Source of the DNA: Clostridia bacterium
GTDB lineage: Bacteria; Bacillota; Clostridia; Christensenellales; Aristaeellaceae
Length of the DNA: 40,429 bases
Assembly: GCA_017476605.1 (NCBI GenBank)
Contig: JAFUZM010000141.1
Coordinates: 1-40,429 of the forward strand
Direction of reading: 5' to 3'
In this document: positions 1-40,429 of the stretch, in pieces
Position numbering within the stretch: the first letter of the stretch is position 1
Layout of the letters: the number at the start of each line of letters is the position of its first letter
Position numbers and translations under genes: made by a program
Notes under the pieces: model-generated
Seen by the model: the letters and a program-made list of their open reading frames with translations, nothing else
Databases searched by the model: none
Told to the model about the DNA's origin: nothing

Positions 1-270
1 AATGCACATGGAAACGATGCAGACGAACATGATCCAGCCTCGTTTCAGATCAATGTTCTTATGCTTTGCATACGTATATGTCGTCACTGCCGAGCCAAGG
101 ATGTCCGAAGCCAGCGCAATCGCTGTCGCCTGATACGCCCCTGTTTCCCCTGCAAAGGAAGGGCAGAGGACAATCAGGATCGGGACCATCACCGTAGCGG
201 CAGACAGTCCTGCAAGCCCGGTGCCCACACCTGCCCCAAGAGATGCCAGCACATACCATATCCATTCCAT
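1..270 (-). CDS. TauE/SafE-type membrane permease, C-terminus cut by window edge
   Basis: Ninety codons are visible, from ATG (270-268) to the window edge. The start is supported by an AGGTGG site just upstream. The protein begins MEWIWYVLASLGAGVGTGLAGLSAATVMVPI in style: a first hydrophobic helix carrying the Gly/Ala-rich GAGVGTGLAGLSAATV segment typical of TauE/SafE (DUF81) sulfite or anion exporters. A second helix follows (AIALASDILGSAVTTYTYAK), then a short basic loop (KHKNIDLKRG) and the start of a third helix. The family are polytopic inner-membrane permeases of about 250 residues, so roughly two thirds is missing. Substrate cannot be assigned from this fragment. It is transcribed divergently from the ABC exporter pair. 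Confidence 0.75.
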   Translation of the reverse strand, partial: MEWIWYVLASLGAGVGTGLAGLSAATVMVPILIVLCPSFAGETGAYQATAIALASDILGSAVTTYTYAKHKNIDLKRGWIMFVCIVSMCI

Positions 271-329
271 GTTTCCACCTCGTGTGTCTATTGTCTATAT
301 GAAGCCTCCATCCTGTGGAGAGGAATCCC

Positions 330-359
330 ATTATAGCATTTTTTCTGTTTCATTGTCAT
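330..359 (-). promoter_or_regulatory. Probable sigma-A promoter for the TauE-like gene
   Basis: On the minus strand a TATAAT -10 box (335-330) is preceded, across an 18-bp spacer, by ATGACA (359-354), one mismatch from TTGACA. It lies about 60 bp upstream of the start codon at 270. Confidence 0.55.
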
Positions 360-526
360 CCGCAGCCCTGCCGTTTTCCGGATGCTCTCATGCACCCGTC
401 CATTCCAAAATTTCACGTCGGTCAGTTTTTTGCATTCGCAGCGGAAAAGCAGCCAATTCTGCCTCTTCTGCGCTTTGAAAGCACCGCAATAACGTCTGAC
501 CCCATACAGGCAGCACAAAATAGATG

Positions 527-555
527 GTGACAATATGTCAAAGACATGATAAAAT
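527..555 (+). promoter_or_regulatory. Probable promoter of the ABC exporter pair, with overlapping dyads in the spacer
   Basis: GTGACA (527-532) and TAAAAT (550-555) are separated by 17 bp. The spacer carries two overlapping inverted repeats, TGACA-ATA-TGTCA (528-540) and ATGTC-AAA-GACAT (535-547). Such dyads between the -35 and -10 boxes are typical repressor operators. No regulator gene is adjacent within the window. Apart from the two promoters and the leader structure, nothing else is recognisable between 271 and 692. Confidence 0.5.
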
Positions 556-573
556 AGCGCGGACATATAAAAC

Positions 574-649
574 AGAGAGCTCACCAAATAAAGCAGGCCC
601 TTTGCCCACGATTCAACGGCACATCTGCCCTATACCCGCTCTCTTTTTT
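574..649 (+). promoter_or_regulatory. Candidate transcription attenuator in the exporter 5' leader
   Basis: AGAGAGC (574-580) can pair with GCTCTCT (638-644), directly followed by a T run ending at 649. Inside, GCAG (593-596) can pair with CTGC (625-628), and GCC (604-606) with GGC (618-620). This forms a long interrupted stem ending in a U tract between the promoter and the start at 693. No convincing leader ORF with a ribosome binding site was found. The helices are short and widely spaced, so this is tentative. Confidence 0.35.
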
Positions 650-692
650 CGTCCAGCACAGTCCACTGACTTTCCAGGAGAAGAAGCACAAG

Positions 693-2465
693 ATGATAAA
701 GATATTTCGGTACATGAGAAAGAGAGAGCGGCTTCTTGCCCTTCTCTGCGTGTTTCTCGTCGCCGGCACCGTCTGGTTTGACCTCACGATGCCGGATTAT
801 ATGAGTGATATTACCAGGCTCATCGTGACACCGGGGAGCGCCATGAGCGACATTGGGGGCTCCGGCATGAAGATGCTGCTGTGTGACTTTGGAAGTGCGC
901 TGCTCTCCATCCTTGTCGGATACTTTGCCGCCAAACTGGCCTCCAATTTCAGCTATACCATCCGGGAAAAGGTGTTCCACAGAGTCATTGACTTTGGCGC
1001 CTCTGAAATCAAACGGTTCTCAACCCCCAGCCTGATTACAAGAACCACCAATGACATTACACAGATCCAGATGGTGGTCGCCATGGGCCTGCAGGTGATG
1101 ATCAAGGCCCCCATCATGGCCGTCTGGGCCATCCTCAAAATCGTAGGCAAGAACTGGCAGTTATCCCTTGTGACCGCTGCAGCCGTGGTCATCATCATCA
1201 CGGTCATTTTCATCCTGATGTGGCAGGTCCTGCCGAAATTCCGGATCGTCCAGCAGCAGATTGATGATGTCAACCGGATCACAAGAGAAAACCTGACCGG
1301 TCTTCGTATTGTCCGAGCCTTCAACGCCGAGCAGTATCAGGAAGACAAGTTTGAATCCGCCAACCAAAACCTCATGTCCACTCAGCTGTTTACTGCCCGT
1401 CGCATGGCCATCCTTATGCCGTTTATCAGTTTCGTCATGAGCGGACTTTCCCTGGCCATCTACTGGGTCGGTGCCATGCTTGTAAACGGCATTCCCGTGA
1501 CCGGGCTTGCCGCCATTTCCCAGCGCGTAGAGATGTTCAGTGAGGTCGTCGTTTTCTCCTCCTACGCCATCTACGTCGTCATGTCCTTCATGATGCTGGT
1601 GGCGATCTTCATCATGCTCCCGCGCGCTCAGGTATCCGCCGCCCGCATCTGGGAGGTCCTCAGTACCGAGCCTGTCGTCAAAAGCGGAAACGGCGCATCC
1701 GCAGCACAGAAGGGAAGCCTTCACTTCGATCATGTCACTTTCCGCTATGCCGATGCCTCCGAGGACTGTTTAAGCGATATCACCTTCACCGCCAATCCCG
1801 GCGAAACCGTTGCCTTTATCGGCGCAACCGGAAGTGGAAAAACCACACTGGTTTCCCTGGCTGCACGGCTGTATGACGCCACTTCGGGCACGATTACCCT
1901 GGACGGTGAGGACATTCGCTCCTATACCTTTGACCAGCTCTACGGGAAAATCGGCTATATCTCTCAAAAAGCCGTCCTCTTCTCCGGTACAGTGGAGGAC
2001 AATGTCACATTCGGCAATGCCGGACATCCCATCTCAAAAGAGGACTGGGAAGCTGCACTTGAGATCGCTCAGGCTGCTGACTTTGTTGACAATCTGCCGG
2101 GCAAGACGCAGGGACAGATTGCCCAGGGCGGCACGAACCTCTCCGGTGGGCAGAAGCAGCGCCTGTCCATTGCAAGGGCCATTGCCCGCAAGCCCGAAAT
2201 CCTGATCTTTGACGATTCCTTCTCCGCTCTTGATTTCAAGACAGATGCTGCTCTCAGAAAACACCTGTCTCAGGATCTCGCCGGCACAACCTGTCTGATT
2301 GTCGCCCAACGAATCGGAACCATTCAGAATGCAGACCGCATCATCGTCCTGGATGAGGGCAGAATTGTCGGTATGGGGACCCATCCGGAGCTCATGCAAA
2401 CCTGCACTGTCTACCAGGAAATTGCAAACAGCCAGCTCTCTCAGGCGGAATTGGAGGCGAATTAA
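693..2465 (+). CDS. ABC exporter half-transporter with degenerate ATPase site (heterodimer subunit 1)
   Basis: A 590-residue type-I ABC exporter half: an N-terminal transmembrane domain (about 1-320), then a nucleotide-binding domain. Visible motifs are Walker A GATGSGKT (377-384), signature LSGGQ (483-487) and Walker B ILIFDD (503-508). The residue after the Walker B Asp, normally the catalytic Glu, is Asp508. That substitution marks the degenerate half of asymmetric exporters such as TM287/288, LmrCD and BmrCD. The start is supported by a GGAGAAG site. The gene directly abuts the second half-transporter (TAA then ATG), indicating translational coupling. The likely role is ATP-driven efflux of drugs, lipids or peptides across the cytoplasmic membrane; substrate is unknown. 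Confidence 0.93.
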   Translation: MIKIFRYMRKRERLLALLCVFLVAGTVWFDLTMPDYMSDITRLIVTPGSAMSDIGGSGMKMLLCDFGSALLSILVGYFAAKLASNFSYTIREKVFHRVIDFGASEIKRFSTPSLITRTTNDITQIQMVVAMGLQVMIKAPIMAVWAILKIVGKNWQLSLVTAAAVVIIITVIFILMWQVLPKFRIVQQQIDDVNRITRENLTGLRIVRAFNAEQYQEDKFESANQNLMSTQLFTARRMAILMPFISFVMSGLSLAIYWVGAMLVNGIPVTGLAAISQRVEMFSEVVVFSSYAIYVVMSFMMLVAIFIMLPRAQVSAARIWEVLSTEPVVKSGNGASAAQKGSLHFDHVTFRYADASEDCLSDITFTANPGETVAFIGATGSGKTTLVSLAARLYDATSGTITLDGEDIRSYTFDQLYGKIGYISQKAVLFSGTVEDNVTFGNAGHPISKEDWEAALEIAQAADFVDNLPGKTQGQIAQGGTNLSGGQKQRLSIARAIARKPEILIFDDSFSALDFKTDAALRKHLSQDLAGTTCLIVAQRIGTIQNADRIIVLDEGRIVGMGTHPELMQTCTVYQEIANSQLSQAELEAN

Positions 2466-4277
2466 ATGCAGAGAAATTCCGGAAGAGGGCCAAGAGGCCC
2501 TCGTGGCCGTGTCATTGAAAAGCCACACAATCTGAAAAAAGCGCTTTCCGACCTGCTTAACTATTGCAAAAAGGACCTTCCCATTGTCGTCATCTCGCTT
2601 ATCTTTGCCGTTCTCGGCGCCACACTGACCATTGCCGGTCCCAGTCAGATCAGCAGGATCACCAACCTGATCACAGAGGGACTCATGACCACCATCGACA
2701 TGGAGGCCATTGGCCGCGTCGGCCTGTTCCTGCTCCTCCTCTTCGCCTGCTCTGTCCTTTGTACCTTTCTGCAGCATTACCTGATGGCAGGATTCAACCA
2801 GCGTCTCTCAAAGCGCATGCGCAAAGAGATCGTGGAGAAGATCAACCGGCTGCACCTCAGCTATTTCAATTTTCACGAGACCGGAGACGTTCTCTCCCGT
2901 GTCACCAATGATGTGGACACCATCGGTTTTTCCCTTTCCAACTCGCTGGCCACCATCGTCTCCTCGGCTGCCCAGTTTATCGGCTGCCTCATCATGATGA
3001 TCGCAACCAACATCATCATGGCAGGCACCTCCGTTCTCTCAACGATGATCGCCATGTCTGTCATGATCCTGATCATCGGGCGAAGCCAGAAGTATTTCGT
3101 TGCCCGCCAGAAGAACCTGGGCGCACTCAACGGCTATATTGAGGAGATGTACACCGGGCACGACATCATCCGTACCTCCAATGCCGATCAGCAGGTAAAA
3201 GACGAGTTTGGCACTCTCAATGCCGCCGTACGCGAAGCCAATTTCAAGTCTCAGTTCCTGGGTGGACTCATGCAGCCACTCATGAATTTCATCGGCAATT
3301 TCGGCTATGTCGCCGTCTGTGTCGTCGGTGCTCTGCTTGCCATGAACGGCCAGATCTCCTTTGGTGTCATCACCGCCTTCATGATCTATGTCCGGCAGTT
3401 CCAGAGCCCCGTTCAGCAGATTGCACAGGCCATGACCAATCTGCAGTCCGCCGCCGCAGCCGCCGAACGTGTCTTTGAGTTCCTCGGCGAAAGTGAGATG
3501 GAGGATGAGTCGGAGAAGACAAGAGCGCTTTCCCATGTCCGCGGTGAGGTCGAATTCCGGCATGTGAAATTTGCCTATCCGGACAAGCCCGAGGAGACAA
3601 TCATCCGGGACTTCTCCGTCCACGTGCAGCCCGGACAGAAGGTCGCCATCGTCGGTCCGACCGGCGCCGGTAAAACGACCCTTGTCAATCTCCTGATGCG
3701 CTTTTATGAAGTCTCAGGCGGTGAAATCCGCATTGACGGCATCCGAACCACGGACATGAGCCGCAAAGCTGTCCATGATCTTTTCGGAATGGTCCTGCAG
3801 GACACCTGGCTGTTTGAGGGAACCGTACGGGAAAACCTCATCTACAACACGCAGGGAGTCACAGATGAACAGATGAAAGCCGCGTGCAAAGCCTGTGGCA
3901 TCCACAGCTTCATCAAGGCACTGCCTCAGGGATATGACACTCCCCTCAGCGACAACACCGCCATTTCTGCCGGACAAAAGCAGCTCATGACCATTGCAAG
4001 AGCCATGATTCAAAACAGCCCCATGCTGATTCTGGATGAGGCAACCTCCTCCGTAGATACCCGCACAGAAGCGCTCACGCAGCGTGCAATGGATCAGCTG
4101 ACAGAGGAACGTACCAGCTTTGTCATTGCACACCGCCTGTCCACCATTCGCAATGCTGACATCATCCTGGTTCTGAGAGATGGCGACATCGTAGAGCAGG
4201 GCAGCCATGAAGCACTCATGCAGAAAGCCGGCTTCTATGCTGAGCTTTACAACAGCCAGTTTGATCAGGCCAGTTGA
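2466..4277 (+). CDS. ABC exporter half-transporter with consensus ATPase site (heterodimer subunit 2)
   Basis: A 603-residue type-I ABC exporter half starting immediately after the stop of the preceding gene. A basic, Gly/Arg-rich N-terminus leads into six predicted membrane helices. The nucleotide-binding domain has Walker A GPTGAGKT (397-404), Walker B LILDE with catalytic Glu525, and a deviant signature ISAGQ (500-504) instead of LSGGQ. In asymmetric exporters the degenerate site is built from the first subunit's Walker motifs and the second subunit's signature. Asp508 in subunit 1 and ISAGQ here therefore map to the same composite site, while the other site is fully consensus. This complementarity supports an obligate heterodimer. 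A strong terminator follows at 4333. Confidence 0.93.
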   Translation: MQRNSGRGPRGPRGRVIEKPHNLKKALSDLLNYCKKDLPIVVISLIFAVLGATLTIAGPSQISRITNLITEGLMTTIDMEAIGRVGLFLLLLFACSVLCTFLQHYLMAGFNQRLSKRMRKEIVEKINRLHLSYFNFHETGDVLSRVTNDVDTIGFSLSNSLATIVSSAAQFIGCLIMMIATNIIMAGTSVLSTMIAMSVMILIIGRSQKYFVARQKNLGALNGYIEEMYTGHDIIRTSNADQQVKDEFGTLNAAVREANFKSQFLGGLMQPLMNFIGNFGYVAVCVVGALLAMNGQISFGVITAFMIYVRQFQSPVQQIAQAMTNLQSAAAAAERVFEFLGESEMEDESEKTRALSHVRGEVEFRHVKFAYPDKPEETIIRDFSVHVQPGQKVAIVGPTGAGKTTLVNLLMRFYEVSGGEIRIDGIRTTDMSRKAVHDLFGMVLQDTWLFEGTVRENLIYNTQGVTDEQMKAACKACGIHSFIKALPQGYDTPLSDNTAISAGQKQLMTIARAMIQNSPMLILDEATSSVDTRTEALTQRAMDQLTEERTSFVIAHRLSTIRNADIILVLRDGDIVEQGSHEALMQKAGFYAELYNSQFDQAS

Positions 4278-4332
4278 TTGTCCGCATCAGCCGTTCCAGC
4301 CTCACATAAAGCACATTTTAGGGGGAACCCGG

Positions 4333-4364
4333 AATCGTCTGCCTTATGGCAGACGATTCTTTTT
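4333..4364 (+). terminator. Intrinsic terminator of the ABC exporter operon
   Basis: An 11-bp perfect stem, AATCGTCTGCC / GGCAGACGATT, with a TTAT loop is followed by CTTTTTC. It lies 56 bp after the stop codon. Confidence 0.85.
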
Positions 4365-4490
4365 CTCCTGCTCTCCATCTTCTTCTCACATCCGCATTTG
4401 ACAGACAGACAATTAGAAGCAAAGACATGCATATCCTATTCTCAAGCAGGATACCTTTCTCTCATCGTACGAATTGCATGCGCTGTCATA

Positions 4491-4544
4491 GAATTAAAGT
4501 GGCGGTGAACAAGAGAAAAGTCATGTTTACCGCCACTTTAATTC
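4491..4544. terminator. 20-bp inverted repeat, probable bidirectional terminator
   Basis: Arms 4491-4510 and 4525-4544 are complementary over 20 bp with one G-T wobble, around a 14-nt loop. The GTGGCGGT core is flanked by AATTAAA and TTTAATT, so either strand has an A-tract, GC stem and T-rich tail. It sits between the exporter operon (+) and the GH2 gene (-). Nothing else is recognisable between 4365 and 4656, apart from a weak imperfect hairpin at 4561-4593. Confidence 0.6.
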
Positions 4545-4656
4545 ACATAATGTTTTATCTGGCTTCGAAACGCATTTTTTTCGTTTCAGAGCCAATTAAA
4601 GCAAACAAAGCAGACGTCTTACCTGCCCGTTTTTTATTCGTTTTCCACGGAATCTC

Positions 4657-7334
4657 TTATTCATCCGCCTTTTCAAACAGTGACTGTATAAACGACAGCG
4701 GGAGACTCTGCAATGCGCCTGCAGGGCCTGCAAGATAATCGTAGATTGCCTGCTGCAGTGCTCTTGATTCGGGATAGTCAAGATTGTGAAGGTTCAAAGA
4801 GGAAACCATCAGACGCCCCTTGCCACATCTGCATTCAAAGAGCTTCGCCATAGGCCGCAAAAATGCATATGAATCCATTTCGGCAATGATGCACTCAATT
4901 CGCTCCGGCAGAACCATAGCACGCTGTACGGCCATCGGCCACCACTGCCAGTTGTTATAGGATTCCGTCGGGAATTGACTGAAAATCGGATGACGGGAAT
5001 CAATCAGCTGTCCCATCGTGCCACTCTGTTCGGGGAACGTGCATACTGACCAGAAATCCGGGCTAAACTGTGCCTGTACTGAATTTGGAATATCCTCCTG
5101 TGTGCTGTCCGGTGCCAGGTATACCGTTCCGCCCTCATCCAGGATTCGCAGTGCTTTTTCGTCCAGTGACCGGCACTCATACACCTCTGGTGGACAGACA
5201 GGATTCACGCATGGATACACCCAGATCGGATACACGTTTGTGATCCCAGAAAATGTTACAGCCAGGGTTAGTTTCTGAGCGTGGCTCACGATTGGAAACT
5301 CCAGTTCAATCTCACCCAGTTCGGTAAGACCGCCGCATTTTGCATCGCACCTGGAAAAGCTTCCATCTGCATGGATCTCCTCCCCAACGCAGGACCACTG
5401 TGCCGTTCCGGAAATGTCCGTCTTCCCATAGTTCGCCATCTGTACAGTCGCTGTGAGCGTTTCTCCTCCGGCATAGGTGAACCGTTTCAGCAACACCAGC
5501 GGAAGCGCTTCCCGGAAAAAGGCTGAAAACCGTTCAGGCTTCGAAAAGGCATATGGCTTCGCCTTAAGATGTGCATTCATCATTCCGATCAGGGCAGTTC
5601 CCTGGCCCGGAAAGTCCTGAAGGGATAAAAGAGAAATTCCGCTGTAGTCCTCCGTCCGAAGCGCCGCCTCTACCTCCGCCCGGTAACAGAGAAGGCTACA
5701 CTCACCGGTGGCGGAAACCATTTCGTTCCAGTGATTTCCAAGGCCTTTCCCTCGACCTTCTTTCTTATATGCCGAAGATTTTCCGGTGAGGTAACACCCC
5801 GGTAATCCTCTATTTCTCCAAAATCCGGAAGCACTTCATACTGACCCACTTCAAAGGAGAAGATCGGCTGTGCACTCACCTTACGAAGGGCATTTACCGT
5901 TTTGTCATAATTCCGACGGAGGTCTGGATATTCATGATTCAGCCATCCCTTTGGTCCATCACAGGTTGCCCGAACATCCCAGTCATAGTACATCATGGCC
6001 GTATAGAAATCGCTCGCCGGATCCGTGCCCAGGACTCCATAATGCACATTGGATCCGTTGGCATAAAGCCGTGTCGAGTCGTATTTCCTGCCCTCCTCGA
6101 TCAACTCATCCATAAACCGGTGTCCTGCCTCGTCAGCATGAAGCTCATTTCCCATGGTCAGCATCACGAAGGAAGGATGATTGGCAAAGGCCCTCAGGAT
6201 CTCCATCCATTCCGCTTTGTAATACCTTTTGCTTTCCTGTGTATGAAACGCATGCTCCGGATCCCAATGAGAAAGCTCCGGCTGCATCAGCATTCCCAGT
6301 TTATCCGCCGCTGTAAATGCTGCCTCCGGCGGACAATGACTGTGAAAGCGTACACAGTTTACCCCATATGCACGATACTTGTTTAAAATTTCAATCCAGG
6401 AGGACTCATCCATCGGTGGATATCCGGTTTCCGGAAAAACCGCACAGTTTGTTTCGCCGCGAAGGAAAATCCGCCTTCCATTGAGCATCAGGTGTCCATC
6501 CTGCGAAACAAACTCCCGGAGCCCAAAACATGCCTCCCTCGCCTTAAACCCATCTCCGGATACAGAGAGTGTGTAAAGATTGCCTTCATCAATATCCCAC
6601 TTCTTTGCATCCCTGGCAACCTCAAGGTCACGAATCCAGATACTCTGCTTCCCTTTTTGCAGTTCCATCCGGATCACTGCCGGGGACTCAAGCGCATCCG
6701 AGGAAATATGACAGTTTCCCTGCCAGGAAAGCGCACTGTCCATCTCAATGCAGATATCCAACTTCTCCCCCCGTGGATAGACACGCAGGTCCGACACGAA
6801 TATCTGCTGTTCTGTATACAGGCAAACGTTTCCCAGCAATCCGTTCCAGTTTGTCTGTGTTTCATTTGATGCGGCAGAGGAATAGACTATGGCATCTCTT
6901 GGCCATTCCGGATAGCTATTGTCAGAGAGGAACTCCAGTTGATCCTCCCCGGTCACCAGATCCGTTACCTCAAAGCAGTAGGGCGTCGAAATATTCGCAG
7001 GGCGCACAGGACTTGCTTCCCGTCCGTTTACCTTGAGACGCAGATGCCGGGCCCTCTCCACATAAACAAAAATCCTCTCTCCTTCCGGCTTTTTAAAAGA
7101 AACGTTCGTGATCAGAGTTGCCGGTCCCTCGTACGCATATTTTCTCGTCAGGCGAGTAACGATCGGATCGCCCGGCTGATAAAATCCAATCCGGCAAACA
7201 TCGTCTCTTTTCCACTGCTGCTCAGGATCATCCGGAAAGCCAATCCTGCTTTCGTCCAGCGTTCCGGGAATTCGAACGGATGTTTCGCATCCCGCGATCA
7301 TGCACGTCCATATTCCAGACAGATCAATCATCAT
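4657..7334 (-). pseudogene. Frameshifted GH2 family glycoside hydrolase (beta-galactosidase/glucuronidase-like)
   Basis: Two overlapping frames encode one GH2-type enzyme of about 890 residues. The upstream frame (7334 to 5670; start backed by AGGAGG) carries the sugar-binding and Ig-like domains and the TIM barrel. It has the acid/base motif GNELH (Glu397) and a probable nucleophile in SFEVGQY (Glu495). The downstream frame (from about 5721 to 4657) carries the C-terminal half, with RAEVEAALRT and SLQDFPGQGTALIG, typical of this subgroup. The frames differ by -1. Restoring one A in the minus-strand GGAAC at about 5726-5727 (to GGAAAC) gives a smooth ITG-NEMVSATGE junction. This points to a one-base deletion, or a sequencing error, inside a short A run. 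Without correction the protein ends soon after the barrel. Substrate is unknown; beta-linked galactose, glucuronate or alpha-L-arabinopyranose units are possible. Confidence 0.85.
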
Positions 7335-7352
7335 CTTTTCTCCTCCTCAGGT

Positions 7353-7419
7353 GAGAGCTCCAAAGAACCTTTTACTGATCCCTGTTCCATGAAGAACAGG
7401 GCACGCCAAAGGTACTCTC
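7353..7419 (-). promoter_or_regulatory. Leader hairpin upstream of the GH2 gene
   Basis: An 8-bp stem, CCCTGTTC (7380-7387) with GAACAGGG (7394-7401), is flanked by further pairing of ACCTTT with AAAGGT (7408-7413), and of GAGAG (7353-7357) with CTCTC (7415-7419). The structure lies between the probable -10 box and the ribosome binding site of the GH2 gene. It could stabilise or regulate the transcript; no known riboswitch was recognised. Confidence 0.35.
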
Positions 7420-7440
7420 AGTGATTCATGGTTTTGGGGC

Positions 7441-7449
7441 ATTATAGCA
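7441..7449 (-). promoter_or_regulatory. Extended -10 promoter element for the GH2 gene
   Basis: On the minus strand TGCTATAAT matches an extended -10 (TGN-TATAAT). No good -35 box is visible. It lies about 107 bp upstream of the GH2 start codon at 7334. Confidence 0.4.
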
Positions 7450-7671
7450 GACATCCGCCAACATACGCCAGTATTTCAAAACTTTCCCATCCGAAATTCT
7501 TCTATTGTGCTTTTCAAAGCCAGCAACTCGTGTGCACACGTTTTCTCCCCGAATCTGTCTCTTTCTTTTTCCCATTTGCACCCATTTCACACACAGAAGG
7601 AATCCGCATTTCACAATATGATGACACACTGTTTTCGCCTTTCCTTGTCATCTTCAAACGTTTGGTCCGAA

Positions 7672-7790
7672 AAAAATCACTACAAAAATATTGGATTCTT
7701 CTCTAAAACTCCCTTGAAAAATATTTCTTTATAAAGCAAAACTCCCTTGAAAAATATTTAAATTTCAAAAAAACTCCCTTGAAAAATATT
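7672..7790 (+). repeat. Four-copy direct repeat array upstream of the AAA ATPase gene
   Basis: Three copies of a 21-bp unit, AAAACTCCCTTGAAAAATAT plus T, start at 7705, 7738 and 7770. A degenerate fourth copy starts at 7672 (17 of 21 bases match). Spacing is 33, 33 and 32 bp, close to three helical turns, so all copies face the same side of the helix. The spacers (11-12 bp) are AT-rich and unrelated. The array ends about 43 bp before the ATPase start. It is too short and its spacers too small for CRISPR; a cooperative operator array is more likely. The flanking 7450-7670 stretch shows nothing recognisable. Confidence 0.8.
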
Positions 7791-7833
7791 CACTTTTGCA
7801 TATATTATACTCATGTGCAAAAAGGAGAAGGTT

Positions 7834-9153
7834 ATGCTGAAAAGAAAAATCGAGTCAGTTCTGTTAAACTGGAAAAACGCAGAAGGACATAAGCCATTAG
7901 TAATCAAAGGATGCCGCCAGTGCGGCAAAACCTTTTCTGTGCGGCGATTTGCCAACGAGAACTACGCACATGAGGTATATTTGAATTTCTTTGAGAATAG
8001 GAATTATGCTTCTATATTCTCCGGCTCTTTGGAAGTAGATCACCTCACCATGCTCCTCACCGCCATGTTAGGACCGGAAGCTGTATTCGAGGCTGGCAAA
8101 ACCGTCCTGATTCTGGATGAAATTCAAGAATGTCCTGAAGCCAGGACAGCGCTTAAGTTTTTTTCACTGGATGGCCGATACGATGTCATCTGTACCGGAT
8201 CTTTACTTGGTGTCAAGGGATATGGCAAGCATTCCAGTTCTATTCCGGTCGGGTATGAACAGATCGAGGAAATGTATCCCCTGGATTTTGAGGAATTCCT
8301 ATGGGCCAATGGAATTGACGAGTCTGTCATCCGCTATTTACGTGAATGCCTCAAAAGCGAAAAGCCCGTTGCAGACGCACTTCATGAAAAGCTTCGTCAG
8401 TTGCTATTGCAATACACAGTCGTTGGTGGAATGCCGGATATTGTACAGACATTTGTAAACACTCATCAAATGAACACTGTTCTTAAACTGCAGCGCGACA
8501 TTCTATCCGATTTTGAAGAGGACATGGTGAAATATGCAGATGCTAAGGATAAGTCTTATATTCTTGAATGCTTTCAGTCTATCCCACGCCAACTGAGCAA
8601 GGAAAACAAAAAATTCCAGTATTCCGTTGTCCAGAAAGGGGCACCTTCATCCAGATTTCTTGGAAGTCTTCAGTGGATTGAAGACGCAGGCATCATACGT
8701 CGTTGCTATAATCTTCTAACACCCGAATTACCTCTGAATGGAAATGCAATTCAGGAGATCTTCAAGGTGTATATGGCGGACAGCGGGCTATTCACTGCCA
8801 TGCTTGATGATGGCACACAGTATGATATTCTGCAGGGAAATCTGTATGGCTATAAAGGCGCCATATTCGAAAACCTCGCTGCTGACATATTGGCCAAGAT
8901 GGGACGAAAGCTATATTATTTCCATAAGGATTCAGGCCTTGAGATTGATTTTGTCATGCGGTATGAGGGGCAAAGTACATTACTGGAGGTAAAAGCTTCT
9001 ACAGGCAATACAAAGAGCACAAAAACCATTCTTCGCCATCCGGAAAAATATCATGTGGGCGGTGCCATCAAGCTGGGAGATTATAATGTCGGACGTTCAG
9101 ACAACATTCTGACACTCCCATTTTACATGGCGTTCTTACTCACAGCATATTGA
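7834..9153 (+). CDS. AAA family ATPase with C-terminal DUF4143 (PD-(D/E)XK-like) domain
   Basis: A 439-residue protein. ATG 7834 is chosen over the in-frame ATG at 7813 because an AAAAAGGAG site (7819-7827) lies 6 nt before it. The N-terminal AAA_14 domain has Walker A GCRQCGKT (26-33) and Walker B VLILDEIQ (91-98). The C-terminal DUF4143 part ends with LEIDFV (Asp372) and LLEVKAS (Glu385, Lys387), the D...ExK pattern of restriction-endonuclease-like folds. These proteins are common, often in many copies, in gut anaerobes and archaea, with no firmly established function. The gene is more AT-rich than its neighbours. It stands alone on the plus strand between minus-strand glycosidase genes, which suggests horizontal acquisition. 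Confidence 0.9.
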   Translation: MLKRKIESVLLNWKNAEGHKPLVIKGCRQCGKTFSVRRFANENYAHEVYLNFFENRNYASIFSGSLEVDHLTMLLTAMLGPEAVFEAGKTVLILDEIQECPEARTALKFFSLDGRYDVICTGSLLGVKGYGKHSSSIPVGYEQIEEMYPLDFEEFLWANGIDESVIRYLRECLKSEKPVADALHEKLRQLLLQYTVVGGMPDIVQTFVNTHQMNTVLKLQRDILSDFEEDMVKYADAKDKSYILECFQSIPRQLSKENKKFQYSVVQKGAPSSRFLGSLQWIEDAGIIRRCYNLLTPELPLNGNAIQEIFKVYMADSGLFTAMLDDGTQYDILQGNLYGYKGAIFENLAADILAKMGRKLYYFHKDSGLEIDFVMRYEGQSTLLEVKASTGNTKSTKTILRHPEKYHVGGAIKLGDYNVGRSDNILTLPFYMAFLLTAY

Positions 9154-9160
9154 CAAAAAC

Positions 9161-9206
9161 GCAGGGCATCCGCTCGCTGTACGTGAGCAGATGCCCTGCG
9201 CTTTTG
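9161..9206. terminator. Bidirectional terminator between the ATPase gene and the GH127 gene
   Basis: GCAGGGCATC (9161-9170) pairs with GATGCCCTGC (9190-9199), with an inner GCTC/GAGC helix. On the plus strand GCTTTTGC follows; on the minus strand GTTTTTG follows. It serves two convergent genes. Confidence 0.8.
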
Positions 9207-9212
9207 CTGGAA

Positions 9213-11102
9213 TCATTCAGTGATCCAAACAGTCATATCGCCTTTTTCACGATTCGACCATGCGAAATACGGGATAGCGGTCTGCTCACAGGTTACTGAG
9301 CCCGCATCAAGATCGGTATCCTGCACGGTTCGCCCCTTCCCGGTCATTTTAAGGCAGACCATCTCCACCGGAAGGGAGCTGGGTGCCTCGCATGCTTCCA
9401 CCTTCGCGTCCGCCGGAAGGGAAAGTGAGAAGACAGGAAGATGCTGATCAATCTCCTCAAAGCAGTAGATCAGTGGCCCTCTCGCCAAAGCCGTTTTCCC
9501 AAGACAGTCCTTTACCCTGGGATCTGCATGAATGCGGCGAGGCGAAATGTCAAAGGTGAGCTCTACCTTATCGCCCTGTTGCCAGGTCTGAGTCAGATAA
9601 CAATACCCATTTTTCACATCTCCCGTACTTTTCTGCCCGTTCACCAACAAGTCAAATGAGCTTATGTACCCGGGAATATGAATCGCAAGGGAAAACGTGC
9701 CGCCATCCAGGATCGTGTACTGCATGCTTCCCTTCCATGGATAGGCACTGTCCAATCGGATTCTTCCATGGGTGGTTGCCACCTCGCTGCCGATGAATAA
9801 GTGGCTGTATACCGTTTCATCATCCTCGCTCCACAGGTATTTTCCAAGAGACGAGATGAGCCGCGCAAGGTTGGGCGGGCAGCAGGCGCAGGCGTGCCAG
9901 GGTGGACGCTGGGGAAGGACATGCTCATATCCCGGTGCAATTCCGGCTATACCGATCCTCACAGCCAAGGGATTCACATAGAAAAAGCGTTTCCCATCCA
10001 GCTGCATCCCGCCAAGTGCTCCGTTGTAAAGCTCCAGCTCCATGGCATCCGCGTATCGTCCATCTGCTTCCAGTTTCAGCATTTCATGGGCAAAAAACGT
10101 CATGGCCACTGCTGCACAGGTTTCGCCATAACACCGATCCGGCGGCAGGTCATAATCGGTGCTGAAGGATTCATGGTATGCGGAGGCACCCACTGCACCC
10201 GTGACATACATCTGTTTCTCAGTGATGTTCTCAAACACCCGCTCACAGGCAGCACGTAGTCCCGCATCCCCTGTTTCGGCAGCGGCGTCTGCCATGGCCG
10301 TCAGCATGTAAAGCTGACGCACGGCATGCCCACGGGCTACGGTTTGGTCCCGAACCGGAACATCCGTCTGATTGTAGGTTGTATCCTCCGGTTCTATGTC
10401 ATATCCGCCATAATACACACCGGGATGCGGCAGTGTATGTTTTTTGAACCAGTCCGGATCCTGTCCGCGAAGGTCCAAAAACCGCAGAGCCATGCTACGG
10501 TACCGCTCGTTGCCCGTAACATGGTACAGACGCAGCAGACCGATCTCGATTTCCTGATGGCCGGGAATTCCCTCCTCCGTTTCAAAGCGGTCACAGATGG
10601 CATCTGCCAGTCGAATGCAGATTTTAAGAAGTTCCTCTTTTCCGGCTGCTTCATGCAGAGCCACCCCTGCCTCCAGGAGATGACCGGCACAATACAGTTC
10701 ATGGCACTCCAGCAGGTTTTTCCACTTGTTCTGTGGCTCCCGAACAGTAAAATAGGTATTGAGATATCCATCCGGCTGCTGGCAGCGCCCGATTAAAGCC
10801 GTCATGTCATCCACACGCCGGGACAGGCCATCCTCCCATTTGAGTGCAAGGGAATAGGCCGCCGCCTCCAGCCATTTGGCCACATCACTGTCCTGGAAGA
10901 CCATGCCATAGAATTCCCCGGTTTCCTCCCCTGCCGCCATGCGAAAGTTGCTGATTGCATGCGATTTTTCTGCACCGGGTACCTCATCCCTAAGAATCTT
11001 TTCCATATAGGGAATGGTCACATCCGTCATGAGCTTTTGACGCGGTGACCAGAAATCGTCCGTAATTCGAACCTGCCTAAGCGGAATATGTCGAATTCCC
11101 AT
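9213..11102 (-). CDS. GH127 beta-L-arabinofuranosidase
   Basis: A 629-residue protein of the former DUF1680 family. The Bifidobacterium longum member, HypBA1, releases L-arabinose from beta-1,2-linked arabinofuranose disaccharides using a zinc-bound cysteine nucleophile. The matching residues are present at the expected spacing: Glu311 (acid/base), Glu327-x-Cys329 in YGETC, and Cys407-Cys408 in HACACCPPN, with Cys407 the probable nucleophile. There is no signal peptide, so it acts in the cytoplasm on imported oligosaccharides. It is the last gene of the operon that begins at 14408, 102 bp after the second permease, with its own AGGAGAGG site. Related GH127 members with other specificities exist, so the substrate is inferred. 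Confidence 0.92.
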   Translation of the reverse strand: MGIRHIPLRQVRITDDFWSPRQKLMTDVTIPYMEKILRDEVPGAEKSHAISNFRMAAGEETGEFYGMVFQDSDVAKWLEAAAYSLALKWEDGLSRRVDDMTALIGRCQQPDGYLNTYFTVREPQNKWKNLLECHELYCAGHLLEAGVALHEAAGKEELLKICIRLADAICDRFETEEGIPGHQEIEIGLLRLYHVTGNERYRSMALRFLDLRGQDPDWFKKHTLPHPGVYYGGYDIEPEDTTYNQTDVPVRDQTVARGHAVRQLYMLTAMADAAAETGDAGLRAACERVFENITEKQMYVTGAVGASAYHESFSTDYDLPPDRCYGETCAAVAMTFFAHEMLKLEADGRYADAMELELYNGALGGMQLDGKRFFYVNPLAVRIGIAGIAPGYEHVLPQRPPWHACACCPPNLARLISSLGKYLWSEDDETVYSHLFIGSEVATTHGRIRLDSAYPWKGSMQYTILDGGTFSLAIHIPGYISSFDLLVNGQKSTGDVKNGYCYLTQTWQQGDKVELTFDISPRRIHADPRVKDCLGKTALARGPLIYCFEEIDQHLPVFSLSLPADAKVEACEAPSSLPVEMVCLKMTGKGRTVQDTDLDAGSVTCEQTAIPYFAWSNREKGDMTVWITE

Positions 11103-11204
11103 GACCTCTCCTCCTTCATAGTTTCATTGCTTTGATTTAACGGGCTACACTGTCTAAGATCTGCTGCCGACAGATTCCTTGCGCATGCAATAGACATGCC
11201 TTTC

Positions 11205-12077
11205 TCAGTTTTTCATTCCGGTCATCACGATGCCTTCGACAAAATACCTTTGCCCGATCAGGTAAAACACGATGCCGGGAATGAAGGAAAGACAGGTGGC
11301 ACACATGATGCTGCTCCAGTCATCATTGAAGGAGCCGCGGAAGATGTTAAGTCCAAGCGCCAGAGTATACCGATCCCGGCGCGTAATGTACGTCACCTGC
11401 TGCAAAAGGTCATTCCACAGCTCGATGAATTTCAGCAGTCCGACAACGATCATGGCAGATTTGATCGCCGGTACAATGATGAACAACAGAATACGGAAAT
11501 AGCCGCATCCGTCAATCGTCGCCGCCTCATCCAGTTCCCGGGGTACGGTTTTCACGAACTGGCGAATCAGGAAGATATTGAATGCACCGCCACCGCAGAA
11601 ATGCGGCAGAATCAACGGGAAGTAGGTGTTGACCATCCCCAGTTTTGACCATGCAATGAACAGCGGGATCAGGGTGACCATGCTGGGCAGCAGCATGGAG
11701 CCCACGCACAGCGTGAACAGAAATTTCTTCCCACGAAACCGAAGCCGGGCAAACGCATAGCCACCCATGGTCGCAGTGACGACCGCTCCGAAAACTGCCG
11801 GAACCAGAATGGTCATGGTATTGCCGAGAAAACGCAGGTATTCAAAGGATTTGAGCGTCTCCGCATAGTTGGAAAAGCGCCATTCCGGAGGCAGAAATGC
11901 TGGTGGATAAGCATAAAGTTCGCCATTGGACATCAGGGAGGAACGGAAAATCCAGTAGATCGGGAAAAGGACGATGCACCCAAGAAGGATCAGGAGAAGC
12001 AGACAGAGGACATTCGCCGTCTTTTCCCGGCGACGCCTTGATGCTGCACGCTGTCCCTTTGTCATGACCATGCTCAT
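11205..12077 (-). CDS. Carbohydrate ABC transporter permease (MalG-like)
   Basis: A 290-residue inner-membrane permease with about six hydrophobic segments. The cytoplasmic EAA loop near the C-terminal third reads [21 protein letters not shown], the contact site for the ATPase subunit. Its ATG overlaps the preceding permease's TGA (ATGA), a typical coupled start, with AAGGAG slightly upstream. Together with the other permease and the binding protein it forms a CUT1-type sugar importer. No ATPase gene is present; CUT1 systems of this kind often share a housekeeping MsmK-type ATPase encoded elsewhere. Confidence 0.93.
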
Positions 12078-12994
12078 TCCTTATCATCTCCTTCGTAGAA
12101 GATCCAGCTGCCGCTGGTCGCAAACAGAAGTCCGGTAAAGACTGCAATGAGGATGAACAGAATCACCGCAATTGCACTGCCATATCCGTATTTGTGTGAC
12201 TTGAATGCCTGATTGTACAGCATATAGCACATGAAATAGCTGCCTGTACCGGGGCCGCCCTTGGTAAGGGAGAGCGCCGGGGTAATGACCTGCAGGCTGC
12301 TGACCAGGCTCATCAGCAGATTATAGAAAATGATGGGCGTCATGCAGGGAATGGTGATTTTCCAGAACCGCTGCCAGGCATTCGCTCCGTCAATCTCCGC
12401 TGCCTCATGATAGGTTCCCGGCACGTTCTGCAGTCCTGCCAGGAAAATCACGATCAGGTTACCGCTGAGCCATACGGCAATCAGCGCCAGAGAAGGCGTA
12501 ACCATGGCACTGGAATCAAGAAACTTGACCGGTGTGCCACCCAACAATTTAATGACATAGTTAAAGAAGCCGTGATTATAATCATACAGCCACTTCCAGC
12601 CCAGGTATACCGCAAGGGCGGGAAGGACATATGGCAGATAAAAGATCGCTCTGAAAAAGCCGCGTGCCGGGACCTTTCTGTTGAGCAGGAGCGCAATAAT
12701 CATGGAATAGACCACGCTGCCGATTACGGCAAGTCCGGCATATTCAAGCGTCGTGAGAAGAGAACCGTAGAATTTTGTATCCCGTGTAAACAGCCGAACA
12801 TAATTATCGAGTCCGATAAACTTCATGGCTCCAAGGCCATTCCAGTCAAAGAGGCTGAGCGTAAAGGATGCCAGCATGGGCAGATACGTGATGCAGGTCA
12901 GGCCGATCACGGAGGGCAGCAGCAACAACCATGCAGCCCTGGTTTCAGCACGATTATACTTCACCGCGTGTTTCTTTCTTGAAAGGATCGTCAT
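12074..12994 (-). CDS. Carbohydrate ABC transporter permease (MalF/UgpA-like)
   Basis: A 306-residue permease starting at ATG 12994, 8 nt after GGAGGGG; an in-frame GTG one codon earlier is less well spaced. The first membrane segment is WLLLLPSVIGLTCITYLPML, and the EAA loop is HEAAEIDGANAWQRFWKITIP. It heterodimerises with the downstream MalG-like permease. It follows the binding-protein gene after an intercistronic hairpin at 13046-13071. Confidence 0.93.
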   Translation of the reverse strand: MTILSRKKHAVKYNRAETRAAWLLLLPSVIGLTCITYLPMLASFTLSLFDWNGLGAMKFIGLDNYVRLFTRDTKFYGSLLTTLEYAGLAVIGSVVYSMIIALLLNRKVPARGFFRAIFYLPYVLPALAVYLGWKWLYDYNHGFFNYVIKLLGGTPVKFLDSSAMVTPSLALIAVWLSGNLIVIFLAGLQNVPGTYHEAAEIDGANAWQRFWKITIPCMTPIIFYNLLMSLVSSLQVITPALSLTKGGPGTGSYFMCYMLYNQAFKSHKYGYGSAIAVILFILIAVFTGLLFATSGSWIFYEGDDKE

Positions 12995-13045
12995 CACCGT
13001 ATCCCCTCCATTTCAATTGTAATCAAACAGGGACATGTGCGAAAG

Positions 13046-13071
13046 CGGGGGAACGCAGATGCGTTCCCCCG
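13046..13071 (-). terminator. Intercistronic hairpin after the sugar-binding protein gene
   Basis: An 11-bp perfect GC-rich stem, with GGGGGAACGC (13047-13056) pairing GCGTTCCCCC (13061-13070) around an AGAT loop, lies between the binding-protein stop and the permease start. The downstream T-run on the minus strand is weak. Partial termination or mRNA stabilisation, giving excess binding protein, is more likely than full termination. Confidence 0.6.
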
Positions 13072-13088
13072 AACAAAGCAATGCGCAA

Positions 13089-14408
13089 TTACTCCATCTG
13101 AATGGCTTCTACCAGTTCAGGATAGATCTCATTGATGACGTCCTCCGCTGTGCGCTCACCGCTCCACACACTCTGAAGAGCAGTAAAGAGAATGTCATTG
13201 GTAGTGATCTGCGTGTTGGGGGTATAGTACCAGCAGGTAGGTTTAGCGTAGTTCATGGTGTAATCCACCAGTACTTTCCGCCCGGTTTCCATGTCCTTGT
13301 TATAAGGATATTTTTCGTTGCCCAGCCAGGCATTGATGCCTTCCTCGGTCTTGTAGAAGTATTCGCTCTTGGGCAGCCAGATTCCCGTGAGAACCAGTGC
13401 ATCCCAGTTGCTTTCCTCACGTGTATACCACTTGACGAAATCATAAGCTTCCTGCTGATGTTTGCCGTTGAACACGCCCGTCAGGCCGGAGGTGCAGATG
13501 GTGACCTCTTCCTTCATCATTGGCAGCGGAGCGATGCCGTAATTGATGCCGAGATTCGGGAAATCGGTGCCAAGACGCCAGGTACCATCCGTGGTCATGG
13601 CTACAGTCTTGCTGCCGATGCCGACGCCTACGCCGTTGTCCTCAGGGATAACATTGAGCGGTGCAACATGCTCAACCAGCGCAAGATCCGCGACCTTCTG
13701 GATGGATTCAATGGCCTCGGGGCTGTTGATCAGCACCTCGTTGCCATCCTCAGAGAACCATGCGCCGCCGTTGGAAAGCGCCCAGACTTCCATCTGCCAG
13801 GTCCAGTTGTTGACGAATGCACCGTACTGTACGATCTTGTCCGGATCAAATCCATCCTCGCCAGGATGCTTTCCGTTCTCGTCGAGCGTCAGTCTCTTGG
13901 CAACCTCAACAAATTCCTCCCAGGTATATGGCTTATCCGCGGAGGGATACGGCTCTCCGGCCGCATCGAACATATCCTTGTTGTAATACAGGATCAGGAT
14001 TTCGTTGCTGCTGGAATAGCCAACGGGCACGCCGGCATCCTTGAAGGTGATGCAGTCCATGGGCTGCAGTTCTTCCCCGGCAAACATGTCGGATACATCC
14101 GCCATGACGCCGTTGCGGGCGAAATACAGCACGGCATTTTCATTCACCATGCCGCAATCCGGCAGGCTGTTGGCGATGGCATAGTTGACCAGCGTCTGGG
14201 TGTATTCCTCGTTTGGAATCTGCATGGGTTCGACAAATACCTTGTCCTGGATGCTGTTGTACTCATCGAGAGATTGCTGAACAGCCTCCGCCTCCGTCTG
14301 GTTTCCCCAGAAGGAATAAGTGATATGTACCCGGCCATCGCTCTCTGCGAACGCGAGAACAGGCAGCATCAGTGCCAGGCACAAAACGATTGTGAGCAGC
14401 TTTTTCAT
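13089..14408 (-). CDS. Extracellular sugar-binding protein of a CUT1 ABC importer
   Basis: A 439-residue family-1 solute-binding protein. It has a classical signal peptide (MKKLL, hydrophobic core, cleavage near VLAFA-ES). No lipobox cysteine is visible, although in monoderm Bacillota such proteins are normally lipoproteins. The mature part has the fold markers ITYSFWGNQTEAEAVQ, DCGMVNENAVLYF and KPYTWEEFVEVAKRLT. It is first in the operon, with both permeases and GH127 behind it, so arabinose-containing oligosaccharides are the likely ligand. A promoter and operator-like palindromes lie upstream, facing the LacI gene. Confidence 0.93.
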   Translation of the reverse strand: MKKLLTIVLCLALMLPVLAFAESDGRVHITYSFWGNQTEAEAVQQSLDEYNSIQDKVFVEPMQIPNEEYTQTLVNYAIANSLPDCGMVNENAVLYFARNGVMADVSDMFAGEELQPMDCITFKDAGVPVGYSSSNEILILYYNKDMFDAAGEPYPSADKPYTWEEFVEVAKRLTLDENGKHPGEDGFDPDKIVQYGAFVNNWTWQMEVWALSNGGAWFSEDGNEVLINSPEAIESIQKVADLALVEHVAPLNVIPEDNGVGVGIGSKTVAMTTDGTWRLGTDFPNLGINYGIAPLPMMKEEVTICTSGLTGVFNGKHQQEAYDFVKWYTREESNWDALVLTGIWLPKSEYFYKTEEGINAWLGNEKYPYNKDMETGRKVLVDYTMNYAKPTCWYYTPNTQITTNDILFTALQSVWSGERTAEDVINEIYPELVEAIQME

Positions 14409-14441
14409 GATTCTTCCTCCTTATCGTCTCCGTCAATTTAT

Positions 14442-14477
14442 TGGTTATACGATTAACCATGGATTGAGTATACGATA
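14442..14477. promoter_or_regulatory. Candidate LacI-family operators upstream of the sugar importer operon
   Basis: TGGTTA-TACGAT-TAACCA (14442-14459) is an 18-bp inverted repeat with a central CG. A related GTATACGATAAC starts at 14468, placing the shared TATACGAT cores 23 bp apart (14446 and 14469). The second copy overlaps the -10 box of the minus-strand promoter, as expected for repression by the adjacent LacI-type protein. Confidence 0.65.
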
Positions 14478-14500
14478 ACACGCAGGTAGGGGGATGTCAA
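14472..14500 (-). promoter_or_regulatory. Promoter of the sugar importer/GH127 operon
   Basis: On the minus strand TTGACA (14500-14495) and TATCGT (14477-14472) are separated by 17 bp. The start codon at 14408 has AAGGAGG just upstream. Confidence 0.65.
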
Positions 14501-14529
14501 GGGATTTTTAAGCAATTTTTCGCGATTTT

Positions 14530-14551
14530 GCAGGTTAATTTCGTAACCTGC
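14530..14551. promoter_or_regulatory. Perfect inverted repeat between the divergent promoters
   Basis: GCAGGTTA-ATTTCG-TAACCTGC has 8-bp perfect arms. The GGTTA/TAACC arms resemble those of the operator at 14442, but the centre differs. It lies 4 bp upstream of the LacI gene's -35 box, so it could be an auxiliary operator or a second regulator's site. Confidence 0.5.
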
Positions 14552-14554
14552 TTC

Positions 14555-14600
14555 TTGACGCAAAGGAATTCCGGCTTTATAATTCTATTAATCGTTTAAC
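14555..14600 (+). promoter_or_regulatory. LacI gene promoter with downstream operator-like site
   Basis: TTGACG (14555-14560), a 17-bp spacer and TATAAT (14578-14583) form a near-consensus promoter. ATTAATCGTTTAAC (14587-14600), an imperfect palindrome centred on CG, sits at the expected transcription start, consistent with autorepression. AGGAG precedes the start codon at 14620. Confidence 0.7.
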
Positions 14601-14619
14601 TAATATAGAGGAGATTTCC

Positions 14620-15654
14620 ATGGCAACAATCAAAGATGTGGCGGAACTGGCAGGCGTCTCCACCGCTACCGTTTCCTATGTAATCAACGGTTCCAAGAAG
14701 CTTTCCCCCGAAACCACGGAACGGGTACTGAGAGCCATCTCCCAGGTCAAGTACACGCCGAATACCGTCGCAAAATCTCTGCGTCTCGGTCAGACATTTA
14801 CCATCGGCGTGCTTGTGGAGGACATCCGCGGCCTGCCCGTCGCCTCCATTGTCAGCGGGATCAGTGAAACCCTGGCCAGGGCCGGATACAAGACAATCTT
14901 CCATGATCTGCATCTTCTTGAGAAGCTGTATAACCAGTATGAACACATCGGCACATACAAGGAGCGCATCAATGAAGGTGTCACGCTTCTCAAATCCTCC
15001 AATGTGGATGGCATCATCTATGTCGCCATGCATGATCGGCATCTCGATTATCTGCTGAATCCCATGGACACCCCGCTTGTCTATGCCTATTCCCACGGCA
15101 CCGAGGAGGATACCTACGTCACCTATTCCAATCGGGATTCCGCCAAGGAGATGACCCGGTATCTGCTCACACGTGGGCATACCCACATTGGCGTCATTGC
15201 AGGGCATCCCCATTCCTATCCAACGGCGCAGCGGCTTCTTGGCATCCAGATGGCCATGCAGCAGGCCGGACTGATGCTCCCCTCTGATTATATCCGCTAT
15301 GGAGACTGGGAGGTTGAATCCGGAAAAGAGCAGGCTGCCGCACTCCTGCAGCTCACTACACGGCCAACGGCAATTTTTGCCATGAACGATCTGATGGCCG
15401 CAGGCGCCCTCTCCGCCATACAGGCCATAGGGCTCAATGTTCCAAAAGACATTTCTGTTGTCGGCTTTGATAACCGGGAGATTTCCGGCTATCTTTCCCC
15501 TCCTCTCACCACCGTGGCGCTGCCCACACCCGAAATCGGCGCCAAGGCAGCGCTACACATCATTGACATGATCAGCAATCCATATGTCCATCCGGTACGG
15601 GATGTCCTCCCCTGTTCCATCATTGAACGGAATTCCGTATGTTCCCTCTCCTGA
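14620..15654 (+). CDS. LacI family transcriptional regulator
   Basis: A 344-residue repressor with an N-terminal LacI helix-turn-helix and hinge (ATIKDVAELAGVSTATVSYV at 2-21, then VLRAISQVKYTPN). A periplasmic-binding-like sensor domain follows, with FTIGVLVED near 62-70, VIAGHPHSYPTAQRLLGI and the typical C-terminal DISVVGFDNREISGYLSPPLTTV. It is divergent from the sugar importer/GH127 operon, and CG-centred palindromes lie in the shared control region. It therefore probably represses that operon until an arabinose-containing sugar binds. Confidence 0.94.
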   Translation: MATIKDVAELAGVSTATVSYVINGSKKLSPETTERVLRAISQVKYTPNTVAKSLRLGQTFTIGVLVEDIRGLPVASIVSGISETLARAGYKTIFHDLHLLEKLYNQYEHIGTYKERINEGVTLLKSSNVDGIIYVAMHDRHLDYLLNPMDTPLVYAYSHGTEEDTYVTYSNRDSAKEMTRYLLTRGHTHIGVIAGHPHSYPTAQRLLGIQMAMQQAGLMLPSDYIRYGDWEVESGKEQAAALLQLTTRPTAIFAMNDLMAAGALSAIQAIGLNVPKDISVVGFDNREISGYLSPPLTTVALPTPEIGAKAALHIIDMISNPYVHPVRDVLPCSIIERNSVCSLS

Positions 15655-15704
15655 TTCCAAAGCCGGCAAGGCAAACGTTCCGATCCACAATCATGGTTGG
15701 CAGT

Positions 15705-15741
15705 AAAAGCGCCGCAGCAATTGAAATGCTGCGGCGCTTTT
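15705..15741. terminator. Bidirectional terminator between the LacI gene and the symporter gene
   Basis: A 15-bp perfect stem, AAAAGCGCCGCAGCA (15705-15719) with TGCTGCGGCGCTTTT (15727-15741), has A and T tails on both strands between convergent genes. Confidence 0.88.
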
Positions 15742-15754
15742 GCGGTTTGTATGA

Positions 15755-16996
15755 TCAATCGGCTTTTTGATGCTGCGGAAGCGGACAGGTGCGCTTCATT
15801 GCAACGGCTGTGGCAAGATCACCCAGTACGTTGCAGCAGGTCGCTCCGGCATCCACCAGAATGTTGATGCTGACGTACATGCCCATGATCCCGGCCGGCA
15901 ATCCAGCGATGGACGCCAGGGCTGCAAAGGATGCAATGGCGCTGTTGGGCACGCCCGGTGCGCCAATGGACAAAAGCGTGTTGCTGAGCAGAACAACCGC
16001 CAGCAGGCTGTAGGAGATTTCCGTGCCGGTGGCATTGGCAAAGAAAACAATCATGAAGGACATGACGATGGAAACGGCGTCCATGTTAATGGTCGCCCCT
16101 AACGGCAGTGCCAGAGCGGAGATCTCGTTAGGGACTCCCATTTCATCTGCACAGCGCTTGCTGATGGGAATGGTTGCAGAGGAGGAAGCGGTGCCAAATG
16201 CGTTTAGCGCGGCAGGCAACACGGACACAAAGAATTGCCGGATGCTGAAATGTCCAATTCCTCTCACCAGTACGACACCGTAGATGATGATGATGTAGAG
16301 TGCCATCACCAGATACAGAATGCCAAGAACAGCGGCCAGGGAGAGGATGGTCTTAATGCCATTGGCATGTACCGTCCCTGCAAGGGAGCAGAACACGCCC
16401 ACGGGCGTTGTGTACATCACCGCAGACACGATCTTTACCGAGATTTCATCCACGGCCTCACACAGTCGTAAAAATGGATCTGCTTTTGAGCCCAAAACCA
16501 GGCACGTGATGCCTATGATGATGGCAAACACCAGTACCTGCAGCATATTGCCGTTCACAAAGGCCGCAAAGGGATTGGCAGGAATCAGGTTTTCCACTGT
16601 GTCCAGAAGGCTTGTGAACTGCGCCGCCTGCACATCCGCCTCTACCATTTCAATTGCGACACCGGAGCCAATATTCAGTGCTTTGGGAAGAAACAATCCA
16701 AGAAGGCTCGCAAACAATGTCGTCCCGATGAAATAAAGAAGTGCCTGCCCTCCCACCTTTCCGGTGGCAGAGACACTGCCGATGCCCTTGATGCCCACGA
16801 TCAGGGAACAGAAGACCAGCGGATAGATCATCATGGTCAGGGCATGAAGGTACACTTTACTGATCAGGCTGGTTGCCGGCTGTGCCCAGTCAGGCATCAC
16901 CAGACCGAACAATGCACCGAGAATCAGGCCCAATAAAATGGCGATGCTCAATCGTATGGCTTTCTTGTTGGATTTATGGGGTGCGTCTGTCGTCAT
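15755..16996 (-). CDS. Dicarboxylate/amino acid:cation symporter (DAACS family)
   Basis: A 413-residue secondary transporter starting at ATG 16996, 10 nt after AAAGGGGG; upstream in-frame starts lack a ribosome binding site. Family hallmarks are visible: the serine-rich hairpin TASSSATIPISKRC and the motif LPLGATINMDAVSIVMSF. In GltP/Glt-type proteins the latter is usually NMDG-T, so Ala replaces Gly here. About eight membrane segments and two re-entrant hairpins are expected. It probably imports glutamate, aspartate, serine/threonine or C4-dicarboxylates with Na+ or H+. It stands alone between terminators. Confidence 0.92.
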   Translation of the reverse strand: MTTDAPHKSNKKAIRLSIAILLGLILGALFGLVMPDWAQPATSLISKVYLHALTMMIYPLVFCSLIVGIKGIGSVSATGKVGGQALLYFIGTTLFASLLGLFLPKALNIGSGVAIEMVEADVQAAQFTSLLDTVENLIPANPFAAFVNGNMLQVLVFAIIIGITCLVLGSKADPFLRLCEAVDEISVKIVSAVMYTTPVGVFCSLAGTVHANGIKTILSLAAVLGILYLVMALYIIIIYGVVLVRGIGHFSIRQFFVSVLPAALNAFGTASSSATIPISKRCADEMGVPNEISALALPLGATINMDAVSIVMSFMIVFFANATGTEISYSLLAVVLLSNTLLSIGAPGVPNSAIASFAALASIAGLPAGIMGMYVSINILVDAGATCCNVLGDLATAVAMKRTCPLPQHQKAD

Positions 16997-17036
16997 AAAA
17001 TGGATTCCCCCTTTCAAAGGATGCCTCAATATAATA

Positions 17037-17067
17037 CAAGGAGCGGAGAACCTGCTCCGCTCCCTTG
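17037..17067 (-). terminator. Probable metY terminator
   Basis: CAAGGAGCGGAG (17037-17048) pairs with CTCCGCTCCCTTG (17055-17067) with one bulged base. On the minus strand the following TTGTATTATATTG is only moderately T-rich; on the plus strand TTTTGCTCTTTT follows. Confidence 0.55.
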
Positions 17068-17082
17068 TTTTGCTCTTTTCTG

Positions 17083-18387
17083 TTATTTGACCGCTTCAAA
17101 AGCAGCTTCCAGGGCAGCAATCAGATCGTTTACATTTTCCGTGCCGATCGACAGACGGATGGTATTGGGCTTGATGCCCTGATCCAGCAGTTCTTCCTCC
17201 GTCAGCTGGCTGTGCGTCGTGGTGAAGGGATGGATCACCAGGGATTTCACATCCGCGACATTGGCCAGGAGAGAGAAGATGGCCAGATTGTCGATGAACT
17301 TCTTGGCCGTTTCACTGTCTCCCTTGATTTCAAAGGTAAAGATGCTGCCACCGCCGTTGGGGAAATACTTCTTATAGAGATTATGGCTGGGTTCCGTCTC
17401 AAGAGCCGGATGATGCACGGCCTCTACCTGAGGATGTTTGCTGAGGTAATCGACGATCTTGAGCGCATTTTCCACATGCCGTTCTACGCGCAGAGACAGC
17501 GTTTCAAGTCCCTGCAGGAAAATGAAGGCATGGAAAGGTGAAAGCGTGGAGCCGGTGTCGCGCAGAAGGATTGCACGGATATAGGTGGCAAACGCTGCCG
17601 GGCCGACCGCATCATAGAAGGAAATGCCATGATAGCTGGGATTGGGCTCAGCAATCCAGGGATACTTGCCGGAGGCTTTCCAGTCAAACTTCCCGCCCTC
17701 TACGATGACGCCGCCGATGGCCGTGCCGTGCCCGCCGATGAACTTGGTGGCGGAGTGTACAACGATGTCAGCGCCATATTCAATGGGACGGACCAGATAG
17801 GGTGTTGCAAATGTCGAATCTACCACCAGCGGAATGCCATGGGCATGGGCGATCTTCGCAATTTCCTCGATATCCACGATGTTGGAATTGGGGTTGCCCA
17901 GCGTTTCGATGAAGATGGCTTTGGTGTTTTCCTGGATCGCTGCCTCGAAGCTTCCCTCAACATCCGGATCGACAAACGTCGTCGTGATATTGCTGGTCAG
18001 CGGCAGTGTATGTGCAAGCAGGTTGAAGGTGCCACCATAAATGGTCTTGGAGGCAACGATGTGTTCCCCTGCCTTTGCCAGTGCCTGGAAGGTATAGGAG
18101 ATGGCTGCTGCGCCGGAGGCAACGGCCAGAGCGGCAGTGCCACCCTCAAGAGACGCAATGCGGGCTTCAAAGACGCCCTGAGTCGGGTTGGTCAGACGGC
18201 CATAGATGTTGCCGGCATCCCGCAGTCCAAAACGGTCTGCAGCATGCTCACTGTTGTGGAACACATAAGAAGTGGTGGCATAAATCGGGACAGCGCGGGC
18301 ATCGGTGACGGCATCGGCCTGTTCCTGGCCAATGTGCAATTGACGGGTTTCAAAGCTCCAGTTTGCGGAATTCTTAATATCTGACAT
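17083..18387 (-). CDS. metY: O-acetylhomoserine sulfhydrylase (PLP-dependent)
   Basis: A 434-residue Cys/Met-metabolism PLP enzyme, full length for MetY. It has the N-terminal [10 protein letters not shown], the tetramer/PLP region [21 protein letters not shown], and the Schiff-base lysine Lys215 in [11 protein letters not shown]. MetY makes homocysteine from O-acetylhomoserine and sulfide in the cytoplasm, for methionine synthesis. Such enzymes can also make other thioethers. The start is preceded by TTAAGGAG. A 26-codon Cys/Met-containing leader ORF lies 75 nt upstream in the same transcript, suggesting sulfur-amino-acid-dependent control. Confidence 0.93.
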
Positions 18388-18427
18388 GGTACAATCTCCT
18401 TAACTCTTTATTGTATTGTTCGGCACT

Positions 18428-18445
18428 GCCCGGATCCATCCGGGC
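18428..18445 (-). promoter_or_regulatory. Hairpin in the metY leader, after the leader ORF
   Basis: GCCCGGA-TGGA-TCCGGGC on the minus strand is a 7-bp GC-rich stem with a tetraloop, 17 nt after the leader ORF stop and 40 nt before metY. No U tract follows, so it is not a classical terminator. A second stem, CATCGCC/GGCGATG (18466-18480), overlaps the end of the leader ORF. The two may be alternatives sensitive to ribosome position. Confidence 0.4.
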
Positions 18446-18462
18446 TCAGTAGGATTTGCTGA

Positions 18463-18543
18463 TTACATCGCCAGGCGATGGCACCGACACATTCGATTTC
18501 GGCTCAAAACCAATGAAATGCATTTCAGCGTGTGATTTTTCAT
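18463..18543 (-). CDS. Putative Cys/Met-sensing leader peptide of metY
   Basis: A 26-codon ORF, beginning MKNHTLKCIS and ending SRNRMCRCHRLAM, with an excellent AAAGGAGG site 7 nt before its ATG and a promoter just upstream. It has three Cys and two internal Met (the second is its last codon) in a very basic C-terminal stretch. The densest part is MCRC, where a ribosome starved for charged Cys or Met tRNA would stall. The ORF ends 75 nt before metY. Cysteine-rich attenuator peptides upstream of sulfur genes are known from mycobacteria; by analogy this one probably couples metY expression to cysteine or methionine supply. That it is translated is inferred from its ribosome binding site. Confidence 0.65.
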   Translation of the reverse strand: MKNHTLKCISLVLSRNRMCRCHRLAM

Positions 18544-18573
18544 GATTTGGCCTCCTTTCATTGGCTGGCTCCT

Positions 18574-18602
18574 ATCTTACCTGCTCATCCGCAGTTTGTC
18601 CA
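18574..18602 (-). promoter_or_regulatory. Promoter of the leader ORF/metY transcript
   Basis: On the minus strand TGGACA (18602-18597) and TAAGAT (18579-18574) are separated by 17 bp, placing the transcript start just upstream of the leader ORF's ribosome binding site. The rest of 18603-18690 shows nothing recognisable. Confidence 0.55.
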
Positions 18603-18690
18603 ATACAGAAGTTCAATACGTGGTTATAGTTAATTCCTATTACTTTGGTAGACTTTATCGTGACTCATAGAGTTGCCCCACGCTGCAAAA

Positions 18691-18730
18691 AAAGCGACCT
18701 CCACAGGACAGATCCTGTGGAGATCGCTTT
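18691..18730 (-). terminator. Strong intrinsic terminator of the MATE gene
   Basis: An 18-bp stem (18691-18708 with 18713-18730, two mismatched pairs), core CTCCACAGGA/TCCTGTGGAG, has a four-base loop. On the minus strand it is followed by TTTTTTTGC. Confidence 0.9.
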
Positions 18731-18736
18731 GCACCA

Positions 18737-20092
18737 TCACTTTTCTTCGATTGATAAAAGCTTTTTATTCAGTTCTTTTTTTAATCCCGTGATCACATAG
18801 GCCATTGCGCATGCCTCAGAGATCCAGAAGGCCAGCCAGGCCCATGGAAACCCGAAAAGCTGCTTCAGGGCAAAGAAACAGGGGAGCAGCAGGACGACCT
18901 GGCGAATTCCGGTTCCGATCATATTGATCATCCCGTTGCCAAGTCCGGATGCACACAGCCCCAGGATCATTGTAACGGCAGTCAGCGCAAAGGTCACACA
19001 GATGATCCGAATGGCCGGGATCCCCAGAATCAGCATGTCTTCGCTTGCATTGAACAGCCCGAGCAGCGGTCCGGGCAGAATCATAAAGAGTCCCGTAAAC
19101 AGAAGTCCAAGCGAAATGCCCCACTTCAGTGCGGTTTTCACCGTCTCCCGGATGCGCTCCGGATTCTTTGCGCCAAAATTATAGCCAATGATAGGCAGGC
19201 AAGCCTGACCCAGACCGTTCATAGGCATAAAGAGAAAGCTCTGCAGACGGAAATAGGCGCCGAAAAAGGCAATCGCTGTGCCCGCACCGAGAATGGCGTT
19301 CATCCCGAAATTCATCACAGAGCCCATCGCCTGCATGATGATGGTCGGAAAGCCCACCTTGTAGATGGCCATCACCATCTTCTTCTCCAGGCAAAAGCCC
19401 CTGAACGTGATTCTGACCTCAGGATTGTGAGTAAGATTCAGAAACAGGGCCGTACCTGCGCCCAGCCACTGTCCGATCACCGTGGCGATTGCCGCACCTC
19501 GGACGCCCATGCCAAGGGTAAAGATGAAAATGGGGTCCAGGATGATGTTAGTGCCAGCCCCGACAATCAGGGAAACCATGCTGAGTCCCGTTTTTCCGCT
19601 GGCCTGCAGAAAGCGCTGGATCATCGTTTCAAGGAAGGACCCGGTGCACAGCAGCGTCACGATGAAAAGATAGTCCCCACACATCGCAGCGGTCTCTGCA
19701 TCCTTTGTCATCACGCCTGCAATCGCACGTGAGAAGAAAAGTCCCACCAGGATGAACAGCAGGGAGCTGAGGGCAGCCAGTACCAGCCCGGTTGCTGCGC
19801 CTTTACTTACCTCCTCATGCTTTTTCTGTCCCAGCAGACGGGACAGAAGCGCGTTGATGCCCACCGCCGTACCCACGCCCAGAGCAATCATCAGGATCTG
19901 CACAGGATAGGCCAGGGATGTGGCCGTCAGCGCCTTTTCCGATATGCGGGACACATAGATGCTGTCCACGATGTTGTACAGTGACTGGACCAGAAGCGAC
20001 AGCATGAGAGGAATGGCCATCGTCAGCAGTAATTGTGGAACCGGCATTACGCCCATTTTGTTCTGGTTTACATTGCGTTGTTCATTCTGCAT
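18737..20092 (-). CDS. MATE family multidrug/toxin efflux transporter
   Basis: A 451-residue antiporter starting at ATG 20092 (MQNEQRNVNQN), 6 nt after AAAGGAG; the upstream in-frame extension is Cys/Arg-rich and unlike the family. Two MatE repeats give about twelve helices. Typical segments are PLMLSLLVQSLYNIVDSIYVSRIS at the N-terminus, GVGTAVGINALLSRLLGQKK, and GLGQACLPIIGYNFGAKNPERIRE in the second half. MATE proteins export cationic drugs or metabolites in exchange for Na+ or H+. It lies 168 bp after the aldo-keto reductase gene on the same strand and may be cotranscribed; no terminator was seen between them. Confidence 0.92.
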   Translation of the reverse strand: MQNEQRNVNQNKMGVMPVPQLLLTMAIPLMLSLLVQSLYNIVDSIYVSRISEKALTATSLAYPVQILMIALGVGTAVGINALLSRLLGQKKHEEVSKGAATGLVLAALSSLLFILVGLFFSRAIAGVMTKDAETAAMCGDYLFIVTLLCTGSFLETMIQRFLQASGKTGLSMVSLIVGAGTNIILDPIFIFTLGMGVRGAAIATVIGQWLGAGTALFLNLTHNPEVRITFRGFCLEKKMVMAIYKVGFPTIIMQAMGSVMNFGMNAILGAGTAIAFFGAYFRLQSFLFMPMNGLGQACLPIIGYNFGAKNPERIRETVKTALKWGISLGLLFTGLFMILPGPLLGLFNASEDMLILGIPAIRIICVTFALTAVTMILGLCASGLGNGMINMIGTGIRQVVLLLPCFFALKQLFGFPWAWLAFWISEACAMAYVITGLKKELNKKLLSIEEK

Positions 20093-20260
20093 AGATTTCT
20101 CCTTTGCCAAAAGCAGCCGGCATCTGCAGTGTCGACACCGTGAGTGCACCCTGCAGCGTTCAGATCACGTTCTTCTTGCTGATGCCCGATCCGCTATCCA
20201 TCGTGTTCAGTGGTCCGTTTGCCCGGAAACCCCAGACATCGCCTGAGCAGGACTTCCCCG

Positions 20261-21415
20261 TCATAAAGCTCTGTCAGTTTCAAAAATCTGCGCTGCCTGC
20301 TGCAGCCAGGTCGTAATAGGAATGTTTTCCGGGCACATCGGCTCACATCTTTTGCAATCAATACACAGCGAAGCCTTTCCCTTCCCTTTTCCATCCGTTA
20401 CCCTGCCATACAGTCCCTGGGCGCTCTTCCGTGCCTCAAACAGCAGCACCTCATTCATGGCACTGAAGATTTCAGGAATGGCAACCTTCTGTGGGCAACT
20501 GGCATCACAGGCATGACACATGGTACATGGGATGTGTTCCATCCTCTTCAGTGTCTCAATGGCCCTGAGCACGATGGTCTGATCCATTTCCTCAAGAACC
20601 GTTCGATCCTGCATGAGCATCACGTTTTCCCGTAGCTCTGCTTCACTCGACACTCCAGTCAAAACCCGACTGACGCCTTTGAGACTGGCCGCAAACCGAA
20701 GTGCCCACTTTACATAAGGCTCAGGAGCAGATCCCAGGTCCAGCACCTCACGGATGGCTTTTGGCGGATGGACCAATGCCCCGCCGCGGGCCGGGCTCAT
20801 GGCTGTAATGGAAACGCCACGCTTTCTTGCCGTTTCATAATTTCGTCTCGCCTGTACCTCCACGCTGTCCCAATCGGCATAATTGATTTGGAGCTGTACG
20901 GTGTCCATGCCAGGATGCTGGGTGAGCAGCGCATCAAGCAGCTCAGGTGCCGCGTGGAAGCTCATGCCATAATGCCTGATTTTCCCTTCCTGTTTTAGGT
21001 TTTGAGCATAGTCCCACAGGTGATATTCCTCATACTTCTGATAGTTATCAAGCCGAACGGCATGCATGAGGTATTCATCAAAATACCCGGCACCTGTTCG
21101 CTCAAGACTTGTTTCAAACTCTGCCTTGGCGCTTTCCTCGTCTTCACAGACCATCCAGGCTACCAGCTTGGTGGTCAGAGTATAACTGGAACGGGGATAC
21201 CGATCTGCAACGGCCATTCTGAATGCCGCCTCAGATGCTCCGCCGTCATACATAAACGCGGTATCAAAATGGTGCTCCCCGGGCGTCGCCATATAGAAAT
21301 CCACCATTCGGTTGACCTCTTCCTGGTCAATGATGCCATCCGCACGATGGGGAAGCCGCATCATTCCGAAACCCAGGGAAGCAGCCGGTTCATTCTTTTC
21401 TTTGAAAAACATCAT
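20261..21415 (-). CDS. Aldo/keto reductase with two C-terminal [4Fe-4S] motifs
   Basis: A 384-residue protein starting at ATG 21415 after AAAGGAG; the upstream in-frame extension lacks a ribosome binding site. The AKR barrel has the catalytic tetrad Asp51, Tyr56, Lys83 and His118 (FDTAFMYDGG, TTKLVAW, YLMHAV). The C-terminus adds a bacterial ferredoxin-like domain: CTMCHACDASCP (Cys297, 300, 303, 307) and CIDCKRCEPMCP (Cys351, 354, 357, 361). This AKR-ferredoxin fusion is common in Clostridia; its physiological substrate is unknown. It is separated from the upstream DUF2798 gene by a terminator at 21444. Confidence 0.93.
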   Translation of the reverse strand: MMFFKEKNEPAASLGFGMMRLPHRADGIIDQEEVNRMVDFYMATPGEHHFDTAFMYDGGASEAAFRMAVADRYPRSSYTLTTKLVAWMVCEDEESAKAEFETSLERTGAGYFDEYLMHAVRLDNYQKYEEYHLWDYAQNLKQEGKIRHYGMSFHAAPELLDALLTQHPGMDTVQLQINYADWDSVEVQARRNYETARKRGVSITAMSPARGGALVHPPKAIREVLDLGSAPEPYVKWALRFAASLKGVSRVLTGVSSEAELRENVMLMQDRTVLEEMDQTIVLRAIETLKRMEHIPCTMCHACDASCPQKVAIPEIFSAMNEVLLFEARKSAQGLYGRVTDGKGKGKASLCIDCKRCEPMCPENIPITTWLQQAAQIFETDRAL

Positions 21416-21443
21416 TGTTTCCGGTTCTCCTTTCGTGCAAAAA

Positions 21444-21475
21444 CGCATGTGAATCAAATTCATGATCCACATGCG
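21444..21475 (-). terminator. Terminator after the DUF2798 gene
   Basis: An 8-bp stem, CGCATGTG/CACATGCG (21444-21451 and 21468-21475), is followed on the minus strand by TTTTTGC. It ends the operon coming from the peptide importer side. Confidence 0.7.
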
Positions 21476-21490
21476 AGGCATTGTATTAAG

Positions 21491-21952
21491 TTATCCGGCG
21501 ATTTTCCTTGCCAGACGCAGTGCTGACCGCTGGGTAATAAGACTGACAATAAAGCAGGAAATCCACACCGGACCAATCATCTCAAGGAAACCGCCGGGAA
21601 TACTGGACAGAGGCATGCCGCCAAGTAAGCAGGCCGTGAACCAGTGCATCACCACCGTCATGATCGTGCAGAAGATGGTGTTCACCACCAGATTCACGAG
21701 GATATCAAACGTCCAGGTGCCTTTCTTTGCACCGCACTTTTTCGCGAAGGCAAAGCCCAGGGAATCCGTTGGGATAAAGAAGGCAATCAAAAAGGCGATG
21801 AAGTAGGAAAAGCAGAAGCTGATCGCCATGCTGCCCCATTCAAAATGCGTCATGTGACCATGGCGAATGTTCACCCATTGGGCCACAAAGCTCATGGTCA
21901 GGGAGATCGGCAGATTCATCAGCAGGGATTTAACGACTTTGAATTTATTCAC
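21491..21952 (-). CDS. DUF2798-type small membrane protein
   Basis: A 153-residue protein. The GTG at 21952 is preferred because GGAGG lies 8 nt before it; the ATG at 21967 has no ribosome binding site. Two DUF2798-like units are visible, each a pair of helices. The first runs PISLTMSFVAQWVN to FIAFLIAFFIPTDS. The second runs LVVNTIFCTIMTVVMHWFT to GPVWISCFIVSLITQRSALRLAR. Most relatives have one unit of about 75 residues, so this looks like an internal duplication. Function is unknown. It follows another small membrane protein gene by 77 bp and is the last gene before a terminator. Confidence 0.75.
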   Translation of the reverse strand: MNKFKVVKSLLMNLPISLTMSFVAQWVNIRHGHMTHFEWGSMAISFCFSYFIAFLIAFFIPTDSLGFAFAKKCGAKKGTWTFDILVNLVVNTIFCTIMTVVMHWFTACLLGGMPLSSIPGGFLEMIGPVWISCFIVSLITQRSALRLARKIAG

Positions 21953-22029
21953 TTTGGAAGCCTCCATCCGCAAGATGTTCTGAAAACAATTCGACAACGA
22001 TCTGTGGGACCGGAAGAGCATCGGGGCAA

Positions 22030-22506
22030 TTATTCCGGTTGTTTCATTTCAAAGACGGGCAATGTCCGGTAAAGCTTATACACAAAAAACGAGCATACAC
22101 CGGTACCAGAGAGAAGCAGGAGCAGCAGTGCATCCAGCGGACCTGTCCAGTTCCGGATGCAGGACACGACCGCGGCAATGACGGCCACAAGGATCAGTAG
22201 CATATGAAGAATGCAGGGCAGGCGGATGAAATGATCAATCCCTTCAAACTCCCTTTGGTACATATGCTCCTTGGCCCGGTAAAACCGAACCACACCGACG
22301 AGTTCCGCAGCAAGCGCAACCAATGCCGCCGTAGCGGCAAAGGAAACCCAGTTGTGTCTTGTCACGCCGGTCGGAATCACACCGCAGGCGATGGAGATCA
22401 TCAGGTTGACCACTGTCAAACCCAATAATCTCCGTTTGACCTCTCGGATTTCGCCCTCCGGGGCACTCCATCCATACCAATTTGTGTTCGTGATGAACCG
22501 GGGCAT
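22030..22506 (-). CDS. Hypothetical four-helix membrane protein
   Basis: A 158-residue protein, not assigned to a family. A soluble N-terminus (MPRFITNTNWYGWSAPEGEI) precedes four hydrophobic segments: about 28-46, 52-75, 97-116 and 124-146. The C-terminus is short and polar. The start has an AGGTGG site and lies 14 bp after the amidohydrolase stop, so the gene is almost certainly cotranscribed with it. Its position in the hydrolase operon suggests a membrane partner or transport accessory role, but nothing in the sequence proves this. Confidence 0.7.
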   Translation of the reverse strand: MPRFITNTNWYGWSAPEGEIREVKRRLLGLTVVNLMISIACGVIPTGVTRHNWVSFAATAALVALAAELVGVVRFYRAKEHMYQREFEGIDHFIRLPCILHMLLILVAVIAAVVSCIRNWTGPLDALLLLLLSGTGVCSFFVYKLYRTLPVFEMKQPE

Positions 22507-22520
22507 GATGCCACCTCACT

Positions 22521-23564
22521 TTACAGGTGATACAGTCTTTCGGCGTTTCCACCCAGAATCTGACTCTTTTCCTCCTCGGAAATCTCCAGACCGGATACAA
22601 AATTTGCGCCCTCGAGCAGCCAGACTGGCCGGACAGGATAACTGGTTCCGAACAGGATATGATCCGCCCCCAGCACCCTTACCGCACATTCCAGCTGTTC
22701 CTTACCCCAGGGCTGTGCATGGCTCATTTCAAAGAAAATATTGTTATGCAGCTGCTCCACAACCAATTCATTGTCATCCTTGAACCGGCTGACCGCTTCC
22801 TTGACCTTGGGCTTCTTGGGGAACCACAGGCTGGCATAGGCAAAGAAGCCACCGCCCAGCATGGAATGCACCAGCTTCACATTGGGGTATTTGGTAAAGA
22901 ACCCGCCAAACAGCTCCCGCCCGATGGCCGTTGCCTGGTCAATGCAGCGCCCATAGCTGCGGCGCAGATTGGTATAGGCGATCAGGCTGTCGTACTGCAC
23001 CGGTACAGGGGTATGGTGCACATAGCAGGTGACACCCCGCTCATTCAGGTAAGCGAAGAACGGCGCGAAGGCTTCATCATCCAGGTATAGGTTGCCGTAA
23101 TGCGCTGACAACTGCAGACCACCGAACCCCAGTTCATCCAGGCAGCGATCAATTTCCCTCATGACAGCGGGCGTTCCCTGCGGCGGCACAACACCGAGGG
23201 CGGCCATGCGGCCCTGGCTCTTTTTGACATGCGCTGCCATACCGTCATTGAACAGACGGCACATATCAAGGCTCATCCATTCCTGCTGGCAGGAAAGCTT
23301 CAGGACCGCCTTGTCGACGCCGGCCTTGTCCATATCGCTCAGCTGCTTTTCAAGGAGATAATCTCCCTGAACGTAGTTGAGGTTTTCGCTTCCAACCGGC
23401 TTTTCAATCACATACTGTCTGAGGCCGCTTTCGGGGTTTTCCTTGAGGTATCCCTTGATTCCATACTGAACGGGAATCTCAGAAAGGAACTTTTCCGCCA
23501 GTTCATCATTGGTAAACAGCTCTTCTGGAAACCAATACAGGTTGGCGTCGATCACTTTGCTCAT
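22521..23564 (-). CDS. Amidohydrolase-2 family protein lacking the canonical HxH motif
   Basis: A 347-residue TIM-barrel protein starting at ATG 23564, which overlaps the upstream gene's TGA (ATGA). The C-terminal features fit the ACMSD/amidohydrolase-2 family, which includes aromatic-acid decarboxylases and lactonases: YVHHTPVPV, KYPNVKLVHSMLGGGFFAYASLW and a final ADHILFGTSYPVRP. In this last element the usual GSD(Y/F)P has become GTSYP. The N-terminal strand, which normally carries IDxHxH, reads VIDANLYW, so both metal-binding His are replaced (Asn8, Tyr10). Either the metal site is rebuilt or the protein is not a classical metal hydrolase. It is translationally coupled to the metallo-beta-lactamase-fold gene. 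Confidence 0.85.
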   Translation of the reverse strand: MSKVIDANLYWFPEELFTNDELAEKFLSEIPVQYGIKGYLKENPESGLRQYVIEKPVGSENLNYVQGDYLLEKQLSDMDKAGVDKAVLKLSCQQEWMSLDMCRLFNDGMAAHVKKSQGRMAALGVVPPQGTPAVMREIDRCLDELGFGGLQLSAHYGNLYLDDEAFAPFFAYLNERGVTCYVHHTPVPVQYDSLIAYTNLRRSYGRCIDQATAIGRELFGGFFTKYPNVKLVHSMLGGGFFAYASLWFPKKPKVKEAVSRFKDDNELVVEQLHNNIFFEMSHAQPWGKEQLECAVRVLGADHILFGTSYPVRPVWLLEGANFVSGLEISEEEKSQILGGNAERLYHL

Positions 23565-24541
23565 GATACGCACCGTCCTTGCTTTACTTGATGATCAAAA
23601 ATTTTGTTGATGTCGTATACGATGGCACACGGCTCCTCGCCATAGATGCGCTTGGTCGTTTCCTGTTTTTCATTCCAGCGTACATCCTCAATCGCACCGT
23701 CACTGCCCTTTTTCTGATTCTTGGGGCCGTCACCGGGATGGGGCTGCCTGCGTTTCCACACAATGCGTCCCTGGTCATCCGTCTGTTGCCAGTTGTTGAA
23801 AGGCGGATCCTCCCGAGGCACACCCTCTGCGCCATGGAGCACCGCCTGGCAGTTGTCGTAGAGTTTCCTCACGATCTCCGTCTCTGCCTTGCCCGGTCCT
23901 CCCCATACAGCATCGTAATCCTTGCGATACGGCAGGAGCTTTTCACTGAGCCTTGCCCAGTTTTCCACTGTGGTGTTAATAGGCTTACCAAAGGGCATTC
24001 CGTATTCGTCTCCGGTAAACAGAAGACGGCCCACCTTATCAAGGATCACAATGCTGCCCACAGCATGATCCGGCATTTTAAAGACCAGAAGGTCGCGCCC
24101 CTTGAGAGGAATGGTGTCGCCATCCTCTACAATCTGGACCTCATAATTTCTCGGGAAATAAATCCCGTCAAAGCTTGGGAATGGCTGGGTTGCCAGTGGA
24201 ACGGACTCCGCCGCCATGTAGGCCAGATCGAAATAGCCGTCGTTTGCAGTATGGTCGAAATGATGATGGGTATTGATAATACGGGGCACATCACAGCCAA
24301 TCAGATTTTTGCAGTATTCCCGGATATTACCCGCACCGCAGCCGCTGTCGATCAGGATGGCATCGCCATCCTCGCCCTCAAGCAGATAGGAAAAGTCCCC
24401 GTCAGAGAGAATCTGCCAGGTCTTTGGTGCGATTTCTTTGGCCCGGTAATATGGCTCGCTCATGGGCGTGCGGTTGCCCTCCTCGTCCTCCAGCAGGATG
24501 TTGCTTTTGCTGGAAAAATCAAATGGTTTTACATCGCTCAT
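23561..24541 (-). CDS. Metallo-beta-lactamase-fold hydrolase
   Basis: A 326-residue protein starting at ATG 24541 (MSDVKPFDFSS); the longer in-frame start at 24580 lacks a ribosome binding site. The di-metal signature HxHxDH is THHHFDH (His92, His94, Asp96, His97). The later ligands are probably in MPDHAVG (His) and FTGDEYG (Asp). No signal peptide is seen, so it is cytoplasmic. It lies 120 bp downstream of the importer's last ATPase gene and overlaps the amidohydrolase start by 4 bp. This suggests that both hydrolases act on the imported substrate. The exact reaction is unknown; esters, lactones, thioesters and amides are possible in this fold. Confidence 0.88.
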   Translation of the reverse strand: MSDVKPFDFSSKSNILLEDEEGNRTPMSEPYYRAKEIAPKTWQILSDGDFSYLLEGEDGDAILIDSGCGAGNIREYCKNLIGCDVPRIINTHHHFDHTANDGYFDLAYMAAESVPLATQPFPSFDGIYFPRNYEVQIVEDGDTIPLKGRDLLVFKMPDHAVGSIVILDKVGRLLFTGDEYGMPFGKPINTTVENWARLSEKLLPYRKDYDAVWGGPGKAETEIVRKLYDNCQAVLHGAEGVPREDPPFNNWQQTDDQGRIVWKRRQPHPGDGPKNQKKGSDGAIEDVRWNEKQETTKRIYGEEPCAIVYDINKIFDHQVKQGRCVS

Positions 24542-24567
24542 GGTCTTGTCCTCGTCTTTCAAAAACT

Positions 24568-24607
24568 CAGGGGAAACCATTCTTGAAGCAAAAATGGTTC
24601 CCCCCTG
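24568..24607. promoter_or_regulatory. Intercistronic hairpin before the metallo-beta-lactamase-fold gene
   Basis: CAGGGG and AACCATT (24568-24581) pair with AATGGTT and CCCCTG (24593-24607) across a small internal loop. There is no T-run, so it may be a processing or stability element inside the operon. Confidence 0.3.
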
Positions 24608-24661
24608 CTCCCTTCCGGAAAAGCCTGGGAAGGGTCAGGAAATGCGCTTTCTCAAAGCGAA

Positions 24662-25630
24662 TCAGAGAATATCCTGATTCAGTTCTCTGGCCCGGCAGCA
24701 GGAAATGTAGTGATTCGGAAGGATTTCCTCCAGCTGCTGAGGCTGTTTGCAGGCATCCGTCGCATAGGGGCAGCGGGCGGCAAAGCGGCAGCCCGGCTTG
24801 GGATCAATGGGGCTGGTGATTTCGCCCTGCAGCTTGATGCGCTCATGCGGATGGTCGATATCCGTGCTGGGGATGGCCGACAGCAGAGCCTTCGTATACG
24901 GATGCAGCGGCTTTTTGAACAGCTCCTTGGCGGGGCTGGTTTCAACCAGCTGCCCAAGGTACATGACGCAGATGTCATCGCTGATATGGCGCACAACGCT
25001 CAGGTCATGGGTGACGAACATGTAGGTGAGTCCCTGCTTTTCCTGCAGGTCCTGCAGCAGGTTCAATACCTGGGCCTGAATGCTGACGTCAAGCGCGCTC
25101 ACCGGCTCGTCGCACACGATGAAATCCGGGTTCAGGCTGAGTGCCCGGGCAATGCCCACGCGCTGACGGCGACCGCCGTCCAGCTCATGGGGATAGGCGT
25201 GACGCAGACGCTCATCAATACCTACCAGCTTCATCAGCTCGTCGGTCTTCTGGTCGATCTCGTCCCGTGTCTTGTACCGCTTACACAGCTTTAAGGGCTC
25301 ACGGATCACGTCCTCCACCGTCTGACGGGGATTGAGAGAGGAATACGGATCCTGGAAAACGATCTGCATCTTCTCGTTGATCTCATGCATCTGCTTTTTG
25401 TCCACATGGGTAATGTCTTTGCCATTCATGAAAATCTGCCCGTCGGTGGACTCGAGAAGATGGATGATGGTGCGGCCCAGTGTACTCTTGCCGCAGCCGG
25501 ACTCACCGACCACGCCCATGGTCTTTCCCTTCTCAATCTTGAAGGAGATGTCATCCACAGCGTGCAGTGTGCCCTTGGGGGTGTTGAAATACTTTTTGAG
25601 GTGCTTGACCTCGATCATCGGCGTGCTCAT
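24662..25630 (-). CDS. Peptide-type ABC importer ATPase, DppF/OppF-like
   Basis: A 322-residue ATPase with Walker A GESGCGKS (42-49), signature region LDGGRRQRVGIARAL (150-164), Walker B IVCDEP (171-176) and the C-terminal oligopeptide-transporter domain with CRFAARCPYATDAC. The signature has Asp151 where most ABC proteins have Ser, a variant found in some DppF-type ATPases. Its ATG overlaps the stop of the DppD-like gene (ATGA). It pairs with that ATPase to energise the importer on the cytoplasmic face of the membrane. Confidence 0.94.
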   Translation of the reverse strand: MSTPMIEVKHLKKYFNTPKGTLHAVDDISFKIEKGKTMGVVGESGCGKSTLGRTIIHLLESTDGQIFMNGKDITHVDKKQMHEINEKMQIVFQDPYSSLNPRQTVEDVIREPLKLCKRYKTRDEIDQKTDELMKLVGIDERLRHAYPHELDGGRRQRVGIARALSLNPDFIVCDEPVSALDVSIQAQVLNLLQDLQEKQGLTYMFVTHDLSVVRHISDDICVMYLGQLVETSPAKELFKKPLHPYTKALLSAIPSTDIDHPHERIKLQGEITSPIDPKPGCRFAARCPYATDACKQPQQLEEILPNHYISCCRARELNQDIL

Positions 25631-26625
25631 TTCCGGGCCTCCTTTTCCTTGGCAATTTCAGCCAGGCGGCAGCAGCGGCACATATGGCCTCCGCCGATAT
25701 CCTTAAGCTCAATGTGATCCTTCTTGCATTCTTCGGTGGCATAGGGACAGCGGGGATGGAAGGCACATCCCTTGGGCAGATCAGCGGGGTTCGGCGGCAG
25801 GCCCTCAATCGGCGAAAGCCGCTCCACATCGCTGTTCAGATCCGGCAGCGAGCCAAACAGGCCAATGGTATATGGATACTGGGGATTGTGGAAGATCTGC
25901 TCCTTTGTGCCGTATTCCATGATCTCACCGGCGTAGATGACCGCCACCGTATCACAGACTTCGGCCACAATGCCAAGGTCATGTGTGATCATGATCATGG
26001 AGGTATTGAGCTTCTGCTTGAGGTCATTGATCATATCAAGGACCTGTGCCTGGATGGTCACGTCCAGAGCGGTGGTGGGCTCATCAGCCAGCAGGAGCGT
26101 CGGACTGCAGGCCAGCGCCATGGCGATAACCACGCGCTGTTTCATGCCGCCGGAGAACTGATGCGGATATTCATAGTACCGCTCACCCGGGATACCGACC
26201 ATCTCAAGCATCTTCTTGGCCTTTTCCGTAGCCTCATGCTTTCCGCAGTGTTCATGCAGATGAATGACCTCGGCAATCTGCTCACCGACGCGCATAATGG
26301 GATTGAGCGCAGTCATGGGGTCCTGGAAAATCATGCTGATTTCCTTGCCCCGGATCCGCTGCATTTCCTCTTCCCGGATGCGCAGCAGATCCTTGCCCTC
26401 AAATTCGATTTCGCCATTGGGCACGCGGGCCGGGGGCTCCGGCAGTATGCGCAGAATCGCCCTTGCAATGGAGGTTTTGCCGGCGCCGGTTTCGCCGACC
26501 AGTCCGATGGTCTTTCCTTTTTCAAGATCGAAAGAAACGTGATTGACGGCGTGGATGACCTCGCCCTCGGAGGTGTACTCCACGGACAGGTTTTTGACGG
26601 ACAAAAGGACATCTTTATTTGCCAT
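25627..26625 (-). CDS. Peptide-type ABC importer ATPase, DppD/OppD-like
   Basis: A 332-residue ATPase with Walker A GETGAGKT (44-51), signature FSGGMKQRV (157-165), Walker B LLLADEP (177-183) and the C-terminal CAFHPRCPYATEEC motif of oligopeptide-transporter ATPases. The start has a GGAGG site, 16 bp after the stop of the DppC-like gene. It is the partner of the DppF-like ATPase. Confidence 0.94.
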   Translation of the reverse strand: MANKDVLLSVKNLSVEYTSEGEVIHAVNHVSFDLEKGKTIGLVGETGAGKTSIARAILRILPEPPARVPNGEIEFEGKDLLRIREEEMQRIRGKEISMIFQDPMTALNPIMRVGEQIAEVIHLHEHCGKHEATEKAKKMLEMVGIPGERYYEYPHQFSGGMKQRVVIAMALACSPTLLLADEPTTALDVTIQAQVLDMINDLKQKLNTSMIMITHDLGIVAEVCDTVAVIYAGEIMEYGTKEQIFHNPQYPYTIGLFGSLPDLNSDVERLSPIEGLPPNPADLPKGCAFHPRCPYATEECKKDHIELKDIGGGHMCRCCRLAEIAKEKEARK

Positions 26626-26641
26626 GGGGATTCCTCCTTCC

Positions 26642-27520
26642 TTAATTCTTCAGTTTCGGGTCCATGGCATCGCGCAGACCGTCGCCCAGCATATTGAGGC
26701 ACAGCACGACGATCATGATGGCCAGGCCGGGGAAGATGCACAGGTGCGGATACTTGGTAATCATGGACTTACCCTCGCTCAGCATTGCGCCCCATTCCGG
26801 CGTCGGCGGCTGGACACCCAGGCCAATGTAGGAAAGGGAGGCCGCCTGGAGAATCGTGTTGCCGATGCCCATGGTGACCGAGACGATGACCGGAGCGATG
26901 GAGTTGGGCAGAATGTGAGAGGTAATGACCCGCCACTTGGAGCAGTTGATCTTTTCCGCTGCCTCAATGTATTCCTGCTTGCGAACCGTCAGAATGGAGC
27001 CGCGGAGCAGACGCACCGTCATGGGGATACCACCGATGGACAGGGCCAGGATGGTATTTCCGATTCCGCTTCCAAGTGCTGCGGAAATGGCGATGGAAAG
27101 CAGCATGCCCGGGATGGCCTGGATAATATCCAGTATGCGCATCACGATGTTGTCCACCTTACCGCCGTAATAGCCGACCAGTGAACCCAGTAACACGCCA
27201 ACCAATGTGGAAACCAGGGTGCTCATGAGGCCCAGCCAGAGAGACGCCCGTGCACCGTACATGATACGGGAGAGAATGTCACGGCCCATGCCGTCACAGC
27301 CGAACCAGTGCTGCGCACTGGGAAGTGCATAGCGGTCTGCCTTGCTGGTCTTGGCATAGTTATAGGGGGTGATGTAAGGCGAAAGAATGGCCATGAGGAT
27401 GAGCAGCAACAGGACAACCAAGCCAACCATGGCGACTTTGTTTTTGCGAAGGCGGTGCATCACCTGGCCAAACTGGCCCTGACGGCGATTGCGAACGCCG
27501 GCATCAATGGCTTTCTGCAT
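26642..27520 (-). CDS. Peptide-type ABC importer permease, DppC/OppC-like
   Basis: A 292-residue permease. It has the N-terminal OppC-type segment and first helix (MVGLVVLLLLILMAIL), the linker SAQHWFGCDGMGRDILSRIMYGARASL typical of DppC, and the EAA loop IEAAEKINCSKWRVITSHILPN. The C-terminus is WGAMLSEGK...GDGLRDAMDPKLKN, as in the family. An AGGAGG site overlaps the stop of the DppB-like gene. Confidence 0.94.
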   Translation of the reverse strand: MQKAIDAGVRNRRQGQFGQVMHRLRKNKVAMVGLVVLLLLILMAILSPYITPYNYAKTSKADRYALPSAQHWFGCDGMGRDILSRIMYGARASLWLGLMSTLVSTLVGVLLGSLVGYYGGKVDNIVMRILDIIQAIPGMLLSIAISAALGSGIGNTILALSIGGIPMTVRLLRGSILTVRKQEYIEAAEKINCSKWRVITSHILPNSIAPVIVSVTMGIGNTILQAASLSYIGLGVQPPTPEWGAMLSEGKSMITKYPHLCIFPGLAIMIVVLCLNMLGDGLRDAMDPKLKN

Positions 27521-27523
27521 AGC

Positions 27524-28495
27524 TTAGGCGCCTCCTTTCGCGGTATTCTTAATCTTCTTTTTGCCTTCATACTGCGCCTTGATGCGCGGATCCACGAAGG
27601 CATACACGATATCCACCAGCAGCATGATCAGGCTGAAAATGAGGCCCAGAATCAGGACGCCGCCCATAACGACGGGATAGTCGCGGCTGTTGATGGCGTC
27701 GGTCATGTACCGGCCAACGCCCGGGATGGCGAACACGTTTTCAATGATAACGGTGCCGCCCAGCATCATGCCCATGCCGTTGCCGACGATGGTGATGATG
27801 GGGATCAGGGCATTGGGCAGTGCATGCTTGAACAGCACGGTTCTGCTGTTGAGGCCCTTGGCTTTGGCCGTAATGATGTAATCCGAACGGATGACCTCCA
27901 GCATGGAGGAGCGGGTGTGACGCGCCTGAGACGCGATACCTGCAAAGGAGTTGGCAATGCAGGGCAGGATGAATGAGGCGATGCCATTGGATACGCCGCT
28001 GGTGGGCAGCCATCCAAGGTTCACCGCGAAAATCAGAACCAGCATCAGGGCCAGCCAGAAGGCCGGAATGCTGACGCCCACCAGTGCGAGGAACATGCTG
28101 ACGCGGTCCCATACGCCGTTATGATGGGTCGCCGCCATGATGCCAAGCGGCGTGCCGATGAATACCTGCAGCGCCATACACAGAAGAGCAATGACCAGGG
28201 TGTACTGCATGCGCTCCATCAGGCCGGCAAACACGGAGGTGCCGAACTTGTAGGAGGTGCCCAGGTCAAACTTGATAAAGGTCTGGTACAGATACCGTCC
28301 CAGGCGGACGATGTACGGATCATTGAGGCCCATTTCCTCGCGCTTGGCGGCCAGCTCCACTGCCGTGGCACTGGGGCCCAGCAGGCTCTGCGCCGGATCG
28401 CCGGGACAGATGTACATGATGGAGAAGATCAGGATTGCAATGCCCAGCATGACCGGGATCATCCAGAGCAATCGCTTTCCGATATATCTGATCAT
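27524..28495 (-). CDS. Peptide-type ABC importer permease, DppB/OppB-like
   Basis: A 323-residue permease. It begins MIRYIGKRLLWMIPVMLGIAILIFS, with CPGDPAQSLLGPSAT following, both standard DppB features. The EAA loop is ITAKAKGLNSRTVLFKHALPNALIP and the C-terminus is YAFVDPRIKAQYEGKKK. AGGAG lies 9 nt before the start. A terminator-like hairpin at 28528-28558 separates it from the binding-protein gene, which should lower permease levels relative to the binding protein. Confidence 0.95.
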   Translation of the reverse strand: MIRYIGKRLLWMIPVMLGIAILIFSIMYICPGDPAQSLLGPSATAVELAAKREEMGLNDPYIVRLGRYLYQTFIKFDLGTSYKFGTSVFAGLMERMQYTLVIALLCMALQVFIGTPLGIMAATHHNGVWDRVSMFLALVGVSIPAFWLALMLVLIFAVNLGWLPTSGVSNGIASFILPCIANSFAGIASQARHTRSSMLEVIRSDYIITAKAKGLNSRTVLFKHALPNALIPIITIVGNGMGMMLGGTVIIENVFAIPGVGRYMTDAINSRDYPVVMGGVLILGLIFSLIMLLVDIVYAFVDPRIKAQYEGKKKIKNTAKGGA

Positions 28496-28527
28496 AAAGC
28501 GGTTCTCCTCTCGGTTGGTTTAGAAAA

Positions 28528-28558
28528 GAGCGCTGCGGCTACGTTTGCCGCAGCGCTC
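28528..28558 (-). terminator. Internal terminator between the binding-protein and permease genes
   Basis: A 12-bp perfect stem, GAGCGCTGCGGC / GCCGCAGCGCTC, with a 7-nt loop is followed on the minus strand by TTTTCT. It lies after the second in-frame stop (28592) of the binding-protein reading frame. Partial read-through to the DppB-like gene is expected. Confidence 0.8.
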
Positions 28559-28708
28559 TCCTGTTTTTCATTTACGCTGGTTTCGTTTGAATCAATATTC
28601 GCAGGCACCGGGCAGAATCTGTCCACGGAAGCAGGTTGCAGCCTTGGAAACAACGGTGGTATGGGCCAGGTTGTTGACCTTGGATACGAGGCCGTATTCA
28701 TAGCACTG

Positions 28709-30103
28709 CTACTTCAGATACTGATGGAACGCATCCATGTTCTCGGGGGAGTTGTCGTTGACAGCCGCCTCAATCAGGGACTGGAGGGTCTCATCTGCCA
28801 CATGGCCGACGGTCTTGCCGTAGACCTGATCGCGGGCATCCAGAGTGAGCTTCCACACGTTGGTCAGCAGGTTGGAGGATCCGCCTTCGTCCAGCATGAT
28901 GTCCCACTCGCCGGAGTTCTTCTCGTCGTATTTGTAGGTGCCAAACAGGGCATTGTCATAGCCGATCAGCTCAACATTGATGCCGAAATCGCCGAGTGCG
29001 GCCTGGATGGTGGTGACGATCTTGGTGTTGTCATCTGCAACGTTGTAGAGCAGACGATAGGTCTTGCCGGCAACGCCTGCTTCGTCGATGAGCGCCTGAG
29101 CCTTGTCATAGTCATACTCGTAGTATTCCTCGTCGTTCCATTTCTCGACGAAATCCGGATACTTGTTGTTGCCGATGGTCTTGGCATGATAGCCGATGCC
29201 GTCGAATGCGAACGCGATGATGTCCTCTACGTCTACGGCATAGGAGATCGCCTGGCGCTCTGCAGCGCTCGGGATGGAGTCATAGTTGTAAATCAGGTAC
29301 TTGGTGGTGTTGTCGGGAATCTGGGTCACGTCAAAGCCTTCGACGCCCATGAAATCAGAGATGTAGGAGCCGTCGATCGCAGCAGAGATGTCGATTTCCT
29401 TGGTCTTGAGAGCATTCACAAGCTGTACCGGATCAGGGATGATCTTGAAGGTGATTTCATCCACGTTGTGCTTGGAGGTGCCGACAACCAGTTCGTCCTT
29501 CTGCCAATAGTTTTCGTTGCGCTTATAGGTGATGGCGGAGCCGGTCTTGTAGTCAACAACCTGATAGGGGCTGGTGGTAATGGGATCGGTTGCCATCTTG
29601 TCAGCAGAAGCCTCATAGGCAGCCTGGGTAACGATGGGGCATTCCATAAGGAGAGACTCAAGATCGCCGGCAGCCAGAGCGGTGAAGTGGAAACGGGCCA
29701 CATAATCGCTGAGAACCTCAACGCTGTCCACGGAGCTCAGCTTGGGCAGGTTGCCATCCGCCTTCGCGGTGTCAAAGCAGAACTTGATGTCACTCGCGGT
29801 CAGCTTGTTGCCGGCCTGATCCACGATGTAATCATAGATCTCAACGTCGTAGGTCAGATCGTCAACAGGGGTCAGTTCCTTCATCAGGCATCCGACGAAA
29901 TTGTCGCCGTCTTTAACCATCAGCATTTCGTAGGTGGTGAACAGGATACCAATGCGGCCAAGGCCCATGCCCTGGAAAGGCCCGATGTTGCCGGGATCGC
30001 CGGCAAGGCCAACGACAACGGACGCGCCCTGATCAGCAGATGCGAAACTTGCCATGGCCAAAACCATAATCAGAGCCAGAACCAAAGATAAGAACTTTTT
30101 CAT
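28709..30103 (-). CDS. Family-5 peptide-type solute-binding protein, with an in-frame amber codon near its C-terminus
   Basis: A 464-residue reading to TAG (28711-28709). The signal peptide MKKFLSLVLALIMVLAMASFASA has no lipobox cysteine. The mature protein shows the family-5 markers GLGRIGILFTTYEMLM, LTASDIKFCFDTAK, SPYQVVDYKTGSAITYKRNENYW and RQAISYAVDVEDI. After the TAG the same frame continues for 38 codons, starting QCYEYGLVSKVNNL and ending FRGQILPGACEY, to TGA at 28594-28592. It stays open with protein-like composition right up to the terminator, and would give 503 residues, closer to the family's usual length. A GAG-to-TAG or CAG-to-TAG change is the simplest explanation. The ligand may be a peptide or another small solute. 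Confidence 0.88.
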   Translation of the reverse strand: MKKFLSLVLALIMVLAMASFASADQGASVVVGLAGDPGNIGPFQGMGLGRIGILFTTYEMLMVKDGDNFVGCLMKELTPVDDLTYDVEIYDYIVDQAGNKLTASDIKFCFDTAKADGNLPKLSSVDSVEVLSDYVARFHFTALAAGDLESLLMECPIVTQAAYEASADKMATDPITTSPYQVVDYKTGSAITYKRNENYWQKDELVVGTSKHNVDEITFKIIPDPVQLVNALKTKEIDISAAIDGSYISDFMGVEGFDVTQIPDNTTKYLIYNYDSIPSAAERQAISYAVDVEDIIAFAFDGIGYHAKTIGNNKYPDFVEKWNDEEYYEYDYDKAQALIDEAGVAGKTYRLLYNVADDNTKIVTTIQAALGDFGINVELIGYDNALFGTYKYDEKNSGEWDIMLDEGGSSNLLTNVWKLTLDARDQVYGKTVGHVADETLQSLIEAAVNDNSPENMDAFHQYLK

Positions 30104-30201
30104 GAGGAAACCTTCCTTTCTTTATTATAGCGAAGCACCATTTCAGTGCTCATGCCCTTAGTGAATTCCTCGCAACCAGGGTCGGTTGCTTTTGTGACTT
30201 T

Positions 30202-30230
30202 AGTATAATAATTTCGTTAAGCCGGATCAA
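30202..30230 (-). promoter_or_regulatory. Promoter of the peptide-type importer operon
   Basis: On the minus strand TTGATC (30230-30225) and TATACT (30207-30202) are separated by 17 bp, about 100 bp upstream of the binding-protein start. The -35 box lies 4 bp from a 26-bp dyad. Confidence 0.7.
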
Positions 30231-30234
30231 ACCG

Positions 30235-30260
30235 TTTTTCGTGGTTATTGTCGCGAAAAA
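30235..30260. promoter_or_regulatory. Putative LysR operator upstream of the importer operon (site 1)
   Basis: TTTTTCGTG-N8-CGCGAAAAA is an inverted repeat with one mismatch. The same architecture and position relative to the -35 box recurs at 31596-31621, beside a LysR gene. A 23-bp segment covering the right arm (30247-30269) matches 31608-31630 at 19 of 23 bases. Confidence 0.65.
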
Positions 30261-30268
30261 TGGGATAA

Positions 30269-31501
30269 TCATTGTCTCAGCAGTGCGGCTGCCTCTTTGA
30301 CCAGCAGTTCAGCCGCCCCTGGGGCAAAGGGCGAATTGATCGCCTCATACATATACCGGTCATACGCGCTCTGATCGGCCATATATTTGGCTCCGCCGTT
30401 GACCATGGTCGCCACCAGCGTCACCGGATAGGTGCTGAATGCCTGAAGCTGCCTGAGCGTCGGGTAGGTCAGCTCAGGTCTCACCCCGATAATGGCCAGA
30501 TCCCCCAGTGCAAAGAGTTCGATGGTCTGTTCCTTTTCCCCCTCCAGTTCCCATGCACAGGAATGGGTGGGTCTCAGCTCCCGCAGATTGCGGTTCATTT
30601 TCTTGGCCGGTGCATAGAAGGGACGGAAGGCCGTCCGGACCGTTCCCTCAAGTGTCCTGCCGTCTTTTTCCAAAGCGGTCAGTGTCTCCTCCGCCAATGT
30701 CTTCCCCAGCGTCTCCGCCAGAGGGATTCCGGCCTCATGGAGATCAATTTCGGCATAGCCGTTTTGCCCATCCGGAGCGTATCCCTTCGCCCGTTTGATG
30801 GGCGCCTGATCTCCCGCCGCGCCGATCATGAACATCACGGCAGCGCCAGGAAACTGCTTTTCGAGTTCAGCACAGGCAATCCCCGCCAGATCTCCGGATA
30901 CGCATTTACCCTCTGCCGCACCGGTACCATCCAGGATGGAGGACTGCACATTGGCGTGGAGCAGCAGCGCCTTGACCTGCTCTCCCTGTGTCACCTTAAG
31001 CACACTCAGCGTTTTGTCGCTGGGACCGCTTCCGCCGCAGCCGATCCACCAGCCCTCAGGCAGCTCGATGTCCCGGCTGGCAATCACACTGCTTTCGCCC
31101 TGATACAAACGTAGCTCGCTCTCCGCTGCCTCCTGCTTGGCCTGCCAGGCTGCCGCGCGGATGGCGTCGTACAGCGTCCGCTGCAGCATCGTGCGCTTTT
31201 CCTTCTCTTCCTCTGTTTTAATGGCAACATCCGGCAGGATATGCGGCGCAGAAAACGTATGTGTTGCCGCTACCCACACCTGTGATTTCCCAATGTCCAG
31301 CAGGATCGCCGTTTCCTTCTTAATTCGCGCACATTCCTCATCCGTAAGTGAGGTCATTTCAATGGACACCAGTGCGAACGGACAAGCCTCCGCAATGTAC
31401 AGCACCCGTACATGGAGAGGATGTACCTCCCTCACAAATCCCTCTGTCGGGAAAAAACCTGCAGGAAACTCCATTTGGGAGCGTCCAATTCCAATTTTCA
31501 A
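30269..31501 (-). CDS. Neutral/alkaline ceramidase-like protein (catalytic domain only)
   Basis: A 410-residue protein. The TTG at 31501 is chosen because AGGAGG lies 8 nt before it; upstream ATG codons have no ribosome binding site. It resembles the N-terminal part of neutral ceramidases (PF04734): ALVSIEMTSLTDEECARIKKE, WVAATHTFSAPHILPD, FMIGAAGDQAPIK and ATMVNGGAKYMADQSAYD. Characterised ceramidases are about 650-750 residues and secreted. This one lacks a signal peptide and the C-terminal domain, so it is probably a cytoplasmic hydrolase with a different substrate. It is divergent from a LysR gene and its promoter carries the 26-bp dyad. Confidence 0.8.
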   Translation of the reverse strand: MKIGIGRSQMEFPAGFFPTEGFVREVHPLHVRVLYIAEACPFALVSIEMTSLTDEECARIKKETAILLDIGKSQVWVAATHTFSAPHILPDVAIKTEEEKEKRTMLQRTLYDAIRAAAWQAKQEAAESELRLYQGESSVIASRDIELPEGWWIGCGGSGPSDKTLSVLKVTQGEQVKALLLHANVQSSILDGTGAAEGKCVSGDLAGIACAELEKQFPGAAVMFMIGAAGDQAPIKRAKGYAPDGQNGYAEIDLHEAGIPLAETLGKTLAEETLTALEKDGRTLEGTVRTAFRPFYAPAKKMNRNLRELRPTHSCAWELEGEKEQTIELFALGDLAIIGVRPELTYPTLRQLQAFSTYPVTLVATMVNGGAKYMADQSAYDRYMYEAINSPFAPGAAELLVKEAAALLRQ

Positions 31502-31561
31502 TGTCACCGCCTCCTGCATACTTGTTTCATTAGGTATACGATAAAGATTACCGACAGGAAA

Positions 31562-31591
31562 ATTATACCGGGAGCCGTTTTTAGAAATCAA
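31562..31591 (-). promoter_or_regulatory. Promoter of the ceramidase-like gene
   Basis: On the minus strand TTGATT (31591-31586) and TATAAT (31567-31562) are separated by 18 bp, about 60 bp upstream of the TTG start. Confidence 0.65.
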
Positions 31592-31595
31592 ATCG

Positions 31596-31621
31596 TTTTT
31601 TGCATCCATTGTTGCAAAAAA
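31596..31621. promoter_or_regulatory. Putative LysR operator in the divergent control region (site 2)
   Basis: TTTTTTGCA-N8-TGCAAAAAA has perfect 9-bp arms. It lies 4 bp upstream of the ceramidase gene's -35 box and 47 bp upstream of the LysR gene's own -35 box. It shares arm sequence, spacer length and -35 distance with site 1 at 30235. Confidence 0.7.
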
Positions 31622-31668
31622 TGAGACAATTCACCATTGTCTGTATCTCCCCCTCCGTTTTTAGACAA

Positions 31669-31697
31669 TTGACATTTTCTCTCTTTCGCGGTACAAT
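31669..31697 (+). promoter_or_regulatory. Promoter of the LysR gene at 31741
   Basis: TTGACA (31669-31674), a 17-bp spacer and TACAAT (31692-31697) form a near-consensus promoter. AAAGGAGG precedes the TTG start. Confidence 0.75.
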
Positions 31698-31740
31698 TCG
31701 TATAAAAACCGGCATGTTGCACAAAAAAGGAGGTGTCTTC

Positions 31741-32631
31741 TTGGAAATAAAATACATTCGTGAGTTTGTCTCCCTCGCAGAAACAGGCAGCTATTTTGAA
31801 ACGTCCGAGCGTCTGTTCATCACAACCTCTTCCCTCTCCCGCCACATCAAGGCGCTCGAGGATGAACTGGGAATGCCTCTTTTTGACCGTACCACCCGCA
31901 AAGTGGAGCTCAACCGACATGGTCGCCTTTTCCTTCCCTATGCAAAGCAGTTCGTGCAGATTGACGATGAATGCGCCATGGCCTTCGAAGAAGAAGTGAT
32001 GTATTCAAAAGGTGCCATCGGCATTGGCTCCATTCCCATGATGAAGGCATACAACATCAGCCGCATTCTGCAGCAGTACCGCCAGGAAAACAAGAATGTC
32101 CTCATCAATATTCACGAGGCCGATTCCACCCCGCTGGCCGAAATGCTGCGCAAAAGCGAAATCGACTTTGCCTTCCTGCGCAACAAGCACATCTCCGTCG
32201 ATGAGTTTGAAACGATTCCCATCTCCCAGGATCACCTGGTGGCCGTCCTTCCAAAGGCGCATCCTCTCTCTCGCAGGAAAACCATCACCATTGACCTCTT
32301 AAAGGATGAATCCCTGCTGCTGATCAGCAAGAATTCCTTCATGTATCGGCTCTGTACCGATCTATGCCGGGCAGCAGGCTTCCAGCCGAAAGTGGTCTTT
32401 ACGAGCCAGCGTGCGGAAAATCTGGTGGAGCTGATCGGCCAGGGCACCGGCATTGGTCTGCTCATGAGCAAGCCCGTGGCCCCCATATTGCCGGACAATC
32501 TGACACTTGTCGAGATCGAGCCCCGGATCACCACCACCGTCTTTCTGGCATATCAGAAGGGCCGCAAATTCAATCCCGCCTGCAAGCGGTTTCTGGACCT
32601 GGTAAAGTCGTTCCCCTTTGAGGAAGGATAA
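31741..32631 (+). CDS. LysR-type transcriptional regulator (first of three)
   Basis: A 296-residue regulator. The TTG at 31741 is chosen because AAAGGAGG lies 7 nt before it and the protein then starts at the usual LysR position (EIKYIREFVSLAETGSYFETSERLF). Helix-turn-helix residues are about 17-36 (ETSERLFITTSSLSRHIKAL), followed by PLFDRTTRKVELNRHGRLFLPYA. A LysR substrate-binding domain occupies the remainder. It is divergent from the ceramidase-like gene. Two copies of a 26-bp dyad, at that gene and at the importer operon, are its likely targets. Confidence 0.93.
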   Translation: MEIKYIREFVSLAETGSYFETSERLFITTSSLSRHIKALEDELGMPLFDRTTRKVELNRHGRLFLPYAKQFVQIDDECAMAFEEEVMYSKGAIGIGSIPMMKAYNISRILQQYRQENKNVLINIHEADSTPLAEMLRKSEIDFAFLRNKHISVDEFETIPISQDHLVAVLPKAHPLSRRKTITIDLLKDESLLLISKNSFMYRLCTDLCRAAGFQPKVVFTSQRAENLVELIGQGTGIGLLMSKPVAPILPDNLTLVEIEPRITTTVFLAYQKGRKFNPACKRFLDLVKSFPFEEG

Positions 32632-32637
32632 CAAAAA

Positions 32638-32657
32638 GGCGCTGACATGTCAGCGCC
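32638..32657. terminator. Perfect 20-bp palindromic terminator (copy 1)
   Basis: GGCGCTGACATGTCAGCGCC is self-complementary. On the minus strand it is followed by TTTTTG, serving the esterase; on the plus strand the LysR stop lies just upstream. The identical 20-mer recurs at 35338-35357 after the second LysR gene. Confidence 0.8.
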
Positions 32658-32673
32658 ACGTTCTTTTGTGGGA

Positions 32674-34326
32674 TTATTCCGCCGCGACCATCGCGTCAAG
32701 GTATGCTTCCACCTGGAGGAAGCAGAAGTCGGGATATCCGTGGCCTGCAGGGCTGATCTTGTCAATGCCAAGATAGAAGTCCACGTCCGCAATGCCCAGC
32801 TGTTCCTGCATATAGCGGCTCATCAGGTAGGCCATCATGGAGCCCACGTCGCCGTCCATGGTGGAATTGTTGAAGCGCCAGTGCCTTGCGATATCCGCCT
32901 TCTCTTCGCCGGTCAGGTAGGTCATGCAGGCCATCATCTTAACCAGATCCTGCTTGCCCTCGCTGTATACACCGGTATCCGGCTGTGTGTACGCGTCAAC
33001 CAGTCGTGCCGCTTCCTCACTGCCCTCCCCCGCCATCTTCTTAAGGACATCCAAAAGAGAGGCGGAGAAGTGCGCACCGCCAAACAGCTTGGCCTCCCAG
33101 CTCCGGCTTGCCTCTGTATCAAAGCCCATGATGGATTTGCTGCGGGTCATGAAACTGGCAACAAAGGCTTCCATGCTGTCCGCCACTACCTTGCCGTCCA
33201 CAAGGGAGATTCCCTCATATGCACCCGCAAAGCCCTCTGCATCCACATACTGTTCCTTGTCAAGCCAGGTTGTGGTATACACGTCAAGTGCTTCATTGAT
33301 TGCAGCCAGATATCCTTCCTTGAAGGTAGCTGTATCAAAGCCAAGCTCGCCAAGATACTGTTCAAAGGCAGCAATCAGCTCCTTCTGCAGCGCCATCTGG
33401 AAATCGTCAAATGTCCGGTCTCCGCCATCCGGTCCCATCTGATGGTACTGTGTTTCGGTGGAATGCAGGTATTCATAGGCCATATCAGTCTTGTCCACGT
33501 TGGCAATGGGCGCCTGCACTCGTGCACCATAGATATCATCCGTTGCATCCATGATGGCACCGATCTTTTCAAGATAGGGATTGAAGATTTCCGCATTGCC
33601 GGAGACACCCAGCAGGGTTGCACAGCTGCCGCCTGCACTGCCGCCAACGGCAATGATCTTTCCCGCATCCCCGGGCAGAACCGCATCATTGGCCTTGAGA
33701 TAGCGCACGCCCGCCTTAAGGTCGACGATCTGATCCGGCGCCATGCCGTGTGTTTCCTCAAGTCCCTCGCTGTCCACACCGCGGCTGCCGACGCATACAT
33801 AGATGTATCCGGCCTTTACATAGTCCCCGTAAATGCTGTTTCCTGTCTGGTCAGCATTCAGGTGGATGCCCTTGGTTTCGGTGCCCAGGGTGATGGAATA
33901 GCCTTCCTTATATCCGTCTATGGTATTCTGATAGATGATCGGCGCCGTATTCACGGTATAGGTTGCGCCGTTCAGGTTGGTGAACACCGCTTCCTCATCA
34001 AAGGTCAACGTATACGTGCCGTCGCCGTTGTCCTTTGCTTCCTTCACATACTCTGTGGGAACGTAGATGTCCAGGTGCTGGATACGGGCACTTTCAGGAT
34101 TGGCACAGTACACCACGTTCAAAAGGCCATAGCAGGGATAGACAGAGGCCGTTTCGCCTTCCTTGATCTGTCCCATGGGCGTCATGACTTCAGTGCTGTC
34201 AATGTACACCCACTTATCCATCTGCTTGGCTGCGTCCAGGTCATAGCCGGTCTGTTCCGCCATGGCTGGGATCAGCAACGCCGCCAGCAGCATGGCCATT
34301 ACGATCAGGGCAATCATCTTTTTCAT
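32674..34326 (-). CDS. Secreted alpha/beta hydrolase resembling subtype-B tannases
   Basis: A 550-residue protein with a signal peptide (MKKMIALIVMAMLLAALLIPAMA, cleavage before EQ). The nucleophile elbow is GGSAGGS, with Ser230. An ARHWRFNNSTMDGDVGS segment sits where tannases have a WxxRxGxxDxDT-like motif, so the probable Asp is present but neighbouring substrate-binding residues differ. A GHGYPD segment near the C-terminus may supply histidine. Tannases and related feruloyl esterases split phenolic esters. A plant-derived ester substrate is plausible but unproven. It has no lipobox and no sorting signal. It is divergent from the LysR gene at 34485, with a strong dyad between them. Confidence 0.82.
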   Translation of the reverse strand: MKKMIALIVMAMLLAALLIPAMAEQTGYDLDAAKQMDKWVYIDSTEVMTPMGQIKEGETASVYPCYGLLNVVYCANPESARIQHLDIYVPTEYVKEAKDNGDGTYTLTFDEEAVFTNLNGATYTVNTAPIIYQNTIDGYKEGYSITLGTETKGIHLNADQTGNSIYGDYVKAGYIYVCVGSRGVDSEGLEETHGMAPDQIVDLKAGVRYLKANDAVLPGDAGKIIAVGGSAGGSCATLLGVSGNAEIFNPYLEKIGAIMDATDDIYGARVQAPIANVDKTDMAYEYLHSTETQYHQMGPDGGDRTFDDFQMALQKELIAAFEQYLGELGFDTATFKEGYLAAINEALDVYTTTWLDKEQYVDAEGFAGAYEGISLVDGKVVADSMEAFVASFMTRSKSIMGFDTEASRSWEAKLFGGAHFSASLLDVLKKMAGEGSEEAARLVDAYTQPDTGVYSEGKQDLVKMMACMTYLTGEEKADIARHWRFNNSTMDGDVGSMMAYLMSRYMQEQLGIADVDFYLGIDKISPAGHGYPDFCFLQVEAYLDAMVAAE

Positions 34327-34397
34327 GTAGATCCTCCTCTTTTTTCGTTGGTCTGTCCCCTCAAATTGAAGAGGCGCCAGCCAAACTTTCTGGCACT

Positions 34398-34426
34398 ATT
34401 GTATAAACACGCGGAGCCCGTATCAA
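34398..34426 (-). promoter_or_regulatory. Promoter of the tannase-like esterase gene
   Basis: On the minus strand TTGATA (34426-34421) and TACAAT (34403-34398) are separated by 17 bp, about 72 bp upstream of the start. Confidence 0.7.
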
Positions 34427-34437
34427 TTCCAAATCAT

Positions 34438-34466
34438 CCTATTTATTCCATTTTGGAATAAATAGG
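34438..34466. promoter_or_regulatory. 13-bp perfect dyad, probable LysR operator
   Basis: CCTATTTATTCCA-TTT-TGGAATAAATAGG has perfect 13-bp arms. It lies 11 bp upstream of the esterase's -35 box and 18 bp upstream of the LysR start. That position suits activation of the esterase and autorepression of the regulator. Confidence 0.75.
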
Positions 34467-34484
34467 CGGAAAGGTGGATTCCAG

Positions 34485-35345
34485 ATGGAAACAGAATACT
34501 TGCGTCAGTTCGCCCTGCTGGCAAAGGAATGTCACTTTCAGACCGCCGCAGAGCTGCTGTACATCAATCAGTCCACGCTCTCCAAGCACATTGCGGCTCT
34601 CGAAAAGGAGCTGGGACAACCGCTCTTTTACCGGACCACACGCCAGGTACAGCTGACGGATTTCGGCCGCGAATTTCTGCCGTATGCCGAGAAAATCATT
34701 GGCATCGTCAATGACTGCAACACAAACCTCATTTCAAAATACAAAGAGAGCACCCCGGCGTTACATGTGGGCGTTTCACCCTTTGTCTCCATCCGCCGCC
34801 TGATGGAGGCAAAGCTGTCCTGTCAGGACATCATGCCGGAAATTGCCTCCATGGTCTTCACGGAGACCACCTCCGCAAAGCTGCGTGCCGGGCTCAGTAA
34901 CGGGCGATTCCATCTGGCCATCGACGGCATCAGTCCCTTGTGGGAAACCGGCGATATTGCCGCCGTTCCTTACACACAGGATCATCTGTGTGTTCTGCTT
35001 ACGGCGGATCATCCGTTCGCTCAAAGGGAGACGCTTTCATTGCACGAACTCGGTGATCTTCCTTACATTCATCTTTATACGGAAACCAATACCAGTCCCT
35101 TTCTCAGCGAGCCCGTCCTGGTAGCCGATACCGTCCCCCAGGTGCTGAGTGCGGTGAGCGAAGGGAAAGGATACAGTATCCTTCCCTATGAACGTATCCA
35201 GAAGCACTTGCCGGAAAACGTTAAGGCCCTCCGCCTGACCCCATCTCCCGACCTCCAGTTCTTTGCCTATTATCTTCGTCATGCGCCGCGCAGCGAAGTC
35301 ATGGCCGCCCTTCTCAAGGTCCTTGCAAATGAACAAAGGCGCTGA
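34485..35345 (+). CDS. LysR-type transcriptional regulator (second of three)
   Basis: A 286-residue regulator starting at ATG 34485 after AAAGGTGG. The N-terminal helix-turn-helix reads HFQTAAELLYINQSTLSKHIAALEKELG, followed by PLFYRTTRQVQLTDFGREFLPYAE, very similar to the first LysR in the window. The co-inducer domain follows, with VGVSPFVSIRR near 89-99. Its TGA lies inside the palindromic terminator. It is divergent from the tannase-like gene and probably controls it through the 13-bp-arm dyad. Confidence 0.93.
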   Translation: METEYLRQFALLAKECHFQTAAELLYINQSTLSKHIAALEKELGQPLFYRTTRQVQLTDFGREFLPYAEKIIGIVNDCNTNLISKYKESTPALHVGVSPFVSIRRLMEAKLSCQDIMPEIASMVFTETTSAKLRAGLSNGRFHLAIDGISPLWETGDIAAVPYTQDHLCVLLTADHPFAQRETLSLHELGDLPYIHLYTETNTSPFLSEPVLVADTVPQVLSAVSEGKGYSILPYERIQKHLPENVKALRLTPSPDLQFFAYYLRHAPRSEVMAALLKVLANEQRR

Positions 35346-35360
35346 CATGTCAGCGCCTTT
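35335..35360. terminator. Perfect 26-bp palindromic terminator (copy 2)
   Basis: The 20-mer GGCGCTGACATGTCAGCGCC (35338-35357) is extended by AAA and TTT to a 26-bp palindrome. It contains the LysR stop codon and separates the LysR gene from the convergent CE1-like esterase gene. TTTGTTTC follows on the plus strand. Confidence 0.8.
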
Positions 35361-35376
35361 GTTTCGTCTCATCCCG

Positions 35377-36897
35377 TTATTTCCACAGATACTCCGTGGC
35401 AAATGTCTCCATCAGCTGGATCCAGGTGGTCCAGGTATGCCCGCCCGGAACATACAGATATCCATGCTCCACTCCACGCTCCCCGAGCCAGTGATTGGCA
35501 CGGTATATGGATGTGGAGTTTTTGTCCTCATTGGCAAACATGTTGAAGTCGGTCAGGCCGCCGCCAAGAAGCACTTTTGCTCCACTGAGCATCGTCTTTT
35601 CTTCATCGGACAGTTCGTAGGCATCGTTTTCAAAGTACTCCTTGTTCATGCCACTGAACAGGCCATAGAAGGAAAACAGTCCGCTGGTTTCCGGGGTAAT
35701 CCACAGTGTGCTGGCTGCAACACCACCGCGGGAAGAGCCGGCAACCGCACGATGCTCGGAATCGGTATACACATGATAGTTCCCCTCAATATAGGGAATG
35801 ATATCCGATACCAGATACGCTTCGCCCTGCTCCCGGTCCATGGAGACCATGACGGTGGGGACAACCTTGCCCGCTTCGATCAGGTTATCAAAGATATTGT
35901 TGGTGAGCCCACCCTTGAACCAGGTGGCGTAATTGGTACCGGCTCCTGGAATCAGATACAGCACCGGATACAGTGTCTCGGTATCCTCCTCGCTGTAACC
36001 ATAGGGCAGGTACACAGAGAGGGGGATCTCCGTGCCATCCGCAGCTTTGCAAACCACATCATAATCCATGGTGCCGGGTGCCGTCGCATTCACAAAGGCC
36101 ACAGAAAGATTCGGGGAGTCCGACTGCTTTTCCGCGTCGTAGGGCAATTCAATCCGCTTGCCATCTTCAAGCCGCACATCCTTGAGATCGCCCACCGGAT
36201 CCGCCACGTCATGATAGCATTGTACGCCCATGATTTCACAGGCCAGAGGCAGTGTCAGTGTCCAGGCGCCTTTCTCCTCGTCATAGGTCATGGCAATGGC
36301 GGAATTGCCATTGTAATACATGCCGTTCTGCCAGTCTTCCGGTGCATAGAGGGTCGTGGCATATGTTGGAATGCCGTTTTCATCCTCGGTATACTCCTGA
36401 GAAGCTCCCATCCATGCACCATAGGCATAGACGTTCTCATAGGATTTCCCCGCATCCGCCACGGTAAAGGTGGTCACAAAGCCTGTAACAGAAGCCGTAT
36501 CCGCAACCGTTTCATATGTGTATTCTACCTGAGCCTGCCTGAGATTCATGGCAAAGGAGAAGGTTTTGCGATAGTTGTTGACAGACAGCGTCTTTGACCA
36601 GTACCAGGCATACTGAGCGGCCAAAGCCGCTGTGTTTTCCTCATCCAGCGTAACCGTGCTGCCGGTCATCGTATATGTGCCGCTGATTTCACCACCGGCA
36701 AAACCACTCAGGGTGAATGTTCCGTCCGGGTTCAGTGTCAGTTCCTCATCGTCATTTTTATACACAGCAGGGCCTTCCTGCTGCTGGCCACCGCCAGCTC
36801 CACCCTTAAGCCCTCCTTCCGCAAATGCGGAAATGGAAAACATCAGCATGAGGGCTGCAATAATAAAAGCAAACATCCGCTTATCCGGTTTCTTCAT
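35377..36897 (-). CDS. Secreted CE1-like esterase (feruloyl/acetyl xylan esterase type)
   Basis: A 506-residue protein with a signal peptide (cleavage near ISAFA-EG) and a Gly/Gln-rich linker at 28-42. A beta-rich N-terminal module (about 45-285) precedes the C-terminal alpha/beta hydrolase of the CE1/esterase-D group. The nucleophile elbow is GSSRG (Ser389), the probable acid Asp450 (GGLTDFN) and the histidine His487 (GGHTWTTW), the spacing expected for CE1 feruloyl esterases. The wall-polysaccharide or phenolic ester substrate is inferred from the family. It lies 71 bp downstream of an unrecognised secreted protein gene on the same strand, with a hairpin between, so it is probably cotranscribed. 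Confidence 0.87.
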   Translation of the reverse strand: MKKPDKRMFAFIIAALMLMFSISAFAEGGLKGGAGGGQQQEGPAVYKNDDEELTLNPDGTFTLSGFAGGEISGTYTMTGSTVTLDEENTAALAAQYAWYWSKTLSVNNYRKTFSFAMNLRQAQVEYTYETVADTASVTGFVTTFTVADAGKSYENVYAYGAWMGASQEYTEDENGIPTYATTLYAPEDWQNGMYYNGNSAIAMTYDEEKGAWTLTLPLACEIMGVQCYHDVADPVGDLKDVRLEDGKRIELPYDAEKQSDSPNLSVAFVNATAPGTMDYDVVCKAADGTEIPLSVYLPYGYSEEDTETLYPVLYLIPGAGTNYATWFKGGLTNNIFDNLIEAGKVVPTVMVSMDREQGEAYLVSDIIPYIEGNYHVYTDSEHRAVAGSSRGGVAASTLWITPETSGLFSFYGLFSGMNKEYFENDAYELSDEEKTMLSGAKVLLGGGLTDFNMFANEDKNSTSIYRANHWLGERGVEHGYLYVPGGHTWTTWIQLMETFATEYLWK

Positions 36898-36921
36898 GAT
36901 ATTCCTCTCTCTCTTTATCTG

Positions 36922-36945
36922 TCATGATGGCAGCATCCATCATGA
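36922..36945. promoter_or_regulatory. Intercistronic inverted repeat upstream of the CE1-like esterase
   Basis: TCATGATGG-CAGCAT-CCATCATGA has perfect 9-bp arms. It lies 24 bp upstream of the esterase start and could be a hairpin or an operator. There is no T-run. Confidence 0.45.
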
Positions 36946-36968
36946 TACAATCGTGGTGTAAAGCTGCT

Positions 36969-38549
36969 TTATTGGGCTTCCTCTACAGGCGCCAGCCAGC
37001 CAACCCCATTGAAGTGCAGCCAGCCCCAGCGCTGATGATCATCCCATCTGCCATTGGCAGTGAGCACATAGCCCGGTGCAGCTTTGAGTCCGGATTCATT
37101 GGGATTCTTGAGTCCGCTGCCAACGGCATTGCCATAGCTCATTGACCGTGAGAACGTGTAGGTCTCACCGTCATATTCCACCTCAACGGTACCGGCAGCA
37201 TCCGTGGTAAAGAGGTTATGCCCCAGCAGCTGGACATTGGAGGAAGGGGATGGATACTGCGTGGCTTCCTCCTTGTTTTCCGTCACAGTAAAGCCGCCGT
37301 TCCCGTCATCCACCAGGAAGTATTTTTCCTTGGCCTGAGGGCCCTGCCCCTCCCGATAGGTGTAACGATAAGTCACATCACCAAACACATCGGAAACCGT
37401 CAGGTTTTGGGTATCCTCAATGCCGTAAATAGAGACCACGGTCACGGTCTTTCCCTCGAGATCCAGGCCACCGCCGGTCTGCACCATATGGGTATACACC
37501 GAGGCCACATCAAACGTCGCTTCTGCAGCAGGTTTCCCGTTTACCTGAATGGTCAGCTGGGTATACACAGGTGCGGCAGCCCACAGCTGCAGGTTCACAG
37601 AAATCTGTGTGATATTTTCTCCGGCATACACGGTGTATTCGCCGTTGGGGATAGAGATGCCATTTTGTTCAAAGGTCGTCACGCCGGTCGTGGGGACAAG
37701 CACCCGCTCATCTCCATAAGCGCTTCTGAGGGTCAAGGTCACATCCGCATCGCTCAGCCCCGAAGCATCCACGCCAGCGGGCCAGGAGATGTAGAAGTTA
37801 TCCGTCTCATCATCACACAAAATGGGCTGGGCACCGGTGCCGACCCAGGTGAACACCGGTTCCGACTCCACCGGGACCGCTTCCTCAAGGCTCACCTCGG
37901 CTGCCTCGGGAATCACAATATTGTCATATCCGCCCGCGCTCCATACGGAACCGGCAGGATTACGCGGAGATGCCTTGGCCGTAAACTCGCGGCCATAGAT
38001 GTAGTAGTTGACACGGAACCCGGCAGGTGCCAGCTCCAGGCCATCATAACGGATGCCGCTCACCTCAAAATTGAGCGCATATTCGCCGTTCCCGTTTCCG
38101 CCGATGGCGCTCCATTCAAGACCGCCCTCCGCTACAGGATAGCCGTACTGATTCCAGGCCACATCGCCACTGCTTAAGGTATAGACGATCTGTCCGTTCT
38201 TGCTTTCGCCATCAAGCGTTGTGGCATTCAGGATGAAATCCTCCGCATAATACGCATCACCATCCACGATGGTTACCTTGGCGTCACTCAGATCAATCCT
38301 GGCATCATCCACCGGCATGCCATCTGCAAAAGCCACGGTGATAACCGCCTCGCCGGTATAGGTGACCATCTGTCCTGGAACCGTCAGGTCTTTATCTGTA
38401 TACGCTTTGAGGGTGGAAAAGCCCTCAGTATCCGCGGTGCCATAGATGGTGCTTTCCACCGTCACAACAGGTACACCTTCCTCCGCCAGCGCAAAAGACA
38501 ACGAGAATATCGCCAGTATAGCGATACAGAGGCTTAACAGCTTTTTCAT
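36969..38549 (-). CDS. Secreted protein of unknown function
   Basis: A 526-residue protein starting at ATG 38549, 8 nt after AAGGAG. The signal peptide is MKKLLSLCIAILAIFSLSFALA with cleavage before EEG. It was not matched to a known family. The mature part is acidic, rich in Gly, Thr, Val and Tyr, and looks all-beta, with repeated short strand-turn patterns (GEYALNFEVSG, GEYTVYAGENITQISVNL, YTQLTIQVNGKPAAEATFDV). This suggests several Ig- or carbohydrate-binding-like modules. The C-terminus is Trp-rich (RWDDHQRWGWLHFNGVGWLAP). No catalytic motif was seen. It precedes the CE1-like esterase gene and follows a LysR gene, so an accessory surface-binding role is plausible. Confidence 0.8.
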   Translation of the reverse strand: MKKLLSLCIAILAIFSLSFALAEEGVPVVTVESTIYGTADTEGFSTLKAYTDKDLTVPGQMVTYTGEAVITVAFADGMPVDDARIDLSDAKVTIVDGDAYYAEDFILNATTLDGESKNGQIVYTLSSGDVAWNQYGYPVAEGGLEWSAIGGNGNGEYALNFEVSGIRYDGLELAPAGFRVNYYIYGREFTAKASPRNPAGSVWSAGGYDNIVIPEAAEVSLEEAVPVESEPVFTWVGTGAQPILCDDETDNFYISWPAGVDASGLSDADVTLTLRSAYGDERVLVPTTGVTTFEQNGISIPNGEYTVYAGENITQISVNLQLWAAAPVYTQLTIQVNGKPAAEATFDVASVYTHMVQTGGGLDLEGKTVTVVSIYGIEDTQNLTVSDVFGDVTYRYTYREGQGPQAKEKYFLVDDGNGGFTVTENKEEATQYPSPSSNVQLLGHNLFTTDAAGTVEVEYDGETYTFSRSMSYGNAVGSGLKNPNESGLKAAPGYVLTANGRWDDHQRWGWLHFNGVGWLAPVEEAQ

Positions 38550-38621
38550 GCATTTCACTCCTTTTCATTTCTGAGGCTTTGGCCTTCTGGCAACTGCGCA
38601 GCCAGATAAACCATCACCTTT

Positions 38622-38640
38622 TGTTATCTGCATGATAACA
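38622..38640. promoter_or_regulatory. Candidate LysR box upstream of the secreted-protein gene
   Basis: TGTTATC-TGCAT-GATAACA has perfect 7-bp arms. It lies 73 bp upstream of the start at 38549, just after the terminator of the third LysR gene. It fits a T-N11-A type LysR site within a longer dyad. No clear -35/-10 pair was found next to it. Confidence 0.5.
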
Positions 38641-38649
38641 TAGAAAAAA

Positions 38650-38688
38650 CGGGCTGTGAAATGCCGTTTTTGTGCACTTCACAGCCCG
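38650..38688 (-). terminator. Terminator of the third LysR gene
   Basis: An 11-bp perfect stem, CGGGCTGTGAA / TTCACAGCCCG, with a 17-nt loop is followed on the minus strand by TTTTTTCT. Confidence 0.85.
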
Positions 38689-38719
38689 GATTCATTGCAA
38701 TTTTGATATGAATGCATGC

Positions 38720-39646
38720 TTATTCAGTGAGTGTAAGAGAGGACGCCGCCAGATTCCTTTCCAGAATCGTGCAAAGCGTCTGAACGCCCTCGTTCTGATT
38801 GTCCCTCCGCCACACCAGGACCCGCCAGCCGTTGATCTCTGCCTGTTCCAGATCGCTGATTGGCCGAAAGACGACCTCCTTGTAGTAATGATCCGCATAC
38901 GCGAAGCTGGAAATGGCCGCCTCGTCCCCCACACTGACGCGCATGATCATTTCGTCATAATTCTCCGCCGGTTCCGCCTCCACCAGGGAAACACCAATTT
39001 CCTTTGAAACCTGAGAGACCATCTGGTAGGTGCGCGTTTCCCTTTCCTTCATATAGATAATGGGAATCCCCGTCAGATCACGCAGCGAGATGACCGCCCG
39101 CTCCGCCAGCGGATGCTCCGAGGACAGGATCGCATACTTGTGCGTTGGCACCAGCTTCATCATGTCCATTTTCTCCGAGGACATGACCGATTTACTCCAG
39201 ACCACGCCGCAGTCCAGCTCCCCTGATTCAATCATGGGAACCAGATCGACGGAGCCGGCACTAACGAATGTAATGCGCACACCCGGATATTCCTGCTTCA
39301 TTTCCCACATGGCATGGATGAAAACCTCCGGCATTCCGGACATGCTGTTGCAGCCCACCCGCATTTCGCCGCTGAAGGTGCGTTTGACCTTCTCCACTTC
39401 CGAGAGCATATGGTCATATTGCTCCAGCATTCTGGCTGTCGCCAGGTAGCAAAGCTGTCCCGCCGGGGTGAGGCTCACCTTCCTCGTGGTCCGATCAAAC
39501 AGGCGCACCTGCCATTCCTTTTCAAGGCCCGACATCAGGCGGCTGAACGCAGGCTGCGTCATATAGGTCTGCTCCGCTGCCTTTGTGAAATTCTGTGTTT
39601 CAGCAGCGGCGCGAAACGCCCGGAGCATATCAATCGTAATATTCAC
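38720..39646 (-). CDS. LysR-type transcriptional regulator (third of three)
   Basis: A 308-residue regulator. The GTG at 39646 is chosen because AAAGGGG lies 6 nt before it and the protein then begins at the LysR domain (NITIDMLRAFRAAAETQNFTKAAEQ). The helix-turn-helix continues TYMTQPAFSRLMSGLEKEW, then RLFDRTTRKVSLTPAG. The effector domain follows, starting near MRVGCNSMSG. It is more divergent from the other two LysR proteins than they are from each other. It lies downstream of an esterase gene and upstream of the secreted-protein/CE1 unit, all on the minus strand, and could regulate either. Confidence 0.93.
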   Translation of the reverse strand: MNITIDMLRAFRAAAETQNFTKAAEQTYMTQPAFSRLMSGLEKEWQVRLFDRTTRKVSLTPAGQLCYLATARMLEQYDHMLSEVEKVKRTFSGEMRVGCNSMSGMPEVFIHAMWEMKQEYPGVRITFVSAGSVDLVPMIESGELDCGVVWSKSVMSSEKMDMMKLVPTHKYAILSSEHPLAERAVISLRDLTGIPIIYMKERETRTYQMVSQVSKEIGVSLVEAEPAENYDEMIMRVSVGDEAAISSFAYADHYYKEVVFRPISDLEQAEINGWRVLVWRRDNQNEGVQTLCTILERNLAASSLTLTE

Positions 39647-39730
39647 CCTGGTCCCCTTTCCATGGCACGTAGCAGCGTCCGGTTTTGGTATCACCTGCGA
39701 AAGGCCGCCAGCAATCCGGCGGCATTGACT

Positions 39731-40429
39731 TTATCCCAGTCGCTGCTCAAACAGCCATGCCCGAATGGGCTCAAAGAGATACGCCCATTTCCAGGTAGAC
39801 ATATGATGCACCGCCGGGAAGATGTGCGCACCGGGCAGCAGGACACTGTCTCCGTCCAGCCAGGTGAACTGGATATTGGCATTTTGCTCCAGCACATCCC
39901 TGCAGAACGCCGCTTTCGTTTCCTCATCTGCCTTGGCATCCACATGGCCTCTGGCCACCTTGCCGCCCGCTTTTTCGACCGCTTCCATGCACTGTCCCAT
40001 AATGGGGAATGCCCGGCCGTCATGCTCGGATACCATGATCCACACATGCTCATCCTTAATGGCCCCCATGCGTTCCGGATCCCATTGTCCGGCCGTCAGG
40101 AAGCAGCCTGCAAAAAAGTGGGGATGGGTAATCAGCAGTTCACAGAGCATCATGGTCCCCATGGACTGTCCGGTACCATAGATGCGTGTCTTGTCAATAT
40201 TGTACTTTTCGCACACGCTCTTAATGAGGGCAATGGTCGCCTCGGCTGCCCAGCCTACGGTGTAATCATCGTGTGCGGACTTTTCACCGTATTGCGGTGC
40301 CAGGACAAAGCAGGGACGTTTTTCCTGTTCCTTGTCGTCTGCCCACACCAGTGCACCAATGCCCTGACGCAGGGTATAATCCGGTTCCTCCGAAACGGAG
40401 CCCATATCGTGCATGAACACCACCAGCGG
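39731..40429 (-). CDS. Alpha/beta hydrolase (PHB depolymerase/feruloyl esterase-like), N-terminus beyond window
   Basis: The last 232 codons are visible and the frame stays open to the window edge (PLVVFMHDMGS), so the start lies outside. The nucleophile elbow is GTGQSMGTMM, the probable acid is in VSEHDGRAFP and the histidine in FPAVHHMSTWKW. The LVVFMHDMGS segment is the oxyanion-hole strand typical of poly(3-hydroxybutyrate) depolymerase-like and CE1-related esterases. Any signal peptide would be in the missing part. It ends 84 bp before the third LysR gene on the same strand. Confidence 0.82.
   Translation of the reverse strand, partial: PLVVFMHDMGSVSEEPDYTLRQGIGALVWADDKEQEKRPCFVLAPQYGEKSAHDDYTVGWAAEATIALIKSVCEKYNIDKTRIYGTGQSMGTMMLCELLITHPHFFAGCFLTAGQWDPERMGAIKDEHVWIMVSEHDGRAFPIMGQCMEAVEKAGGKVARGHVDAKADEETKAAFCRDVLEQNANIQFTWLDGDSVLLPGAHIFPAVHHMSTWKWAYLFEPIRAWLFEQRLG

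Follow-up and report, generated by a model that had tools for sequence, protein, structure and literature searches.

The window (the whole stretch of DNA analysed here, 40,429 nucleotides from a Clostridia bacterium) contains a gene cluster in which a LysR-type regulator gene diverges from the gene for a ceramidase-like protein, referred to below as cerL. Downstream of cerL and on the same strand lie genes for a peptide-type importer, a metallo-beta-lactamase (MBL)-fold hydrolase, an amidohydrolase-like protein and two small membrane proteins (Table 1). The regulator has the make-up of its class, with an N-terminal HTH_1 domain and a substrate-binding domain in 296 residues, where about 300 are expected, and the MBL assignment by PF00753 is accompanied by the motif THHHFDHT in the sequence. 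For cerL the TTG codon is the more likely start because GGAGG lies just 3' of the alternative ATG.

Table 1. Position of the genes, promoter elements and hairpins in the window; scores are those of the weight matrix described in the text.
Feature	Position	Strand	Remarks
Terminator-like hairpin	21444..21475	-	Terminator scan; follows second membrane protein gene
Small membrane protein (by eye)	21491..22021	-	No family above cut-off
Small membrane protein (by eye)	22030..22506	-	No family above cut-off
Amidohydrolase-2 family protein	22521..23573	-	PF04909 1.1e-28; 4icm 7.8e-24
MBL-fold hydrolase, HxHxDH intact	23561..24580	-	PF00753 8.5e-19; glyoxalase II 1xm8
Importer ATPase 2	24662..25630	-	Named by sequence and position; orthologues in relatives
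Importer ATPase 1	25627..26625	-	Named by sequence and position; orthologues in relatives
Permease, DppC type	26642..27520	-	PF00528, PF12911
Permease, DppB type	27524..28495	-	PF00528, PF19300
Hairpin, perfect 13-bp stem, between binding-protein and permease genes	28527..28559		
Solute-binding protein, family 5	28709..30103	-	PF00496
-10 box TATACT, importer operon promoter	30202..30207	-	
Operator-promoter module, importer operon	30225..30269	-	23-bp dyad 30247-30269; -35 TTGATC 30225-30230; score 63.9
Dyad 1 of the sequence-only reading	30235..30260	-	
Ceramidase-like protein CerL, divergent Ceramidase_alk relative	30269..31501	-	TTG 31501 likely start; ATG 31519 possible
-10 box TATAAT, cerL promoter	31562..31567	-	
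Operator-promoter module, cerL	31586..31630	-	23-bp dyad 31608-31630 (predicted recognition site); -35 TTGATT 31586-31591; score 51.7
Dyad 2 of the sequence-only reading (9-bp arms, 8-bp spacer)	31596..31621	-	Overlaps right half of recognition dyad and A-tract before -35
Sigma-70-like promoter of LysR gene, TTGACA-17-TACAAT	31669..31697	+	Promoter scan
LysR-type regulator (TTG start), Thr29 in HTH	31741..32631	+	PF00126 2.8e-17, PF03466 2.8e-38; 296 aa

The hairpin at 21475-21444 is a possible end of the importer operon and, as it precedes an aldo-keto reductase gene, that gene may fall outside the operon. A further terminator-like hairpin (24605-24569) precedes the MBL gene, and the hairpin between the binding-protein and permease genes passed the terminator rule on the plus strand only, its minus-strand tail TTTCTAAACC failing it; this hairpin may reduce expression of the operon genes that follow it. 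Hairpins lying inside the operon could shorten its transcript. The terminator scan gave 19 terminator-like sites in all against 12.5 (sd 3.8) in shuffles, and single hits are therefore weak evidence.

Two shared operator-promoter sites

An earlier, sequence-only reading of this DNA had picked out two dyads with 9-bp arms, each 4 bp before a TTGATY -35 box with a good -10 box. It can be seen that all of these elements are present: 8 of 9 arm positions pair at 30235-30260 and 9 of 9 at 31596-31621, the spacer is 8 bp in both, and on the minus strand the dyads stop 4 bp 5' of TTGATC (30230-30225) and TTGATT (31591-31586), respectively. The -35 and -10 boxes are separated by 17 bp for TTGATC-TATACT (importer) and by 18 bp for TTGATT-TATAAT (cerL). 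The identity of 19 out of 23 positions claimed for a shared block was likewise reproduced for the best shared 23-bp block, and when the two upstream regions were shuffled the maximum over 30 pairs was 17. Thirteen dyads of the 9+8+9 kind with no more than one mismatch occur in the window, so that such a dyad alone is not rare; the evidential weight of the observation is in the sharing between the sites and in their conservation, rather than in the dyad itself. A 17-bp degenerate core taken from the two sites matched exactly at these two places only in the organism's own genome (5.04 Mb), with no one-mismatch occurrence among the matches listed, in a search that is partly circular because the pattern was derived from the sites themselves. 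This 17-bp form, CATT-N9-AATG, had been taken as the whole recognition site and was dropped in that role, as CATTTTT is unconserved beyond the close clade.

The importer-operon module starts on the last base of the cerL stop codon. It is very improbable that the shared block is simply a strong constitutive promoter, brought in by recent duplication of an upstream region and working without a regulator. Both blocks do have good -35 and -10 boxes and the two 45-bp modules are 33/45 identical; however, the conservation sits in a 23-bp dyad placed 16 bp before the -35 box, the stretch between the -35 and -10 boxes barely matches, and searching the genus gave no match to the module in 24 genomes.

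Conservation of the operator and its association with a LysR gene

The conserved unit is a gapless 45-bp promoter module, made up of a 23-bp dyad centred at about -62/-63, 16 bp and a TTGATT-like -35 box. Nine sites from the window and its genus relatives align without a gap to the consensus ATTRT-N9-YGCRxxAAT-N13-GGTTTGAT, some of them with single departures. When an expression built from these sites was run on the window and on four relatives' loci (L042, L035, L043 and L044; L041 and L045 were left out), it found nine places and no others, lying 5' of cerL in five out of five and 5' of the binding-protein gene in four out of five; in genome G007 the binding-protein gene follows about 80 bp after cerL. 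A weight matrix was then derived from 24 sites in 15 of 30 further loci, which had been drawn from a named genome collection with HTFSAPH among the search patterns. Fourteen of the sites precede cerL and ten the binding-protein gene, the window was excluded, and a site at L049:2503 was kept out because it precedes neither. This matrix, which is not wholly blind because its sites were chosen by an expression first drawn from nine sites of which two were from the window, and in which some loci are near relatives of one another, scored the window sites at 63.9 (importer) and 51.7 (cerL). The next scores in the window were -5.5 and -8.6, from the same sites on the opposite strand, and then -19.5; in 200 first-order Markov sequences of 40 kb each the per-sequence maximum was -18.1 on average and 1.4 at most.

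As proposed earlier, a search of relatives did find the operator kept at the cerL and importer genes, but the 9+8+9 pairing by which it had been defined is poorly kept. The arms pair at 8-9 of 9 positions in the window as against 0-4 of 9 at seven sites of genus relatives; with closer species added, 14 of 25 non-window sites pair at only 0-5 positions. All 14 retain the 23-bp dyad and the -35 box, and the 23-bp dyad has 5 to 9 of its 11 positions paired at every one of 27 sites, the two in the window included. Since its arms pair poorly at 14/25 sites whereas the 23-bp dyad pairs at all 27, the 9+8+9 dyad, although genuine in the close clade, is a secondary feature and does not hold up as the conserved operator; it is the right half of the 23-bp dyad joined to the A-tract before the -35 box. 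No site was found by the expression in 15 of the 30 further loci (L055, L061, L062 and L064-L075). A looser palindrome search of 11 site-less loci found one, in Lucifera butyrica, with the same spacing to a TTGATT box, before the amidohydrolase-cerL genes and beside its LysR gene.

We compared gene neighbourhoods in the same relatives. CerL relatives with 42-59% identity occur in four of 28 other genomes of the genus (G007, G017, G022 and G023); in all four the LysR gene is divergent from cerL and the binding-protein gene follows cerL, and where the contig is long enough, in three of them, the order runs on to the permeases, ATPases, MBL and amidohydrolase genes. Among the 30 further loci the order LysR, divergent cerL, importer, MBL, amidohydrolase is whole in nine (L047, L049, L052, L053, L056, L058, L059, L060 and L063); in L046 only the LysR end is missing, and a number of the remaining loci are broken by contig ends. 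In L055 cerL, MBL and amidohydrolase genes stand in a row, with the importer arranged differently, a distant LysR (27%) and no site. These results bear out the clustering that was expected from the window, and the expected co-presence was found as well. At the thresholds used (E<=0.001 for CerL, E<=1e-50 for LysR, E<=1e-60 for the amidohydrolase, <=3 mismatches for the operator), the same five of 29 genus genomes, the window's own (G000) included, hold cerL, LysR, amidohydrolase and operator, and the other 24 are without all four, most of the 29 being incomplete drafts. A reversed control pattern gave 0/29. The chance of one such perfect agreement is 1 in 118,755, but the co-occurrence is in part shared inheritance of one island, and the agreements are not independent.

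The position of the module is consistent with a LysR-regulated promoter, in which a recognition dyad near -65 is accompanied by another site at the -35 box. Measured from the predicted start sites, the 23-bp dyads of the window have their centres at about -63 and -62, with a conserved GGTTTGATT at -35; LysR recognition sites are described as usually centring near -65, the activation site lying over the -35 box (PMC12016517), and a two-site tetramer model of binding has been described as well (PMC11739112). Against LysR control count the 15 loci without a site, the absence of strict T-N11-A letters from both window sites, and the promoter of the LysR gene itself, which lies about 40 bp from the dyad without overlap, as placed by a promoter scan that gave 11 promoter-like sites in 13 kb against 9.1 in shuffles. 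We conclude that the two sites are most probably the promoters of one LysR-type regulon under the divergent regulator encoded at 31741-32631, and put the probability of this at roughly 0.88. A LysR tetramer would bind the 23-bp dyad some 62-63 bp upstream of each start site and make a further, weaker contact at the -35 box. The ligand would probably be the imported compound or one of its products; by shifting the protein it would allow polymerase to start transcription of cerL and, independently, of the importer operon, which would run into the MBL-fold and amidohydrolase-like genes, possibly as far as the hairpin at 21475-21444.

An alternative that we regard as unlikely is that the sites are bound by another regulator, either a paralogous LysR or an unlinked repressor acting on the A-tract dyad near -52. 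Candidates for such a role exist: there are 22 first-look LysR candidates in the organism's own genome, one of them at E<=1e-50; G023 has tandem LysR genes beside cerL and G007 a second, unlinked LysR match (E 4e-53), giving each of these genomes two matches at E<=1e-50. The 9+8+9 dyad is also well paired in the close clade, at 6-9 of 9 positions in 11 of the 25 non-window rows. Against this, that dyad is lost at the remaining sites, where the 23-bp dyad and the -35 box are both kept; presence and absence of operator, LysR and cerL are concordant in 29/29 genomes at the thresholds given; and the window's second LysR gene has a different upstream palindrome, ATTTATTCC-N5-GGAATAAAT. Control by the divergent LysR is thus the reading we prefer. 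It makes of two look-alike sequences a mapped regulon whose operator is defined and for which there is a likely regulator, and it would bring the substrate within reach of inducer screening on a reporter.

The regulator and operator can be compared further with LysR regulators of aromatic catabolism such as BhbR1, which share the dyad near -65 and the activation site over -35 (PMC12016517). The window differs from these in having an ATTRT-N13-AYAAT dyad without a strict T-N11-A, positions 6 and 18 being C6/A18 and C6/G18 at its two sites, and in having Thr rather than Gln at residue 29 of the HTH. Nine rows, the window's among them, have Thr at residue 29; the others have Gln, except for His in L065 5350. 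Thr29 goes with operators ending AYAAT (window, L047, L049-L054) and Gln29 with TAAAT (L056, L058, L059, L060, L063), and T-N11-A is present by eye in all six sites of these Gln29 genomes. In a LysR tree from which the His29 row was left out the Thr/Gln change falls on a single branch; the match between residue and operator is therefore one event, giving consistent support and not repeated evidence.

Two other LysR arrangements were noted. The palindrome upstream of the window's second LysR gene (34485-35345, plus strand) lies at 34441-34463, between that gene and a tannase-like gene (32674-34326, minus strand), and these two genes form another LysR-target pair, whose operator is of a similar type. 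The two tandem LysR genes beside cerL in G023 (L042 8953-10807) encode proteins 49% and 67% identical to the window's regulator, the second being the closer.

Altered active sites in CerL and the amidohydrolase-like protein

CerL of the window gave no Pfam match of its own and 0 matches to PF04734 up to E 1; its relatives in L061 and L073 reached 29.4 and 30.0 bits, below the gathering score of 32.1, and that in L066 reached 34.8, above it. A profile of five close CerL sequences (A1) found no solved relative. A profile of 25 aligned rows of the family (A3) matched the neutral ceramidases 4wgk (1.5e-10) and 2zws (2.3e-10), and neutral ceramidases were the only solved relatives at E below 0.01, a distant sequence relation over the catalytic domain. 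The zinc site of neutral ceramidases consists of two His, a Glu and a Tyr. CerL residues H87, E349 and Y379, which align with three of these ceramidase ligands, are invariant in A3, and the remaining zinc His aligns with Q192 (in at least 90% of A3). The HTH motif of the ceramidases is HTF in CerL, the invariance of H87 and F89 coming partly from selection, as HTFSAPH was used as a search pattern. CerL differs from neutral and alkaline ceramidases (PF04734) in its zinc site as well as in family length, about 410 aa. The description of CerL as a truncated cytoplasmic ceramidase-like protein is supported as regards location, no signal peptide being seen by eye; truncation is doubtful, as the stretches matched by A3 are 398-433 aa long across all 25 rows.

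The amidohydrolase-like protein falls within PF04909, and its best solved relatives are LigW, ACMSD and gamma-resorcylate decarboxylase. The absence of an HxH motif, already remarked on from the window, extends to the family, in which N-x-Y replaces it invariantly in the 15 rows of alignment A4. The manganese ligands of LigW are Glu19, His188 and Asp314, with His241 in the site (PMC6031855, PMC8187880). When set against LigW as so described, the window protein keeps His188 as H186 but has S311 in place of Asp314 and M238 in place of His241, and the first-strand ligand motif corresponds to N-x-Y, with N11 for Glu19 assigned by position only since the alignment with solved relatives begins at residue 73-76; all four residues are invariant in A4. 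Because N11 (by position), S311 and M238 differ from the metal-site residues of LigW, decarboxylation by the known Asp-proton mechanism appears unlikely. More distant amidohydrolase relatives without cerL have N-x-H, and the family is found without cerL in G243 and G318. One such relative, 48% identical and with N-x-H (L097 8121-9164), lies without cerL near genes that look by eye like corrinoid methyltransferase genes.

Both proteins are rare across a class-wide draw of 391 genomes (the window's own included), with CerL-like proteins at E<=1e-30 in two and the amidohydrolase at E<=1e-60 in three. The regulation of the cluster is standard LysR control; the altered hydrolase pair is the surprising part. 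These are two subfamilies, extending from Clostridia to Lactobacillales, that would be annotatable as ceramidase and amidohydrolase and yet are without key residues of those enzymes. No description of the cluster was found in the open literature, as judged by titles and the start of abstracts.

Importers, possible cargo and further sites

The partners of the hydrolase pair vary between hosts. Lucifera butyrica, Oenococcus oeni and Enterococcus larvae (L061, L073 and L074) have LysR, the HxH-less amidohydrolase and cerL with a PTS, not an ABC importer, and all three loci have a second Ceramidase_alk relative (the Enterococcus copy by eye). The Lucifera PTS best matches the beta-glucoside family, below the cut-off, and the Enterococcus PTS the lactose/cellobiose family, above it. 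In a Chloroflexi MAG (L062) amidohydrolase-cerL genes lie opposite importer and MBL genes with weak sites (9.1 and 6.1), and a Spirochaetaceae MAG (L072) has importer, LysR and cerL with a site scoring 19.0. One account of this, which we consider possible but doubtful, is that the CerL and amidohydrolase-like subfamilies have evolved together, the metal sites of their ancestors having been rebuilt for a shared new chemistry, for example a new kind of bond cleavage in a plant ester or glycoside. Both would have stayed under LysR control of one kind, and the importers carried with them would be exchangeable: ABC systems of the peptide type in Clostridia, the Chloroflexi MAG and perhaps Spirochaetes, and PTS in Lucifera, Oenococcus and Enterococcus.

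Esterase and glycosidase genes are recurrent neighbours of the cluster, among them subtype B tannases (NF041556) and BD-FAE esterases (PF20434). Tannase_B-like proteins nearby score 205 bits for the window's 32674-34326 and 273 bits in L060, both against a curated cut-off of 300; the window protein differs from NF041556 in falling below this cut-off and has its own divergent LysR and palindrome. An alpha/beta hydrolase gene lies inside the operon in L058, L059, L060 and L063, its product being 48-52% identical to that of the gene at the window's right end, and those of L059 and L063 have an EstA-like N-domain. GH3 genes and, in distant hosts, PTS genes also recur near the cluster. Our best-fitting guess, held tentatively, is that the cargo is a plant-derived ester or glycoside, which esterases, the glycosidase and the cytoplasmic hydrolases might dismantle. 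It is decidedly less probable that the cargo is an N-acyl or sphingolipid-like amide with CerL as the amide-cleaving enzyme. The restriction of solved CerL relatives to neutral ceramidases and the peptide type of the importer would suit an amide, but Gln192 in place of the zinc His and the recurrence of esterase, GH3 and PTS genes around the cluster argue against it.

Returning to the operator, two more sites are present in the organism's own genome, overlapping back to back at 3664-3730 of contig C273 (L091, G000:C273). They lie between a GH3 gene and a gene for a secreted protein 30% identical to that of window 36969-38558, and the GH3 gene is followed by a tannase-like stretch with 33% identity to window 32674-34326. 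In relatives, sites precede genes for the same kind of secreted protein at G023:C50, L049:2503, G017:C134 and G017:C15 (in two pieces), and also a MatE-like gene (G022:C308) and an esterase gene (L047:4810); the window's own copy of the secreted-protein gene (36969-38558) showed no site by matrix scan. As judged by these predicted sites, the regulon extends beyond two operons. Finding the operator beside a LysR gene in relatives, and before the same two genes as in the window, strengthens the proposal of one LysR regulon, but not its limitation to those two operons.

Some further observations concern the surroundings of the cluster. The distant Clostridia L059 (17044-18246) and L063 (12183-13409) have, between the ATPase and MBL genes, an esterase gene (PF18435 plus alpha/beta hydrolase); in the window's operon this place is taken only by the hairpin at 24605-24569. 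Two contigs of the one assembly share, at their ends, 665 bp of an esterase gene at 96% (window 39765-40429 and L091 6715-7379), which could mean that the contigs adjoin, that they come from strain variants or that the segment is duplicated. Among the named records with the cluster, several originate from deer, sheep and goat rumen or omasum.
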